The position numbers were made by a program, and so were the translations under genes. Positions 1-64,000 of a stretch of DNA of 64,000 bases are shown here, piece after piece (positions within the stretch are counted from its first letter, which is position 1; every line of letters starts with the position of its first letter). Source of the DNA: Motilibacter peucedani (GTDB lineage: Bacteria; Actinomycetota; Actinomycetes; Motilibacterales; Motilibacteraceae); contig NZ_RBWV01000010.1 of assembly GCF_003634695.1 (NCBI RefSeq), positions 310,001 to 374,000 of the forward strand. The letters are read 5' to 3'. The notes beneath the pieces were generated by a model. The model searched no databases and was not told the DNA's origin. It saw only the letters and a program-made list of their open reading frames with translations.

Positions 1-148
1 GCCGCGCGGCCGCGTGGGCCGACGACCTGCGGAGGTGGCGCCCGAGCCCGGCGTCCTGCTCGACCGGCTGCTCGAGACCGTCGTCGGTGCCGGGGTGCCG
101 CTCACCGCCCGTCGGGACGACGTGACGCTGCTGGGCATCCGCGTCTAG
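1..148 (+). CDS. SpoIIE/PP2C-type serine phosphatase, C-terminal end only
   Basis: Only the last 48 codons are inside the window, ending at the TAG at 146-148. The frame reads ...ETVVGAGVPLTARRDDVTLLGIRV. The closing DDVTLLGIR resembles the DDxTLLxLR strand that ends SpoIIE/RsbU-type PP2C phosphatases, where the paired aspartates bind metal. Such enzymes usually dephosphorylate anti-anti-sigma proteins. This is seen from a short fragment, so the family assignment is tentative and the N-terminal domains are unknown. The gene lies 255 bases upstream of sigA in the same direction; that gap shows no clear gene. Confidence 0.45.
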   Translation, partial: PRGRVGRRPAEVAPEPGVLLDRLLETVVGAGVPLTARRDDVTLLGIRV

Positions 149-403
149 GGCGGTGTCCGGGTCGCGACCGGGCCGAACTGCTCAGGCGGAGCCCGCCACG
201 ATCGAACAGGGACGGGTAACGTGGCTGGGATCCCGGCCTGACCCGCTCCGTGAGCCCTCGGGTGCGCCCTGCGCGCCGACCCGCTGGCCTACGTCGCGTG
301 TCACAATGGGATGTTGCTGCGCTCCGCAGCTCCCAGCCCAAGACGTGGTGCGGCGGCTCGTCGCCCAGGTCCTTCGCAGCTCCACACAGACGAGAGGTCG
401 TAG

Positions 404-1960
404 GTGTCGGTCACGCCCCGCCCGCTCCCGCCAGAGTTCGCCGTCCCCGAGGTCCAGGAGCTGCTGACGCAGGGCAAGGCCACCGGTTCGGTGTCCGCCG
501 CCTCCGTCCGCGCCGCCTGCGAGGGCCGCATCGAGGTGTCCCGGGTGAAGGCCGTGCTCCGCGCCCTCGCCGAGGAGGGTGTCGTGGTCGCGCTCGAGCC
601 CCAGGCCACCGCCGCTGCCGCGCCGCGCCGCCGCGCGGTCGCCGCCGCGGCCGCACGCCGCACCACCGCCACCTCGAGCCTCGACGCCGAGGTGCCGAGG
701 CCGGCCAAGAAGGCCACGGCCAAGAAGGCCGCCACCAAGAAGGCCGCCTCGCCGGTGGCCGAGGTGCCGCCGGTCGACGCCGCCGACGAGGCCGAGGGCG
801 ACCTCGACATCGCGCTCGAGGAGATCGTCATCGACCCGGCCGAGCTGGCCGAGGTCGACGGCGCCGCCGCCGTGGTCGACGTCGTGGCCGTCGGAGCCGA
901 GGCGACCGAGGTCGTCGAGGGCGTCGTCGTCGAGGGGGCCGCCGCCGCGGCGGCCGTCGCTCCCGCCGCCGAGGGCGACGGCGAGAGCGAGGGCTTCGTG
1001 CTCTCCGCCGACGACGACGACGAGCCGGCCCAGCAGGTCGCGACGGCCGGCGCCACCGCCGACCCCGTCAAGGACTACCTCAAGCAGATCGGCAAGGTCG
1101 CGCTGCTCAACGCCGAGCAGGAGGTCGAGCTCGCCAAGCGCATCGAGGCCGGCCTGTTCGCCGACGAGAAGCTGGCCTCCGGCGACAAGCTCCCGATCAA
1201 GCTGCGCCGCGAGCTCGAGTGGATCGCCACCGACGGCCGCCGCGCCAAGAACCACCTGCTCGAGGCCAACTTGCGACTCGTGGTCTCGCTGGCCAAGCGC
1301 TACACCGGCCGCGGCATGCTCTTCCTCGACCTCATCCAGGAAGGCAACCTCGGCCTGATCCGTGCGGTCGAGAAGTTCGACTACACCAAGGGCTACAAGT
1401 TCTCGACCTACGCGACGTGGTGGATCCGCCAGGCCATCACCCGCGCCATGGCCGACCAGGCGCGCACGATCCGCATCCCGGTGCACATGGTCGAGGTCAT
1501 CAACAAGCTCGCGCGCGTCCAGCGCCAGATGCTCCAGGACCTGGGCCGCGAGCCCACGCCGGAGGAGCTGGCCAAGGAGCTCGACATGACCCCCGAGAAG
1601 GTCGTCGAGGTCCAGAAGTACGGCCGCGAGCCCATCTCGCTGCACACCCCGCTCGGCGAGGACGGCGACAGCGAGTTCGGCGACCTCATCGAGGACTCCG
1701 AGGCGGTCGTGCCGGCCGAGGCCGTGTCGTTCACCCTGCTCCAGGAGCAGCTGCACTCGGTGCTCGACACCCTGTCCGAGCGCGAGGCGGGCGTGGTCTC
1801 GATGCGCTTCGGGCTCACCGACGGCCAGCCCAAGACCCTCGACGAGATCGGCAAGGTCTACGGCGTCACGCGCGAGCGCATCCGCCAGATAGAGAGCAAG
1901 ACCATGTCGAAGCTGCGGCACCCGTCGCGCTCGCAGGTCCTGCGCGACTACCTGGACTGA
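404..1960 (+). CDS. sigA: Principal RNA polymerase sigma factor SigA (HrdB/RpoD)
   Basis: This is the housekeeping sigma-70 that directs RNA polymerase to most promoters. The 518-aa product has an acidic, Ala/Lys-rich N-terminal third ([12 protein letters not shown] near residue 105) typical of actinobacterial SigA. Region 1.2 follows ([16 protein letters not shown], about residue 222), then region 2 ([33 protein letters not shown]), region 3 and region 4 ([18 protein letters not shown]), ending in the family-typical LRDYLD. The start is GTG 404, preceded by GAGAGG at 393-398. The last 18 coding bases are an attachment core: an element is integrated here and supplies the TGA at 1958-1960. The protein end is unchanged, but the original TAG and terminator now lie at 21509-21579. 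Confidence 0.97.
1941..1958 (+). repeat. attL: left copy of the 18-bp attachment core
   Basis: TGCGCGACTACCTGGACT at 1941-1958 is identical to 21491-21508. It lies in the sigA frame as CGC GAC TAC CTG GAC (Arg-Asp-Tyr-Leu-Asp). The sequences diverge immediately on both sides, as expected of an integrase core. Integration at the 3' end of a conserved gene with restoration of the coding end is standard for tyrosine recombinases, although tRNA genes are the commoner target. Confidence 0.88.
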
Positions 1961-2064
1961 CGATAGTCGGCGTGTCGGGACATCTTCGCAGGTCAGGGGC
2001 TAGTTGTGCGGCCTGACGAGAGACACGGTAGGCGGCTACACCGCTCCTAGTCAAGATATTCGGC

Positions 2065-2070
2065 TAGGCT
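2065..2070 (+). promoter_or_regulatory. Probable -10 box of the leaderless left integrase
   Basis: TAGGCT at 2065-2070 is followed by exactly seven bases and then GTG 2078. There is no purine-rich ribosome binding site in that gap. The spacing would place transcription initiation on the start codon. A 6-bp inverted repeat (GTCAGG 1992-1997, CCTGAC 2012-2017) lies upstream and could be an integrase or Xis arm site; this last point is inference. Confidence 0.5.
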
Positions 2071-2077
2071 GCGTGTC

Positions 2078-2980
2078 GTGCCGCCTGCCGTGGACCCCGA
2101 TCTGCCGGTCCTGCTCGAGTCGTGGGAGCTCGCTCTGCGCGCCGAGCGCAAGAGCCCGCAGACCATCAAGGCCTACGGAGACGGCGTCCGACGCTTCCTC
2201 ACCTGGTGCCAAGCCAACGACCGGCGCGCCGTCCTCGACCGTCCGACGGTCACCGCGTTCGTCGCGGCCCTGCTTGAGGCCGGCGCCGAGGCCTCGACCG
2301 CCCGGTCGCGCCAGCTCGCGCTGCGGAGGTTCTCGGCATGGCTGCTCGAGGAGGGCGAGTCCAGCACCGACGCGCTGCTCGGGACCAAGCCGCCCAAGCT
2401 CGACACCAAGGTCGTCGAGCCCTTGACTGACGGCCAGCTCAAGGCCCTGGTCGCGGCGTGCTCCGGCACTGAGATGCGCGACCGGCGTGACGAGGCCCTC
2501 GTGCGCTTTATGGCGGAGTCTGGTGCGCGCGCCGGCGAGGTCGTCGCCCTCGCGGTCGCCGACGTCGATCTCAAGGCCGGTACGGCCACCGTACGGCGAG
2601 GCAAGGGCGGCAAGGGCCGCACCGTGCCCTTCGGACCGCAAACCGTACGATCGATCGACCGCTACCTACGCGCACGACGCACACACCGGCTCGCCGAGGA
2701 CCCCGCGCTCTGGCTCGGCGACCGCGGCAAGGCGTTCAGCTACGACGCCCTCCACAAGACCCTCGCCATGCGCGCCGAGCGCGCCGGCATCGACGGTTTC
2801 CACCCGCACCGCCTTCGGCACACCGCCGCGCACCGCTGGCTCGCCGCCGGTGGCTCCGAAGGCGGCCTCATGGCCGTCGCCGGCTGGACCCGCCCCGACA
2901 TGCTCTTGCGCTACACCAAGGCGCAAGCCTCGGCGCGCGCCGCCGACGAAGCCCGCCGACTCAACCTGGGGGACTGGTGA
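2078..2980 (+). CDS. Tyrosine recombinase (left integrase)
   Basis: This 300-aa site-specific recombinase would cut and join att cores through a covalent phosphotyrosine. An N-terminal SAM-like core-binding domain spans about residues 8-100 and the catalytic domain about 115-295. The catalytic set is visible: R151 (SGARAGEVV), the beta-hairpin lysine near 178, H244 and R247 (HPHRLRHT), W270 in the second-His position and nucleophile Y279 (MLLRYTKA). It lies 118 bases after the sigA stop and adjoins attL, the usual place for the integrase of an element. The GTG start fits the seven-base spacing after TAGGCT. With the sigA terminator displaced, sigA readthrough could also reach it. Confidence 0.92.
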   Translation: MPPAVDPDLPVLLESWELALRAERKSPQTIKAYGDGVRRFLTWCQANDRRAVLDRPTVTAFVAALLEAGAEASTARSRQLALRRFSAWLLEEGESSTDALLGTKPPKLDTKVVEPLTDGQLKALVAACSGTEMRDRRDEALVRFMAESGARAGEVVALAVADVDLKAGTATVRRGKGGKGRTVPFGPQTVRSIDRYLRARRTHRLAEDPALWLGDRGKAFSYDALHKTLAMRAERAGIDGFHPHRLRHTAAHRWLAAGGSEGGLMAVAGWTRPDMLLRYTKAQASARAADEARRLNLGDW

Positions 2981-3621
2981 TCAGAACCTTGAGTGACGCG
3001 AAACGCCTGGCGGAGGGACAGGCGTTCTGGTCCCAGGAGGCAAATTGGCGGAGGCTTCGCCTCAAAGCGCATCGTTGGCAGGAACAGGGTTGCCCCCGAC
3101 CCATTCCTAAGACGCTGCCAATCGTGGACCGACCATGTTGCCCTTTGTCTCGGCGAGACTTGGCCGTCATAGAGGTGTTTGACAGCGGTCGGGCGTTTCG
3201 GAGCCGGCAACTCGGGGCGCGCGTCCTCCTGACTGTTCGGTGCGCCCGAAAAGGGCACACCCTAGCGTTCGTGCACGCTTCCGCCTTCGGTTCAGTGCTC
3301 GTCCCGACTTCCTCCCTATCACCCGTCGATCCGACGGCGTCTGCTCAGAGAAGGAACCTTCGGGACCAGCTCGACTTGAACACGGACGACGAGGTGCACC
3401 GCATCTTCCTGGAGTTGACTGCGCCTCGTGATCCGTGGGCGACAGATCGTGCTCAGATCGCGGTGGAGCTTCAAGGAGGCGCATGGGCGATGGATGACGG
3501 GTCGTGGCAACTCGTCGCCGCAACATCGATGAGTCTTCTGTGCCGATGCGGTTCTCGACGGCTCGACTTCGAGCTGCTGCGCTCGCTCATAGGCGAAGGC
3601 GTTCCTACCGTGAGTGTCTAA
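2977..3621 (+). CDS. Hypothetical protein downstream of the left integrase
   Basis: This 214-aa product is not recognised. Its GTG start (2977) overlaps the integrase stop by four bases, so the two are probably translationally coupled. The sequence is hydrophilic, with no membrane segment or signal peptide. The C-terminal part has a CRCGSRRLDFELL stretch, and further Cys and His residues occur in the middle (VRCARKGHT), so metal binding is possible but unproven. Base composition is clearly lower in G+C than the host genes, which points to a foreign origin. The conserved-looking middle section (LLTVRCARKGHTLAFVH) may be a beta-rich domain. Confidence 0.6.
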   Translation: MIRTLSDAKRLAEGQAFWSQEANWRRLRLKAHRWQEQGCPRPIPKTLPIVDRPCCPLSRRDLAVIEVFDSGRAFRSRQLGARVLLTVRCARKGHTLAFVHASAFGSVLVPTSSLSPVDPTASAQRRNLRDQLDLNTDDEVHRIFLELTAPRDPWATDRAQIAVELQGGAWAMDDGSWQLVAATSMSLLCRCGSRRLDFELLRSLIGEGVPTVSV

Positions 3622-3711
3622 CCGTCCGCTACAGCGCTTGGGTGGTATGTTCGTCATGTAGCCCGAGCTGTTGCAGCCGAACAATACTGCTAGCCGAGTT
3701 GGGCGCGGTGC

Positions 3712-3729
3712 AGATCCGTCAAGGGATCT
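3712..3729 (+). promoter_or_regulatory. Small hairpin overlapping a ribosome binding site
   Basis: AGATCC (3712-3717) and GGATCT (3724-3729) are perfect inverted repeats with a six-base loop. The AAGGGA Shine-Dalgarno for the gene starting at 3737 lies across the loop and right arm (3721-3726), so folding would hide it. The effect on translation is inferred. Confidence 0.35.
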
Positions 3730-3736
3730 CACTGTC

Positions 3737-4048
3737 ATGTCTGAAGCCCCATCCGGGCAGGCTGCCTTCAACGGCCGCATCGGCGCCGCAGTGCGGTGGG
3801 CCGCAACCGAAGACCGCGTGGCTGCCACAGCGCCCGCACGCAAGGCCTTCGACCGCAGCTTCGAGAAGCAGGTCGACCCCGACGGGGTCCTGCCGCCTGA
3901 CGAGCGAGCCATCCGTGCAGCTCACGCCCGCAGGGCGTACTTACTACGCCTCGCCCTGAAGTCCGCCCAGGCCCGCCGCAAGCGCGGCACGAGCGACTTG
4001 CGACCCCCGGCCTCTACCCTCGCCGACGAGGGAGGGTCTGCCGCATGA
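3737..4048 (+). CDS. Small hypothetical protein, first of the pre-RepA gene chain
   Basis: This 103-aa product is not recognised. The start is ATG 3737, chosen because AAGGGA sits eight bases upstream; an earlier ATG at 3671 lacks a site. The sequence is helical and basic, with a run of Arg/Ala-rich helices in the C-terminal half (AIRAAHARRAYLLRLALKSA). Its stop overlaps the next start as ATGA at 4045-4048. It begins a chain of five genes, each overlapping the next by four bases, ending in the RepA-type ATPase. A replication or regulatory role is inferred only from this position. Confidence 0.6.
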   Translation: MSEAPSGQAAFNGRIGAAVRWAATEDRVAATAPARKAFDRSFEKQVDPDGVLPPDERAIRAAHARRAYLLRLALKSAQARRKRGTSDLRPPASTLADEGGSAA

Positions 4049-4278
4049 TGAGGCCACCCGAACGAAGAAGCCGGCCTGGGAAGTCCCCACTCCCCAAGCC
4101 GGCCACAAGTCAGGTCGCCGCCAAGCTCACCGACATCGTCAGTATGGCGCAGGCCCGCACAGAAGGCGAGCAGCGCCGGCTCAAGGCCGACCTGTACCGC
4201 GTCGCCCGCGACCGCCGCGCAGCCGGTGACCGTGAAGCCGCTGACCTCGCGCTCGCATGGGCTGAGAGTGCCGCATGA
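4045..4278 (+). CDS. Small hypothetical protein in the RepA operon
   Basis: This 77-aa basic protein starts at ATG 4045 within the ATGA shared with the preceding gene, and ends in the ATGA shared with the next (4275-4278). The N-terminal 25 residues are Pro/Arg/Lys-rich. The remainder is predicted helical (VAAKLTDIVSMAQARTEGEQ), with alternating charged residues suggesting a short coiled coil. I do not recognise the family. Its job is probably tied to RepA because the coupling would keep the products in fixed proportion. Confidence 0.6.
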   Translation: MMRPPERRSRPGKSPLPKPATSQVAAKLTDIVSMAQARTEGEQRRLKADLYRVARDRRAAGDREAADLALAWAESAA

Positions 4279-4589
4279 GCGCCGAACGCGACCCGTTCGA
4301 GCGGGCACGACTCTCGAGCGAGACAGAGCTCGACGCCTTCTACAACCTCGGGCTGTCGAGCACCCATCACTGGCTCGAGAGCCGACCAGGCACTCAGTAC
4401 GCCGAGGTCGAGGCCATGGCGCTGACGGAGCGCCGACACCGCCTTCACCGCATCGTCGACGGGATGATCGACCGCATCGCCGCCGAACGGCTGCGGGAGC
4501 GCCGACGTGGGCTGCTTGTCCCGCCCGGCGTGCTGGCCACCGTGTCCAGCATCGACGACGCGCGGGCGCGGCGAGGCGGTGCAGCGTGA
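4275..4589 (+). CDS. Small hypothetical helical protein in the RepA operon
   Basis: This 104-aa product starts at ATG 4275 and is coupled on both sides (ATGA 4275-4278, GTGA 4586-4589). It has a DAFYNLGLSSTHHWLESRPG stretch near residue 20 followed by long charged helices (MALTERRHRLHRIVDGMIDR). No catalytic motif, signal peptide or membrane segment is visible. Function is unknown; the context is the replication-type gene chain of the element. Confidence 0.6.
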   Translation: MSAERDPFERARLSSETELDAFYNLGLSSTHHWLESRPGTQYAEVEAMALTERRHRLHRIVDGMIDRIAAERLRERRRGLLVPPGVLATVSSIDDARARRGGAA

Positions 4590-4873
4590 GCGCCGACGTC
4601 CCGTTCTTCCTCGACGGCCCCGACTGGCTCCCGCCGCTGCTGCGGCAAGGGTGGGAGGCCTACCAGTGGCACCTCGAAGGCCTGGAAGCTGAGGCACCAG
4701 CTCCCGCTGCCGCCTGGCACCGTCACAGCCCCGAGCGCGCCGCACGCGTCGCCGCCGGATGGGTTCCTCGGGACCTGACACTGCAGCCAGCCTTGCCGCG
4801 TTACCTCATGACCACCGAGGAGCTCGCTCGACCGGAGACCCACGCGACCAGCCGGCACGTGGAGGCCGCGTGA
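4586..4873 (+). CDS. Small hypothetical protein preceding RepA
   Basis: The 95-aa product starts at GTG 4586 inside the GTGA overlap with the previous gene; an upstream ATG in the same frame would overlap that gene completely and is rejected. It is rich in Trp and Pro at the N-terminus (FFLDGPDWLPPLLRQGWEAY). The stop overlaps the RepA start (GTGA 4870-4873). The family is not recognised. Confidence 0.55.
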   Translation: MSADVPFFLDGPDWLPPLLRQGWEAYQWHLEGLEAEAPAPAAAWHRHSPERAARVAAGWVPRDLTLQPALPRYLMTTEELARPETHATSRHVEAA

Positions 4874-6015
4874 GCGCCGCCACGCACGGGTGGAGCATCA
4901 ACGGGCCCGACCCGACGTACCAGCCGATGGACGAATACGACGACCGCCACGACGATTACGACGCCCCGGTCGTTCTGCCACTGCCCGGCCTGGACATGAC
5001 CCGCCTCGACGGTCCACTACCGGAGCCACGCTGGCTCGTCGAGAACCGCATCGTCCGTCAGAGCCTCACAGTCCTGGGCGCGAAGCCCGGAGTCGGCAAG
5101 TCCTGGCTCTCCATGGACCTCGCCGTCGCCCTCGCGGCCGGACGCCCATGGGTCGGCATCGACATCCCCCAACCGATGCGCGTCCTCTACGTCGACGCAG
5201 AGAACGGCGACGACATCGCGCTCGAGCGGATCCAGCAACTCGGCGGCACAAGCACGTCGCTCGGTGGGCGCCTGCACTACGTCACCGCCAGCATTCAGCT
5301 CCCTGCAGCGTCGGGTGTCGCCCGACTCAGAGCGACCATCGAATGGCACCAGCCCGACCTCGTCATCGTCGACACACTCGCCTCAGTCGCGCCCCTCGCG
5401 GAGAAGGACACCGAGAACTCGTCACTGTTCCTCGCCGGCGTCTGGCACCTCGCCAGAGACCACGGAGCCGCGATGCTCCTCCTGCACCACCTCCGCAAGT
5501 CACTGCAAGGCGCACCCCGGGACGACCCCAAAGACGCCTTCCGCGGCGCGGGCCACCTCATCGGGACAGCGTCGCGGGCGTGGGTCCTCGACCCGCTCCA
5601 CCCGAAAGAGCCCAAGTTCCTCTGGCACGACGCCAAAGCCCGACGCGGCAAGGCGCAGCCCGCCACCCGCGTCGAGGTCGTCGACTACGAGGACGACGAC
5701 GGCAACAAGCGCACGCGACTCGAGACGCAAGGCACCGTCGCCGGCGTCGAAGGTGGCTACGACGCGTATCTCGCGGCCGTCCTCGCCTACATCGACGCAC
5801 GCCCCCTCAGAGAGGCCCGCACCGTCGACCTCCTGGCCGTCGAAGATGCACCGGCCGAGCGGACAGCGAAGGACTACCTCAACCGGGCCACCGCCTCCGG
5901 CGTGCTTCACAAACCACGCCGCGGCGTCTACCGGCGAGCCGAACCAGAAGCCCTCATGGACCCACCCCGAAGTGGATCTTTGCACGAACCTAACGACCCG
6001 GAGGACGACGACTGA
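4870..6015 (+). CDS. RepA-type AAA ATPase (RecA-fold, AAA_25-like)
   Basis: This 381-aa protein has a RecA-like ATPase fold similar to the RepA helicases of plasmids and mobile elements. Walker A is AKPGVGKSW at residues 71-79, and Walker B is the hydrophobic strand LVIVDTLAS near residues 164-172. A LLLHHLRK segment near residue 205 fits the sensor strand, and the C-terminal third resembles a winged-helix region (TVDLLAVEDAPAERTAKDYL). The GTG start lies in a four-base overlap with the preceding gene. Direct repeats of GCACGAACC begin inside its 3' end and continue downstream, as at plasmid origins. Known relatives unwind origin DNA; activity here is inferred. Confidence 0.8.
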   Translation: MSAATHGWSINGPDPTYQPMDEYDDRHDDYDAPVVLPLPGLDMTRLDGPLPEPRWLVENRIVRQSLTVLGAKPGVGKSWLSMDLAVALAAGRPWVGIDIPQPMRVLYVDAENGDDIALERIQQLGGTSTSLGGRLHYVTASIQLPAASGVARLRATIEWHQPDLVIVDTLASVAPLAEKDTENSSLFLAGVWHLARDHGAAMLLLHHLRKSLQGAPRDDPKDAFRGAGHLIGTASRAWVLDPLHPKEPKFLWHDAKARRGKAQPATRVEVVDYEDDDGNKRTRLETQGTVAGVEGGYDAYLAAVLAYIDARPLREARTVDLLAVEDAPAERTAKDYLNRATASGVLHKPRRGVYRRAEPEALMDPPRSGSLHEPNDPEDDD

Positions 6016-6120
6016 TGTGCACGAACCCTGCACAAACCCCGCACGAACCCTGCACAACCAGTGCCCAAGACGCCCGTCGTGCCGCCCGCAGGAAAGCGGC
6101 GACGACGAAGTGCACGAAGT
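5982..6120 (+). repeat. Iteron-like direct repeats, candidate origin of the element
   Basis: GCACGAACCCTGCACAA occurs exactly at 6019-6035 and again at 6041-6057, 22 bases apart. Partial copies (GCACGAACCT at 5982-5991; GCACGAAG at 6112-6119) flank them. They begin in the last codons of the RepA-type gene and fill the gap after it. Phased repeats next to a RepA-type ATPase are the usual layout of an iteron origin. The rest of 6016-6346 holds the start of the split small gene (6138) and the left end of the IS21 element. Confidence 0.5.
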
Positions 6121-6231
6121 GCAGGAGGTATATAGAGATGCACGTCCCGCACTTCGCAGGAACGAAGGTGGCCGTGACAGCCTGAACTGGCCCCGGTAGG
6201 ACGCCTCGATCCGGCCCCACCTGTTGCTGGC

Positions 6232-6298
6232 TGTGACGGTTTGATCTGGCCCCACTTCGACACGCCGGGTTGGTTGTGACGGTTTGATCTGGCCCCAC
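6232..6298 (+). repeat. Tandem internal repeats at the left end of the IS21 element
   Basis: A 24-bp unit beginning TGTGACGGTTTGATCTGGCC occupies 6232-6255 and recurs exactly at 6275-6298. The spacing from start to start is 43 bp. It shares the CTGGCCCC box with the terminal repeat. Multiple repeats inside the ends are known transposase binding sites in the IS21 family. They also lie upstream of istA, so they could overlap its promoter. Confidence 0.7.
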
Positions 6299-6346
6299 CC
6301 TGAGGGTGGTCATCGACATCGGTGACCAGCGGAGGGCGGGGCGGGG

Positions 6347-7942
6347 ATGGGGTCGAGAGTGGAACAGTTCGCGGCGATCAGGCGGGACGAGCGGGTCGAG
6401 GGGTTGTCGATCCGTGAGCTCGCTGAACGTCATCACGTTCACCGGCGAACCGTCCGGCAGGCGTTGGCCAGTGCGTTGCCGCCGGAACGCAAAACGCCAG
6501 TGCGAGTCTCGCGTCGCCTTGAGGTGTTCAAGCCGGTCATCGACACGATGCTCCGCGCGGATCTCGACGCGCCGCGCAAGCAACGCCACACGGCCCGCCG
6601 TGTCCTGGCCCGTCTGGTCGATGAGCACCAGGCCGTCGAGGTGTCCTACTCGACGGTGCGGGACTACATCGCTCATCGACGGCCGGAGATCGCGATCGAA
6701 GCAGGACGGGCGTCAGCGGACGGGTTCGTGCCGCAGACCCACCCGGCCGGCGCGGAGGGCGAAGTCGACTTCGCAGATCTGTGGGTGGTGCTGGCTGGGG
6801 TGAAGACAAAGACGCAGTTGTTCACGTTGCGGCTGTCGCACTCGGGCAAGGCGATCCACCGGGCGTTCCCGACACAGGCTCAGGAAGCTTTCCTGGAAGG
6901 GCACGTCTACGCTTTCGAGCAACTCGGTGGTGTCCCCACAGTGCATGTTCGCTACGACAATCTAAAGTCGGCGGAGTCACGGGTCCTGCTCGGTCGCAAC
7001 CGGGAGGAATCCGACCGGTGGGTGGCGTTCCGCTCGCACTACGGCTTCGACGCGTTCTACTGCCAACCTGGAGTCAACGGGGCGCACGAAAAGGGCGGTG
7101 TCGAAGGCGAAGGCGGCCGGTTCCGCCGCAACCACTGCGTCCCGATGCCCGTCGTCGACTCGATCAGCCAGCTGAACGAGCTGTTGGCTGCGGCCGATGC
7201 GAAGGACGACTACCGGCGCATCGCGAACCGGGCCACGACCGTCGGCCACGACTACCTCATCGAGAAGCCACTGCTGCGGCCGTTGCCGGCGACGGAGTTC
7301 CCGACCTGGCTGACCCTCGAGCCGCGGGTGGATCGCTACGCCCGGATCACGGTGCGGCAGTGTCACTACTCGGTGCCGGCGAAGCTGATCGGGCGCCGAG
7401 TCCGCGTTCGGCTCGGCGCAACGACGTTGACCGTGTTCGACGCCCGGCACGAAGTCGCTCGACACGAGCGGATCACAGTTCGCGGTGAGCAGTCGCTGAA
7501 CCTGGACCACTACCTAGAGGTGCTGCAACGCAAACCGGGTGCGCTGCCCGGCGCGACAGCGTTGGCCCAAGCCCGCAAGGACGGCACGTTCACCCCAGCG
7601 CACGAAGCGTTCTGGGCCGCCGCCCGCCACGCGCTCGGCGACTCCAAGGGCACCCGAGCGTTGGTGGAAGTGCTGCTGCTGCACAGACACCTGCCCGCTG
7701 CTGACGTGATCGCCGGGATCACCGCGGCGTTGCGCCTGGAGTCGGTCAGCCCTGACGTCGTCGCCGTCGAGGCCCGCAAGTTCGGCAACGCGGCCGCGCC
7801 GCCGTCGCCTGGATCCACCGGGCCCCAGGTGATAGACCTTGCCCAACGTCGAACCATCGCAGGCGCCGTCGTCCCAGTCGACGAGCGGCCTCTGCCGTCC
7901 GTGGCGCCCTATGACGATCTCCTCGGGCAGGTAAACCGATGA
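6347..7942 (+). CDS. istA: IS21-family transposase IstA
   Basis: This 531-aa transposase catalyses strand transfer. An N-terminal helix-turn-helix is visible (SIRELAERHHVHRRTVRQAL, residues 21-40). The rve-type catalytic core has aspartates at about D141 (EVDFADLW) and D204 (VRYDNLKS) and the glutamate in HEKGGVEGE (about 248-253). A C-terminal beta-rich Mu-like segment follows (VRQCHYSVPAKLIGRRVRVR). The length is typical of IstA. The ATG 6347 start has GGAGGG upstream. Its stop overlaps istB in an ATGA at 7939-7942. No frame break is seen, so it may be active. Confidence 0.95.
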   Translation: MGSRVEQFAAIRRDERVEGLSIRELAERHHVHRRTVRQALASALPPERKTPVRVSRRLEVFKPVIDTMLRADLDAPRKQRHTARRVLARLVDEHQAVEVSYSTVRDYIAHRRPEIAIEAGRASADGFVPQTHPAGAEGEVDFADLWVVLAGVKTKTQLFTLRLSHSGKAIHRAFPTQAQEAFLEGHVYAFEQLGGVPTVHVRYDNLKSAESRVLLGRNREESDRWVAFRSHYGFDAFYCQPGVNGAHEKGGVEGEGGRFRRNHCVPMPVVDSISQLNELLAAADAKDDYRRIANRATTVGHDYLIEKPLLRPLPATEFPTWLTLEPRVDRYARITVRQCHYSVPAKLIGRRVRVRLGATTLTVFDARHEVARHERITVRGEQSLNLDHYLEVLQRKPGALPGATALAQARKDGTFTPAHEAFWAAARHALGDSKGTRALVEVLLLHRHLPAADVIAGITAALRLESVSPDVVAVEARKFGNAAAPPSPGSTGPQVIDLAQRRTIAGAVVPVDERPLPSVAPYDDLLGQVNR

Positions 7943-8739
7943 GTACCCGCACAGGCGTGACGGAGCAGGCCGCGTTAGCAGCGATCGACGGCGGTTGCCG
8001 CACGCTACGGCTACCCACGATGCGCTCACGGTTCGCCGAGATCGCGACTGCCGCGGAACGGGAACAGCTGTCCTACCTGGGATTCCTCGCCGAACTGGTG
8101 ATGGCCGAATGCGATGACCGCGACACCCGCCGCGCTGCCCGGCGCCTCGCAGCAGCTGGGTTCCCACGCGACAAGCGAGTCGACGAGTTCGACTTCGCCG
8201 CCAACCCCATCGTCACCGCCGCCGTGATCAACCAGCTCGCGACGTGCGCCTGGGTCAGGAACGGGCAGCCGCTCTGCCTCATCGGGGACTCCGGCACCGG
8301 CAAAACGCATCTGCTCATCGCGTTGGGAACCGCCGCCGCCCAGGCTGGGCACTCGGTCCGCTACGTCCTCGCCTCAAAGCTGGTCAACGAGCTGGCCGAA
8401 GCGGCCGACGAGAAGCAGCTGTCAAAGACGATTGCCCGCTACGGCCGCCTCGATCTCCTGCTGCTCGACGAGCTGGGCTACATGGAACTCGACCGCCACG
8501 GTGCCGAACTGCTCTTCCAAGTGCTCACCGAACGCGAAGAGAAGTCCGCAGTCGCGATCGCATCCAACGAGCCGTTCTCCGGCTGGACCAAGACCTTCAC
8601 CGACCCCCGGCTCTGCGCCGCCATCGTCGACCGCCTCACCTTCAACGGCCAGATCATCGAAACCGGAACGACCAGCTACCGGCTGGCCCACGCGCGGGCG
8701 AAGCGGTCAACGACCACTGAACGCCGCGCGCAGGCATGA
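7939..8739 (+). CDS. istB: IS21-family helper ATPase IstB
   Basis: The 266-aa AAA+ ATPase is related to DnaC and assembles on target DNA to recruit IstA. Walker A is GDSGTGKTH (residues 116-124) and Walker B is LLLLDELGYM (about 170-179). A sensor-like segment follows (AVAIASNEPFSGW). The start overlaps the istA stop, which couples their translation. It ends three bases before the stop of the converging passenger gene. It is intact and of normal length for the family. Confidence 0.95.
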   Translation: MSTRTGVTEQAALAAIDGGCRTLRLPTMRSRFAEIATAAEREQLSYLGFLAELVMAECDDRDTRRAARRLAAAGFPRDKRVDEFDFAANPIVTAAVINQLATCAWVRNGQPLCLIGDSGTGKTHLLIALGTAAAQAGHSVRYVLASKLVNELAEAADEKQLSKTIARYGRLDLLLLDELGYMELDRHGAELLFQVLTEREEKSAVAIASNEPFSGWTKTFTDPRLCAAIVDRLTFNGQIIETGTTSYRLAHARAKRSTTTERRAQA

Positions 8740-8742
8740 CCG

Positions 8743-9522
8743 TCAAGCGGATCGCAGCCTGACTCCCGGCGGTCGAATTGGCTCGGGCATGTATTCGACG
8801 TGGTACTCCTGACCCAGTTCGGCCTGAAGTTTCGACACAAGCTGGCGACCCGCGTCGACGAACCGTTCAGCATCCGTCGCGGACTCGAACCCACCTCTCT
8901 CCGGCCAACCCGCCATTACCCAGGCATGCTGGGCGTTCCACGCTGCCAGGTCGGAACGAAGTCCCTCGCTGATCGCCAGGTCCGCGGGGTCGACTCCGAC
9001 AGCGCCGTCGCGAGCACTGCGCGAAAGGCCGGAACCGCCGTTCACCGCCATCAGCTTGATCCAGACACGTGGAGTCGACCGCTGAAGCAGCTCCACCGCC
9101 TCGGCGAGAACCTGAGTCTCCAGAAGAGCGCGGTCTTCAGGATGGTCCTCGAGCTCCGACGCCAGCCCGACGAAGATCCGCAGGTCTCCGCTGTCTTCGA
9201 CCTCTGAAGCCCACCGCCAAATCCTGCGCGCTCCGGCCTCCGGCACGATCTCAGCCTCGACAACGGCGCGCGCCGTCTCGCGGACCAGGTTCCACCGTGC
9301 TCGATCCTGGTCAGGAAGCTCGATGCCAAGTTCGTCGAGCACCCGTACGAACAGATCGCGCGAGGCCCTCACATCTGACGGGCTCTGCGCCGCGAGCTCG
9401 CCCAAAGTCGGGCTGTCCACTCCGCGCCCGAGCGCTTCAACTGCGAGCGCGGGCAACTCCTCCGTTCGGAGCTCTCCAGTGACAAGCTCCCACGCTGCAA
9501 TCGCCAACGGGTCTGCTCGCAC
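8743..9522 (-). CDS. Passenger gene of the IS21 element, unknown function
   Basis: The 259-aa product is read from GTG 9522 on the minus strand. An upstream start at 9561 would lie inside the right terminal repeat and is less likely. The N-terminal 60 residues (RADPLAIAAWELVTGELRTE) are helical and resemble the opening of an uncharacterised actinobacterial family, in my recollection. A second helical domain contains IWRWASEVEDSGDLRIF and ETQVLAEAVELLQRS. No signal peptide, membrane segment or obvious catalytic motif is seen. It lies wholly inside the insertion and converges on istB, so it travels with it. A defence, immunity or regulatory role is possible but not shown. Confidence 0.75.
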   Translation of the reverse strand: MRADPLAIAAWELVTGELRTEELPALAVEALGRGVDSPTLGELAAQSPSDVRASRDLFVRVLDELGIELPDQDRARWNLVRETARAVVEAEIVPEAGARRIWRWASEVEDSGDLRIFVGLASELEDHPEDRALLETQVLAEAVELLQRSTPRVWIKLMAVNGGSGLSRSARDGAVGVDPADLAISEGLRSDLAAWNAQHAWVMAGWPERGGFESATDAERFVDAGRQLVSKLQAELGQEYHVEYMPEPIRPPGVRLRSA

Positions 9523-9700
9523 CTCATGAACCCTAGCGACACGAACGCCTGGCGGGGCCACTTCGAGGCGTCACACCGGGGCCAGTTCAGGTTGACATGG
9601 CCACGAAGGACAGGAACCGTCCCAAGACACGCTCCGTCGGCAGGTGGGCAGCAGGTAGTCGGGGACCCCTTGGAGCGGTCGACCTCATGGGAGTCGGCCG

Positions 9701-10231
9701 ATGACGACGCCGCTGTCTTCCCGGTGTCCCGCCCGGTCTAAGCGCTCGGGAGAGCAGTGCAAGAGGTTCGTCGTCGGGGGCGGTGTCTGCCCGATGCATG
9801 GCGGGTCGGCCCCGCAGGTACGCGCGAAGCGTGAGGTGCGAATCGCGCTTCAGGAGCAGCTCGCGTCGTCTGAGCGTCGTTCCTCGGCTGACATCTTGGT
9901 CGACGCGCAGCACGCCGCTGACGTGGTCGCACGAGACCTGCAGACGAGCATCGAGCGCGGCACGGCGACCCCGGGCGACGTCGAGCAGCTGATGGCGGCG
10001 TGGCAGCGGGCTGCGTCGCTGGCGAAGGTGACGGCGGACGCGCGGGTCGATGAGCGGCGGGTCGGTATCGCGGAGCAGCAGGGCGACTTGATGGCCGCCG
10101 GTGTGCAGTGGTTGCTCGACGAGCTCGGTCGGAACGACGCGGCGGGTCGTGCGCTCGCCGGCCGCATGTTCAGCGCCCTCGGGCAGGGTGTGTTGCCGTC
10201 TCGGGTGGTCCCCGGGGAGGTGTCGGCGTGA
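9701..10231 (+). CDS. Phage-type zinc protein with CPMHGG motif
   Basis: This 176-aa protein opens with a probable zinc site made of C9, C20, C30 and H33 (CPARSKRSGEQCKRF, GGGVCPMHGGSAPQ). Similar CxxHGG openings occur in small actinophage proteins that often sit just ahead of the large terminase gene. The remainder is a long helical region (DVVARDLQTSIERGTATPGD) as in small-terminase-like proteins. No large terminase follows here. The start ATG 9701 overlaps the stop of the small gene split by the insertion. A packaging role is inference. Confidence 0.6.
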   Translation: MTTPLSSRCPARSKRSGEQCKRFVVGGGVCPMHGGSAPQVRAKREVRIALQEQLASSERRSSADILVDAQHAADVVARDLQTSIERGTATPGDVEQLMAAWQRAASLAKVTADARVDERRVGIAEQQGDLMAAGVQWLLDELGRNDAAGRALAGRMFSALGQGVLPSRVVPGEVSA

Positions 10232-10650
10232 CGGAGGAGGAGTGGATTCGGCAGCAGGTGCGGCGCGACTTCACGGCCGCGGCGAGGGAGTTCGAGCGGT
10301 TGCTGGCAGACCGCGACCGACGCAACCTAATGCCGAAGGATGGTCAAGACGAGGCCTCGGGCGCCCTGTCTGGGGCGCCCGAGGCCGCTTCCTCAGCTCG
10401 TGTGCTCAGTGGACGGGCAACGCCTCACGACGTCGAATCGGACGGGGAAGTCGCTCTGCGCGGATCGGATCGCGATCTCGACCTCGATCGGCACGAGGTC
10501 GGGGTGGTAGGGGCACCTGTCGGCGGTGCTGGTTGTGGCCATGGCGTCGCGGTCCAATCCGTAGGCGGTCCAGTGCTGGGTCGTTCAAGCGTTGAGAACG
10601 CTACGGACGACGCCAGCGTTACGTCCGGTCGAAACGAGTTGACCTCGTGA
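10228..10650 (+). CDS. Uncertain small protein between the HGG protein and WhiB
   Basis: The frame starts at GTG 10228, overlapping the previous stop as GTGA, and ends at 10650, overlapping the WhiB start as GTGA. Both junctions favour a real 140-aa gene. The first 40 residues (MTEEEWIRQQVRRDFTAAAR) look coding. From about 10353 the frame runs through a 14-bp perfect hairpin. It is then opposite a minus-strand frame with better codon use, and its own residues become Gly/Val/Asp-rich like a shadow. The true gene may be shorter, with a lost stop codon. Confidence 0.4.
   Translation: MTEEEWIRQQVRRDFTAAAREFERLLADRDRRNLMPKDGQDEASGALSGAPEAASSARVLSGRATPHDVESDGEVALRGSDRDLDLDRHEVGVVGAPVGGAGCGHGVAVQSVGGPVLGRSSVENATDDASVTSGRNELTS
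10353..10386. terminator. Strong 14-bp hairpin inside the coding array
   Basis: GGCCTCGGGCGCCC (10353-10366) and GGGCGCCCGAGGCC (10373-10386) pair perfectly around the loop TGTCTG. It lies seven bases beyond the stop of the minus-strand frame at 10393-10542. T-rich bases follow weakly on both sides. It could act as a two-way terminator between converging genes. Confidence 0.5.
10393..10542 (-). CDS. Possible 49-aa minus-strand protein
   Basis: The frame starts at ATG 10542 and ends at 10393, just before the hairpin at 10353-10386. Nearly every third codon base is G or C, and the sequence (STADRCPYHPDLVPIEVEI) is balanced. The opposing plus frame has poorer third-base bias here. It contains two Cys and two His residues. 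No ribosome binding site is obvious and the family is not recognised. If real, it would be transcribed against the WhiB operon. Confidence 0.4.
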   Translation of the reverse strand: MATTSTADRCPYHPDLVPIEVEIAIRSAQSDFPVRFDVVRRCPSTEHTS

Positions 10651-10949
10651 GCGGCCCCGGCGCCCTGTGGGAGCTCGGGCAGGATGCGGCGTCGGCGTGG
10701 CTGGCGCTGGCGAAGGCGCTCGAGGTGTCCGGGCCGACGCCGTGCGAGGCCGCCGACGCCCGCCTGTGGTTCCCAGAGGGCAACGGGCAGCGGTTGGCGT
10801 CGCAGGCCGCGAGGGAGGCGTGTGGGGGCTGCCTCGCCCGTGCTGAGTGCCTGGCGTTCGCACTGGCCGCGGACGAGCGGCACGGCATCTGGGGCGGGCT
10901 CGACGTCGACGAGCGGCGTGAACTGCGCCGGCAGGGGAGGGCAGCGTGA
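10647..10949 (+). CDS. WhiB-family iron-sulfur transcription factor
   Basis: This 100-aa WhiB-like protein has the four cluster cysteines C33, C59, C62 and C68 (PCEAADARLWF, ACGGCLARAEC). They are followed by the GIWGG turn (residues 80-84) and a basic C-terminal end (RRELRRQGR). WhiB proteins bind a 4Fe-4S cluster and usually act with SigA region 4. That is notable because this element is inserted in the sigA tail. Actinophages also encode WhiB copies that alter host regulation. The GTG start overlaps the previous stop by four bases. Confidence 0.9.
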   Translation: MSGPGALWELGQDAASAWLALAKALEVSGPTPCEAADARLWFPEGNGQRLASQAAREACGGCLARAECLAFALAADERHGIWGGLDVDERRELRRQGRAA

Positions 10950-10963
10950 GCTACGACGAGCTC

Positions 10964-11140
10964 TCACGCCGACTTGATGATCACGAGGAGTCCGATGAGT
11001 GCGATGGCGGCGGTGGCCCACATGAGCAGATCGTCGAAAGAACCCCATGGGCGCTTTCCGCGACGCTTGCGCCAGCGGTCCTGGAGGAAGCCGAGCGTGC
11101 CGACGGCGAGCAGCACTATCCCGAACGTCAGGTCGTCCAC
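10964..11140 (-). CDS. Small protein with two membrane segments
   Basis: The 58-aa product is read from GTG 11140 on the minus strand. It has two hydrophobic stretches, LTFGIVLLAVGTLGFL (residues 4-19) and LLMWATAAIALIGLLVIIK (38-56). They are separated by a strongly basic loop (DRWRKRRGKRP). The layout suggests a hairpin with the loop inside the cell. It lies in the gap between whiB and the next plus-strand gene. The plus frame that crosses this region looks like its shadow. Holin-like or membrane-stress roles are possible, but nothing in the sequence decides. Confidence 0.6.
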   Translation of the reverse strand: MDDLTFGIVLLAVGTLGFLQDRWRKRRGKRPWGSFDDLLMWATAAIALIGLLVIIKSA

Positions 11141-11167
11141 GTCCGAATCCTCGCAGGCGGTGTTCTG

Positions 11168-11461
11168 ATGAGCAGCGGGCTGTCGTCTGCGGAGATTACG
11201 CGGGTCGCGGTGCGGGTGCTGCAGGTCGCGCATGCTCAGCCGACCCCGAACGCCGCGGTGGCGGCGGTGCGGAACGTCCTCGAGTCGGTGTCGGATGCGG
11301 ACGCCCGCCGGGTCGTGGCGTGCCTGGCGGTGCTGTCGACGCAGATGGCTCCGGTACGGGCTGACGTGCCGCGCTGGCTGTCGTGGCTTGACCGGGAGCG
11401 CAAGCGCGGCGAGGAGCTGCTGCTGTTGCGCCAGCTGTGGGATGAGGAGGTGGCTCCGTGA
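11168..11461 (+). CDS. Small hypothetical phage-like protein
   Basis: The 97-aa product starts at ATG 11168. The longer frame from 10946 is opposite the membrane-protein gene and is rejected. It is helical (AEITRVAVRVLQVAHAQPTP, then DADARRVVACLAVLSTQM) and ends in a charged stretch (DRERKRGEELLLLRQLWDEE). Its stop overlaps the next start (GTGA 11458-11461). The family is not recognised; the context is the small-gene array of the element. Confidence 0.6.
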   Translation: MSSGLSSAEITRVAVRVLQVAHAQPTPNAAVAAVRNVLESVSDADARRVVACLAVLSTQMAPVRADVPRWLSWLDRERKRGEELLLLRQLWDEEVAP

Positions 11462-11886
11462 GCGGGACAGGTGTGGACGTGGCGCGCGTGCGGGAGTTGC
11501 GGGACGAGGGCATGTCGGTGCGGGCGATCGCGGCCGAGCTCGGGACGTCGAAGTCGACGGTCGCGAGGCTGCTGCGTCCGCCGGCCGTGATGAAGCCTGA
11601 GGCGCCGCCGGTTGAGCCTGAGCGGTACTTCCGGTCGGTGCGGACTGGTGGGCGGTGGCCGGACGACCGGGCCACGGTCGAGCTGTTCCTGGCTGAGCGG
11701 TGGGGCCGGCAGGTGCTGGTCGACGCGAGTGGGCGGTACTTCTGCTCCGCGTGCCAGCGTCTGCTCGACGAGGCGGAGACCCTCGAGCTGGGGAACGGGC
11801 ATGCGGGCACGCCGGGCTTCGGCGTGCGGTCCCGCCGGTGGGTGCAGTTCGGTGACGAGCCGGTGCGGGTGGTGGGGTTGTGGTGA
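11458..11886 (+). CDS. Helix-turn-helix DNA-binding protein
   Basis: This 142-aa protein begins with a resolvase/homeodomain-type helix-turn-helix at about residues 9-38 (RVRELRDEGMSVRAIAAELG, then TSKSTVARLLR). The C-terminal part contains a CSAC pair (residues near 95-98) and a beta-rich tail. GTG 11458 is coupled to the previous stop. It may regulate the element or bind its ends; this is inferred from fold and position. It overlaps the following frame slightly. Confidence 0.7.
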   Translation: MSGTGVDVARVRELRDEGMSVRAIAAELGTSKSTVARLLRPPAVMKPEAPPVEPERYFRSVRTGGRWPDDRATVELFLAERWGRQVLVDASGRYFCSACQRLLDEAETLELGNGHAGTPGFGVRSRRWVQFGDEPVRVVGLW

Positions 11887-12377
11887 GCGCGTGGGCGTCG
11901 GGGGAGGGCGTGTCGTGGCGCGGCGGTGGTTGGCGCCGGCTGGTGTGTGTGGTGCGTCGTCACCGGTGGTCGTCGTCGGTGGTGTCGGGGTCGGGCGCTG
12001 TTGCTGTGGCGTGTGTCCGGTGTTCGGAGTGCCTGCTGGTGCCGTTCGCGGATCGGGCGGACGTGTTGGGCGCGGAGCGGGAGGTGCCGGGGGCCGCGTG
12101 GTTGGGGACGGGTGTGCCGTCGCGGCGGGCGTTGGCGATGTTGGGTGCGTTGAACTTGGACGACGGTCCGTCGCTGGCTCGGCTGCGGGCGGAGGCTGCG
12201 TCGTCGCCTGGCCCGTCGTTGGATGCCCAGTTGCGGCTGTCGTTGCTGTTGCTGGACTTCGCGGCGCGGGACGGGTGGGCGTCGCGGGGGGCGCTGTTGA
12301 ACCGGGTGGGGTTGCTGCACGAGCGGGACTTGCTGGAGGCGCAGCGTGTGGCGGCTGGCGGTGAGGGCCTTGTCTGA
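11883..12377 (+). CDS. Hypothetical protein with CxxC pair
   Basis: The 164-aa frame starts at GTG 11883, overlapping the previous stop as GTGA. The first 45 residues are rich in Trp, Arg and Ser, and include a CVRCSEC cluster that may bind metal. A helical domain follows (LDAQLRLSLLLLDFAARDGW). Codon bias is unusual, with many GTG and TTG codons. The family is unknown. Confidence 0.5.
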   Translation: MSAWASGEGVSWRGGGWRRLVCVVRRHRWSSSVVSGSGAVAVACVRCSECLLVPFADRADVLGAEREVPGAAWLGTGVPSRRALAMLGALNLDDGPSLARLRAEAASSPGPSLDAQLRLSLLLLDFAARDGWASRGALLNRVGLLHERDLLEAQRVAAGGEGLV

Positions 12378-12798
12378 TGAGCGGTTGGTGACGGCGTTGT
12401 CTGGCCCGTGCCTGGTGGTCGGCCCCGAGGGGGCGTTCTTGTTGCTGCGGGCGCTGCAAGAGATGGAGCGCCGCCTGCGTCGGGACGGTGTCGGTGTGTC
12501 GGGTGAGGTGCGGCGGTTGAGGGAGGCGTTGGAGCCGGCGGCGTTGGCGTGGGTCGAGTCGGTGGGTGGTTCCGCTGGCGGTAGTGCGGAAGTTCCGCAG
12601 CGGCCGGAGTCGTCAGAGTGGGTGGAGTCGATGACGGTGGAGGAGGTGGCGCAGGTGCTGGGGACTTCGACACGGTACGTGCGCTCTCTGGCCATGTCGG
12701 AGGCTTTGCCGGCTCGCAAGGTGGGCCGGTCGTGGACGTTCGATCAACTCGATGTGCTGGCGTTCGCCGGCGCCCGGCAGGACAGGAACAGCGCATGA
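12361..12798 (+). CDS. Xis-like / MerR-type HTH protein
   Basis: The 145-aa product has a C-terminal excisionase-type winged helix at about residues 95-138 (MTVEEVAQVLGTSTRYVRSL, ALPARKVGRSWTFDQLDVLA), the HTH_17 pattern of Xis and DNA-binding helper proteins. The N-terminal half is helical and Glu/Arg-rich. Xis proteins bend att DNA and direct integrases to excision; here that is the most useful hypothesis. GTG 12361 is preferred. The start overlaps the preceding frame by 17 bases, and the stop overlaps the next ATG (ATGA 12795-12798). Confidence 0.7.
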   Translation: MRALSDERLVTALSGPCLVVGPEGAFLLLRALQEMERRLRRDGVGVSGEVRRLREALEPAALAWVESVGGSAGGSAEVPQRPESSEWVESMTVEEVAQVLGTSTRYVRSLAMSEALPARKVGRSWTFDQLDVLAFAGARQDRNSA

Positions 12799-13550
12799 GC
12801 AAGCACGGCACGGACGCGCAGGACTTCATCGCGGCCCGCCCTCTGGGTGGTGGCGCGACGAAGGTCGCTGCTGCGGCGGCGGAGTCGCTGAGTGACGTCG
12901 AGTTGGTGAAGTGGGCCTATGCGACGGGGCGCGTCGATGCGCGAGGAGCCGACAAGGCCCGCATCATGATGTTCTTCGACAAGAAGCGTGCGGAGACGCG
13001 TGCAGAGCTGCTCGCCGCAGAAGGCGACCGGCATCCCACCACCGGCAGCTACCTCGACCTGAGCGAGCAGGCCGTGATCGAGCGGCTCGGCGAGTACAAG
13101 AAGCAGAACGACGAGGCGGCCCGCGAAGCGCGACAGCGAGCGGAGATCGCCGCGTCTAGGGCGGCGACGCAGGCGGCTGTTGCCGCGGCGTCTGCGTCGC
13201 GCGCGCCCGTCCGGTTGTCGGCTGTGGCGGCGACGCAGGGTCTGCCGCCGGTGATGGCGTCGGGGATCGACCCGTCGGTGCTGCTGCGGGTGCCGCAGGT
13301 GGCGTGGAACGGGCTGGCTCACAACCCGAACCGGGCGGAGGTGGCGCAGGCGATCCTCGAGCTGACGTCGCTGCCGGCGGGGAGCGCGGAGCTGACGGAC
13401 ACGGCGCTGATCTACGCGAGCAACGAGGACGCGACGGCGCATCACCACGCCGCGGACGCGGCGGCGCGTGCGGCGGACGAGGCCGCGGTCGACAACGACC
13501 CGGAGTTCAAGGCGTTCGTGCAGGGCCTGTCGGAGTGGGACGGCCGGTAG
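12795..13550 (+). CDS. Hypothetical coiled-coil protein
   Basis: The 251-aa product starts at ATG 12795, coupled to the Xis-like gene. Residues about 95-140 form a charged, Ala-rich coiled coil (EYKKQNDEAAREARQRAEIA). A Pro/Val-rich stretch and an acidic C-terminal end (VDNDPEFKAFVQGLSEWDGR) follow. The organisation resembles phage scaffold-like or head-tail accessory proteins, but no defining motif is present. The family is not recognised. Confidence 0.6.
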   Translation: MSKHGTDAQDFIAARPLGGGATKVAAAAAESLSDVELVKWAYATGRVDARGADKARIMMFFDKKRAETRAELLAAEGDRHPTTGSYLDLSEQAVIERLGEYKKQNDEAAREARQRAEIAASRAATQAAVAAASASRAPVRLSAVAATQGLPPVMASGIDPSVLLRVPQVAWNGLAHNPNRAEVAQAILELTSLPAGSAELTDTALIYASNEDATAHHHAADAAARAADEAAVDNDPEFKAFVQGLSEWDGR

Positions 13551-13689
13551 TGCGGGTCGCGGCTCGCGGCGTCAACGTCACCCCTGGGCTGTTGCTGGTC
13601 CGGCGCGGGGGAGCGAAGGTAGGTGAGCGGTGCAGTCCCTTCTCGCTGCGGTGACCCTGCCTGCGCCAACGGCCGCTGTCCCCGTCTTC

Positions 13690-14187
13690 TCAGAGCAGCT
13701 TGGAGAAGCGGTCGAGTTCGCTGCGCGCCCGCAGCAGACTGTACGCAAGCTGCGGCATTGTGGCCGCATCGAGGTGCTCAAGGAACTGCTCGGCGAGGGT
13801 GAGGCAGTCGTGGGCGACGGAATTCATCCATCGTCCGAGGTCGCCGATGACTTGGAGTTCGTCGAGGTTGGCCGGCACTCGGTGCAAGCTGAAGTGCACG
13901 ACGTGCTGCGACGCGGTGTCCCACACCGCGCCGAGACGCTCTGCTTCGGGGCCGGTCGCGCGAGGGACTCCGAAGTGCGACGAGTTGAAGTCGCGACGGT
14001 CGCCGTGCTTCACCAGGAATTCGATGAGCAGCCGTGCGCTCGTGAGGAAGGACTCGATGCACGCTTCCTGGATGACCAGGTCGCTGGTGGCGGCCATACG
14101 CACGGGTGTCCCGCCGACTTGGTCGATCGCGAGCCGCAGGTAGTCCGTCATGCGCTGCAACTGGTCAGTGTTGGGCTGCGTCGGCAT
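13690..14187 (-). CDS. Minus-strand helical protein, possibly HEPN-like
   Basis: The 165-aa product starts at ATG 14187. It is all-helical (DQLQRMTDYLRLAIDQ; IESFLTSARLLIEFLVKHGD; LGRWMNSVAHDCLTLAEQFL). The helical layout with conserved-looking Arg and His positions suggests the HEPN group of RNA-cleaving or structural proteins, although the signature RxxxxH motif is not evident. It is transcribed against its neighbours, as solo cargo or defence genes often are. The function is not known. Confidence 0.6.
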   Translation of the reverse strand: MPTQPNTDQLQRMTDYLRLAIDQVGGTPVRMAATSDLVIQEACIESFLTSARLLIEFLVKHGDRRDFNSSHFGVPRATGPEAERLGAVWDTASQHVVHFSLHRVPANLDELQVIGDLGRWMNSVAHDCLTLAEQFLEHLDAATMPQLAYSLLRARSELDRFSKLL

Positions 14188-14231
14188 GGTATTGCAGGCT
14201 AGGGCGCGGCATGCAGTCCCGGGAGGCAGGC

Positions 14232-16424
14232 ATGCCTGAAGCGCCTACGAAGGAGCCGCGGAGCGCCTTGGCGGCGCTGGTGCCGTCCCCCTCGCCGAAC
14301 GCGCGGCCGGTGTCGCCGGACTACAAGCCGACCCCCGCGCCAAAGCCGACGTTCACCGTCATCCCACCGTCGAAGACGCAGCAGGCGGAGGACGACCGGG
14401 TCGCGAAGCTCGCGCCGCGCACGCTGGGCGCGTACGAGATCGCGCTCACCGCGCAGAAGGCGGGGTTCAAGGGTGACGCGCTCGTCGTCGCCGTAGCGGT
14501 CGCCGAAGCCGAGTCGTCCGGGCGGACCGACGCGACCGGCCCGGTAGTCCCCGACATCCCCGCCAACGACTGGATCGGCGCGGTCCGCTCGGCGATGGGC
14601 CTGTGGCAGATCATGCCGGCAGCGGCGCAGTCCGGGGCCGCGTACACCGGCTCCGCGTACGACCGCGTCCTCGACCAGTCCGTGTCGGGTGTGCGGGACT
14701 CGCGGCTGCTGTTCGACCCCGACTTCAACGCCCGCTCCGCGTACGCCATCTCCAAGGGCGGCACCAACTGGAAGCCGTGGTCGACCTACACCAGCGGCGC
14801 TTACCTCACCCACATGGCTGACGCCCGCGCCGCCGTCCAGTCCATCGGCGCCGCACCCGTCGACGGCAACCCGTCGGCGTCGACGTCCGGTGAGCCGTTC
14901 GTCGACGTCACCTGGTCCGACGGCGCCCTCATCGGCGTGCACTTGGGCGGCACCGCCCGCGGCACCGACTTCGGCGCGAAGGTCGTCGGCGGCTCCATCG
15001 ACCAGTCCGTGAAGCAGCCGTCGGAGCTCACCCTTGAGATTCACGACGCGACCCTCGGCTACCTCACGTCGTCGAAGCTGAAGCGCGGTGTGCGGTTGCA
15101 GGTCAACCGGCAGCGGTTCACAGTCACCGCCGTCGAGATCAGCGACGGCGGCGCGGGCGCGCACCTCACCGTGCAGGCCATGCCCACCGGCATCGTGTCG
15201 CTGATGCACACCGACCCGCCCACCGTCACCGGCATGCCCGCCGGCGACTACGTCGGTCTCCTCGCCCGCGCCGTTGGCGTGAGCTACATGCCCGCGTCAG
15301 GCAAGGGGGTAGCGACCGGTGCGGGGGACGCCGGGCAGGGCGCCACGGAACCGCAGGACGTGAAGGCGAACCCGACTGATGACGTGCTGTCGGTGCTGAA
15401 CCCTTACCGGCCGACGCCGCCGGCGGGTCAGCGGCGGGAGAACGCGTGGGAAGTCGTGCAGCGGCTCAACACCGCCAACGGGTACGAATGTTGGGAAGAC
15501 GCCCGCGGCCTGTACTGGGGGCCGGCAACGTCCAGCATGTTCGCGCCGGCGCTGTACGTGTCGTGGCGCGGGCAGCCCGCGACGTCCCCGTCGGGGGCGG
15601 TCCGCGCGCTGCAGGTGCCGTCGGTGTCGTTCTCCACGCCCGGCAGGGGCCGGTACGCGCGCGTGTCCGGTTCGTTCCAGATCGCCGCCGCCGACGCCGG
15701 CAGGGTGGTGCTGGGGCAGCGCGTCGACATGGCGCTCGGCGCGCTACTCGTCGCCCGCCCCGACGTGACCGACCCGCGCGGCATCCTCGGCTCCAACGCC
15801 CCGGCCGTGCACTCACCGACCGGCGGGCCGGCCACAACGCAGGCAGCGGACGGCATCACCGACACCGGGCAGCTGCGTGTCACGCGCATCCACCGTGACC
15901 TCGGCCGGCTCGAGCAGCCGTTGACGGTCGAGTTTGAGTCGGCGGTCAACCTGATCGGTACCGACGCGCCTGACCCGGCGATGAAGGCACCTGTCGGGCT
16001 GCCCGTGCCGGCTCTGTTGGACGGCACTGTGAACCCGTACAGCTCGGACGTGGCGGTGGCGACGGCCAGGAAGGCATCGCGTGGGACTTGTGTGCCGAAC
16101 TCGTGCATGCACACGGTGGGGAACTGGTACGGCTACCAGTCATCGGGCTGGGAGCGGGCGATCGACGGGTGGAACGGCACCCCCGACCGGTACAAGCACC
16201 CCGACGACCCGAACCCGCCGGCGGGCGCCCTGTGCTACTGGGCGGGCGGAGCGGCCGGACATGTGGCGATGTCGATAGGCGACGGCACGGTCATCAGCAC
16301 CGACGCCCCTCAGATCGGGCGGGTCGGCGACCCGCTGCCCCTGGCATGGTTTAGCGCACATTGGCGAGGCAAGCGGTACCTCGGTTGGTGCAGCCCCTAC
16401 TTCCCGCACGGGGTGCCCTATTGA
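14232..16424 (+). CDS. Tail-hub/lysin fusion: transglycosylase, gpD-like region, CHAP/NlpC-like end
   Basis: The 730-aa protein starts at ATG 14232, five bases after GGGAGG. After a Pro-rich linker, residues about 60-205 form a lytic transglycosylase: a catalytic glutamate in AEAESSG and the SLT motif GLWQIMP. Residues about 220-560 are beta-rich (LTLEIHDATLGYLTSSKLKR) and fit the gpD/gp27-like hub of phage tails. The C-terminal 140 residues have CVPNSCMH and AGHVAMSIGDG, the Cys and His blocks of a CHAP/NlpC-type hydrolase. Such proteins sit at the tail tip and cut the cell wall. No other tail gene is present, which is odd. Confidence 0.8.
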   Translation: MPEAPTKEPRSALAALVPSPSPNARPVSPDYKPTPAPKPTFTVIPPSKTQQAEDDRVAKLAPRTLGAYEIALTAQKAGFKGDALVVAVAVAEAESSGRTDATGPVVPDIPANDWIGAVRSAMGLWQIMPAAAQSGAAYTGSAYDRVLDQSVSGVRDSRLLFDPDFNARSAYAISKGGTNWKPWSTYTSGAYLTHMADARAAVQSIGAAPVDGNPSASTSGEPFVDVTWSDGALIGVHLGGTARGTDFGAKVVGGSIDQSVKQPSELTLEIHDATLGYLTSSKLKRGVRLQVNRQRFTVTAVEISDGGAGAHLTVQAMPTGIVSLMHTDPPTVTGMPAGDYVGLLARAVGVSYMPASGKGVATGAGDAGQGATEPQDVKANPTDDVLSVLNPYRPTPPAGQRRENAWEVVQRLNTANGYECWEDARGLYWGPATSSMFAPALYVSWRGQPATSPSGAVRALQVPSVSFSTPGRGRYARVSGSFQIAAADAGRVVLGQRVDMALGALLVARPDVTDPRGILGSNAPAVHSPTGGPATTQAADGITDTGQLRVTRIHRDLGRLEQPLTVEFESAVNLIGTDAPDPAMKAPVGLPVPALLDGTVNPYSSDVAVATARKASRGTCVPNSCMHTVGNWYGYQSSGWERAIDGWNGTPDRYKHPDDPNPPAGALCYWAGGAAGHVAMSIGDGTVISTDAPQIGRVGDPLPLAWFSAHWRGKRYLGWCSPYFPHGVPY

Positions 16425-16528
16425 CCGAGCCGGTGGGATGTGCCGGTTACCTTGTTCCGCTGACGTCGGCACTCTCATCCTCTAGCGTCAGCGTGGTGCG
16501 CCGGAACGACTGCCTGAGCCCTTCGTCT

Positions 16529-16990
16529 ATGGGTCGCCTCACGTTCGGGCTTGTGGGATTAATGCTCGCCGCAGTGCTGGTGGGCTGCTCCTCGTCTGGT
16601 GCTGCCAGCAGCGTGGCGGCTGAGCCGGCCGCGTCCGCCCCTCCACCCGCTGCGGCGCCTACGCCCGCCGAGTGCCCACCGATCAAGGCTGTGCTGACAG
16701 AATTGGCGGCGCACAGTGGGGATTCGCCGGAGCAGTTGTCCGACTTGAGCGAGCAGTTGGCGAGCGCGCACCTCGACGCTGTCGCGGCGCCGCCCGACGA
16801 CGCGGGGTTCATGTTGTTGACGACGAGCCAGGCCTTGCTAGACCTGCTGATGACCGAAGCACTGCCGAGCATCCCTGTCGATCAGTTGGAGTCTTCAAAG
16901 GCAGCGGCTGCGGCCAACTTCGGCCACGCTCACGATCAGTTCGTCGCGGTCTGTGGGCCCCTTCCGGCGACGACCTTGAGCGTCGGGTAG
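16529..16990 (+). CDS. Small lipoprotein
   Basis: The 153-aa product starts at ATG 16529, giving a type II signal peptide (MGRLTFGLVGLMLAAVLVGC) with lipobox LVGC and cysteine 20 as the lipid anchor. A Ser/Ala/Pro-rich linker leads to a helical domain with two further cysteines (AECPPIKAV near residue 49 and AVCGPLP near the end) that could form a disulfide. An earlier GTG or ATG start would spoil the signal peptide. It may be a surface-exclusion or accessory protein of the element; its function is unknown. Confidence 0.7.
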   Translation: MGRLTFGLVGLMLAAVLVGCSSSGAASSVAAEPAASAPPPAAAPTPAECPPIKAVLTELAAHSGDSPEQLSDLSEQLASAHLDAVAAPPDDAGFMLLTTSQALLDLLMTEALPSIPVDQLESSKAAAAANFGHAHDQFVAVCGPLPATTLSVG

Positions 16991-17107
16991 CAACAAGATC
17001 ACTCCTGCAGCTGCCGCGCACTCGCCGTTGATTGAGCCGTTCGCCTGACGAACAACCACCGGCCGTCTTACGGTGCTCACCGTCCGCTAAGTCCTTGGGG
17101 GGAAACG

Positions 17108-17356
17108 ATGAGCCGTCACACCACCAACCGCGTCCTGGCCGCACTCGCCGGCGTAGGCATCGCCACGCTCAGCATCGGGGTCATCGCGCCCGCAGCCGAG
17201 GCAGCGCCCAGCCACTCGATCATCGTCGCGGCTAAGCCCATGCACCCCCGCGGCCCCGGTGGTGCGACCGCCAAGTGCCGCGACGGGTCCTACTCGCACA
17301 GCAAGCACCGCCAGGGCACCTGCTCGCACCACCACGGTGTCGCCCGCTGGTACTGA
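17108..17356 (+). CDS. Secreted DUF3761 protein
   Basis: The 82-aa preprotein starts at ATG 17108 with a strong GGGGGG site eight bases upstream. It has a cleavable signal peptide (TNRVLAALAGVGIATLSIGV) with AEA ahead of the likely cut. The mature end holds the DUF3761 pattern CRDGSYSHSKHRQGTCSHH followed by HGVARWY, with two cysteines. DUF3761 domains are small extracytoplasmic modules of unknown role, common in bacteria and phages. It sits in a run of envelope-related genes on the element. Confidence 0.8.
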   Translation: MSRHTTNRVLAALAGVGIATLSIGVIAPAAEAAPSHSIIVAAKPMHPRGPGGATAKCRDGSYSHSKHRQGTCSHHHGVARWY

Positions 17357-17366
17357 GAGCGTCACA

Positions 17367-17714
17367 GTGGCTGGCAAAGGCAAGAAGGGCGGCTCGGCCG
17401 GTGGGTCGGAGTCAGACGACAGGCAGTGCGTGATTTGTCGGGACGTGATCGAGCCCGACCCTGACGAACCGGGTTCATGGATCGACGCGTGGGGCGATTA
17501 CCGGGGCAGTGACCTCGAAGGGCTCGACGTCTACCACGATCACGATCCCGACCCCGACAGCGTTCGCACGATCGCGTCCCAGAGGGCTCTTGTGCGTGCT
17601 CGCGCTGACGAGCGACGGACCCGGGAGAGGCAGCGGCTGATACAGGGTGCCCTCGTTGGAGGGTGGGTCGTGTTCACCGTGGTCTGTCTGTGGGTGGCCT
17701 TCACGCGGTACTGA
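17367..17714 (+). CDS. Small protein with CxxC and one C-terminal membrane segment
   Basis: The 115-aa product starts at GTG 17367, ten bases after the DUF3761 stop. It has a basic start, a CVIC pair (residues 22-25) and an acidic central stretch (YHDHDPDPDS). One hydrophobic C-terminal helix is present (GALVGGWVVFTVVCLWVAFT). It is probably a tail-anchored membrane protein facing the cytoplasm. The family is not recognised. Confidence 0.6.
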   Translation: MAGKGKKGGSAGGSESDDRQCVICRDVIEPDPDEPGSWIDAWGDYRGSDLEGLDVYHDHDPDPDSVRTIASQRALVRARADERRTRERQRLIQGALVGGWVVFTVVCLWVAFTRY

Positions 17715-17716
17715 AG

Positions 17717-17989
17717 CTAGGTGCCTGCCAGTCGGGCTGTCGAACAGGGCCAAGCCCGCTCACACTCGACGCAGACACTCAGGCCATCGACGTCCGGATG
17801 AGACGCCTGGTGCAGCGTGAGCAGAGCGGCGACGAGGCGTTCGTACGGTCGGCCTCCGTGGTGCCGGTCGAGGTGCGGCTCAGCTGCCAGTAGGACCGCA
17901 CGGGCGACGGCGTACTCGCCCCCAGCTGGGACCGTGGGGGGCAGCATGCGAGCCGCGGCCTCCACCGCCTCAGCCAGGTGCGCGCTCAT
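17717..17989 (-). CDS. Small minus-strand protein with C-terminal cysteines
   Basis: The 90-aa product is read from ATG 17989; the longer frame to 18103 is Ser/Cys/Arg-rich and probably not translated. It is helical (MSAHLAEAVEAAARMLPP) and ends in CVECERAWPCSTARLAGT. That cysteine cluster resembles the closing zinc motif of many small proteins in actinobacterial elements. It ends three bases after the preceding plus-strand stop, so the two converge. Confidence 0.6.
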   Translation of the reverse strand: MSAHLAEAVEAAARMLPPTVPAGGEYAVARAVLLAAEPHLDRHHGGRPYERLVAALLTLHQASHPDVDGLSVCVECERAWPCSTARLAGT

Positions 17990-18139
17990 GCCGCAGCATC
18001 GGCTCGCCGCTCTTCCGCTTGAGGCGGCGACGGCGAACTGTCCGCCGCAGCTCACCGACGAGCCCAAGGCGTCAGAGTTGCGTCGAGATCGTCTATCAGG
18101 CATCTACGATGCCAAGCCACTAGATCTGGGGGTTATCGC

Positions 18140-18958
18140 GTGGTGGAGATGAGCGACTGGGCCGGGCTCGTCAGGGGCCGGACAGACGACTTCGACGCCC
18201 TGACCGTCAGTGCTACCGTCGCGCCGGCTGGGGGCAGTTGGAGCGGGCCGTTCCGGGTCGTTGGTAGTGACGGGAACGACTACTTCGTCAAGTCCCTCGA
18301 GACGTGTCCCGCTGGAGAGGGCGCGTCTCTGGCGATCGAGCACGTAGTGGCGGGTGTTGGCCGGCTGATCGGTGCTCCGGTCTGCACCACCAGTCTGATC
18401 CGCATCACCTCAGACATCGCTGGCTGGGAACCTCGCCCCGGCGTCCCGCTGGCCCCAGGCCTTGCTCACGCGAGCCGGGCGCTCGAGCACGCAGACGAGA
18501 TGGGTCGGCCGGCCCTGTCGGCGCGCCATCAGGACGACAACCGCCGTCGCCACGCCGGCATCTACGCCCTCTTCGACTGGTGCGTGGGCTCTGACAACCA
18601 GTGGTTGTACGACCTCGACAACGACCGGACCATCTACAGCCACGACCATGGCCTCTACCTTCCCCCGCCCGGGCGTGCGATTATAGATGCAGCGTCGCTT
18701 CAAGCCCAGGTGGACGTGCCGAACCAGCTCTCAGACCCCGCTGACGGTCTTCTCCCGGGTGCGGTCGAGGATGTGGCGCAGGCGTTGGAGCGGGTGACGC
18801 GAGCCGACTTGGCGGCGGTGCTGAACTCCGTTCCCGCTGCGTGGCCCGTGACCGATGCGGACCTCGAAGCACTCGGCTGGTTCTTGGAGAGGAGATGCAC
18901 CCCGGTGGCGGAACGACTTCGGCGGATGCCTCTAACGACGACTGGGACCGCTCAATGA
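18140..18958 (+). CDS. HipA-like kinase-fold protein (HipA_2 type)
   Basis: The 272-aa protein matches the short HipA-like family rather than full HipA toxins. It shows an ATP-binding lysine (NDYFVKSLE, about residue 54), a catalytic-loop-like block (FDWCVGSDNQWLYD, about 150-163) and a metal-binding block (YSHDHGLYLP, about 171-180). HipA proteins phosphorylate protein targets; the substrates of this family are not known. The GTG 18140 start follows GGGGG. Its stop overlaps the DUF3037 start (ATGA 18955-18958). No HipB-like antitoxin lies next to it. Lower G+C than the neighbours suggests cargo. Confidence 0.75.
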   Translation: MVEMSDWAGLVRGRTDDFDALTVSATVAPAGGSWSGPFRVVGSDGNDYFVKSLETCPAGEGASLAIEHVVAGVGRLIGAPVCTTSLIRITSDIAGWEPRPGVPLAPGLAHASRALEHADEMGRPALSARHQDDNRRRHAGIYALFDWCVGSDNQWLYDLDNDRTIYSHDHGLYLPPPGRAIIDAASLQAQVDVPNQLSDPADGLLPGAVEDVAQALERVTRADLAAVLNSVPAAWPVTDADLEALGWFLERRCTPVAERLRRMPLTTTGTAQ

Positions 18959-19827
18959 GCCGGTTCAGCTACTCCCTTGTGCGCTGTGTGCCCGACCCCA
19001 GGACGGGCGAGTTCGTTAACGTCGGCGCGATCGCCGGCAGTGCCGAAGCCGGAGAGTGGGCCGTCCGGCAGGTCAGCAGCGAAGCGCGCGTGCGCAAGCT
19101 CGCCGGCCCGCGCGAACTTGAGGCGGTTCATGGCTTCCTTGCGCGCGTTGGCGAGCAGGTCGACATCCAGATGGAACTGGACGCGGGCGATGTCAATGAG
19201 TCGCTACCCGCGTCCTGGCTTGAGGACCTGCACCATGATCACCGCAATGTGGTCCAGCTATCGCCGCCGGCCGTGGTCGCCGCATCCAGCGCGGAGTCGG
19301 CCCTAGACTTGATCTTCGAGCGCATGCTCATCGACCCCGTATCACAGCCGCGCGACTTCGTCGATAAGAAGAAGGTTGTAAGCGGTCTTCGTGCCGCCTA
19401 CAAGCGCGCAAGTATCGCTGACGATCTTGTCAAGACTCGCGTTGACCTCTTCGTTGGGGACCACCTCCGAGCACCCCTGGACTTCGCCATCGCCAACGGA
19501 GTCGCCCTCCAGTTGACGCAGGCCTGGTCCTTCCAACGGGCGAGTGTTGACCAGGTAACGACCGAAGTGAAGGCATGGGGGTATGCCCTCGCCAGGCTGC
19601 GAGAGGGCGCGGCCGCTCGCGTCGTCGGTGTCGGCGGTCACGTGAGCTCCCTGGCGCCCGAAGTTGACCTCGAGGTCGTTGTCGCCCTACCGAAGACAAA
19701 GGACCAGGAGGCCGCATACGAGGAGGCCACGCAGGTGTTCAATCAGTTGGACGCTTCGGTGCGCCCCCTGGACGAGGTCGACTTCGTTAGTGCTAAGGCG
19801 GCTGAGCTTGTGGCTGCACATCACTAA
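18955..19827 (+). CDS. DUF3037 protein with long C-terminal extension
   Basis: The 290-aa protein opens with the DUF3037 pattern (FSYSLVRCVPDPRTGEFVNV, residues 4-23). DUF3037 proteins are normally near 130 aa, so about 160 residues are additional, mostly helical with a VDLEVVVALPKTKDQEAAYE strand-helix end. It is translationally coupled to the HipA-like gene. Pairing of a HipA-like kinase with DUF3037 recurs in bacteria and suggests a two-part system, but I know of no established mechanism. It ends 18 bases before the convergent right integrase. Confidence 0.75.
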   Translation: MSRFSYSLVRCVPDPRTGEFVNVGAIAGSAEAGEWAVRQVSSEARVRKLAGPRELEAVHGFLARVGEQVDIQMELDAGDVNESLPASWLEDLHHDHRNVVQLSPPAVVAASSAESALDLIFERMLIDPVSQPRDFVDKKKVVSGLRAAYKRASIADDLVKTRVDLFVGDHLRAPLDFAIANGVALQLTQAWSFQRASVDQVTTEVKAWGYALARLREGAAARVVGVGGHVSSLAPEVDLEVVVALPKTKDQEAAYEEATQVFNQLDASVRPLDEVDFVSAKAAELVAAHH

Positions 19828-19844
19828 GGAGGAACTCCACTGAG

Positions 19845-20774
19845 TCATGACACGGCACCGACCCGGGGTAGGTTCAGGAGCGCGGCGGTCGTCTCCTCGT
19901 CCGCGACCTGCACGTACCCCGCGGTCGTCTGCAGCGACGCGTGCCGCAGCAGCTCCTGAGCGACCCGCAGGTTGGCGCCGGAGCGCACGAGCTCGGTGCC
20001 GTACCAGTGCCGCAGGCTGTGCGGCGTGCCGGGGATGCCGGCGCGGCGCATCGCGTTCCCGATGATCGTCGACACCGACCCGCCAAGGATCGGCGCGGCG
20101 GCCAGCGACTCGTCGGGCCGGCGCCGACCGGAGCCCTGCACGTTGCCGACGTGCGTCGGAAACCAGAACCCGCGCCGCGGGTAGCTGGCCGCTTCCGCGG
20201 CGATGATCGGGTGCAGCGGCAGCGCCGAGTCGAGCCCGCCCTTCCCGACGACCCGCAGCTGCTGGGAGACGAGGTCGACGTCCTCGCCCCTGATCTTCGC
20301 GATCTCATGCACCCGCAGCCCCTGGTACGCGGCCAGCAAGATCATCGTGCGGGTGCGCCTGTGCATGCGGACGTTGAGCAGCGCCTCGAGATGCCCGGTC
20401 GCGACCGGCTTGGGGCGGCGGCGCGGTGTCCGCGGCGGGGGGAGCAGGTCGCACGGATTGTCCGTCCGCAGGCCCATGGCCTGCAGCCACTTGAACCACG
20501 ACTTGAGGCTGGCGTAGTACGTCTGCTTGGTGCCGGCGCTAAACGGGCCGTCGAGCCCGCGTGCGATCTCCTGAGCGGAGGCGTGAACCGGGTCCGCGCC
20601 GGTGCGGGCGGCGAACCGGACGACGAGGTTGTGCCGATCGTGGATGGTGCGAGCGCCGTTGCCCTGGGCGCGCTGCCAGATCGCCCACTGCCGCAGCAGC
20701 AGGTCGAGCTCGACCGTGGGGATGTACCGGGGGCGGATCGCTGTCCCAGGTCGCGTGGCGAGGGCGGTGCTCAC
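19845..20774 (-). CDS. Tyrosine recombinase (right integrase, XerC/D-like)
   Basis: The 309-aa enzyme has an N-terminal SAM-like domain (residues 22-110) and a complete catalytic domain: R154 (QGLRVHEIA), K178 (VVGKGG), H252 and R255 (HSLRHWYG), H278 (LLRHASLQT) and Y287 (TAGYVQV). It differs strongly from the left integrase. It reads inward from the right end, and its start (GTG 20774) overlaps the stop of the DUF6907-like gene. Whether this enzyme or the left one acts on the sigA core is not shown by sequence. Confidence 0.92.
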   Translation of the reverse strand: MSTALATRPGTAIRPRYIPTVELDLLLRQWAIWQRAQGNGARTIHDRHNLVVRFAARTGADPVHASAQEIARGLDGPFSAGTKQTYYASLKSWFKWLQAMGLRTDNPCDLLPPPRTPRRRPKPVATGHLEALLNVRMHRRTRTMILLAAYQGLRVHEIAKIRGEDVDLVSQQLRVVGKGGLDSALPLHPIIAAEAASYPRRGFWFPTHVGNVQGSGRRRPDESLAAAPILGGSVSTIIGNAMRRAGIPGTPHSLRHWYGTELVRSGANLRVAQELLRHASLQTTAGYVQVADEETTAALLNLPRVGAVS

Positions 20775-21394
20775 GCCTGGCCGCCGGCCCGCTCGACCGT
20801 CGCAGCGGCACGGAGCACCGCGCGGGACACGCGGCGCGCTTCCGCCGCGGTGAGCGCTCGACCGGTCGGCACGTTGACGACGACCTCCGGCTCGAGCAGT
20901 TCGTGCACGGGCGCGTCGCCGAGGATGGCGCGCTCGTACTGGTCGACGGCCACGCTCACCTCCCCGCCACCGAGCAGCGGGAAGCGGTCGAGCACCGCGT
21001 GGTGCGAGCGTGACGTCTCACCGCCGAGCACCTCGTCGAACGCGTGCGACTCCGCGCGCCGCTCGCACCACGCCGGGCACGGGAGTGCGGTCGCCGCCAG
21101 GTCGGGCGCCGCTTCCGCTAGAGACGGGTCCTGAGGCGCGCGGCCGGCAGTCGCGAGGAGCTGCTGCAGCGCGCCGGAGAGGGTGCCCGCGTCCGCCAGC
21201 GACAGGACGCCGGCGGCCGGCAGGTCGACGACGACCCGGGTCGGCTCGCCACGGTCGGCGATCAGCCACCCGCTCGGCCCGGCCTGCGGCCCGAGCGGCT
21301 CGCTCACGCACTGGTCGACGCCGGCGACGTCGGGGCTGTCAGGGGCGATGTGCTGGCTGCACCACGGCTGGTGGGCGGTGGTCGTGATGGTCAT
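20771..21394 (-). CDS. DUF6907-like protein coupled to the right integrase
   Basis: The 207-aa protein appears to hold two related halves. Each opens with a Trp-Cys block, QPWCSQH (residue 9 onward) and CPAWCERRAESH (about 105), then beta strands with regular Val/Glu content. This is the pattern I associate with DUF6907 proteins of actinobacterial elements; the name is from memory. The start ATG 21394 follows GGGAG. Its stop overlaps the integrase start by four bases. It is the last gene before attR, a usual place for recombination helpers or regulators. Confidence 0.65.
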   Translation of the reverse strand: MTITTTAHQPWCSQHIAPDSPDVAGVDQCVSEPLGPQAGPSGWLIADRGEPTRVVVDLPAAGVLSLADAGTLSGALQQLLATAGRAPQDPSLAEAAPDLAATALPCPAWCERRAESHAFDEVLGGETSRSHHAVLDRFPLLGGGEVSVAVDQYERAILGDAPVHELLEPEVVVNVPTGRALTAAEARRVSRAVLRAAATVERAGGQA

Positions 21395-21436
21395 TGCGGG
21401 CGTCTCCCTTAGTCGGAGATATTGCGCCGCACAACG

Positions 21437-21474
21437 CTTCCACCTGCGACGCTGTGGAAGTGGTGCACCACAGC
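21437..21474. promoter_or_regulatory. Overlapping inverted repeats next to attR
   Basis: CTTCCAC (21437-21443) pairs with GTGGAAG (21454-21460). GCTGTGG (21451-21457) pairs with CCACAGC (21468-21474). The two hairpins share bases 21454-21457, so only one can form at a time. The second holds the perfect palindrome TGGTGCACCA (21461-21470). They lie between the DUF6907-like start and attR, and could be integrase arm sites or an operator for the right integrase operon. Confidence 0.4.
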
Positions 21475-21490
21475 GCTAACTCGTTCCTAG

Positions 21491-21508
21491 TGCGCGACTA
21501 CCTGGACT
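21491..21508 (+). repeat. attR: right copy of the 18-bp attachment core
   Basis: TGCGCGACTACCTGGACT is repeated exactly from the sigA end (1941-1958). It is followed by TAG at 21507-21509 when the last GAC codon is read in frame with sigA (GAC TAG at 21504-21509). This is most simply the native sigA stop codon. The upstream base context differs from sigA, so this is only the displaced tail. Confidence 0.88.
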
Positions 21509-21532
21509 AGCAGCTGTCGAGCAGAGCGGTCG

Positions 21533-21579
21533 ACGACAGAGCCCCGGCCCCCCGCGAGGGGGGACCGGGGCTCTGTCGT
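21533..21579 (+). terminator. Strong intrinsic terminator, probably the original sigA terminator
   Basis: ACGACAGAGCCCCGG (21533-21547) pairs perfectly with CCGGGGCTCTGTCGT (21565-21579). An inner CCCCCC/GGGGGG stem (21548-21553, 21558-21563) with a GCGA loop adds six pairs; one A is bulged. It lies 24 bases after the TAG at attR, so before integration it would have followed sigA directly. It may also stop transcription from the DUF7455 side. Confidence 0.85.
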
Positions 21580-21619
21580 GCTCGCGGTCGTACGCGTGCT
21601 GCCTCGGGGCGCCGGGCGC

Positions 21620-21847
21620 CTACCGCTCGTCGGCGGGCGCGACCGCCGGGGTCTCCTCGAGCCGCTCGGTCTCGTCCTGGATGTCGGTGGCTACCTGGCG
21701 CAGCGCGTCGGCGTGCTCACGGCCGTGGTGCGCGCAGAACAGCAGCTCGCCGCCGCTCTCCAGCGTGACGCGGACGTAGGCCTGGGCGCCGCAGCGGTCG
21801 CACCGGTCGGCTGCCGTGAGGGCAGCGTGGGCAAGGGTGGTGGTCAC
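21620..21847 (-). CDS. DUF7455 family protein
   Basis: The 75-aa protein has the conserved opening LTAADRCDRCGAQAYVRV and the metal-binding finish LLFCAHHGREH; two CxxC/CxHH clusters predict zinc binding. Family members are common in actinobacteria between the principal sigma factor and the second type II topoisomerase, as here. The GTG 21847 start is preferred over an upstream start whose sequence is Arg/Pro-rich. Its role is unknown. Its presence fixes the normal chromosomal neighbourhood just outside attR. Confidence 0.85.
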   Translation of the reverse strand: MTTTLAHAALTAADRCDRCGAQAYVRVTLESGGELLFCAHHGREHADALRQVATDIQDETERLEETPAVAPADER

Positions 21848-22031
21848 GGTCCCTCGTCTCTTTCGTCTGGCCCCTGCTCGCAGGGGCGGGTGTCCGGTGC
21901 TCAACAACGTCCTACCACGTTACGTTCGTCGCCCACCCTCCCACGGACGTGTTCGCGCACCGCGATGCGCGTCCCCGCCCGCGGGCGCGTCGCGGGATAG
22001 CCTGGCGCCGCCAGTCAGCACGAAGGAGCAG

Positions 22032-24158
<2,127 letters not shown>

Positions 24159-24247
24159 GCACGTACGCCGTCGGCCAGCGTTGCGATCAGGCAACGACCC
24201 GGCGTGGCTGGTCAGGAGCGCGGCGAGTCGCACCGATACTGGTGCAA

Positions 24248-26980
24248 GTGTCCCGCCCTGCTCGCCTCGTCGCCCTCTCGCTCGCCGTCTCGCTGACCCT
24301 CGGCCTGGCGGGGACGACCGCTGCCCGCGCCGAGGACCCGCTGTCCGCGCCCGCGGACCTCGCCGCAGCCGTACGCCTCGCGGCTCCTGCCGCTGCAGGC
24401 GCGACGACCGCGGCCGCCGCCTCGCCTGTCGACCAGGCCGCTGCCGCGGCGCAGTGCGACCTCTCCTTCGGGAAGGCAGCCCCGACCCGCGACCCGGCCG
24501 ACGCCAACGCCCTGATGCACGGGCGCGTCGTCATCGGGCACTACGGCAGCTTCCGGCTCACGAAGGACCCGAGCTGGCGCCCGGTCCGCACGCTCGACAG
24601 CTCGGGCAACGACCACATGCACAGCCTGTTCTGGCTGCTGCCGCTGCTGCGCGAGGGCGTGCGGCGGCACAACAAGGCGATGGTCGACCGGTTCTACGCG
24701 GTGCTGGCCGACTGGGTGGAGGACAACCCGCCCGGCGGGCGCACGCAGGCGCACGCCTGGGGCGACCCGATCCAGCAGGGCTACCGCGCGCTGGTGCTGA
24801 CCTGCGCCGCAGCCGGCCCCTTCGGCACGGCGCCGTGGCTCGTCGCCTCGATGAAGCAGCACGTCGCCTACCTCTCCAGCGCGCGGCACTACCAGGGCAG
24901 CAACAACGCCTCGCTGCACCAGCAGATGGGCGTCTACGCGCTGTCGGCCGCGCTGCGCTGGCCGGCGCCGCGGGCGGTCGCGGTGCGCCGCATGAGCGCG
25001 CTGGTCACCCGCCTGGTGAAGGCCGACGGCTCCGACGGCGAGGCGTCCCCGGCCTACGCGCTGAGCAACTACGGCTGGTTCCTCGACGCGGCCGAGCGGA
25101 TGCGCCGGGTCGGCGACCCGATCCCGGCGAGCTTCGGCGTGCTGGGCAACGTCCCTGGCTTCATCGCCGCCGCCACCCGCCCCGACGGCAAGCTCGAGTC
25201 GCTCGGCGACACCAGCCCGGCGGCCGTCTCGCCGACGCTGTGGCGCGGCACGGTGGCCGAGTTCGCCGCGACCGGCGGCCTCACCGGTCCCCGTCCTGAG
25301 TCGGTCTTCGCCGCCTACGCCGGTGGCTACGTGTTCGGCCGCTCCGGGTGGGGGCAGTCGCGGCCGCTGACCGACGAGACGTTCTTCTCGCTGCGGGCCG
25401 GCGCCCGCAGCGGCATCCCGCACGCCCACGACGACGCCACCTCGCTCACGCTCTACTCCCACGGCAGCCCGCTGGTGCTCGACCCGGGCCAGTGGCAGTA
25501 CCAGTACGGCCCCATGCGCTCCTACGTCATCGGCCACTCGGCGCACAACGTCGTCGTGGTCGACGGCGCCCGCCGGGTCTCGCAGGGCACGCCGCCGCTG
25601 CAGGTGGCCTCGACCGGTGACATCGACGTCGCCACGACCGTCGACCGCGGCTACCGCGGGACGACGGTGACCCGCACCGTCGCCTACGACCGGGCGCACG
25701 ACGCGATCGTCGTCTGGGACCGGCTGCACAGCGCCACGTCGGTGCGCGCCGCCCAGCAGTGGACGCTGGGCGCCGACCGCAGCGTGCAGCTCGCCGCCGA
25801 CGCCGCCCACACCGGCGGCGCGGGCGGCAACCTCGACGTGCTGGTCAGCACGCCAGGCACGGCGCTGACGGTCGCGTCCGGGGCGAAGAGCCCCTACCGC
25901 GGCTGGGTCTCGTCGGGCTACGGCACCATCAGCGCCGCTCCGTCCCTGCGCTCGACCGCCACCGGCACCGACCTGCAGTGGGTCACGGTCCTGGTGCCGC
26001 GGGCGGCCGGCACCTCGGCCTCGGCCGCGGCGAGCTCGGCCTCGGTCGGCCCCGCGGGCCTCTCGGTGCGGGTCGACACCGCGGCCGGCTCCTCCGTGCT
26101 CACGCTCGACGGCGGCACGGGCGCTGCGCGCTCGGGCACCGTGACCCCGACGGTCGCGGCCTCCGACGGTCTCGTGCTGGCCGGCACAGCGGCCGGCTTC
26201 TCCCTCAGCGGGCTGGTGCCCGGCGCGCCGGTCTCGCTCGAGGCGGCCCCGGTCGACGGGGCGACCGGCTGGGCCCCCGTGGTGGCCGGCACCGCCTCGG
26301 CGGCCGGCACCTTCACCACCTCGGCCCCGGTGCCGGTGTCCACCCAGTTCCGCGCGGTCTCGGGCGGCACGGCGTCGACGCCCGTCCTCGTCGCCGCCGC
26401 TGTCGCCCCCACTGCGCCGGTCGTCTCGGTGAGCGCGGGCGCCGCGGGCTCGGCCACCGTCAGCTGGACCCCGCCCGTCTCCGACGGCGGCGCGCCCCTG
26501 ACGGGCTACACGCTGGCGATCGGCGGCCGGACCACCAAGCTGGCCCCCGACCGCACGAGCGTGTCGCTGACCGGGCTGGCTCCCGGGCCGCTGCCCGTCG
26601 TGCTCACCGCCACGAACGCGGTCGCCCGCTCGGCGGCCGGCCGTGCCCGCGCGGACGTCGCGGTCTACCCGACGCTGGTCTCGGTGTCGCCGCGCGGGCG
26701 CATCCGCGACGGCCACGTCGTGACGCTGCGCCTGGCGGGGCTGCTGCCCGGCCAGGCCGCCGTGGTCGAGGCGACGCCGCCGGCACCCGCGGCGGGCGGC
26801 GCGGCGGTCGCACCGTCGCGTACCCGCGTGCGCGTGGCGGCCGACGGCACCGCGGTGCTGCGGATGACCCCGCACGCCACGGCGACCTGGACCGTCACCT
26901 CGGCCGGCGTCACGTCGAGCCCGGTCGCGATCACCGTGGTCCCGAAGCCGGCAGCGAAGCCGGCGCCGAAGAAGAAGTAG
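24248..26980 (+). CDS. Secreted heparinase II/III-like protein with Fn3 and Ig-like domains
   Basis: The 910-aa preprotein has a Sec signal (LVALSLAVSLTLGLAGTTAA). An alpha-helical toroid domain spans about residues 80-350 (NDHMHSLFWLLPLLREGV). The heparinase II/III beta domain follows at about 370-560 (GIPHAHDDATSLTLYSHGSP, LVLDPGQW, HSAHNVVVVDG). The C-terminal third has an Fn3-type repeat (VSWTPPVSDGGAPLTGYTLA) and an Ig-like end. Such lyases cleave uronic-acid polysaccharides by beta-elimination; the substrate is not known. GTG 24248 is chosen because GATACT lies seven bases upstream, suggesting a leaderless mRNA. A start six bases earlier is possible. No other polysaccharide genes are near. 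Confidence 0.8.
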   Translation: MSRPARLVALSLAVSLTLGLAGTTAARAEDPLSAPADLAAAVRLAAPAAAGATTAAAASPVDQAAAAAQCDLSFGKAAPTRDPADANALMHGRVVIGHYGSFRLTKDPSWRPVRTLDSSGNDHMHSLFWLLPLLREGVRRHNKAMVDRFYAVLADWVEDNPPGGRTQAHAWGDPIQQGYRALVLTCAAAGPFGTAPWLVASMKQHVAYLSSARHYQGSNNASLHQQMGVYALSAALRWPAPRAVAVRRMSALVTRLVKADGSDGEASPAYALSNYGWFLDAAERMRRVGDPIPASFGVLGNVPGFIAAATRPDGKLESLGDTSPAAVSPTLWRGTVAEFAATGGLTGPRPESVFAAYAGGYVFGRSGWGQSRPLTDETFFSLRAGARSGIPHAHDDATSLTLYSHGSPLVLDPGQWQYQYGPMRSYVIGHSAHNVVVVDGARRVSQGTPPLQVASTGDIDVATTVDRGYRGTTVTRTVAYDRAHDAIVVWDRLHSATSVRAAQQWTLGADRSVQLAADAAHTGGAGGNLDVLVSTPGTALTVASGAKSPYRGWVSSGYGTISAAPSLRSTATGTDLQWVTVLVPRAAGTSASAAASSASVGPAGLSVRVDTAAGSSVLTLDGGTGAARSGTVTPTVAASDGLVLAGTAAGFSLSGLVPGAPVSLEAAPVDGATGWAPVVAGTASAAGTFTTSAPVPVSTQFRAVSGGTASTPVLVAAAVAPTAPVVSVSAGAAGSATVSWTPPVSDGGAPLTGYTLAIGGRTTKLAPDRTSVSLTGLAPGPLPVVLTATNAVARSAAGRARADVAVYPTLVSVSPRGRIRDGHVVTLRLAGLLPGQAAVVEATPPAPAAGGAAVAPSRTRVRVAADGTAVLRMTPHATATWTVTSAGVTSSPVAITVVPKPAAKPAPKKK

Positions 26981-26984
26981 CCCG

Positions 26985-28604
26985 CTAGCGGGGGCGCACC
27001 ACGCGCGCCTCGTCCCACACCGGCTCGGGCGCTTCATAGACCGTGCCGTCCGAGCCGAAGACCAGGAAGCGGTCGAAGCCGCGCGCGAACCACCGGTCGT
27101 GCGTCACCGAGACGACCGTGCCGTCGAAGCCCTCGAGACCCTCTTCGAGCGCCTCTGCCGACTCGAGGTCGAGGTTGTCGGTCGGCTCGTCGAGCAGCAG
27201 CATCGTCGCGCCCGACAGCTCGAGCAGCAGGACCTGGAACCTCGCCTGCTGGCCGCCCGACATCGAGTCGAAGGCCTGCTCCGCCTGGCCGTTGAGCCCG
27301 TAGCGGCGCAGCACGCTCATCGACGCGCGCAGGTCGAGCCCCGAGCGGTCGCCCTCGCCCCGGTGCAGCACCTCGACGAGGGTCCGCCCGAGCAGCTCGG
27401 GGTGGGCGTGGGTCTGCGCGAACCAGCCCGGGACGACCCGCGCGCCGAGCCGCGCGACGCCGGTGTGGGCGACGGGTTCCCCTGCCTGCAGGCGCAGGAA
27501 GTGCGACTTGCCGGAGCCGTTGGAGCCGAGCACCGCGAGACGCTCGCCGTAGAACAGCTCGAGGTCGAACGGCTTCATCAGCCCGGTCAGCTCGAGCGAC
27601 TCGCAGGTGAGGGCGCGCACGCCGGTGCGCCCACCGCGCAGGCGCATCGTCACCTTCTGCTCGACGACCCGCTCGGGCGGCGGCCCGGCCGCCTCGAACT
27701 TCGCGAGCCGGGTCTGCATGGCGGAGTAGCGGCTGGCCATGTCAGGGCTGATCTTCGCCTGCTGGCGCAGCGTGAACACCAGCTGGCGCAGGCGCTCGTG
27801 CTCTTCCTCCCAGCGCTTGTGCAGCTCGTCGAGCCGGTCGCGTCGCGCCTGCCTCGCCGCGGCGTAGGTCTCGAAGCCCTCGCCGTGCACCCAGGCGCCG
27901 TGCGCCTCGATCGTCACCACCCGGGTGGCGCTGCGGGCGAGCAGCTCGCGGTCGTGGCTGACGAACAGCACGGTCTTGGCCGACTCCTGCAGCGCGGCCT
28001 CGAGCCAGCGCTTGCCCGGCACGTCGAGGTAGTTGTCCGGCTCGTCGAGCAGCAGCACCTCGTCGGGCCCGCGCAGCAGCGCCTCGAGCGCCAGGCGCTT
28101 TTGCTCCCCGCCCGAGAGCGTCGAGAGCCGGCGGTACTGGCAGGAGACGAACGGCATGCCGAGCGCGGCGGTCGTGCAGACGTCCCACAGCACCTCGGCC
28201 TCGTAGCCGCCCGCGTCGCCCCAGTCGGAGAGCGCGTGCGCGTAGGCCATCTGCGTCGCCTCGTCGTCGCGCTCCATCATCGCGAGCTCGGCGGCGTCGA
28301 GCGCGGCGCCCGCAGCGCGTACGGGTGGCGGCGCGACGGAGAGGAGCAGCGAGCGCACGTCGCTGTCGTCGCGGATCGAGCCGATGAACTGGCGCATGAC
28401 GCCGAGCCCGCCCTGGTGCACGACCGCTCCGCTGACCGGCGCCAGGTCACCGGAGACGATGCGCAGCAGCGTCGTCTTGCCGGTGCCGTTGGCCCCGACC
28501 AGCGCGGTCTTGGCGCCGTCGGCGACCCGGAAGCTCACCTCGGCGAAGAGCTCGCGCCCGTCAGGCAGCGCGTAGCCGACGCGTTGCACGTCTACATACC
28601 CCAT
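26985..28604 (-). CDS. ABC-F ATPase
   Basis: The 539-aa protein has two ABC ATPase cassettes and no membrane segment, the ABC-F pattern. Cassette 1: GANGTGKTT (residues 38-46), LSGGEQKR signature, LLLDEPDNYLD. Cassette 2: GSNGSGKSH, MSGGQQAR, LLLDEPTDNLD. A charged linker rich in Arg/Glu (RRDRLDELHKRWEEEHERLR) joins them. Relatives act on the ribosome in translation control or antibiotic protection. No resistance gene context is seen, so a housekeeping role is more likely. It converges with the heparinase-like gene, with four bases between stops. Confidence 0.92.
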   Translation of the reverse strand: MGYVDVQRVGYALPDGRELFAEVSFRVADGAKTALVGANGTGKTTLLRIVSGDLAPVSGAVVHQGGLGVMRQFIGSIRDDSDVRSLLLSVAPPPVRAAGAALDAAELAMMERDDEATQMAYAHALSDWGDAGGYEAEVLWDVCTTAALGMPFVSCQYRRLSTLSGGEQKRLALEALLRGPDEVLLLDEPDNYLDVPGKRWLEAALQESAKTVLFVSHDRELLARSATRVVTIEAHGAWVHGEGFETYAAARQARRDRLDELHKRWEEEHERLRQLVFTLRQQAKISPDMASRYSAMQTRLAKFEAAGPPPERVVEQKVTMRLRGGRTGVRALTCESLELTGLMKPFDLELFYGERLAVLGSNGSGKSHFLRLQAGEPVAHTGVARLGARVVPGWFAQTHAHPELLGRTLVEVLHRGEGDRSGLDLRASMSVLRRYGLNGQAEQAFDSMSGGQQARFQVLLLELSGATMLLLDEPTDNLDLESAEALEEGLEGFDGTVVSVTHDRWFARGFDRFLVFGSDGTVYEAPEPVWDEARVVRPR

Positions 28605-28618
28605 GGGCCCAGTGTCTC

Positions 28619-28668
28619 GTGCCGGGGCTGCTGGCCACGACCCCCGTGGGTGGCCAGCAGCCCGGCAC
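28619..28668 (-). terminator. Hairpin terminator between the TIGR03118 and ABC-F genes
   Basis: The left arm GTGCCGGGGCTGCTGGCCAC (28619-28638) pairs with GTGGCCAGCAGCCCGGCAC (near 28648-28667), leaving one bulged G. It sits eight bases beyond the stop of the 28677-29795 gene and just before the ABC-F start, both on the minus strand. It should end the upstream transcript. Confidence 0.7.
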
Positions 28669-28676
28669 GTTGGGGC

Positions 28677-29795
28677 TCAGTCCGCCGCGCGCACCCGAGT
28701 GGGGGTGATGGCGGCGACGAGACCGTGCTGGTACTCGTCGATGCCTGCGGCCACGATCAGCGTGTCGGGCGTGGCGATCACGCCGTTGCCGAAGGCGATG
28801 CCCCACAGCCCGTCGTTGGTGATGGGCATGCCGCTGGCGTCGGCGACCGTGCCGTCGTAGCTGCCCGTGCGCGGGTTGAAGGCGTTGATCTGCCCGCTGT
28901 CCTCGTTGCCCACGAGCAGGTCGCGCGCGAAGGGACCCCAGTGGCGCGGCGCGATCGCGAGCCCCCAGGGCCCGTCGAGCGGACCACCGATGACCAGGTG
29001 CCGCAGGAAGCGGCCGTCGGCCTTGAACAGGTCGATGGCGCCGCCGACCGAAGACTCGACCCCGGGCGGAGGTGCGTAGGTCACGTAGATGGAGTCGCCG
29101 AGCACGTGGACGTTGTAGACCGACAGGCCTGCAGGCAGTCCGCTGCTGCGCAGCTCGCCGACCTGGCGGAAGGACCCGTCGAACACGCGGACGACGTTGC
29201 CCGCCGCGTCAGCGGCGTAGAGGCGAGGTCCCGCCTCGGTCACCGCCACCGACAGCCCGGTGAACGAGGCTCCGGGGACCGTGACGACCGGGGTCGCCGC
29301 CGGCTTGCCGGGCGCCCACGCCGAGATGCTTCCACCGAGGTCGTCGAACAGGAAGCGCGACACGGTGCCGTCGGGCAGCGCGAAGGCGTCCGCAGTCGGG
29401 TTGAAGACGGTGCCGGTGGAGTGCGGCGGTGTCGGCACGACGAGGGGTACGGCTGCGGCCGGCATCCCGGGAGCACCGCCGCGGTAGAGCGTGCTGGTGG
29501 CGGTGCCCTCGTTGGCCGTCCACAGCGGGGTCGCGGGGCCGAAGGACACCCCCCACGGGTTGACGAGGTTCGGGTCCGTGACCTGCGCACGGCCGGGGAC
29601 GTCGGAGACGAGGTCTGTCTGGACGTAGGCACCCTGGTGGGCGGCGCCCTTGCCCGCCGCCTGGGCCGGGCTGGTGACCAGGCCCACCTGCAGGCCGACG
29701 AGGGCACCGGCCGCGAGGGCCGCGGCGAGGCCGCGGCGCAGGTGGCTCGCTCGGGAGCCGGTCAGGCGGCGGGGTGGGTCGAGGTGGTCGTGCAT
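28677..29795 (-). CDS. Secreted TIGR03118 family protein
   Basis: The 372-aa preprotein has a basic N-region, a hydrophobic signal core (GLAAALAAGALVGLQVGLV) and a likely cut after AQA. The mature part opens with the TIGR03118 hallmark TDPNLVNPWGVSFGP and then LWTANEGTATSTLY. Repeated beta-propeller-like strands follow (GLSVAVTEAGPRLYAADAAG; GPFARDLLVGNEDSGQIN; GLWGIAFGNG). The family is secreted and uncharacterised; a six-bladed propeller fold is likely. AAGGAG precedes the ATG. The LuxR gene is divergent from it. Confidence 0.87.
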   Translation of the reverse strand: MHDHLDPPRRLTGSRASHLRRGLAAALAAGALVGLQVGLVTSPAQAAGKGAAHQGAYVQTDLVSDVPGRAQVTDPNLVNPWGVSFGPATPLWTANEGTATSTLYRGGAPGMPAAAVPLVVPTPPHSTGTVFNPTADAFALPDGTVSRFLFDDLGGSISAWAPGKPAATPVVTVPGASFTGLSVAVTEAGPRLYAADAAGNVVRVFDGSFRQVGELRSSGLPAGLSVYNVHVLGDSIYVTYAPPPGVESSVGGAIDLFKADGRFLRHLVIGGPLDGPWGLAIAPRHWGPFARDLLVGNEDSGQINAFNPRTGSYDGTVADASGMPITNDGLWGIAFGNGVIATPDTLIVAAGIDEYQHGLVAAITPTRVRAAD

Positions 29796-29949
29796 GCTGT
29801 GCTCCTTCGTCGAGGAACGAGTACGACGCAGGGAGTACGCGGCGGCCGCCGCTCCTGTTCACGATCTTCGTGCGCCTCCGGACGTATCTTTCGGGCAGCA
29901 GCGCTCTCTGTCCTTGCACACGAGTCGGCGAGGGAAGGGGGCGGTCCGC

Positions 29950-30597
29950 ATGATGCGGATCCCGGTGCGAGTGCAGGGACGAGACCCGATCATCGAGGCG
30001 GGAGTGGCGAGCTCGCTGCGCCCGTGCCCGGAGATCCGGGTCGTCGGGGCCGACGACCCCGACACCGCGCGCGTCGCGGTCGTGGTCGTCGACGCGGTCG
30101 ACGACGAGGCGCTGCGGCTGCTGCGCCTGGCGCGTCGCGGAGGGACGGCGCGCGCCGTGCTGGTCGCCGGCCGGCTCGACGAGGGCACGGTGTCCACCGC
30201 CGTCGAGTCGGGCGCGCTCGGCCTGGTCCGGCGCTCCGAGGCGACGCCGGCGCGCCTGCTCCGGGTCATCAAGGCCGCCGACGTCGGCCAGGGCAGCGTG
30301 CCGCCCGACCTGCTCGGCCGGCTGCTGCAGCGGGCGGGGGAGCGCTCGGTGCCGTCACAGCGGTCGGCTGCACCGGCCGGGGGTCCGGTGCTCGGCGCCG
30401 TCGGCGGCGTGCTGGCCGACCGGGAGGTCGAGGTGCTCCGGCTGGTCGCCGACGGCTACGACACGGCGGAGATCGCGCGCACGATGTCCTACTCCGAGCG
30501 CACCATCAAGAACGTGCTGCACGACGTGATGAGCCGGCTGCAGCTGCGCAACCGCTCGCACGCCGTCGCCTACGCGCTGCGGCAGGGGCTCATCTGA
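29950..30597 (+). CDS. LuxR/NarL-type regulator with atypical receiver
   Basis: The 215-aa protein has an N-terminal receiver-like region (residues 4-115) and a C-terminal LuxR helix-turn-helix (LADREVEVLRLVADGYDTAE; YSERTIKNVLHDVMSRLQLR). The receiver lacks the usual acidic pair after strand 1 (VRVQGRDPIIEAGV), and only one aspartate (VVVVDAVDD) could be the acceptor, so normal phosphorylation is doubtful. ATG 29950 follows AAGGGGG. It is divergent from the TIGR03118 gene and its stop overlaps the converging pip stop by eight bases. Its target genes are unknown. Confidence 0.85.
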   Translation: MMRIPVRVQGRDPIIEAGVASSLRPCPEIRVVGADDPDTARVAVVVVDAVDDEALRLLRLARRGGTARAVLVAGRLDEGTVSTAVESGALGLVRRSEATPARLLRVIKAADVGQGSVPPDLLGRLLQRAGERSVPSQRSAAPAGGPVLGAVGGVLADREVEVLRLVADGYDTAEIARTMSYSERTIKNVLHDVMSRLQLRNRSHAVAYALRQGLI

Positions 30598-31585
30598 CCC
30601 GTCGTTCCGCTCGGCCCTCGCTGGGGTGGTCCTCGCGGCGGTCGGCCAGGCGGTCGGTCGCCGCGGCGAGGGCGGCGGCGAAGCCCGGCCCGCCGTGACC
30701 GTCGGAGTCGAGCACGACGAGCTCGCTGCCGGGCCACCTGGTGTGCAGCCGCCACGCGCTGTCGAGGGGGCTCGACACGTCGAGGCGGCCGTGGACCAGG
30801 ACGCCGGGCACGTCCGTGAGGGCAGCCATGCCGTCCTCCAGCCCGCCGTCGGGGAGGAACGCTGCGTGCGACCAGTAGTGCGTGACCAGCCGGGCGAAGC
30901 GCATGCGGAACGCCGGGTCGTCGTAGCGGGCGTCATGCCGGTAGCCCGGCACGAGCGAGACGTGGGTGTCCTCCCACCGGCACCACTCGGCCGCGGCGCG
31001 CTCGCGGACGACCGGGTCCGGAGAGGCGAGCAGCTCGGCGTACGCGGCGCTCAGGTCCCCGTCGCGCCGCCCGGCGGGCACGACGTCGCGGAACCGCTCC
31101 CACTCCCGCGGGAAGACCCGGCCCATCTCGCGGGTCACCCACTCGACCTCGCGCCGGGTCGTCGTGGCCACGGCGAAGAGCACGAGCTCGCTCACGCGCT
31201 CAGGATGCGCCTGTGCGTAGGCGAGTGCGAGGGTGCTGCCCCACGAACCACCTAGTACCAGCCAGCGGTCGACGCCCAGGTGCGAGCGCAGCCGTTCGAT
31301 GTCGCCGATGAGGTGCGAGGTGGTGTTCGTCGACAGGTCTGTCGATGCGTCCCCGGCCGACGGGGTGCTGCTTCCGGAGCCGCGCTGGTCGAACTGGACG
31401 ATGCGGTAGCGGTCGGGGTCGAGGAACGAGCGCCAGCTCTCCGACGAGCCGCTGCCCGGGCCGCCGTGGAGCAGCACCGCCGGCCAGCCGGTGGCGCTGC
31501 CGCTGACCGTCCAGCTCACCCGGTGGCCGTCGCCGACGTCGAGCACCCCGCGCGCGGTCGGCGCGGCCACCGCGTACGCGCTCAC
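30590..31585 (-). CDS. pip: Proline iminopeptidase (alpha/beta hydrolase, S33)
   Basis: The 331-aa enzyme should remove N-terminal proline from peptides. The oxyanion motif HGGPGSG is at about residue 40; the nucleophile is in GGSWGSTLAL (about 111); the acid is in HGRLDVSSP; and the catalytic histidine is in DSDGHGGPG near the end. WCRWEDTHVSL is typical of the family cap. The GTG 31585 start overlaps the stop of the flavin oxidoreductase by four bases, so both are one operon. Confidence 0.9.
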   Translation of the reverse strand: MSAYAVAAPTARGVLDVGDGHRVSWTVSGSATGWPAVLLHGGPGSGSSESWRSFLDPDRYRIVQFDQRGSGSSTPSAGDASTDLSTNTTSHLIGDIERLRSHLGVDRWLVLGGSWGSTLALAYAQAHPERVSELVLFAVATTTRREVEWVTREMGRVFPREWERFRDVVPAGRRDGDLSAAYAELLASPDPVVRERAAAEWCRWEDTHVSLVPGYRHDARYDDPAFRMRFARLVTHYWSHAAFLPDGGLEDGMAALTDVPGVLVHGRLDVSSPLDSAWRLHTRWPGSELVVLDSDGHGGPGFAAALAAATDRLADRREDHPSEGRAERRVR

Positions 31586-32523
31586 GCGGCCTGGCGGGCG
31601 GCGACCGCCGAGCGGACGTCCTCGGCGACCAGGTCGGCGTTGATGGCTGCGCCTGCGGTGAGCCCCTGTGCGGCGGAGGCGATGACCTGAGCCATGAGGT
31701 TGGTGACGTTGCCCGCCACCCACACACCTGGCACGCCGGTGGCGCCCGTCGGGTCGGCCGGGACGGCACTGCCCAGGACGTGGCCGTTGACGACGAGGTC
31801 CTCGGTGGCCAGGCCGAGCCCGGGGAGGGTCCGCGCCTCGAAGCGCGGTGCCACCGCGAGCGCGTTGAGCTCGACGACCTGCCCGGTCGAGAGGCGTACG
31901 CCGGTGAGCCGGTCGTCGCGGACCACCAGCTCCTCCACGGGACCCTCGACCACCGGGATCCCGCGTGCTGCCAGCTGCTCGGACTCCTCGGGCGCGGGGG
32001 CTGTCGTGCCGTGGAGGAGCAGCGTCACGTGCGGGCTCAGCTGGCGGAAGAGCTGGGCGTGGTGCAGCGCCACCGGCCCGGTGGCGAGGATGCCGATGCG
32101 CTGGTCGCGCACCTCCCAGCCGTGGCAGTAGGGGCAGTGCAGGACGTCGCGTCCCCACCGCTCCTGCAGGCCGGGGACGTCGGGCAGCCGGTCGACCAGG
32201 CCGGTCGCGACGAGGAGCCGGCGGGCGCGCACCTGGCGCTCTGCCGTGGTCACCACGAACCTGTCGCCGACGAGCTCGGCGGACCGGACCACTGCGTACG
32301 TCACCGTGCCTCCGTATGCCTCCACCTCCGATCGGCCTGTCGCGAGCAGCTCCTGCGGCGGTGTGCCCTCACGGCCGAGGTAGTTGTGCACGTGCCCGGC
32401 GGGCGCGTTGCGCGGCTCCTGGCCGTCGAGGACCAGCACCGAGCGCCGCGAGCGCACCAGCGCCAGGGCCCCGCTGAGGCCGGCTGCTCCGCCGCCGACC
32501 ACCACCACGTCGTACTCGTCCAT
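31582..32523 (-). CDS. Thioredoxin reductase-like FAD oxidoreductase
   Basis: The 313-aa flavoprotein has the FAD-binding start VVVGGGAAGLSGALALVRS (residues 7-25). It carries a CPYC redox pair (about 132-135, LHCPYCHGWEVRDQ) like thioredoxin reductase, and a weak NAD site (GILATGPVALHHAQ). The C-terminal FAD block is VWVAGNVTNLMAQVI. The related AhpF/TrxB-like actinobacterial proteins may lack thioredoxin activity. ATG 32523 has AGGAGG ten bases upstream. It is divergent from the cupin regulator, which may control it. Confidence 0.9.
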   Translation of the reverse strand: MDEYDVVVVGGGAAGLSGALALVRSRRSVLVLDGQEPRNAPAGHVHNYLGREGTPPQELLATGRSEVEAYGGTVTYAVVRSAELVGDRFVVTTAERQVRARRLLVATGLVDRLPDVPGLQERWGRDVLHCPYCHGWEVRDQRIGILATGPVALHHAQLFRQLSPHVTLLLHGTTAPAPEESEQLAARGIPVVEGPVEELVVRDDRLTGVRLSTGQVVELNALAVAPRFEARTLPGLGLATEDLVVNGHVLGSAVPADPTGATGVPGVWVAGNVTNLMAQVIASAAQGLTAGAAINADLVAEDVRSAVAARQAA

Positions 32524-32577
32524 GGCTCGTCCTCCTGTCTGTGCGTGTGCCTCGACGGTGCCCCCGGCGAGCGGCGC

Positions 32578-32606
32578 TTGACAAGGAGAGTTGCTGTCCT
32601 GGCAAA
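32578..32606 (+). promoter_or_regulatory. Promoter with overlapping inverted repeat for the cupin regulator
   Basis: TTGACA (32578-32583), a 17-base spacer and GGCAAA (32601-32606) lie seven bases before the GTG start at 32614. The -10 match is weak. TTGC...GCAA (32591-32594, 32602-32605) brackets the -10 and could be an autoregulatory operator. The region also separates the divergent oxidoreductase gene. Confidence 0.45.
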
Positions 32607-32613
32607 TGGTGGG

Positions 32614-33216
32614 GTGGTCGAGGACGAGGAGCTCACGGCGGTCCTGCAGGCGGTCGGCCCGCGGCTCCGGGCGACCCGGCTCCAGCGCGGCACGACGCTG
32701 GCGGAGGTCTCGACGGCGACCGGCATCTCGGTGAGCACGCTGTCGCGACTGGAGTCGGGCCAGCGACGGCCGACGCTCGAGCTGCTGCTCGCCCTGTCGC
32801 GCGCGCACCGGGTGAACCTCGACGAGCTGGTGGGTGCGCCCGCGACCGGCGACGCGCGCGTGCGGCCCAAGCCGGTGAAGCACAGGGGCATGACATACCT
32901 GCCGCTGTCCCGGCAGGCAGCCGGTGGCCTGCAGGCGGTCAAGATGCTCATCCCTCCCCACTGGCCGGCGGGCGAGCCGGAGCAGCAGGCGCACGAGGGC
33001 TACGAGTGGTTCTACGTGCTGTCGGGGACAGTGCGCCTGCTGCTCGGAGACCACGACCTGCTCCTGCGCCCCGGCGAGGTCGCCGAGTTCGACACCCGCA
33101 CGCCGCACTGGTTCGGCAACCCGAGCACCGAGGCGGCCGAGGCGCTGGTGCTCTTCGGGCCGCAGGGCGAGCGGCTGCACCTGCGCGCCGCAGCACGGCG
33201 TACGCCGCGCCCCTGA
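32614..33216 (+). CDS. XRE-family regulator with C-terminal cupin domain
   Basis: The 200-aa protein has an N-terminal HTH_XRE (LRATRLQRGTTLAEVSTATG, SVSTLSRLESGQRRPTLELL; residues 15-55) and a cupin_2 sensor (EQQAHEGYEWFYVLSGTVRL, LRPGEVAEFDTRTPHWFG; residues 120-185). This design is typical of small-molecule-responsive regulators. The ligand is not known. GTG 32614 lies seven bases from a possible -10. It is divergent from the flavin oxidoreductase, the likely regulated gene. Confidence 0.87.
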   Translation: MVEDEELTAVLQAVGPRLRATRLQRGTTLAEVSTATGISVSTLSRLESGQRRPTLELLLALSRAHRVNLDELVGAPATGDARVRPKPVKHRGMTYLPLSRQAAGGLQAVKMLIPPHWPAGEPEQQAHEGYEWFYVLSGTVRLLLGDHDLLLRPGEVAEFDTRTPHWFGNPSTEAAEALVLFGPQGERLHLRAAARRTPRP

Positions 33217-33226
33217 CGCCCCTTCG

Positions 33227-33283
33227 TTTGGCACGATGTGACTTCTTGCCAATCCGATTGGCAAGAAGTCACATCGTGCCAAA
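33227..33283. terminator. Perfect 27-bp hairpin between convergent genes
   Basis: The arms at 33227-33253 and 33257-33283 are perfectly complementary with only three bases (CCG) between them; each arm includes GCACGATGTGACTTCTTGCC. It lies ten bases after the regulator stop and three bases before the parC stop. It should terminate both. Its length, low G+C content (about half) and short loop are unusual for this genome. Confidence 0.85.
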
Positions 33284-33286
33284 GGG

Positions 33287-35752
33287 TCAGGACGCGGGCT
33301 GGACGAGGACGCCGAGGGGCGTGCCGCCCACGGCGGCGACGTCGCTGGGGACGCCCGAGCCGTCACGGCGGCCGTCGGCTGCAGGCAGGTCGACCGGCAT
33401 GCCGGTGGCCGCCGCACCGCGGGCCGGCGCCGGGCCGACCCAGGCGAGGGCCAGCGAGTCCTCGCCGCGCAGGAAGCGGTGCGCGCGCACGCCGCCGGTC
33501 GCGCGACCCTTGGCGGGGTACTCCGTGAACGGCGCGACCTTGACGCTGCCGCCCGTGCCGGGCAGTGCACCGGTCGACGACGCGAGCGTCACCACGACGG
33601 TCGGGAGCGACGGGTCGACCGCGCCGAAGAAGACGACCGACTGCTTGGCGGCGAGCCGGACCCCCGCGATGCCGCCGCCCGCCCGACCCTGGGGTCGCAC
33701 GGCCTCGGCCCCGAAGCGCAGCAGCTGCGCGTCGCTGGTCACGAAGACCAGCTCCTCCTGGCCGGTGACGAGCTCGACGGCGCCGACCACCCGGTCACCC
33801 GGCTCGAGCCGGATGACGGGGAAGAACTCCTGCGTCGCAGGGTATTCGGGCACCACGCGCTTGACGATGCCCTGCGCGGTGCCGAGGGCGAGACCGACCG
33901 ACTCGGCCGACAGCGAGCACACCGCCAGCACCTGCTCGTGGGCCTCGAGCGGCAGCAGCTCCGACACCGGCGCACCTCCGGCCAGCGAGGGCAGTCCGGC
34001 GACCGGCGGCAGCGCGGGCAGGTCGATGACCGGCAGGCGGAGCAGCCGGCCCGCTGTGGTGACCAGGCCGATCTCGCCGCGCGCGGTGGTGGCGCACGAC
34101 GAGACCAGGGCGTCGTGTCGCACGCGCTCGCCCTCGGACGGCAGCGGCTCGCGCGAGGTCGTGCGGGCCAGCAGCCCGGTGGTCGACAGGAGCACGAAGC
34201 ACGGGTCGTCGGCGACCTCGAGCGGCACCGCCGCCGACTTCACCGGCAGGCCCGCGCTCTCGAGCAGGACGGTACGCCGTGGTGTCGCGTGGTTCTTCGC
34301 GACCTCCGCGAGCTCCGAGGACACCAGCCTCCGCAGGCGCCGCTCGTCCTCGAGGATGGCTGTCAGCTCGTCGATCTCGCTCTGCAGCTGGTCGCGCTCG
34401 GTCTCGAGCTCGATGCGCGAGTAGCGCGTCAGCCGCCGCAGCGGCATGTCGAGTATGTAGGTGGCCTGGACCTCCGACAGGTCGAAGACCGTCATCAACC
34501 GCTGGCGCGCCTGCGCCGTGTCGTCGGACGTGCGGACGATCGCGATGACCTCGTCGATGTCGACGATCGCGATGAGCATGCCCAGCACCAGGTGCAGGCG
34601 GTCCTCGCGCTTGCGGCGCCGGAACACCGAGCGCCGCCGGACCACCGAGGTGCGGTGGTCGACGTAGACCTGGAGCAGCTCGCGCAGACCCAGGGTGCGC
34701 GGCTGGCCGTCGACGAGGGCGACGTTGTTGATGCCGAACGACTCCTCCATGGGAGTGAGCCGGTAGAGCTGCTCGAGCACGGCCTCGGGGACGAAGCCGT
34801 TCTTCACCTCGATGACCAGGCGGGTGCCGTTCTTGGCGTCGGTGAGGTCCTCGACGTCGCTGATGCCCTGGAGCTTCTTGGCCCGGACGAGCTCGCCGAT
34901 CTTCTCCTTCACGCGCTCGGGCCCGACGCCCCACGGGAACTCGGTGACGACGATGCCCTTGCGCCGCGCGGTGATGCTCTCGACCGACGTCGTCGCCCGG
35001 GTGCGGAACGTGCCGCGGCCCGTCTCGTAGGCCTCGCGGACGCCCTCGAGCCCGACGATGCGCCCGCCGCTGGGCAGGTCGGGGCCCGGCACGAACCGCA
35101 TGAGGTCGTCGAGCGAGGCGTCGGGCGAGGCGATCAGGTGGCGGGCGGCGGCGATGACCTCGCCGAGGTTGTGCGGCGCCATGTTCGTCGCCATGCCGAC
35201 CGCGATGCCCGACGCGCCGTTGACCAGCAGGTTCGGGAAGGCCGCGGGGAGCACCTCCGGCTCCTGCTCCTGCCCGTCGTAGTTGGGCCGGAAGTCGACG
35301 GTGTCCTCGTCGATGCCGTCGAGCAGCAGCATGGCGGGCGCGTCGGGGCGGCACTCGGTGTAGCGCATCGCGGCCGGGCCGGCGTCCGGCGAGCCGAAGT
35401 TGCCGTGGCCGTCGACGAGCGGCAGGCGCATCGAGAACGGCTGGGCCATGCGCACGAGCGCGTCGTAGATCGCGCCGTCGCCGTGCGGGTGCAGCCGACC
35501 CATCACCTCGCCGACGACGCGCGCGCTCTTGACGTGGCCGCGGTCGGGGCGCAGCCCCATCTCGCCCATCTGGTAGACGATGCGGCGGTGCACGGGCTTG
35601 AGGCCGTCGCGCGCGTCGGGAAGCGCCCGGGAGTAGATGACGCTGTAGGCGTACTCCAGGTAGGACCCCTGCATCTCCTCGGAGACGTCGACGTCGAGGA
35701 TGCGCTCCGGGACCTCGGGCGGGGGAGTGGTCGTACGGCTGCCGCGGGCCAT
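33287..35752 (-). CDS. parC: Type II topoisomerase A subunit (ParC / second GyrA)
   Basis: The 821-aa protein is the DNA-breaking subunit. The active tyrosine is Y131 (AAMRYTECR). The quinolone region reads [15 protein letters not shown]; glycine (G93) replaces the serine of E. coli GyrA Ser83, as I recall seeing in other actinobacterial ParC proteins. The tower and coiled-coil region follows (about 360-500; [20 protein letters not shown]), then a beta-pinwheel C-terminal domain ([20 protein letters not shown]). It lies on the opposite strand from parE, 9 kb away. ATG 35752 has GAGGAG upstream. Confidence 0.94.
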
Positions 35753-35832
35753 GCCTGTGTGCTGCTCCTCGCCGGACGGGGGCTGTGGACGCCGCCCATC
35801 CTCTCAGCCCGCGCGCCGGTAGCGTTGAAGGC

Positions 35833-38526
35833 GTGGAGACGACGGCGCGTACGCGTGAGGAGGAGCGCGGCTACCCCGACCACTGGGAGGCCGACGTCGT
35901 GCTCCGCGACGGGGGCACCGCGCACCTGCGCCCCATCCGGCCGTCCGACTCGGACAAGCTGGACGCGTTCCACAACGCGCAGTCCGAGGAGTCGACCTAC
36001 CTGCGGTTCTTCGCGCCCTACCCGCGCCTGTCCGAGCGCGACCTGCACCGCTTCACCCACGTCGACCACCGCGACCGCGTGGCGATCATCGCCCTGATCG
36101 GCGACGAGATCGTCGGCGTCGTCCGCTACGACAAGATCAACGCCAGCCAGGCCGAGGTGGCGTTCAACATCTCCGACGCGCACCAGGGCCGCGGGCTCGG
36201 CAGCGTGCTGCTCGAGCACGTCGCCGCCGCAGCGCGCGAGCGCGGCATCACCCGCTTCTTCGCCGAGACGCTGCCCAGCAACGCCCGCATGATCAACGTG
36301 TTCCAGGAGGCGGGCTACACCGTCGCCCAGGACCTCGACGACGGCATCGTCACCGTCGACTTCGACCTCACGCCGACCGCCGACTCGGTCGCCGTCATGC
36401 GGGCGCGCGAGCACCGCGCCGAGGCGCGCTCCATCCAGCGCGTGCTGCGCCCGCAGCACGTGGCGGTCGTCGGCGCCAGCCGCGCCTACCGCACCGTCGG
36501 GCGCACCGTGCTGCGCAACCTCGAGGCGGCCGGCTTCACCGGCTCGGTCTCCGTCGTCAACCCGGGGGCCTCCGAGGTGGCGGGCCACCCGGCCTACCCC
36601 AGCGTGCGCGACGTCCCGGGCGAGGTCGACCTGGCCGTCATCGCCGTGCCGGCCGAGGCGGTCGAGGCGGTGGTCGTCGACTGCGCGGCCAGGGGCGTGC
36701 TGGGGCTGGTTGTCCTGTCGGTCGGCTTCGGCGAGGACGGCTCGGCCGAGGGCCGCCGCCGCCAGCGCGAGCTCGTCCGGCTGGCGCGCTCCCACGGCAT
36801 GCGCGTGATCGGGCCGAGCTCCTTCGGCGTCGTCAACACCGAGCCCGAGGTCCAGCTCAACGCCTCCCTCGCGCCGGTCGCGCCCGCGCGCGGGCGCATC
36901 GGGATGTTCAGCCAGGCAGGCGCACTGGGCCTCGCGATCCTCGACGGCGCCGCCCAGCGCGGGCTCGGCATGTCGACCTACGTCTCGGCCGGCAACCGCG
37001 CCGACGTCAGCGCCAACGACATGCTGCAGTACTGGCAGGACGACGAGGGCACCAGCGCGGTCCTGCTCTACCTCGAGTCCATCGGCAACCCGCGCAAGTT
37101 CACCCGCCTCGCCCGGCGGGTCGCCCTCGACAAGCCGGTCGTCGCGCTGCGCTCGGGGCGCGCGTCGCAGGGCGTGCCGATCGGCCACAGCGTGCGCGAG
37201 AGCCGCGTGCCCCGCGAGGCCGTCGACGCGCTGTTCCGCCAGGCCGGCGTCATCCGCGTCGAGTCGATCTCGCAGCTGTTCGACGTCGGCCAGCTCGTGG
37301 CGACGCAGCCCGCGCCGGCCGGCGACCGGGTGGCCGTCGTCGGCAACAGCGACGCGCTGGGCCTGCTCACCGCCGACGCGCTGGAGAGCTGGCGCATGCA
37401 GCTGGCCGGCGACCCCGTCTCCGTGCGTCCCGAGGCCACCGCCGAGGAGTTCGCCGCCGCCGTCGAGCAGGTGTTCGCCCGCGACGACGTCCACAGCGTG
37501 GTCGCGGTCTTCATGCCCCCCCTCGTGACGCCCGGCCAGGACGTCGCGAGGGTCGTCGCCGACGCCGCCCAGCGCTACGGCAAGACCACGGTCGCCACCT
37601 TCCTCGGCATCCGCGGCGTGCCCGAGCAGCTGCGCGGCGAGCCCGACGGCACCATGCCGCCGCGCGGGTCGGTGCCCTCCTACCCGACGCCCGAGGAGGC
37701 GGTCCGGGCGCTGGTCGCGGCCTCGCGCTACGCCGCGTGGCGCCGGCGCCCCCGCGGCACGGTGCCCGAGCTCGAGGGCGTCGACCGCGTCGCTGCCCGT
37801 GCGCTGGTCGAGGAGCGGCTGGCGCAGGCGGGGGAGGGCGAACGCGTACGCCTCGACTACGCCGACGCGGCCACGCTGCTCAGGCACTACGGCGTACGCG
37901 TCGAGCCGACCGTCTTCGTCAGCACCGTGGGCGAGGCGGTCGCGGCCGCCCGCCGGCTGGGCTACCCCGTCGTGCTCAAGACCGCGGTGCCGGCGCTGCG
38001 CTCCCGACCCGACCTCTCGGACGTCCGGCTCGACCTCGGCGACTCCACGGCGCTGGTGCGCGCGTGGAGCGAGCTGCGGCTCTCGCTCGGCGAGGAGGCC
38101 GTGCGCGACGCGATGGTGCAGCGCATGGCGCCCGTCGGCGTACCCGTGGTCATCTCGGCGCTCGAGGACCCGCTGTTCGGGCCCGTCGTCACGTTCGGGG
38201 TCGGCGGCGTCGCCAGCGAGGTGCTCGGCGACCGCACCTACCGCTTCCCGCCGGTCACCGACGTCGACGTCGCCGAGCTCGTCCGGGGCGTGAAGGCGCT
38301 GCCGCTGCTCACGGGCTACCGCGGCGGCAACGAGCCCGTCGACCTCGCTGCGATCGAGGTGCTGGTGCAGCGGGTGGCCCAGCTCAAGGACGACCTGCCC
38401 GAGGTGGCCGAGGTCGTGCTCGACCCGGTGCTCACCAGCGCGGGCGGCGCGACCGTCGTGCGGGCGGTCGTGTGGCTCGCGCGGCCCGGCGCGCGCGAGG
38501 ACGTCGGGCCGCGACGGCTGGTCTGA
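35833..38526 (+). CDS. GNAT acetyltransferase fused to ADP-forming acyl-CoA synthetase-like domains
   Basis: The 897-aa protein is of the Pat-type actinobacterial architecture. The GNAT domain is at about residues 20-190 (LRPIRPSDSDKLDAFHNAQS, acetyl-CoA site HQGRGLGSVLLEH). A CoA-binding Rossmann domain follows (PQHVAVVGASRAYRTVGRTV), a ligase-type region (GRIGMFSQAGALGLAILDGA) and an ATP-grasp domain (GYPVVLKTAVPALRS, GVGGVASEVLGD). Known relatives acetylate lysine in acyl-CoA synthetases. GTG 35833 is seven bases after TAGCGT (35820-35825) with no clear ribosome site, suggesting leaderless expression. It is divergent from parC. Confidence 0.9.
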   Translation: METTARTREEERGYPDHWEADVVLRDGGTAHLRPIRPSDSDKLDAFHNAQSEESTYLRFFAPYPRLSERDLHRFTHVDHRDRVAIIALIGDEIVGVVRYDKINASQAEVAFNISDAHQGRGLGSVLLEHVAAAARERGITRFFAETLPSNARMINVFQEAGYTVAQDLDDGIVTVDFDLTPTADSVAVMRAREHRAEARSIQRVLRPQHVAVVGASRAYRTVGRTVLRNLEAAGFTGSVSVVNPGASEVAGHPAYPSVRDVPGEVDLAVIAVPAEAVEAVVVDCAARGVLGLVVLSVGFGEDGSAEGRRRQRELVRLARSHGMRVIGPSSFGVVNTEPEVQLNASLAPVAPARGRIGMFSQAGALGLAILDGAAQRGLGMSTYVSAGNRADVSANDMLQYWQDDEGTSAVLLYLESIGNPRKFTRLARRVALDKPVVALRSGRASQGVPIGHSVRESRVPREAVDALFRQAGVIRVESISQLFDVGQLVATQPAPAGDRVAVVGNSDALGLLTADALESWRMQLAGDPVSVRPEATAEEFAAAVEQVFARDDVHSVVAVFMPPLVTPGQDVARVVADAAQRYGKTTVATFLGIRGVPEQLRGEPDGTMPPRGSVPSYPTPEEAVRALVAASRYAAWRRRPRGTVPELEGVDRVAARALVEERLAQAGEGERVRLDYADAATLLRHYGVRVEPTVFVSTVGEAVAAARRLGYPVVLKTAVPALRSRPDLSDVRLDLGDSTALVRAWSELRLSLGEEAVRDAMVQRMAPVGVPVVISALEDPLFGPVVTFGVGGVASEVLGDRTYRFPPVTDVDVAELVRGVKALPLLTGYRGGNEPVDLAAIEVLVQRVAQLKDDLPEVAEVVLDPVLTSAGGATVVRAVVWLARPGAREDVGPRRLV

Positions 38527-38570
38527 CGCCGCGCGCCGGCGCTGTCGGACGCGGGTGGGAGGATGGCGCC

Positions 38571-39146
38571 ATGGCGGACACCAAGGCCCTCGACAGCATG
38601 CGCCAGCGCATCCAGCGCGCCGGCTACTACCCGGACCTCGTCGCCGAGGCCGTGGAGACGGCGCTCGCCGGCGAGCCGGTCGAGGCCTCGCTGGTGCACC
38701 AGGAGACGACCTTCGACGGCGACGAGGTGCGCCGCCACGTCACCGTGCTGGCCATCACGCCGACGCGGCTGGTCGTGGGCCACACCGACGACTCCAACGA
38801 GCCCGGTGCGCCCGTCGCCACGACCTCCACCGAGGCCGTGCCGCTGCGCAAGGTCGGCAGCGTGGTCGTCACCCGTGTGGTGAGCGACCCGGCGAGCCAC
38901 CAGCCCGGCGCGCTGCCGCTCGAGGTCACCGTCACCGTCGGCTGGGGTGCCGTGAGCCGCGTCGACCTCGAGCCCGCGGGGTGCAGCGACCCCAACTGCG
39001 AGGCCGACCACGGCTACACCGGCACGCTGTCGGCCGACGACCTCGCGCTGCGCGTCAGCGCGACCGCCGAGGGCGAGGAGCCGGTGCGCCAGGCCCTCGA
39101 GTTCGCGCGGGCGCTGTCGGCGGCGACCGTGCGCTACTCCGCCTGA
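38571..39146 (+). CDS. DUF5998 family protein
   Basis: The 191-aa protein is an actinobacterial conserved family of unknown function. It begins SMRQRIQRAGYYPDLVAEAV. A beta-rich core follows (HVTVLAITPTRLVVGHTDD, then VGSVVVTRVVSDP) and a metal-site-like CSDPNCEADHGYTG near residue 143. GGAGG lies ten bases before ATG 38571. In related genomes it also precedes the phosphodiesterase gene found here, and both are in the same direction with nine bases between. Confidence 0.88.
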   Translation: MADTKALDSMRQRIQRAGYYPDLVAEAVETALAGEPVEASLVHQETTFDGDEVRRHVTVLAITPTRLVVGHTDDSNEPGAPVATTSTEAVPLRKVGSVVVTRVVSDPASHQPGALPLEVTVTVGWGAVSRVDLEPAGCSDPNCEADHGYTGTLSADDLALRVSATAEGEEPVRQALEFARALSAATVRYSA

Positions 39147-39155
39147 CCCTCGCGC

Positions 39156-40283
39156 GTGACCGCCTTCGCCGCGCCGCCCTACGGCGCCGGCACGCTCTCG
39201 GACCTGCTCCCGGCCGTGCTGGCCTCGCTCGGCGTCGCCGGCGAGCCCGACGTCCTCGGACTCGAGCCGGCCCAGCGGGCCTGCGTGCTGCTGGTCGACG
39301 GGCTGGGGGCCGAGCAGCTCGCGGCCGCCACCGGCTCCGCGCCGAACCTCGCGGCGCTGAGCGGCCACGGTCGTACGCTGCACGCCGGCTTCCCGACGAC
39401 GACCGCCACCAGCATCGCCTCGGTGCTCACCGGTGCTCCGCCCGGCGAGCACGGCCTGACAGCGCTGGCCGTGGCCGTGCCCGGCACCGACGAGCTGCTC
39501 AACCTGCTGCGCTGGCGCGACGAGGTCGACCCCGGCGAGTGGCAGCCGCTGACCACAGCGTTCGAGCGGGCGGGTGCCGCGGGCGTGACCGCGACGGCCG
39601 TGCTGCCGCGCTCGTTCCACGGCTCGGGCCTGACCTCGGCGGTGTTCCGCGGCGGTGCGCTGCGCGCCGGCCAGTCCGCGGGCGAGGTCGTCGCCGCGGC
39701 GGCCTCGGCGCTGGCCGCCTCGGACCGCGCGCTCGTCTACGCCTACTACGGCGAGCTGGACGCCACCGGGCACCGCTCGGGCGCCGGGTCGGAGGCCTGG
39801 CGCCTGCAGCTGGCCCACCTCGACCTGCTCGTCGGCCAGCTGGTCGACCGGCTGCCGGCCGGCACGGCGCTGCACGTCACGGCCGACCACGGGATGGTCG
39901 ACGTCGACCCGGCCGACTGCGTCGACGTCGACACCGAGACCGCGCTGCGCGACGGCGTACGCGTGCTGGCCGGCGAGCCGCGGGCGCGCTTCGTGCACAC
40001 CCGGCCCGGGGCGCTCGCCGACGTCGCGGCCACCTGGCGCGAGGTGCTCGGCACGCGCGCGAGCGTCCTGCTGCGCGACGAGGCCGTCGCCGCCGGCTGG
40101 TTCGGGCCGCGCGTGCGCGAGGAGGTGCTCGAGCGCATCGGCGACCTCGTCGTCGCCGCCCACGGCCGCAGCGCGGTGCTGGCCTCGCGCGCCGAGCCCT
40201 GGCAGCAGGTGCTCGTCGGCCACCACGGCTCGCTCACCGACGCCGAGCGGCTCGTGCCCCTGCTGACCGCCCGCCCGCGTTGA
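39156..40283 (+). CDS. Type I phosphodiesterase / nucleotide pyrophosphatase family protein
   Basis: The 375-aa protein belongs to the alkaline phosphatase superfamily. The metal-site aspartate is in VLLVDGLGAEQL (about residue 48), and the nucleophile threonine is in FPTTTATSIASVL (about 80-90). ELDATGHRSG (about 200), HVTADHGMVDV (about 245) and VGHHGSLTD near the end supply further metal ligands. No signal peptide is seen, so it is cytoplasmic. Its substrate in actinobacteria is not established. GTG 39156 follows the DUF5998 stop closely. Confidence 0.87.
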   Translation: MTAFAAPPYGAGTLSDLLPAVLASLGVAGEPDVLGLEPAQRACVLLVDGLGAEQLAAATGSAPNLAALSGHGRTLHAGFPTTTATSIASVLTGAPPGEHGLTALAVAVPGTDELLNLLRWRDEVDPGEWQPLTTAFERAGAAGVTATAVLPRSFHGSGLTSAVFRGGALRAGQSAGEVVAAAASALAASDRALVYAYYGELDATGHRSGAGSEAWRLQLAHLDLLVGQLVDRLPAGTALHVTADHGMVDVDPADCVDVDTETALRDGVRVLAGEPRARFVHTRPGALADVAATWREVLGTRASVLLRDEAVAAGWFGPRVREEVLERIGDLVVAAHGRSAVLASRAEPWQQVLVGHHGSLTDAERLVPLLTARPR

Positions 40284-40329
40284 AGCTCCCCGCCCGCGTT
40301 GACCAGTCGTCCAGGAGGACCCGACCCGC

Positions 40330-40986
40330 ATGCCCGAGCTCGTCTTCTTCACCGGCACCATGGACAGCGGCAAGTCGACCCTCGCCCTGCAGATCGACCA
40401 CAACCACCGGGCGCGCGGCCGCGCCGGGCGCGTGTTCACCGCCCACGACCGGGCGGGCGTCGGGCGGCTCTCGAGCCGGCTGGGGCTGACCGTCCCGGCC
40501 ACCGAGGTGACGCCCGAGCTCGACTTCCGCGAGCTGATGGTGCGCGAGCTCTCGGCAGGGGCGCGCATCGACTACCTGCTCTGCGACGAGGCGATGTTCT
40601 ACACCGGCGCCCAGATCGAGCAGCTCGCCCGCGTGGTCGACGACCTGGCTCTCGACGTCTTCGCCTTCGGGCTCACGACCGACTTCCGCACGCGGCTGTT
40701 CGAGGGCTCGCAGCGCCTGCTCGAGCTGGCCGACCGGGTGCAGATCCTGCAGGTCGAGGCGCTGTGCTGGTGCGGGCGGCGCGCCACCCACAACGCGCGC
40801 ACCGTCGACGGGGTCATGGTGGTCGAGGGCGAGCAGGTGGTCGTCGGGGACATGGGCTCGCCGGGCGGCCCGTCGGGCGTCGTGGGCTACGAGGTGCTCT
40901 GCCGGCGGCACCACCTGCGCGGGCTCACCGCGCGCTCCGGGGCGCCGACGCTCTCGCCCGAGCCGTTGCCGTTCGGCGGGCGCTGA
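40330..40986 (+). CDS. tdk: Thymidine kinase
   Basis: The 218-aa salvage enzyme phosphorylates thymidine with ATP. The P-loop is FFTGTMDSGKSTLA (residues 6-19). The catalytic glutamate is in LLCDEAMFYT (about 84-93), the lasso region follows, and the zinc site is CWCGRRATHNAR together with CRRHH. ATG 40330 is preceded by AGGAGG (40312-40317). Confidence 0.95.
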   Translation: MPELVFFTGTMDSGKSTLALQIDHNHRARGRAGRVFTAHDRAGVGRLSSRLGLTVPATEVTPELDFRELMVRELSAGARIDYLLCDEAMFYTGAQIEQLARVVDDLALDVFAFGLTTDFRTRLFEGSQRLLELADRVQILQVEALCWCGRRATHNARTVDGVMVVEGEQVVVGDMGSPGGPSGVVGYEVLCRRHHLRGLTARSGAPTLSPEPLPFGGR

Positions 40987-41104
40987 GCACCGTGGCCACC
41001 GACCCGTCCGGGGCGCGTCCTGCACCGAACACTGCTCGGAGCGCCGTGCCGCGACGCGGTGAGGGGACGGCGCGCGCTCCACGCCGCCGACGAGAGGACG
41101 CACC

Positions 41105-41707
41105 GTGACCGAGCCCGTCCCACTGCGCCTGGTCCGGCCCGCCGAGGGCCGGGGTGACGCCCCCGAGGTGCTCGCCGGCCTGGTGGCTGCCGTGGCCAGG
41201 GGCGACGAGGCCGCCTTCGGCCTCCTCTACGACGCGGTCGCGCCGCGGGTGCTGGGCGTGACCCGCCGCGTGCTGCGCGACCACGCGCAGGCTGAGGAGG
41301 TCGCCCAGGAGGTCCTCCTCGAGGTGTGGCGCACCGCCACCCGGTTCGACGCCACCAGGGGCAGCGTCCTGTCGTGGTCGCTGACGATCGCGCACCGGCG
41401 GGCGGTCGACCGCGTACGCAGTGAGCAGGCGGCCGGCGACCGCGAGGAGCGCGTCGCCCACCGCGACATCGACACCCCGCACGACGAGGTGGCCGAGGAG
41501 GTCGAGCTCCGGCTCGAGCACGAGCAGGTGCGCCGCTGCATGGGCGGGCTGACCGAGCTGCAGCACGAGGCGATCAGCCTGGCGTACTGGAAGGGATACA
41601 CCTACCGGGAGGTGGCCGAGCTGCTCGGCTCGCCGCTCGGGACGATCAAGGCGCGGATGCGTGACGGTCTCGTCCGCCTGCGCGACTGCCTGGGAGTGGA
41701 GTCATGA
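41105..41707 (+). CDS. sigK: ECF sigma factor, SigK type
   Basis: The 200-aa sigma factor has region 2 (DEAAFGLLYDAVAPRVLGVT, AQAEEVAQEVLLEVWR) and region 4 (TELQHEAISLAYWKGYTYRE, LGTIKARMRDGLVRLRDCL). The next gene is its RskA-type anti-sigma factor, overlapping by four bases (ATGA 41704-41707). SigK is normally held at the membrane by RskA and released by stress or redox change. GTG 41105 follows GAGAGGA. Confidence 0.92.
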   Translation: MTEPVPLRLVRPAEGRGDAPEVLAGLVAAVARGDEAAFGLLYDAVAPRVLGVTRRVLRDHAQAEEVAQEVLLEVWRTATRFDATRGSVLSWSLTIAHRRAVDRVRSEQAAGDREERVAHRDIDTPHDEVAEEVELRLEHEQVRRCMGGLTELQHEAISLAYWKGYTYREVAELLGSPLGTIKARMRDGLVRLRDCLGVES

Positions 41708-42429
41708 GCGAGCCGACGATCCGTGACGACGTGCACGCCCTGCTGGGCGCCTACATCCTCGACGCCCTCGTCGACGACGAGCGCGCCGCCTTCGACCGAC
41801 ACCTCGAGGCGTGCGCCGACTGCCGGTCGGAGCTGCCCGGCATGCGCGCCGCAGCCGCGCGCCTGGGCGCCACCGCGTACGTCTCGCCGCCCGAGCGGCT
41901 GCGCGCGGCCGTGATGGCGGAGGTGCGGCGCACGCGCCAGCTGCCCCCCGTGACCGAGGTGAGCTCGCTCGAGGAGCGGCGGCGTACGCGGCTGGGCGCC
42001 CGGCTGCTGAGCGTCGCGGCCGCCCTGCTGCTCGTGGTCGCCGGCGGGCTGGGGGTCGCGGCGACGGTGCAGCACCGGCGGGCGGAGGACCGGGCAGCCC
42101 AGCTCGCGGCCATCGAGCAGCTGATCACCTCGCCGGAGAGCCGCCGCACGGCGATCGTGCCCGGCGGCGGCACAGCGGTCGTCTCGACGGCCGGGTCGGC
42201 AGCGCTGGTGGAGATGTCCGGCGTGGCGGCACCGCCGGCCGGCAAGACCTACGAGCTCTGGCTCGTCCCGCACTCGGGCGACCCGCGGCCCGCGGGCCTC
42301 ATGCCGGGGGGGCAGGGGAAGGCGTTCGTCGCCGATACGAGCGACCTGCGCGCCCTTGCCGTCACCGTCGAGCCCAGCGGTGGCTCGAAGCGCCCCACCA
42401 CCGACCCCTTCCTCACCGTCCCCGTCTGA
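41704..42429 (+). CDS. rskA: Anti-sigma-K factor RskA
   Basis: The 241-aa protein has an N-terminal cytoplasmic sigma-binding domain with a zinc-type motif (FDRHLEACADCRSELPG, residues 30-46). One membrane helix follows (LLSVAAALLLVVAGGLGVAA, about 98-117), then an external RskA domain (GGTAVVSTAGSAALVEMSGV, GKTYELWLVPHSG). It would sequester SigK. The operon then ends at the long hairpin at 42449-42534. Confidence 0.92.
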   Translation: MSEPTIRDDVHALLGAYILDALVDDERAAFDRHLEACADCRSELPGMRAAAARLGATAYVSPPERLRAAVMAEVRRTRQLPPVTEVSSLEERRRTRLGARLLSVAAALLLVVAGGLGVAATVQHRRAEDRAAQLAAIEQLITSPESRRTAIVPGGGTAVVSTAGSAALVEMSGVAAPPAGKTYELWLVPHSGDPRPAGLMPGGQGKAFVADTSDLRALAVTVEPSGGSKRPTTDPFLTVPV

Positions 42430-42448
42430 GGGCGCGTCCGTGCGGGAT

Positions 42449-42534
42449 GTTGATCAACCACGTTGATCAACAGGGCACCAGCCGTAGCAACGCACATGCG
42501 GTTGGTGCCCTGTTGATCACGTACGTTGATCAAC
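42449..42534. terminator. Long hairpin with four GTTGATCAAC-type boxes
   Basis: The palindrome GTTGATCAAC occurs at 42449-42458, 42462-42471 and 42525-42534, with an altered copy at 42512-42520. The flanks form a 32-base arm (42449-42480) that pairs with 42503-42534 except for a few central bases. The outer ten and inner seventeen pairs are perfect. It separates the convergent rskA and aldo/keto reductase genes and should stop both. The boxes are themselves palindromic and could bind a protein. Confidence 0.8.
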
Positions 42535-42549
42535 GTCCGGCGGCCCGCC

Positions 42550-43533
<984 letters not shown>

Positions 43534-43637
43534 AGAGGGATGCTCCGATGCTCGTGCGAGCGCCCTGCCAGGGGCGGCAGGGCGCGGACGTCCCTCAGGT
43601 GCCTACCCGCTGACTCGCGCTCAGTAGCGTGGCGCCC

Positions 43638-44291
43638 GTGAGCAGCTCGCGCCGGTCGGTGGCCCTCGACGGTCTGGCGGTGGGCGTGGCCACCGGCGCC
43701 TACGGCCTGTCGTTCGGCGCGGTGTCGGTCGCCGCCGGGCTGGGCGTCGCGCAGACCGCGGTGCTCTCGGCCGTGATGTTCACCGGAGGCAGCCAGTTCG
43801 CGCTCGTCGGCGTGCTGGCCGGGGGCGGGTCGGCGCTCGGCGCCGCGGCGACCGCCGTGCTGCTCGGCTCGCGCAACGCGTTCTACGGGCTGCGGCTGGC
43901 CAGCCTGCTGCGGCTGACCGGCGTGCGCCGGCTGCTGGGCGCCCACCTGGTGATCGACGAGTCCACAGCGATGGCCGTGGCCCAGGACGACGAGGACTCC
44001 GGCCGGCTCGCCTTCTGGGTCACGGGCGCAGCGGTCTACGTCTTCTGGAACCTGCTGACGGTGGTCGGCGCGCTGGGCGCGCAGGCCGTCAGCGACCCGC
44101 GCACGCTCGGTCTCGACGCCGCCGCGCCGGCGGCGTTCCTCGCGCTGCTGGCGCCACGGCTGCGTACGCGGCGCAACCTCGCGCTCGCCCTGCTGGCGGG
44201 CGCCGGAGCCCTGCTGCTCACCCCGGTCACTCCTGCGGGCGTGCCCATCCTCGTGGCCGGCGCCGCCACCGTCGTGCTGGGCCTGCGCTGA
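43638..44291 (+). CDS. azlC: AzlC-family branched-chain amino acid exporter subunit
   Basis: The 217-aa integral membrane protein has about five to six hydrophobic segments. It shows the AzlC block LSAVMFTGGSQFALVGVL and the SRNAFYGLRLASLL loop. It works with the small AzlD partner next to it to export branched-chain amino acids or analogues. GTG 43638 is chosen because TAGCGT (43625-43630) is seven bases upstream; the GTG at 43629 would lie inside that box. Confidence 0.9.
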   Translation: MSSSRRSVALDGLAVGVATGAYGLSFGAVSVAAGLGVAQTAVLSAVMFTGGSQFALVGVLAGGGSALGAAATAVLLGSRNAFYGLRLASLLRLTGVRRLLGAHLVIDESTAMAVAQDDEDSGRLAFWVTGAAVYVFWNLLTVVGALGAQAVSDPRTLGLDAAAPAAFLALLAPRLRTRRNLALALLAGAGALLLTPVTPAGVPILVAGAATVVLGLR

Positions 44292-44590
44292 TGTGGACGG
44301 CGGTGCTGGTCGGCGCACTCGGCTGCTACGGCGCGAAGCTGGCCGGGCTGTCGGTGCCCGAGCGGGTGCTGGAGGACGTGCGGGTGCAGCGGGTGGCGGC
44401 GCTGCTCCCGCTCTCGCTGCTGGCGGCGCTCACGGCCGTCCAGGCCTTCGCCGACGGTCGCCACCTGGAGCTCGACGCACGGGCGGGCGGGCTGCTGTTC
44501 GCGGCGGGTGCGGTGCTGCTCCGGGCGCCGTTCCTGGTCGTCGTCTTCGGCGCTGCGGCCACTGCAGCAGCGCTGCGAGCGCTGACCTGA
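44291..44590 (+). CDS. azlD: AzlD-family branched-chain amino acid exporter subunit
   Basis: The 99-aa membrane protein has three to four hydrophobic segments (TAVLVGALGCYGAKLAGLSV, VAALLPLSLLAALTAVQAF, RAPFLVVVFGAAATAAALR). ATG 44291 shares one base with the azlC stop (TGATG), so the two are coupled. It ends four bases before the stop of the converging methyltransferase gene. Confidence 0.9.
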   Translation: MWTAVLVGALGCYGAKLAGLSVPERVLEDVRVQRVAALLPLSLLAALTAVQAFADGRHLELDARAGGLLFAAGAVLLRAPFLVVVFGAAATAAALRALT

Positions 44591-44594
44591 ACAC

Positions 44595-45521
44595 TCAACT
44601 GGAGGTTGAGCCTCGCCTCCGGAAGACGTAGACAGCGCTGTCGAGCTCCGGCGGCAGCACCAGCCGGCTGAGCGACGGCACCTCGGCCCACTCGAACGCC
44701 GCCTGCGCGCGGTAGTCGTCGAACGCCCCGGCGGCGAACTCGTGCCGGCTCGCGATGACGACGTAGGTCTGCACGCTGCGGGTCGTGAACACCGCGCGCT
44801 CGAAGCGGTTGCCCGCAGGTGGCCAGGAGCAGACGACGACCGCGGGCTCGTAGCGCCTCAGCGCAGTGACGGCGTCGACGCGCACGACGTCGTCGGGGAA
44901 CTCGACCGCGGAGCTCCAGCTGTGGTCGTCGGTGGCGGTCACGTCGACACCGGCCTCGCGCAGGAACCGCGACAGCGTCCCGTCGCCCGCAGCGATCTCG
45001 AGGCAGGACCGGTCGCCGACCTCGCGGGCGAGCGCGGCCACCAGCTCGCGCGAGTAGAAGCAGTAGACGCCCTTGGGCCCCACCAGCGGCATCAGCCGGC
45101 GGCGCGTGCGCAGCCGCGGCCAGAGCAGCGAGAACCAGCGCATCGAGACCGGCTTGCGCTCGAGGCCCCGGGCGAACAACAGCCGCTGCATCACCCGGCC
45201 CTCGACGCGGCCCAGCCGGACCGGTCCGTCGGGGCCGCCGCTGGCGAGCGACAGGCAGGTCGTGCGCAGCGCGGCGACCATCATCTGCCGGCGCACCTCG
45301 TCCTCGACGCTGGCCGCACCGCCGCCCGCGGCCACCCGGTGGACGTAGGCCTTGAGCTCCTCGACGTCGCCGCGCGCGACCAGCCCGGCCATCTCGGCCT
45401 CGACCTGCTCCCACACCTGCGGGTAGGCCGCGCGCAGCTCCTCGAGCGGCGGGCGTCCCTGCAGCCAGGCCTCAGCGGCCGCGTCGCGCCGCCGCGGCGG
45501 GCGGGCGTCGCGCCGGCTCAC
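44595..45521 (-). CDS. SAM-dependent methyltransferase-like protein
   Basis: The 308-aa protein has a Rossmann SAM site CLEIAAGDGTLSRFLREAGV (about residue 172) with an acidic strand end after it (DVTATDDHSW). The N-terminal 130 residues are helical with a basic start. A PxxP-type active motif is not clear (VVVCSWPPAGNRFE is near motif IV and could supply it). The substrate is unknown. GTG 45521 is used. It is downstream of sepH on the same strand. Confidence 0.8.
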   Translation of the reverse strand: MSRRDARPPRRRDAAAEAWLQGRPPLEELRAAYPQVWEQVEAEMAGLVARGDVEELKAYVHRVAAGGGAASVEDEVRRQMMVAALRTTCLSLASGGPDGPVRLGRVEGRVMQRLLFARGLERKPVSMRWFSLLWPRLRTRRRLMPLVGPKGVYCFYSRELVAALAREVGDRSCLEIAAGDGTLSRFLREAGVDVTATDDHSWSSAVEFPDDVVRVDAVTALRRYEPAVVVCSWPPAGNRFERAVFTTRSVQTYVVIASRHEFAAGAFDDYRAQAAFEWAEVPSLSRLVLPPELDSAVYVFRRRGSTSS

Positions 45522-45560
45522 GCCGCGGACCTCCGCCGGTCGTGCACCAGGCCCCGCCGC

Positions 45561-46505
45561 CTACTGCGGGGGGCGCGACGAGCCGAACAGGATCTCGTCC
45601 CAGCTCGGCACCGCTGCACGCCGCCCGGGCTTCACGCCGTCGGCGATCGCCTGGCGGTCGGTCGGCGCGTTCTGGAGCTCGGTACGCGGCTGTGCTCTCC
45701 GCGCGCGGCGCTCGGCGCGCCGGTCGCGGCGAGGCTCCTCACCGGCCTGCGCCGGCACGGCGCCGTCAGCGTCGTCGTCGTCAGGTGCCGGCTGCAGCGG
45801 CTCGGCTCGCAGGTCGACGACGCCGGGGGCGTCGAGCTCGTCGGGCCCGTCGAGGTCCTCCACCTGCGACACCGGGGCCAGCCGCGGGACGAAGGGCGCC
45901 CGGGGCGCGGGCTCCTCGCCGAGCAGCCAGCGGGCCGCGTCGTCGTCGGCGACCGCGGTGCGGGTGGCCGGGTCGAAGGCGAAGTGCGCGCGAGCCGGTC
46001 CGGCGCCCGCCGCCTTGGCGGCCGCGTGGGTCACCGGGTGGGTCACCTCGACGGTCCACGTGCCGTCGTCGCGGCGCCACGCGTCCCAGCCGACGACCGC
46101 GACGTCGGCGCCCGCGGCGGCCAGCCGGGTCTCGACCGCGTCGTAGAGGACCGGGGCCGGTCCCTCGCCGCGCGAGCTGGTGCGCGCCGTGGCGCGCTGA
46201 GCCTGCTGGGCGACGTGCTCGCGCTCGGCCAGGACCGGCCCGGCGTAGCGGCGCACCCGCTCCAGCGGCATGCCGCTGGCGGTGGAGAGCGCCTCCGGCG
46301 AGGCGCCGGCCCGGACCCGGGTCTGGATGTCGCGGGGGCGCAGGTCGCCGGTGTCGATCTGGAGCTGGCCGAGCCGCGAGCGGTCGCCGCGGACGGCGGC
46401 GGCCAGCGCCTCGTCGACGGGCAGCCGGTAGGAGCCGCCGTCGGGGTCGGCGAGCACCAGTGCGGTGCCGTCGTCGGACACGGTGACCAGCCGCAGGTCG
46501 AGCAT
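45561..46505 (-). CDS. sepH: Septation protein SepH (DUF3071)
   Basis: The 314-aa protein has the DUF3071 N-terminal domain (LRLVTVSDDGTALVLADPDG through DIQTRVRAGASPEALSTASG and RVRRYAGPVLAEREHVAQQA, residues 3-105). A variable acidic linker and the conserved C-terminal end SWDEILFGSS follow. In Streptomyces SepH binds FtsZ and aids septum assembly. ATG 46505 has GGAGG six bases upstream. Confidence 0.92.
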   Translation of the reverse strand: MLDLRLVTVSDDGTALVLADPDGGSYRLPVDEALAAAVRGDRSRLGQLQIDTGDLRPRDIQTRVRAGASPEALSTASGMPLERVRRYAGPVLAEREHVAQQAQRATARTSSRGEGPAPVLYDAVETRLAAAGADVAVVGWDAWRRDDGTWTVEVTHPVTHAAAKAAGAGPARAHFAFDPATRTAVADDDAARWLLGEEPAPRAPFVPRLAPVSQVEDLDGPDELDAPGVVDLRAEPLQPAPDDDDADGAVPAQAGEEPRRDRRAERRARRAQPRTELQNAPTDRQAIADGVKPGRRAAVPSWDEILFGSSRPPQ

Positions 46506-46603
46506 GGAGGCCTCCGGGGAGCGAGCCGAGGGGTCGATCGGGTAGCAGCCTGCCATGCCGGGGCCCGCACCCGTGCCCACCACGCGGGCGGGAGCCGGAG
46601 CGA

Positions 46604-47857
46604 CTAGGCCGGGCGCACGTCCGACGCGGAGGACGCACGCGCGGTCGACGCGCGCTCGGCGCGGTGCAGCAGCGGCCCGCCGCACAGCGAGAGCCCGCCG
46701 CCCAGCACGCCGCAGGCCGCGGCCACCCAGAGGGCGCGGGCGCCGCTGCTGGCGTCGATGACGTGGCCGGCGAGCGCGCCGCCGGCGGACGCGCCGATCG
46801 TCAGCCCGGTGGTGGTCCAGGTGATCGCCTCGGTGCGCCGCCCGGCCGGCGCCAGCTCGTCGGCCAGCCCGAGCCCGCTGACGATCATGGGGGAGATGGC
46901 GAAGCCCGAGAGGCAGAGCAGCCCCGCCAGCGCCCAGTCGCTGCCGGCGAAGGGGAAGGTCAGCGTCGAGAGCCCGAACGCGGCGCTGAGCACGAGGTAG
47001 CGCGTCGACAGCGTGCCGGTGAGGTGCAGGGTGCCCCAGACCAGTCCCGCGACCATGCTGCTCACGGCGAAGGCGGCCAGCACGCCGCCCGCGGCGCCCG
47101 CCGCGCCGTGCTCCTCGGTGAAGGCCACGACGCTCACCTCGACCGAGCCGAAGGTGCCGCCCAGGAAGACGTAGACCAGCGCGAGCAGCGCGATGGGCGG
47201 CAGCCCGATGACCGTGCCGGCCACGTGGTGCTCGCCGCCCACCGGCGCGGGCGGCGGCTCGGTGCCGCGCTGCCCGGCGAGCAGCAGCGCGCCGGTCAGC
47301 AGCCCGGCGGCGGGCAGCAGCAGCCCCGCCGTGGGCGAGACCTGCGTCGCGACGAGCGTCACGGCGACCGGGCCCACCACGAAGATCAGCTCGTCGAGCG
47401 CCGACTCGAGCGAGAAGGCGGTGTGCACGAGGGCCGGCCGCTCGCGCAGCACGTGCGACCACCGGGCCCGGACCAGCGAGCCCGGCTGGGCGGTCGCGAG
47501 CCCGGCCGTGCAGGCGAGCGCGACGAGCACCGCCAGCGGGGCGTGCGCCCGGGCGCAGAGCACGAGCAGGAGGTAGGACAGCACGCGCACCAGCGGCACC
47601 CTCCGCAGCACGAAGCCCTGCCCGCGCCGGTCGCTCACCCGCGCCGTGACCGGCGCCCCGACCGCCGTGGAGACCCCGAGCGCGCCGGTGACGACGCCGG
47701 CCGACGCGTACGAGCCGGTGGTCGACTGCACGAGGAAGACGACCCCGAGGCCCTCCATCGACATGGGCATCCGGGCGAAGAACGCGGCGGCGCTGAAGCG
47801 GGCGGCGCCGGGGACGCGGAGGACCTCGCCGTAGGGACCGAGCAGGGCGAGGGACAC
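46604..47857 (-). CDS. MFS transporter
   Basis: The 417-aa protein has about twelve hydrophobic segments. The short loop between segments 2 and 3 resembles the MFS signature ([20 protein letters not shown]). The substrate is unknown. GTG 47857 is chosen because TACCCT (47871-47866 on the minus strand) lies eight bases upstream; the upstream frame ([13 protein letters not shown]) does not look like a membrane protein start. It is divergent from cpfC. Confidence 0.87.
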
Positions 47858-47910
47858 GACCGCCAAGGGTAGGCCGCACGCGTACCCGTCCTCACCTGCG
47901 TTTCGCACCG

Positions 47911-47930
47911 CGCGACCGCCTGCGGTCGCG
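47911..47930. promoter_or_regulatory. 20-bp inverted repeat between MFS and ferrochelatase genes
   Basis: CGCGACCGC and GCGGTCGCG flank CT, giving a perfect 9-bp inverted repeat. It lies in the shared divergent upstream region, 32 bases before the cpfC start. It could be an operator for a dimeric regulator, for example of heme synthesis; no regulator is identified. Confidence 0.35.
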
Positions 47931-47961
47931 GTCCGCCGCGGGCGCTGGGAGGATGCTCGAC

Positions 47962-49026
47962 GTGCTCGGACCGTACGACGCCCTCGTCCTCGTCTCCTTC
48001 GGCGGCCCCGAGGGCCCCGACGACGTGCTGCCCTTCCTCGAGAACGTGACCCGGGGGCGCGGCATCCCGCGCGAGCGGCTGCTCGGCGTCGCCGAGCACT
48101 ACGGCCACTTCGGCGGCGTCTCGCCGATCAACGAGCAGAACCGCGAGCTGATCGCGGCGCTGGAGGCTGAGCTCGCCCGGCGCGGGATCGAGCTGCCCGT
48201 GCACTGGGGCAACCGCAACTGGGCGCCGTTCCTCGGCGACACCCTGGCCGGGCTCGAGGGCCGGCGGGTGCTCGCGCTGGTCACCAGCGCGTACTCCTCC
48301 TACAGCGGGTGCCGGCAGTACCGCGAGGACCTCGCCGCCGCCGTCGAGCCGCTGGGCGAGCGCGCGCCCCAGGTCGACAAGGTGCGCCACTACTTCGACC
48401 ACCCCGGGTTCATCGGCCCGACCGTCCGCAACGTCGCCGCGGCGCTCGACCAGGTGCCGGCCGGCTCGGTGGTCCGCTTCGTCACCCACTCGATCCCGCT
48501 CGCCATGGCCGAGGTCTCGGGCGGGCCGGGCCAGGACATGTACGTCCGCCAGCACCGCGCGGTCGCCGCGCGGGTGATGGAGGAGGTCGACGCCGTACGC
48601 GGTGGTGCGACCCCCTGGGAGCTCGTCTACTGCTCGCGCTCCGGACCGCCGAGCCAGCCGTGGCTCGAGCCGGACGTGAACGACGACCTGCGGGCCCTGC
48701 GCGAGGGCGGCGTCCCCGGCGTCGTCGTCGCGCCCATCGGCTTCGTCAGCGACCACATGGAGGTCAAGTTCGACCTCGACACCGAGGCGGCCGAGACGGC
48801 CGCCGAGATCGGGCTGCCGTACGCCCGGGCCGCGACCGTGGGCACCGACCCGGAGTTCGTGGCCGGCCTGGTCGACCTCGTCCAGGAGCGCGCGGCGGTG
48901 GAGTCCGGCGGCTGGACCACGCACCGTCCGGCGCTGACTGAGCTCGGCCCGTGGCCCGACCGCTGCCCGGTCGGCTGCTGCGCCAACCTGCGCGGGCCGA
49001 AGCCGGCCCTCTGCGGCTCCGACTGA
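47962..49026 (+). CDS. cpfC: Coproporphyrin III ferrochelatase (HemH/CpfC)
   Basis: The 354-aa enzyme inserts iron into coproporphyrin III in the actinobacterial heme route. Markers are the opening [32 protein letters not shown], the metal-site histidine in [10 protein letters not shown] (about residue 175) and the 2Fe-2S cysteines near the end ([15 protein letters not shown]) with a further upstream Cys. GTG 47962 is preferred: GGAGG at 47948-47952 is nine bases away but touches the ATG at 47953. Confidence 0.94.
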
Positions 49027-49069
49027 CCCGCACCGCCGGCCCGTCCCCGGGGCGGGCAGGATGGCGGGC

Positions 49070-49891
49070 GTGACGACTCCCGACGCGCCCCGTCCCGACG
49101 ACCTGCTGGCGCTCGCGCTCGAGGCGGCGCGCGCGGCGACCCGCCTGCTGGTCGACGAGCGGCCCGCCGACCTGCGCGTCACCGCCAAGTCGAGCCCGAC
49201 CGACCCGGTCACCGAGATGGACCGGGCCTCCGAGCGGCTGGTCGTCGAGACCGTGCGCGCCGCCCGCCCGGGCGACGGGTTCTTCGGCGAGGAGGGCAGC
49301 GACTCGGCCGGCACCACCGGCGTGGTCTGGGTCGTCGACCCGATCGACGGCACGGTCAACTACCTCTACGGCCTGCCGCACTGGTCGGTCAGCATCGCCG
49401 CCGAGGTCGACGGCACCGTCGTGGCCGGCGTGGTCGCGGCGCCCGTGCTGGGCGAGACGTTCGTGGCGACGCAGGGCGGCGGCGCCTTCGTCGAGCGCGC
49501 CGACGGCAGCCGTAGGCGCCTGCAGGTCACCGAGGACGTGCCCCTCGAGCGCGCGCTCGTCGGCACGGGGTTCGGCTACGCCGCCGAGCGGCGCGCGGCC
49601 CAGGGCGCCGTGCTCGCCCGGCTGCTGCCGCAGGTGCGCGACATCCGGCGCAACGGCTCCGCCGCGCTCGACCTGTGCGACCTCGCCGCGGGCCGGCTCG
49701 ACGCCTACTACGAGCGCGGGGTCAACCGCTGGGACACCGCGGCGGCGGCCCTCGTGGCGCGCGAGGCCGGCGCCCGCGTCGGGGGCCTGCGCGGCGAGCC
49801 CGACTCGCCGCAGCTGACCGCAGCCGCTGCTCCCGCGCTGTTCGAGCGGCTGGTGGAGGTCCTCGCCGGGCTGGGCGCCGACGCGGGCTGA
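49070..49891 (+). CDS. suhB: Inositol monophosphatase family protein
   Basis: The 273-aa Mg-dependent phosphatase has the metal motif FFGEEG (about residue 65), WVVDPIDGTVNYLYGLP (about 85-101) and GVNRWDTAAAALVAREAG (about 218). It probably acts on myo-inositol phosphate or a similar compound. GTG 49070 is nine bases after GCAGG, whereas the ATG at 49061 directly follows it. Confidence 0.92.
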   Translation: MTTPDAPRPDDLLALALEAARAATRLLVDERPADLRVTAKSSPTDPVTEMDRASERLVVETVRAARPGDGFFGEEGSDSAGTTGVVWVVDPIDGTVNYLYGLPHWSVSIAAEVDGTVVAGVVAAPVLGETFVATQGGGAFVERADGSRRRLQVTEDVPLERALVGTGFGYAAERRAAQGAVLARLLPQVRDIRRNGSAALDLCDLAAGRLDAYYERGVNRWDTAAAALVAREAGARVGGLRGEPDSPQLTAAAAPALFERLVEVLAGLGADAG

Positions 49892-49895
49892 GAGG

Positions 49896-50129
49896 TCAGG
49901 CCGACTCGGCCACCGGCCGCTCGTCGAGCCCGGTCACCTCGACCGTGCGCAGGTCACGCGTGCGCAGGTCGACCACGTCGACCCCGTGCTCGGCGGCCAG
50001 CCGGGTCAGGTCGGCCAGCTCGGCGCTGTGGAGCTCGACGGCGTAGTCGTCGCCGGCGGCTCGTGCCGCCTCGAGAGAGCGTGCGGTCTCCGCGACCCGC
50101 TCGTGCAGTCCTCGGACGAACTCACCCAT
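49896..50129 (-). CDS. Small conserved helical protein
   Basis: The 77-aa product starts at ATG 50129 after GGAGGAGGG. It is a single long helix (VRGLHERVAETARSLEAARA) followed by a short beta pair (GVDVVDLRTRDLRTVEVTG). It has the appearance of a small coiled-coil protein. The family is not known to me. Confidence 0.65.
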   Translation of the reverse strand: MGEFVRGLHERVAETARSLEAARAAGDDYAVELHSAELADLTRLAAEHGVDVVDLRTRDLRTVEVTGLDERPVAESA

Positions 50130-50255
50130 GGTCGGGCCCTCCTCCGTGCTCGGGTCGCCGGCCCCTGCGGGGCCACGGGCGTGTGCGTGGCAGGCCAGCG
50201 TCGCACTCCGTGCTGTGGAGACGCTGTGACGAACCGCCGTGCAGCAGATGAACGT

Positions 50256-50774
50256 TCAGGAGAGCCGACGCAATCCCGCGCAGTGGCGTCGACCGTTGGC
50301 GACGTAGCGAGCGACGTTCTCGGCGAAGGCGCCGTCGGGTACGCAGTCGGGCCGGACGCGCGCCGGCACCCCGAGCGCCATGGCCCTGGCCGGCACCTCG
50401 ATCCCCTGCGGCACCACCGCGCCGGCACCCACCAGGGCGCCCGTGCGCACGACCGCTCCCGGCAGCACCACGGAGCCGGAGCCGAGCAGGCAGTGGTCCT
50501 CGACCGTGCAGCCCTCGAGGTGCGCGACGTGCCCGACGACGCAGTCGGACCCGATCACCGTCGAGAAGCCCTCGGCCACGTGCACGACGGCGCCGTCCTG
50601 CACCGAGGTGCGCTCCCCGACGGTGATGGTGCCGAAGTCGCCGCGCAGCACGGCCCCGGGCCACACGCTCGTGCCGGCCCCGATCGTGACGGCGCCGATC
50701 ACCACCGCCTCCGGCGCGACGTAGGCGTCGGGGGAGATCGTCGGGACCAGGTCGTCGAGCGCGTAGACGGGCAC
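50256..50774 (-). CDS. Gamma-class carbonic anhydrase-like hexapeptide protein
   Basis: The 172-aa protein is a left-handed beta helix built from hexapeptide repeats (VVIGAVTIGAGTSVWPGAVL, LLGSGSVVLPGAVVRTG). Histidines in AVVHVAEG, VGHVAHLEG match the three zinc ligands of the gamma-carbonic anhydrase fold. Some members (YrdA/PaaY types) have other or weak activities. GTG 50774 starts the conserved PVYALDD. Confidence 0.88.
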   Translation of the reverse strand: MPVYALDDLVPTISPDAYVAPEAVVIGAVTIGAGTSVWPGAVLRGDFGTITVGERTSVQDGAVVHVAEGFSTVIGSDCVVGHVAHLEGCTVEDHCLLGSGSVVLPGAVVRTGALVGAGAVVPQGIEVPARAMALGVPARVRPDCVPDGAFAENVARYVANGRRHCAGLRRLS

Positions 50775-50965
50775 GCGCGCATTCTGCCGCCTCTCGTGCG
50801 CGCAGGGTGACCCCCGGTTGTGGCACCATTCCCGGCTCGACGGGGAACACTCCGCCGGGTCCGGGCACAAAACCCGCACCCGGTGCGTTTGCGGAACCGC
50901 GCGGCCCCGGTCCCGGAGCCGCACGACGAGGGGCGGACGATCCGCCCGGGGAGGCCCAGGCCGAC

Positions 50966-51262
50966 ATGGCGACTGACTACGACACCCCGCGCAAGACCGA
51001 CGACGAAGCCGGCGAAGACAGCATCGAGGAGCTCAAGGCACGACGCAACGACAAGGGCGGGGCGATCGTCGACGTCGACGAGGCCGACCTCGCCGAGTCG
51101 CTCGAGCTGCCCGGTGCCGACCTGTCCAACGAAGAGCTCAGCGTCCAGGTGATCCCCAAGCGCGCCGACGAGTTCACCTGCTCGCGCTGCTTCCTGGTCC
51201 ACCACCGGAGCCAGCTGGCCAAGGAGGACGGGAACACCTACATCTGCACCGAGTGCGCCTGA
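50966..51262 (+). CDS. DUF4193 zinc-ribbon-like protein
   Basis: The 98-aa protein has an acidic N-terminal region (DDEAGEDSIEELKARRNDKG) and a C-terminal double CxxC (EFTCSRCFLVHHRSQL; YICTECA) predicted to bind zinc. DUF4193 is near-universal in actinobacteria and resembles RNA polymerase-interacting small proteins; its role is not settled. ATG 50966 is in GGGGAGG context. Confidence 0.9.
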   Translation: MATDYDTPRKTDDEAGEDSIEELKARRNDKGGAIVDVDEADLAESLELPGADLSNEELSVQVIPKRADEFTCSRCFLVHHRSQLAKEDGNTYICTECA

Positions 51263-52101
51263 CCCGGCGCCCGTCAGGGGCGTCAGAGCCGGACCGCTCG
51301 GTCCCGGCCGAGCTGGCGCGGCTGGTCTCGGCCGTCGCCCGCTCGACCGGCGAGGAGCGCGACGCCGCCGACGGGCAGGAGCCTGTTGACACCGCCGCGC
51401 GGGCCCGCGAGCTGCGGGCGCTCGGCGTCGCCCTGGCCCGCTCGGCGCGCGGTGCCGGTGGCCGGGCGGTGCTCGGCGGGCGCTGGCTCGTCGACACCTT
51501 GCTCGAGGCGGCTCCGCGGCTCCCGCTGCGCGACCGCGAGACGCTGCGCCGCCACCACCCGGGCCTGAGCGACGACGAGGTCGCGGCGGCCCTCGTCCGT
51601 GCGGCGGCGCGAGCCACCTCCGTGGTCGGAGCCGCCGGTGGCGCGGCCGCGGCCGCCTCCTGGGCGGTGCCGCCCTCCCTGCTGCTCTCGGTGCCGGTCG
51701 AGCTCGCCGCGGAGACCCTCGCCGTGGCCGCGGTCGAGGTCAAGCTCGTCGCCGAGCTGCACGCCCTGCGCGGCGTGGTGCCCGGGGCCACCGTGCCCAG
51801 CGGCGTCCCGGGCGGGATGCTGCCGGCGGGGCTCGCCTCCAGCGGTGTCCTCGCCTACGTCATGTCGTGGGCCAACGGTCGCGGCATCGACCCGTCCGAC
51901 CCGCGCTGGATGGCCACGACGCTCGGCACCGCGGCCAAGGCGCAGATCCGCAAGCGGATGTTCGGCCGCGCCGCCCGCGGAGTCACCAGCCTCGGCCCGC
52001 TGCTCACCGGCGCGGTCGCCGGGGCGGTGGTCAACGGTCGCGCGACGCGCAGCCTGGGCGAGAAGATCGACAGCGACCTGCGCAGGTCCGGCCGGCGCTA
52101 G
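51253..52101 (+). CDS. Conserved actinobacterial membrane-associated protein
   Basis: The 282-aa product starts at GTG 51253, overlapping the DUF4193 stop by ten bases. After a charged N-terminal half it has two or three hydrophobic stretches (VVGAAGGAAAAASWAVPPSL, LAAETLAVAAVEVKLVAELH). A Gly-rich C-terminal end follows (GPLLTGAVAGAVVNGRATRS). The name is not known to me; the position after DUF4193 is conserved in related genomes as far as I recall. Confidence 0.75.
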   Translation: MRLTRRPSGASEPDRSVPAELARLVSAVARSTGEERDAADGQEPVDTAARARELRALGVALARSARGAGGRAVLGGRWLVDTLLEAAPRLPLRDRETLRRHHPGLSDDEVAAALVRAAARATSVVGAAGGAAAAASWAVPPSLLLSVPVELAAETLAVAAVEVKLVAELHALRGVVPGATVPSGVPGGMLPAGLASSGVLAYVMSWANGRGIDPSDPRWMATTLGTAAKAQIRKRMFGRAARGVTSLGPLLTGAVAGAVVNGRATRSLGEKIDSDLRRSGRR

Positions 52102-52117
52102 GCCGGCACGGCGGGGC

Positions 52118-52618
52118 TCAGGCGGTCGTCGCGCGGCCCTGGGCCGCGACCAGCGCGGCGGCCAGCGCCTCGGGGTGGCGGGTCGCGACGTACCAGTAGG
52201 GCGTCGAGTCGGCCGGGTCCTGCACCGGCACCGTCACCGCGGTCGGCACCCATGCGCGGATCAGGTGGTAGGCCCGCGGCTCGATGTCGCGGCCGCGCAG
52301 CAGCGCCGACGCCTCGGCGTCGTGCGCGGTCGGGGCGCCGAGCAGGCTGACAGGGATGCGGGCGCTGCCCGCGCGCAGCTCGCCGCGCTCGAGCACGACC
52401 TCCGCGGCCCAGGAGCGCACCGCGAAGGTCACCACGACGTACGCGAGGGCTGTCAGCCCGAGCACCGCGGGCAGCGGCATGACCGGCAGGCAGATCGGGA
52501 GGACCCCCAGCGCCAGCGCGTAGGCCGTCAGCCAGACGCCGAGCGGCGGGCTGAGCCGCTCGCGGTAGGAGTCGGGGGCCCCGCCGGCGCCTCGCGGAGC
52601 TGTCTGCATGACGTCCAT
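52118..52618 (-). CDS. DUF3093 membrane protein
   Basis: The 166-aa protein has two N-terminal membrane helices (VWLTAYALALGVLPICLPVM; AVLGLTALAYVVVTFAV), then the DUF3093 domain (RDIEPRAYHLIRAWVPTAVT, STPYWYVATRHPEALAAAL). Starts at 52618 or 52609 are both possible; neither has a clear site. It is divergent from the DUF885 gene and its start overlaps that promoter region. Function unknown. Confidence 0.87.
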   Translation of the reverse strand: MDVMQTAPRGAGGAPDSYRERLSPPLGVWLTAYALALGVLPICLPVMPLPAVLGLTALAYVVVTFAVRSWAAEVVLERGELRAGSARIPVSLLGAPTAHDAEASALLRGRDIEPRAYHLIRAWVPTAVTVPVQDPADSTPYWYVATRHPEALAAALVAAQGRATTA

Positions 52619-52646
52619 TGCACCAGAGGGGGATACGGTGCTCTGC

Positions 52647-54293
52647 GTGCCTGGCGACTTCTCCGACCTCGCGGCCGAGCTGGTCGCCGAGACCCTCGCG
52701 GCCTCCCCGCTGCTGGCCTCGGCCGTGGGGCGCACGGAGCACGACGGGCTCCTGCCCGACGTGTCGGAGTCGGCGGTCGCCGGGCGCGCGCGGCGCGACG
52801 ACGAGTGGCTCGAGCGCCTCGACGCGCTCCCCGACACCGAGCTGACGCTGGACGACGCGGTCGACCGCGACCTCGCCCGCATGGCGCTGCGGGGGCGCCG
52901 GGCGATGCGCGACTGGGCGTCGTGGCGGCGCGACGCCGACACCTACGCCGGTGCGGCCCTCCAGGGCGTCTTCGTCCTGCTGCTCCACCGCCTGCACCCC
53001 GAGCCCGAGCTCGCCCGGCTGGTCGGGAGCCGGCTGCGCGCCGCACCGGAGCTGCTCGAGCAGGGCATCGCGAACCTCGACCCCGAGCTCGCCTCGCCCG
53101 AGCTGCTGCGCCGCTCGCTCGGCATGGTGGCGGCCGGCGCCGCCTACGCCCGCTCGGTCGCAGGCGACCTGGCGCCCGAGCACCGCAGCGAGGTGGCCGA
53201 GGCGGGCGAGCTCGCAGCCGCGGCCTTCGAGCGGTTCGGCGCCCACGTCAGCGCGCTCGCCGAGCGGGCCAGCGGCACCTGGGCCATCGGCGAGGCGCGC
53301 TACGACGCGCTGCTCTGCGACGCCGAGGGCCTCGGCTACGGCGCCCGCGAGATGCGCGAGCGCGGTCAGCGCGCCTACGACGAGCTCGACGCCGAGATGC
53401 GTGAGCTGGCGCGCGGGATGCGCGGCGTCCCCGACTGGCGGGCCGCGATCGAGGCCGTGAACGCCGACGCCCCGGACTCCCCCGAGGAGATGCTCGCGCT
53501 CTACCGCGAGGCCACCGGCTCGGCTCGCTCGTTCGCCGCCGAGCACGACCTGGTGACGCTGCCGGCGGGGGAGCGGTGCGAGGTGGTGCCCAGCGCGCCG
53601 TTCAACCGCGGCATGCTCGCGGTGGCCCACTACATCGCCCCGCCGCCGTTCCAGGGCGGCGGCGTCGGCCACTTCTTCGTGCCCTACCCGCCCGAGGGCG
53701 CCTCGCCCGAGCAGGTCCGCCAGCGCCTGCTCACCAACAGCCGCGAAGCGCTGTGGTCCGTGGCCGTCCACGAGGCCTACCCCGGCCACCACTGGCACTT
53801 CGCCACGCTCGCCGCGGGCGGCCTCGTGCGCCGGCCGCTGCGCGCCGTGCTCGGCAGCGCCTACTTCGTCGAGGGGTGGGGCCTCTACGCCGAGGACGTC
53901 ATGCGCGAGCAAGGCTTCTTCACCACGCCGGGCCGCCTGCTCGCCCAGCGCGACGCCCGCATCTGGCGCGCCGCCCGCATCGTGGTCGACACCTCGCTGC
54001 ACCTGGGCGAGATGAGCATCGAGCAGGCCACCGAGCACATGTCGACGAAGGCGTCGCTCTCGCCCGAGACCGCCCGCGCCGAGGTGCTGCGCTACTGCGC
54101 GATGCCGACGCAGGCGTCGTCCTACCTCACCGGCGCGCTGGAGATCGCCCGCCTGCGCCGGCGGTGGGAGGCCGAGGGGCGCGGGTCGCTGCGCGAGTTC
54201 CACGACCGCGCCGCGGCCACCGGCCGGCTGCCGGTGCCGCTCGTCGAGCGGCTGCTGTTCCCCGAGGACGAGACGCTCGAGCTGGCCGGATGA
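52647..54293 (+). CDS. DUF885 family metallopeptidase-like protein
   Basis: The 548-aa protein is all-helical. It has the zinc motif [11 protein letters not shown] (HExxxxHH type, about residue 375) and the downstream glutamate [13 protein letters not shown] (about 410). DUF885 proteins resemble M3/M32-type carboxypeptidases; the substrate is unknown. GTG 52647 is chosen because TACGGT (52634-52639) lies seven bases upstream; GTG 52638 would lie at that box. Its stop overlaps the dut start. Confidence 0.88.
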
Positions 54294-54844
54294 GCGACGC
54301 GCCGCACGCCCCCGTCGACGTCCTGGTCGCCCGCCTCGACGACGGGCTCGACCTGCCGTCCTACGCGCACCCCGGCGACGCCGGGGTCGACCTGCGCACC
54401 GCGGTCGACGCGGTGCTCGCGCCGGGGGAGCGGGCGGTGCTGCCGACCGGGGTCGCGATCGCGCTGCCCGACGGCTACGCCGCCTTCGTGCATCCCCGCA
54501 GCGGGCTGGCCGCGCGGTGCGGAGTGGGCGTGCTGAACTCCCCGGGCACCGTGGACGCGGGATACCGCGGCGAGATCCAGGTGGTCGTGGTCAACTTGGA
54601 CCCGCGCGAGACGGTCCACCTGCGCCGCGGCGACCGGATCGCGCAGCTGGTGGTCCAGCGGGTCGAGAAGGTCCGGTTCCACGAGGTGGCCAGCCTGCCG
54701 GGCAGCGCGCGCGGCTCCGGCGGGTTCGGCAGCTCCGGGGGCGCCGGCGCACTGGACGCTCAGCAGCAGGGTTCGCAGCCGCAGGGCACGCACGAGCAGA
54801 CGACGGCGAGGGGCGTTCCCGCCCCCGCCACGGAAGGGATCTGA
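54290..54844 (+). CDS. dut: dUTP diphosphatase (dUTPase)
   Basis: The 184-aa enzyme converts dUTP to dUMP. The motifs are visible: GDAGVDL (motif 1), HPRSGLAAR (motif 2), [16 protein letters not shown] (motif 3), [13 protein letters not shown] (motif 4) and GSGGFGSSG (motif 5). The C-terminal tail is about 30 residues longer than usual and Gln/Ala-rich ([20 protein letters not shown]). ATG 54290 overlaps the previous stop by four bases. Confidence 0.95.
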
Positions 54845-54851
54845 GGACACG

Positions 54852-55643
54852 GTGTTCGGCCGACGCAAGCGCAACGACGACTCCTCCGGCTCGCCGACGG
54901 CGGACGAGGCCGTCGAGGGCGCGACCGAGCCGACCGAGCTCGACGAGGTCGCTGACGCGGCGGAGCCGGTGGGGGCCGCTTCGCCGGCGGCCGCCGGCGG
55001 GGCCGCCGCGCCGTCCGGCTGGCGCGTCGACGGGCCCTTCGACATCACCGAGGTCGACGACCCCTCCGACGGCGGTCGCCGCCTCGACCTGGGCGGCATG
55101 TGGCTCGCCGGCCAGCCCGGCGTCGAGCTCCAGGTCCAGGTCGACCAGGAGTCCGGCAGCCTGGAAGGCGTGCAGTTCCTCGACGGCGAGAGCGGGCTGG
55201 AGGTGCGCCCGTTCGCAGCGCCGCGCAGCTCGGGCATCTGGGCCGAGGTGCGCGAGGAGCTCGCCGCCAGCCTGCGCGCGCAGGAGGCCATGACCGAGGA
55301 GGGCGACGGACCCTTCGGCACCGAGCTGCGCGCGGCCATCCCGGCCACGCTGCCCGACGGCTCGCCGGGCTTCCAGCCGCTGCGCTTCGTCGGGGTCGAC
55401 GGGCCGCGGTGGTTCCTGCGCGGGGTGATCTCCGGCCGCGGCGCGGTCGAGCTGGGCGCCGCCGCGGTGCTCGAGGCGATCTTCCGCGACGTCGTCGTCG
55501 TGCGCGGCAAGGACCCCATGGCTCCGCGCGACCCCCTCGCTCTGCGCCTGCCGGCCGGTGCCGTGCAGGCGCCCGAGGAGCCCGGGGCCGGCGACCCGCT
55601 CGAGCTGCCCGAGCGGGGGCCGGAGATCACCGAGATCCGGTGA
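54852..55643 (+). CDS. DUF3710 family protein
   Basis: The 263-aa protein opens with FGRRKRNDD, followed by an acidic Ala/Glu linker (to about residue 57). The DUF3710 domain follows (GPFDITEVDDP, LDLGGMWLAGQPGVELQVQV, PRWFLRGVISGRGA). The family is conserved in actinobacteria downstream of dut; its function is not known. GTG 54852 follows TGAGGA. Confidence 0.92.
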   Translation: MFGRRKRNDDSSGSPTADEAVEGATEPTELDEVADAAEPVGAASPAAAGGAAAPSGWRVDGPFDITEVDDPSDGGRRLDLGGMWLAGQPGVELQVQVDQESGSLEGVQFLDGESGLEVRPFAAPRSSGIWAEVREELAASLRAQEAMTEEGDGPFGTELRAAIPATLPDGSPGFQPLRFVGVDGPRWFLRGVISGRGAVELGAAAVLEAIFRDVVVVRGKDPMAPRDPLALRLPAGAVQAPEEPGAGDPLELPERGPEITEIR

Positions 55644-55675
55644 TCGGGGCGCTCGCCACGCGGTAGCCTGGACCC

Positions 55676-56062
55676 ATGGGCGCCAGTGGCAAGCCGGGCA
55701 TGCTCCGACGGGCGATCGAGCGGCTGACCTCCTCCGACGAGGAGATCGAGGCCGAGGAGCTGCGCACGAGCTGCACCCGCCGCGGGTCGCAGCTGATCGC
55801 GCGCTGCGGCGACCGCGAGCAGGTCACCGTCGACGGGGCCCTGCGCACCGTGACGCTGCGCCCGCGGGCCGGAGTGCCCGCGCTCGAGGCCGAGCTCTAC
55901 GACGGCTCGGGCACCCTGCACGTCGTGTGGCTGGGCCGCCGGCGCATCCCGGGCATCGCCCCCGGCCGCGGCATGCGCGCGACGGGCCGCGTCTCGATGG
56001 ACGACGGACGGCCGGTCATGTTCAACCCCATCTACGAGCTGCACCCGTCGGCGCACGCGTGA
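55676..56062 (+). CDS. OB-fold nucleic acid-binding protein
   Basis: The 128-aa protein has a helical lead (PGMLRRAIERLTSSDEEIEA) and an OB-fold (EQVTVDGALRTVTLRPRAG, GTLHVVWLGRRRIPGIAPGR, GRVSMDDGRPVMFNPIYEL). A nucleic acid-binding role fits. TAGCCT (55664-55669) is six bases before ATG 55676, without a Shine-Dalgarno sequence. Its stop overlaps the DUF3159 start by four bases. Confidence 0.87.
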   Translation: MGASGKPGMLRRAIERLTSSDEEIEAEELRTSCTRRGSQLIARCGDREQVTVDGALRTVTLRPRAGVPALEAELYDGSGTLHVVWLGRRRIPGIAPGRGMRATGRVSMDDGRPVMFNPIYELHPSAHA

Positions 56063-56748
56063 GCGACGCCCCGCCGCCCGGCCGGGGGTCCGTGGCGGCC
56101 GGGCTCGACCTCGGGGCCGCCATCGGCGGCCCCCGGGGCATCGTCGAGAGCTCGGTGCCCGGGGCGCTGTTCGTGCTCGTCTACGCGGTGCGCCACTCGC
56201 TCGCCGCCGCCCTCGTCGTCAGCGTCGCCAGCGCCCTGGTGCTGGTCGCGGTGCGCCTGGCCCGTCGCGAGACGGTCCAGCACGCGGTCTCCGGGCTGCT
56301 CGGCATCGGCATCGGCGCCCTCATCGCCTGGGTCACCGGCAGCGCGCGCAACTTCTACTTCCCGAGCCTCGTGCGCAACCCCGCGCTGGCCGTCGCCTAC
56401 GCGGTGTCCGTCGCCGTGCGCTGGCCGGTCGTGGGGATCTTCGCGGGCGCGGTCCTGGGGGAGTCGCCGGCCGAGTGGCGGGCCGACCCGGCCCGGATGC
56501 GCGCCTACGTGCGCGCCACCTGGCTCTGGGTCGCGATGTTCGCCCTGCGCTTCGCGATCCAGCTGCCGCTCTACCTCTCCGACCGGGTCGACGCCCTCGG
56601 TGCGGTCAACGTGGTGCTGGGCCTGCCCCTCTACGGGCTGGTGCTGCTCGCCACGTGGGCGATCGTGCGCAAGCCGCGCGAGGAGCTGGACGCAGGGCTT
56701 CCCGGCTCTGAGCCCCTCGATGCCGGACGCCCGGGGACCGAGCCCTAG
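56059..56748 (+). CDS. DUF3159 membrane protein
   Basis: The 229-aa protein has about six membrane helices (LFVLVYAVRHSLAAALVVSV, GLLGIGIGALIAWVTGSARN, PVVGIFAGAVLGE, WLWVAMFALRFAIQLPLYLS, VVLGLPLYGLVLLATWAIV). This is the DUF3159 pattern. It is coupled to the OB-fold gene through the overlapping start at GTG 56059 and is the last gene of the dut cluster. Function unknown. Confidence 0.9.
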   Translation: MSDAPPPGRGSVAAGLDLGAAIGGPRGIVESSVPGALFVLVYAVRHSLAAALVVSVASALVLVAVRLARRETVQHAVSGLLGIGIGALIAWVTGSARNFYFPSLVRNPALAVAYAVSVAVRWPVVGIFAGAVLGESPAEWRADPARMRAYVRATWLWVAMFALRFAIQLPLYLSDRVDALGAVNVVLGLPLYGLVLLATWAIVRKPREELDAGLPGSEPLDAGRPGTEP

Positions 56749-56792
56749 CCCCGGGCGCTCAAGGGCGCACCCGTGGGCGCCGAAGCGCTCGT

Positions 56793-58097
56793 GTGACGAC
56801 CTCTCGCTCTGACCCCGTGGCCCAGCGCTCGTGGCTGCCGCGAGGGATGACCCTCTCCGACGAGGTGTTCGGGGCGCGCCACCGGGTGCTGATGGTGGTG
56901 CTGCTGGCCCAGGTGCCCGTCCTGGCGGTGATCGGGCTGGCGAGCTCCTCCGGCGGGGTGATGCTGTGGGCGCAGCTGCCCGTCGTCCTGCTCCTGGCTG
57001 CGTGCGCGCAGTGGACGAGCAGCCAAGCGGGTCGCGCCGCCACCCTGAGCCTGGGGCTCATGGTGTGCGCCGACGTCCTCGTGCACGTCACCGGCGGCCT
57101 CACCGACGCCCACCTGTGGTTCTACGTCATGCTCGTGCTGGTCTCGCTCTACCAGATGTGGACCCCGTTCGTCCTCGCGATCCTGTTCGTCGCGGTCCAC
57201 CACCTCAGCATGAGCCTGGCCGACCCGGCGTCGGTCTTCTCCGACCCGAGGGCGCAGCGCCACCCGGTGGGCTTTGCGCTGCTCCACGCGTTCTTCCTGC
57301 TCGCGGAGGGCGTGGGTCTGGCCTACGGGTGGCGCTTCGCCGAGGCCGCCGAGGCCGAGCGGGCCGCCCAGGCCGCCGCGGCCGCGCAGGAGCGCCACGA
57401 GCGCGACGGCGAGCTCGCTGCCGAGCGCGCCCGGGCCGCCGAGGAGGCCGCCGAGCGGTTGGCCGCGCGGGAGGCGCGCTCCGGCGAGCTGGCACGGCGC
57501 CTCGACGTGCTGGACGGAGCCGGCGCCCGGCTCAGCGAGGACGTCGCCAGCGCGAGCGCCGTCATGCACGAGCTGCGGGTCGCGGGCCAGCAGATCGCCA
57601 GCACCGCTGACGCCGCGGCCCGCCACGCCCAGCAGGCCGACGAGCGCTCGGACGGCTCGGCCGCGACGATCGCCCGGCTGAGCTCGACGATGGCCCAGAT
57701 CGAGCAGACCGCGACCAGCATCGCGACGATCGCCGAGCAGACCAACATGCTCGCCCTCAACGCCACCATCGAGGCGGCGCGGGCGGGCGAGTCAGGGCGG
57801 GGCTTCGCCGTCGTCGCGGACGAGGTCAAGCAGCTCGCGCAGGCGACCTCGCGAGCGACCGAGCAGATCCGACAGGTCGTCGACACGGTCCGCGCCGACG
57901 TCGACGAGGCCGGCCGGGCCATCGGCGGGATCCGCGAGGTCATCCGCGACGTCGTCGCCTTCCAGGAGACCATCGCGGCCGCGGTGGAGCAGCAGTCGGC
58001 CGCCACGGAGTCGGCGAGCGCGGCGATCAGCTCCGCCAGCACCGAGGCAGCCCGCGTGGCCGAGGACCTCCGGGGGGTGGCGCTGGCCGCCGAGTGA
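56793..58097 (+). CDS. Methyl-accepting chemotaxis protein
   Basis: The 434-aa receptor has about five to six membrane helices (VLMVVLLAQVPVLAVIGLAS to FALLHAFFLLAEGVGLAYG) within residues 30-190. A charged helix follows, then the signalling hairpin whose tip is IAEQTNMLALNATIEAARAG (about residue 314). No HAMP or periplasmic sensor is present. The membrane region may sense redox or membrane state. It indicates a motile organism. GTG 56793 is the start used. Confidence 0.9.
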   Translation: MTTSRSDPVAQRSWLPRGMTLSDEVFGARHRVLMVVLLAQVPVLAVIGLASSSGGVMLWAQLPVVLLLAACAQWTSSQAGRAATLSLGLMVCADVLVHVTGGLTDAHLWFYVMLVLVSLYQMWTPFVLAILFVAVHHLSMSLADPASVFSDPRAQRHPVGFALLHAFFLLAEGVGLAYGWRFAEAAEAERAAQAAAAAQERHERDGELAAERARAAEEAAERLAAREARSGELARRLDVLDGAGARLSEDVASASAVMHELRVAGQQIASTADAAARHAQQADERSDGSAATIARLSSTMAQIEQTATSIATIAEQTNMLALNATIEAARAGESGRGFAVVADEVKQLAQATSRATEQIRQVVDTVRADVDEAGRAIGGIREVIRDVVAFQETIAAAVEQQSAATESASAAISSASTEAARVAEDLRGVALAAE

Positions 58098-58114
58098 CCC
58101 GCGCCTGCGGCTGC

Positions 58115-58777
58115 TCAGTCCTGGGGCGCGAGGACGCCCTCGAGCTGCTCGGCGACGTCGAGCGCCGAGACGAACAGCAGCTCGTCGCCCGACTCCAGCG
58201 GGTCGTCGCTGCTCGGGGCGATGGGGCGTCCCTCGCGCACGATGGCCACCAGCACGGTGTCGGCCGGCCAGGGGACGTCGCCCACGCGCGAGCCGACGTA
58301 GGGCGAGTCCTTGGGCATCGTGAGCTCGACCAGGTCGGTGCCCGACTGCTGGAACGTCATGATGCGCACGATGTCGCCGACGCTGACGGCCTCCTCGACC
58401 AGCGCGGTCATCAGCCGCGGGGTCGAGACGGCGACGTCCACGCCCCACGCCTCGTCGAACATCCACTCGTTCTTGGGGTTGTTGACGCGCGCGACCGTGC
58501 GCGGCACCGCGAACTCGGTCTTGGCGATGAGCGAGACGACCAGGTTGGCCTTGTCGTCTCCGGTGGCGGCGACGACCACGTTGCAGCCCTGCAGGCCGGC
58601 CTCGTCGAGCGAGGACATCTCGCAGGCGTCGGCGAGCAGCCACTCGGCCTCGGGCAGGGTGTCCGGCTTGACCGCACGGGGGTCGCGGTCGACCAGCAGC
58701 ACCTGGTGGCCGTTCTGGACCAGCTCGCGGGCGATCGAGCGCCCGACGCTGCCTGCACCTGCGACGGCGACGCGCAT
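58115..58777 (-). CDS. TrkA-type potassium regulatory protein
   Basis: The 220-aa protein has an N-terminal TrkA_N Rossmann domain (MRVAVAGAGSVGRSIARELV, DRDPRAV) and a C-terminal TrkA_C (VELTMPKDSPYVGSRVGDVP). RCK proteins gate K+ channels or transporters by binding NAD or c-di-AMP. It is one base from the next TrkA gene on the same strand, and both sit next to an APC permease that could be their partner. Confidence 0.9.
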   Translation of the reverse strand: MRVAVAGAGSVGRSIARELVQNGHQVLLVDRDPRAVKPDTLPEAEWLLADACEMSSLDEAGLQGCNVVVAATGDDKANLVVSLIAKTEFAVPRTVARVNNPKNEWMFDEAWGVDVAVSTPRLMTALVEEAVSVGDIVRIMTFQQSGTDLVELTMPKDSPYVGSRVGDVPWPADTVLVAIVREGRPIAPSSDDPLESGDELLFVSALDVAEQLEGVLAPQD

Positions 58778-58778
58778 G

Positions 58779-59444
58779 TCAGCCCTCCTGCTGGGGTCCG
58801 CGGGCGAACACGGACTCGACGTGGGCCACCTCGGACTCGCGCATGACGACGTGGACCAGGTCGCCGTCCTGCACGACGGTGTCGGCGGTGGGCAGCACGC
58901 CCTCGCCGAAGCGGGTGACGAACGCCACCCGGGCGCCGGACTCCTGCTCGAGGCGGCTCAGGCGCGTCCCCACCCAGGCGGTCGCGACGGCCACCTCGGC
59001 CAGCTGCACGGTGCCCGTCTCGTCGTGCCACTCGACCGAGGACCCCTCGGGCAGCAGCCGGCGCAGCACCTGGTCGGCTGTCCAGCGCACCGTGGCGACC
59101 GTGGGGATGCCGAGGCGCTGGTAGACCGCGGCGCGGCCGGGGTCGTAGATGCGGGCCACGACGTGGTCGACGCCGAAGGTCTCGCGGGCCACCCGGGCGG
59201 CCAGGATGTTGGAGTTGTCGCCGCTGCTGACCGCGGCCAGCGCCGACGCGCGCTCGATGCCGGCTTCGAGCAGGGTGTCGCGGTCGAAGCCCTCGCCCTC
59301 GACGCGAGTGCCCATGAAGTGCGAGCCCAGCCGCCGGAAGGCGTCGGCGCGGCGGTCGATGATCGCGACCGTGTGGCCGGCGTCCTCGAGGCTGTGGGCC
59401 AGCGTCGAGCCCACGCGGCCGCAGCCCATGATCACGAAGTGCAC
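58779..59444 (-). CDS. TrkA-type potassium regulatory protein
   Basis: The 221-aa protein begins HFVIMGCGRVGSTLAHSLED (Rossmann) and ends with a TrkA_C domain (VQLAEVAVATAWVGTRLSRL, VVQDGDLVHVVM). GTG 59444 follows GGGAGG. It is first in the two-gene operon, so two RCK proteins may form a mixed ring. It is divergent from the APC permease. Confidence 0.9.
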   Translation of the reverse strand: MHFVIMGCGRVGSTLAHSLEDAGHTVAIIDRRADAFRRLGSHFMGTRVEGEGFDRDTLLEAGIERASALAAVSSGDNSNILAARVARETFGVDHVVARIYDPGRAAVYQRLGIPTVATVRWTADQVLRRLLPEGSSVEWHDETGTVQLAEVAVATAWVGTRLSRLEQESGARVAFVTRFGEGVLPTADTVVQDGDLVHVVMRESEVAHVESVFARGPQQEG

Positions 59445-59610
59445 GAGGTCCTCCCGTCGCGCCCCCGGCGGGCGCGCCCGGCGCACGGTACACGCCGGGG
59501 GTGCACAGCGTACGGCGAGCACCGCGTACGCACACGGCGCCGCAGCGTTCGTCCACAGCGTCGGGCCACTCGGCCACCGCGCGCGCCGCGTGGCCCTAGC
59601 ATCGTCGGTC

Positions 59611-61671
59611 GTGGCTGTCTTCACCGATCTGTCCAAGCGCCTGATCCTCGGACGGGCCCTGCGCAGCGACCGGCTCGGTGAGACGCTTCTCCCCAAGCGC
59701 ATCGCGCTGCCCGTGTTCGCCAGCGACATGCTCTCCTCGGTCACCTATGCGACCCAGGAGATCCTCGTCTTCCTGAGCCTCGGCGGGCTGGCCTACCTCT
59801 ACCTCACGCCGTGGCTCGCCGGCGCGGTCATCCTGTTGCTGCTCGTGGTGGTGGCCTCCTACCGCCAGCTGGTGCGCGCCTACCCGACCGGTGGCGGCGA
59901 CTACGAGGTGGCGAGCAAGAACATCGGCCAGCCGGCCGGTCTCACGGTCGCCAGCGCGCTGCTCGTCGACTACGTGCTCACCGTCGCCGTGTCCGTCTCG
60001 GCCGGCGTCGACAACCTGATCTCCGCGGTCCCCAGCCTCGACTCCTCACGGGTCCTGCTGGCGGTGCTCGCCGTGCTGCTGCTGACGGCGGTCAACCTGC
60101 GCGGCCTGCGCGAGTCGGGCACGGCGTTCGCGATCCCGACCTACGCGTTCATCTCGATCGTGCTGCTGCTGATCCTGTGGGGCCTGGTCAAGATCGTGGC
60201 CGGTGACCCGCCGGTCGCCGAGAGCGCCCACTACACGATCGATCCCGAGAAGACCCACATCGCCGGCTTCGCGCTGGTGTTCTTCGTCCTCCGCGCGTTC
60301 TCCTCCGGCTGCACGGCGCTCACCGGCGTCGAGGCCATCGCCAACGGCGTGCCGGCGTTCCGCAAGCCCAAGATCGCCAACGCCCGCAAGACGCTGCTCG
60401 CCATGGCGGTGCTCTCGATGGCGATGTTCGGCGGCATCACGGCCCTGGCGATGAAGGCCAAGGTCCACTACGTCGACCCGGCCGACAGCTGCGACCTCGG
60501 CGGCTTCGACTGCACCACCCAGGTCCAGCGCACGGTCATCGCTCAGGTCGGCAAGGCGGTGTTCGGGCAGAGCGTCTTCTTCTACCTGCTCATCGCCGCC
60601 GCGGCGCTGATCCTGGTGCTGGCGGCCAACACCGCCTTCAACGGCTTCCCGCTGCTGGGCTCGGTGCTGGCGCAGGACCGGTTCCTGCCCCGCCAGCTCC
60701 ACACCCGTGGCGACCGGCTGGTCTTCAGCAACGGCATCCTCGTGCTCGCGGGCTTCGCGATCCTGCTGATCGTGGCCTTCGACGCCTCGGTGACCCGGCT
60801 GATCCAGCTCTACATCGTCGGGGTGTTCACCAGCTTCACGCTCGGCCAGACCGGCATGGTCCGGCACTGGAACCGCGAGCTCACCACCGAGCAGGACTCC
60901 ACCGCGCGGTCCCACATCCGCCGCTCGCGCGTCATCAACTTCATCGGCGCCGTCTCCACCGGCACCGTCCTGGTGATCGTGCTCATCACCAAGTTCCTCG
61001 CCGGCGCCTACATCGTCTGCATCGCCATGCCGGTGATCTACGCGCTCATGCGCGCGATCAACAAGCACTACGAGTCGGTCGCCGCCGAGCTCGAGCCCGA
61101 CGACGGCTACGAGTCGATGCTCCCCTCGCGCACCCACGCGATCGTGCTGGTCTCGCGCATCCACAAGCCGACGCTGCGCGCGCTCAACTACGCCCGCGCG
61201 GCGCGGCCCTCCACGCTCGAGGCGGTCACCGTGGGCGTCGACGCCGAGGAGACCGCCCACCTGCAGAGCGAGTGGGACCGGCGCGGGCTGCCCGTGCCGC
61301 TCAAGGTGCTCGACTCGCCGTTCCGCGAGGTGACGGCGCCGATCGTGCGCTACGTGCGGGCGATCCGTCGCAGCAGCCCGCGCGACGTCGTCGCCGTCTA
61401 CATCCCCGAGTACGTCGTGGGCCACTGGTGGGAGCAGCTGCTCCACAACCAGAGCGCCCTGCGGCTCAAGACCCGGCTGCTCTTCACCCAGGGCGTCATG
61501 GTCATCAGCGTGCCGTGGCAGCTGAAGTCCTCGGAGGAGCTCGAGGCGCGGGTCGTGCAGGCCCACAAGGAGCGGGTCAAGGCCGCGATCGCGTCGGGCA
61601 TCATCCCGCCGCCGCCCGGCAAGGACGACGGCGGAGTCGCCGCCACGGTGCCGGCCAAGGACCCCCGGTGA
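59611..61671 (+). CDS. APC superfamily amino acid or cation permease
   Basis: The 686-aa protein has about twelve membrane helices in its first 480 residues (FVFLSLGG-type start; LPVFASDMLSSVTYATQEIL; YPTGGGDYEVASKNIG). A long cytoplasmic C-terminal domain follows (RTHAIVLVSRIHKPTLRALN) with a USP-like fold. It resembles the KimA/KUP-like potassium transporters that pair with RCK genes; substrate is inferred only from the neighbours. GTG 59611 is eight bases after TAGCAT (59597-59602) with no ribosome site. Confidence 0.88.
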   Translation: MAVFTDLSKRLILGRALRSDRLGETLLPKRIALPVFASDMLSSVTYATQEILVFLSLGGLAYLYLTPWLAGAVILLLLVVVASYRQLVRAYPTGGGDYEVASKNIGQPAGLTVASALLVDYVLTVAVSVSAGVDNLISAVPSLDSSRVLLAVLAVLLLTAVNLRGLRESGTAFAIPTYAFISIVLLLILWGLVKIVAGDPPVAESAHYTIDPEKTHIAGFALVFFVLRAFSSGCTALTGVEAIANGVPAFRKPKIANARKTLLAMAVLSMAMFGGITALAMKAKVHYVDPADSCDLGGFDCTTQVQRTVIAQVGKAVFGQSVFFYLLIAAAALILVLAANTAFNGFPLLGSVLAQDRFLPRQLHTRGDRLVFSNGILVLAGFAILLIVAFDASVTRLIQLYIVGVFTSFTLGQTGMVRHWNRELTTEQDSTARSHIRRSRVINFIGAVSTGTVLVIVLITKFLAGAYIVCIAMPVIYALMRAINKHYESVAAELEPDDGYESMLPSRTHAIVLVSRIHKPTLRALNYARAARPSTLEAVTVGVDAEETAHLQSEWDRRGLPVPLKVLDSPFREVTAPIVRYVRAIRRSSPRDVVAVYIPEYVVGHWWEQLLHNQSALRLKTRLLFTQGVMVISVPWQLKSSEELEARVVQAHKERVKAAIASGIIPPPPGKDDGGVAATVPAKDPR

Positions 61672-62996
61672 GCCCCGCGGCGAGGCAGCGCCCGGCTCCC
61701 GGCCGGCGCGCGCCGCAGGCGCCCGCCGACTCGCTGGTCGGCACCACGCTCGAGCTCGAGGTCGGTCCGGTCGCCCACGGCGGCGCCTGCGTCGCGCGCC
61801 ACGAGGGCCGGGTGGTCTTCGTGCGGCACGCGGTGCCGGGCGAGCGCGTGCGCGCGCGGGTCACCGACGGCGGCGCCGGCTCGCGCTTCCTGCGCGCCGA
61901 CGCCGTCGAGGTGCTGAGCGCCTCGCCCGACCGCGTCGAGCCGCCGTGCCCCTGGGCCGGGCCGGGGCGCTGCGGCGGCTGCGACTGGCAGCACGTCGCC
62001 CTGCCCGTGCAGCGCGAGCTCAAGGCGGCGGTCGTCCGCGAGCAGCTGGCCCGCCTCGCCGGTCTCGACCTGCCGGTCACGGTCGAAGCGGTGCCGGGCG
62101 ACACCGACGGGCTCGGCTGGCGCACCCGCGTGCGGTTCGCCGTCGACGCAGAGGCGCGGCTCGCGCTGCGCAAGCACCGCTCCCACGAGCTGGTCGCCGT
62201 CGACCGCTGCCGCATCGCCGCGCCGGGCGTCGACGAGGTGCACGCGACCGAGGCGCGCTGGCCCGGGGCCGGCGAGGTCGAGGTCGTCGCGTCCGCCGGC
62301 GGCGACCGCACGGTGCTGGTGAGCCCGGCGCAGGGCGCCCACGTCAAGCTGCCCAAGGTGCCGGCGGCCAGCTCGGTGCTGCTCGAGGGCGCCGAGCGGC
62401 CGGTGCGCGGCCGGGCCTGGGTCCGCGAGCAGGTCGCGGGCGCCGACTGGCGCGTGGCGGCGGCCGGCTTCTGGCAGGTGCACCCCGGCGCGGTCGACGC
62501 GCTGGTGGCCGCGGTGCTCGAGGGCGCGCAGCCCGCGCCGGGGGAGACCGCCCTCGACCTCTACGCCGGCGCCGGCGTCTTCGCCGGCGTGCTCGCCGAG
62601 CGGGTCGGGGTCACCGGCACGGTCGTGGCGGTGGAGGGCGACCGGCGGGCGGCGTCCGACGCCCGCCGAAACCTGCACGGGTACTCCCACGTACGCATCG
62701 AGACCGGTCCCGTCGACCGCGTGCTCCGCGCGGGCGTCGGCGTCGAGCGCGCCGACGTCGTGGTGCTCGACCCGCCGCGCGACGGAGCGGGCCCGCAGGT
62801 GGTCGTGGGCATCGCCGCCCTTGCGCCGCGAGTCGTCGCCTACGTCGCCTGCGACCCGGCGCCCCTGGCGCGCGACCTGCGCCACTTCGCGGCGGCCGGC
62901 TACGCCGTGCGCACCCTGCGCGCCTTCGACCTGTTCCCGATGACCCAGCACGTCGAGTGCGTCGCGGTCCTCGACCGGGTCGAGCAGCCGGCCTGA
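61668..62996 (+). CDS. Class I SAM-dependent RNA methyltransferase with TRAM domain
   Basis: The 442-aa enzyme is related to RlmCD/TrmA uracil-C5 methyltransferases. An N-terminal TRAM domain (LELEVGPVAHGGACVARHEG) is followed by a cluster-binding motif (CPWAGPGRCGGCDWQHV). The SAM site is DLYAGAGVFAGVLAERVG (about residue 302), the DPPRDGAG motif comes later (about 364), and the nucleophile is in VAYVACDPAPLARDL. GTG 61668 overlaps the permease stop by four bases. Confidence 0.93.
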   Translation: MSPAARQRPAPGRRAPQAPADSLVGTTLELEVGPVAHGGACVARHEGRVVFVRHAVPGERVRARVTDGGAGSRFLRADAVEVLSASPDRVEPPCPWAGPGRCGGCDWQHVALPVQRELKAAVVREQLARLAGLDLPVTVEAVPGDTDGLGWRTRVRFAVDAEARLALRKHRSHELVAVDRCRIAAPGVDEVHATEARWPGAGEVEVVASAGGDRTVLVSPAQGAHVKLPKVPAASSVLLEGAERPVRGRAWVREQVAGADWRVAAAGFWQVHPGAVDALVAAVLEGAQPAPGETALDLYAGAGVFAGVLAERVGVTGTVVAVEGDRRAASDARRNLHGYSHVRIETGPVDRVLRAGVGVERADVVVLDPPRDGAGPQVVVGIAALAPRVVAYVACDPAPLARDLRHFAAAGYAVRTLRAFDLFPMTQHVECVAVLDRVEQPA

Positions 62997-63032
62997 CGCG
63001 CGCCCCCGGGCGCGTCTCGTGGTGAGGTGAGA

Positions 63033-63050
63033 TATCTTGATGTCGAGATA
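63033..63050. promoter_or_regulatory. 18-bp palindrome upstream of aconitase
   Basis: TATCTTGA (63033-63040), TG, TCGAGATA (63043-63050) is inverted with one mismatch per arm. It lies 95 bases before the aconitase start. It is similar to MarR-family operators. In Streptomyces the MarR-family protein TamR controls the aconitase gene, and this could be such a site. The exact TamR consensus is from memory and not certain. Confidence 0.45.
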
Positions 63051-63145
63051 CTTTCCCGCAGGCAAGGCGACCCTCACTGGATCGGGCGGGCCGGCCGCGG
63101 GGCAGGATTGCGGGCAGCAGTGCAGTGGCACGGGAGGAGACCCCA

Positions 63146-64000
<855 letters not shown>

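Follow-up and report, generated by a model that had tools for sequence, protein, structure and literature searches.

The window analyzed here, a stretch of 64,000 nucleotides from the Motilibacter peucedani genome, carries a 19.55-kb element (1941-21508) at the 3' end of the host's principal sigma-factor gene, and within that element a protein of 730 residues in which a predicted tail hub lies between two wall-cutting domains; we refer to it as the hub-lysin. The ends of the element can be read directly. The attL core TGCGCGACTACCTGGACT (1941-1958), at the 3' end of the principal sigma-factor (rpoD/hrdB-like) gene, forms an 18-bp direct repeat with the attR core (21491-21508), both on the forward strand, and with 0-3 mismatches the same core lies at both ends of four sister elements. 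The congeneric genome G001 preserves the empty site: there, ~130 bp separate the sigma-factor gene from its conserved neighbor, as against 19.65 kb in the window. A bounded integrative element is therefore well supported.

Except where stated, the genes of the element lie on the forward strand. The first tyrosine recombinase, int1 (2078-2980; Phage_integrase, 4e-27), adjoins attL and has relatives 66-73% identical to it, six of which have the rpoD 3' end directly upstream. A small conserved protein (3671-4048) typical of the element family (at least eight further elements whose integrases are related encode homologues of it, ~48-60% identical) is followed by an AAA_25 (RepA/DnaB-like) replication ATPase (4870-6015; AAA_25, 5e-37) related to phage primases and helicases. 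A 2.4-kb IS21 insertion (IstA and IstB, 6347-8739; NF033546, 2e-65, and NF038214, 3e-77) means that the element is not pristine, and several small ORFs in its left part have a weak coding signal. The HGG-motif phage protein encoded at 9701-10231 (phrog_3678, 8e-10) belongs to phage neighborhoods, in some actinophages a few genes ahead of terL; its homologue in the element L193 also matches phrog_10899, a terminase small subunit (E 8e-4), and it is possible that the HGG-motif protein is small-terminase-like. Two regulators come next, a WhiB protein (10647-10949; Whib, 1.6e-16) and a helix-turn-helix protein (12346-12798; HTH_17, 3e-9), the latter 30-32% identical over 96-114 aa to HTH proteins of the sister element L142 and the related contig L143. 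In the slot right before the structural cargo, an ORF overlapping the HTH stop encodes an uncharacterized protein of 251 aa (12795-13550), which has no convincing homologue and is not detectably related to what L142, L143 and the sister element L183 encode at the corresponding position.

Directly 3' of the hub-lysin gene lies a small lipoprotein (16529-16990), recognized from its sequence by the lipobox LVGC, and further on a HipA-like kinase and then a DUF3037 protein (18140-19827; HipA_2, 8e-7; DUF3037, 1e-14; PADLOC PDC-M66B, 5e-10), a pair that we consider candidate defense or toxin-antitoxin cargo. On the reverse strand near attR are a second tyrosine recombinase, int2 (19845-20774; Phage_integrase, 7e-21), and upstream of it a DUF6907 protein (20771-21394; 4e-6). 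The two recombinases are distantly related and sit at opposite ends of the element. The sister element L181 has a 60% identical copy of int2 in the same position, split into two overlapping frames.

The hub-lysin reading frame (14232-16424, forward strand) is intact and without internal stops, with a third-position G+C of 0.91 and a strong high-G+C codon bias. We place the start at the ATG at 14232; an alternative in-frame ATG at 14211 is possible. Based on Pfam, profile alignment and conserved residues, the protein runs from an SLT lysozyme-like domain through a tail hub to an NlpC/P60-like domain. The transglycosylase motif GLWQIMP, on which the initial annotation had remarked, is borne out by an SLT_3 match over residues 73-185 (E 6e-20) within a lysozyme-like domain of residues ~73-200 (14448-14831). 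The nearest phage relatives of this domain are the entry lysozymes of actinobacterial tectiviruses, at 35-40% identity (hhalign E 5e-18 to that of phage WheeHeim), with which the catalytic-type Glu94 and the GLWQI residues are conserved. The C-terminal end, described before as CHAP/NlpC-like, can now be named an NlpC/P60-like domain (residues ~600-727; 16029-16412): over its ~125 residues it shares about 40-47% identity with the ends of hydrolases that actinobacteria secrete, two such enzymes with the same C-terminal domain being encoded in the host's own genome, and Cys625, His677 and the next conserved Asp are all aligned and kept. Judged by their sequences, both wall-cutting domains are intact.

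Both end domains also occur in secreted host hydrolases, and combined SLT and NlpC/P60 enzymes are found in some integrative conjugative elements, which would fit a wall hydrolase of the cell or of the element, whether endolysin, release enzyme or DNA-transfer hydrolase. We consider this highly unlikely. Neither a signal peptide nor a membrane segment is evident from the sequence, no conjugation gene of actinobacterial integrative conjugative elements (FtsK-like TraB, type IV secretion) was matched among the element ORFs scanned with Pfam, and a hub region of ~370 residues lies between the lytic domains. The earlier suggestion that the cell could use the protein for release, offered beside a satellite role, finds no support, given the same lack of a signal peptide or membrane segment, and no holin was recognized.

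The middle of the hub-lysin (residues ~221-590; 14892-16001, forward strand) had been called hub-like from its sequence. It has no Pfam, PHROG family or PDB match by sequence search, and nothing in the collections searched is convincingly related to it in pairwise comparison; with tblastn of the region, no match in 50,697 phage records had an E value below 7. We compared it with a profile of 24 actinobacterial hub proteins of the contractile-injection-system type; a profile from 18 of the 24 matches the PDB hubs 9gtr, Pvc8, Afp8, pyocin R2 and VgrG. Aligned by hhalign as a single sequence, residues 229-466 match the 24-sequence profile over 205 columns (Prob 96.7, E 4.7e-10, score 77.8). The score is 73.4 once the profile member found via the query (P0001) is left out, Prob values ranging from 96.3 to 96.7 and E values from 2e-9 to 5e-10, and two independent sub-profiles of the hub set each give an E value of ~1e-5. 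Against these scores of 73-78, the controls stayed far lower, at no more than 28.4 for 141 unrelated proteins, 22.1 for 60 shuffles and 12.6 for the reversed sequence. The aligned stretch covers the first hub domain and a motif of the third domain (ENAWEVVQRLNTANGYECWEDARGLYWGP); the last third of the hub region is without confident alignment. When the hub region was used to scan 393 genomes of the class, most matches had no gene in that frame; the one sensible match, L040, is a hub, and having been picked by the query itself it was kept out of the control comparison. AlphaFold2, run on the single sequence without homologues, gave pLDDT values of 35 for the whole protein and 31 for the hub region, too low for a usable model. 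From the profile comparison, we consider it well supported that the middle of the hub-lysin would adopt the VgrG/gpD/Pvc8 hub fold, as the initial annotation had guessed.

The resemblance to the gp27, gpD, Pvc8 and VgrG hubs (PDB 6j0m, 6u5h, 9gtr) is confined to the hub region. Unlike these hubs, the hub-lysin has an SLT domain in front and an NlpC/P60-like domain behind, with no recognized OB-fold spike, and there is hardly any pairwise sequence similarity. A hub with a C-terminal wall hydrolase is also the plan of the Tal tail-tip proteins of Gram-positive siphophages, from which the hub-lysin differs by its added N-terminal SLT domain, an unusual feature; compared directly by profile, it matches actinobacterial Tal proteins only weakly (Prob 4-10), and a search of 148 actinobacterial genomes with PF06605 (Prophage_tail) was without a match. 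Whereas fused lysozymes usually sit after the tail hub, here the SLT domain precedes it. This order, SLT-hub-NlpC, is unusual in one protein and was not found outside the hub-lysin in the collections scanned. Peptide-pattern scans of 2.9 million viral contigs and 84,980 genomes returned no close relative, such scans matching exact short peptides only, so that distant relatives would escape them.

Because the hub profile is one of contractile injection systems, and such a system is present in the same-family genome G004, the hub-lysin might be part of a host injection system or tailocin with its other parts elsewhere in the genome. Of the readings weighed here, this seems to us the least probable, and very unlikely: a search of the host genome for that hub family found nothing at E 0.001, a mobile element with defined ends encloses the gene, and the hub is not followed by any recognizable spike domain.

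The SLT match also raised the possibility of a tectivirus origin, which we rejected. The 'tail proteins' of WheeHeim and Toil do not match the hub region, the element contains no recognizable double jelly-roll capsid protein or packaging ATPase of tectiviruses, and a tail hub of this sort is absent from tectiviruses; what the hub-lysin has in common with the tectivirus entry lysozymes (WheeHeim gene 26, Toil gp23) is the SLT domain only. Two observations on tectiviruses arose in passing. WheeHeim gene 26 (NC_055060.1; L102, 9124-9792), annotated as a glycosyltransferase, is by sequence an SLT lysozyme-like domain, as is the Toil entry lysozyme. A 17.7-kb linear plasmid of Micromonospora sp. 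NBC_01405 (CP109533.1, L104) encodes, along with many small genes, an entry lysozyme like those of tectiviruses and a C40 peptidase, and from this tectivirus-like layout the annotated plasmid may be a tectiviral linear prophage.

Among the scanned ORFs of the element there is no large terminase subunit, portal, capsid, tape measure or sheath, which agrees with the initial annotation for the large terminase, capsid, tape measure and sheath, nor is there a complete prophage set of terminase, portal, capsid and tail operon. The whole host genome has no TerL_ATPase or PhageMin_Tail match, two families that do not cover all phages. The hub-lysin gene thus stands outside any full tail operon here, and the profile comparison shows a hub, the two points on which its first reading had been made to depend.

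Searching with int1 led to the virus contigs L142 (72% identity) and L143 (66%) and to 27 other genomes among 393 of the class. Four sister elements have both ends mapped at the same rpoD end, L181 (10.0 kb), L182 (10.9 kb), L183 (15.4 kb) and L142 (15.7 kb); for element ends outside the rpoD site, mapping relied on repeats only. ParE lies beyond the right end of L142. Counting the window element, at least five different elements attach at the principal sigma-factor 3' end, with a conserved right-end sequence C(C/A)TAGTGCGCGACTA. Their cargo differs. L181 and L182 carry an S78 prohead protease and an HK97 major capsid protein, L183 carries a small terminase subunit, and L142 carries a tape measure of 1084 aa (6163-9417). 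L143 has a tape measure (7401-10649) homologous to that of L142, at 33.5% over 617 aa, and an ATPase 58.7% identical, and a related virus contig, L211 (integrase 59%), has TerL, portal and a capsid-sized ORF. No sequence match to the hub-lysin was found in the sister elements, and only the window element is known to carry one. As observations apart, the contig L207, with a related ATPase, has a prohead protease directly before a tape-measure-like gene (14097-17657), and the right half of L183, the sister in G257, encodes a 605-aa protein (9050-10867) that by eye resembles a SIR2-like defense protein.

Over 1059 aa, the L142 tape measure shares 59% identity with its counterpart in L213 (10001-13153), a siphophage-like contig with a tail operon, terminase, portal, capsid and Tal-type hub, which indicates that tail genes pass between such elements and tailed phages. 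A siphophage like L213 is also a candidate helper type. Despite the divergence of the two elements, L142 and L143 retain full-length, homologous tape measures, and we take this to mean that such cargo is kept.

This bears on whether the hub-lysin is a relic, the last surviving tail gene, without present function, of a decayed prophage or mosaic island. The element has no other tail genes, it has suffered the IS21 insertion, the small left-hand ORFs have a weak coding signal, and the unusual domain order could reflect fusion by recombination within a decaying island. We nonetheless think decay unlikely, if worth taking seriously: the gene is undamaged over its 730 codons, its codon usage is strongly biased and its catalytic residues are conserved, the att sites and both integrases are intact as well, and the sisters likewise combine a partial virion module with an element that is intact in other respects, the tape measures in L142 and L143 being full-length.

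We propose instead, with somewhat more confidence than doubt, that the hub-lysin is structural cargo of an actinobacterial phage satellite and would replace or join the tail-tip hub of a helper. A satellite life style of the element is likely from its gene content. It has an integrase and a specific att site (int1, the 18-bp repeats, and a site common to four other mapped elements), a replication module and regulators (AAA_25, WhiB, HTH_17) and, by gene content, an incomplete virion gene set that would make it dependent on a helper; its 19.55 kb, including the 2.4-kb IS21, falls within the satellite size of about 10-20 kb. The mapped sister elements, with partial virion modules and the same integrase type (66-72% identity), lend support to this reading. 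Counting against our proposal, we found no helper phage, a hub-lysin is known from this one element only, the SLT domain precedes the hub, the last third of the hub region lacks a confident alignment, and IS21 has inserted in the element.

Precedent for tail substitution comes from PLE11 of Vibrio cholerae, in whose virions the satellite's own hub and tape measure replace those of ICP1 (PMC12987554). PLE11 and related satellites encode a partial tail set, including the baseplate hub BhuB and a tape measure, that is used in chimeric tails, and putative tmp genes are also present in PLE-like elements and in a sampling of cf-PICIs (PMC12987554); besides this paper, our literature search found none joining 'phage satellite' and 'baseplate hub'. 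Together with the bounded element and the sisters' partial virion modules, PLE11 strengthens the satellite half of the earlier suggestion. The differences are considerable: the host phylum is unrelated, and PLE11 holds tape measure, chaperone and hub together, whereas the window element has a hub only, fused to two wall-cutting domains, with tape measures in sister elements.

Other satellite classes fit less well. Classical PICIs are defined as having no structural or lytic genes (PMC6092414), and since the hub-lysin is both structural and lytic in character, the element is not one of them. With cf-PICIs the element shares integration, an integrase, a replication ATPase and regulators, but the full head and packaging set defines that class (PMC10690885), and apart from the possible small-terminase-like HGG-motif protein, no capsid, portal or terminase of its own was found in the window element, which has a tail-tip part instead. 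Traits like those of cf-PICIs do appear in the relatives, with TerL, portal and a capsid-sized gene in L211 and protease and capsid protein in L181 and L182. The Streptomyces satellites MulchRoom and MiniFlayer, compared by description, are also actinobacterial, and MiniFlayer has its own tail-fiber protein; unlike the window element, they have a capsid and packaging set and no primase (PMC10690885). The element thus belongs to neither PICI class and would work like a chimeric-tail satellite, with putative incorporation of the hub-lysin into the tail.

In the mechanism that we propose, helper infection would lead the element to excise and to replicate with its own AAA-family replication protein. 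Assembly would next place the hub-lysin at the tail tip, as a substitute for the helper hub or an addition to it, and there the hub region is expected to trimerize and plug the tail tube. At injection, the SLT and NlpC/P60-like domains could cut the glycan and peptide bonds of the wall. It is also conceivable that the hub-lysin acts as a dominant-negative tail tip that spoils the tails of an infecting phage, in which case it would serve defense and not packaging. Tail assembly is a known defense target (Tai, PMC11364771; Rta, PMC12987554), and the HipA-like/DUF3037 pair of the element matches a candidate defense family. A decoy, however, needs no two intact wall-cutting domains with conserved active sites, and the capsid and terminase parts in the sisters point to particle building, so we judge such sabotage to be rather improbable.

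The gene content of the sister elements, each with a different virion part, suggests that they swap pieces of their own into stolen virus particles. More speculatively, and we offer this as a tentative possibility that we would not bet on, these elements may form an actinobacterial satellite family with one chromosomal site, a shared integration and replication core and a modular structural slot, through which the lineages pirate virion assembly at different stages (capsid, packaging, tail length or tail tip), each with a part of its own, and the two-enzyme hub of the window member rewrites the entry end of the virion. If so, this hub could alter which cell walls the stolen particle penetrates.

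Satellite-encoded hubs as such are known from PLE11; what would therefore be new is a satellite hub fused to two wall-cutting domains, in Actinobacteria. Satellites had been believed to steal whole tails before 2026, when chimeric tails were demonstrated for PLE. If Actinobacteria contain an unrelated second satellite family, some of whose members carry a tape measure and one a hub-lysin, tail rewriting would become a general strategy, and one could test whether satellites select by what route they cross the cell wall. With clear bounds, one insertion site and several variants, these elements offer a natural comparison of the virion parts that a satellite can replace.
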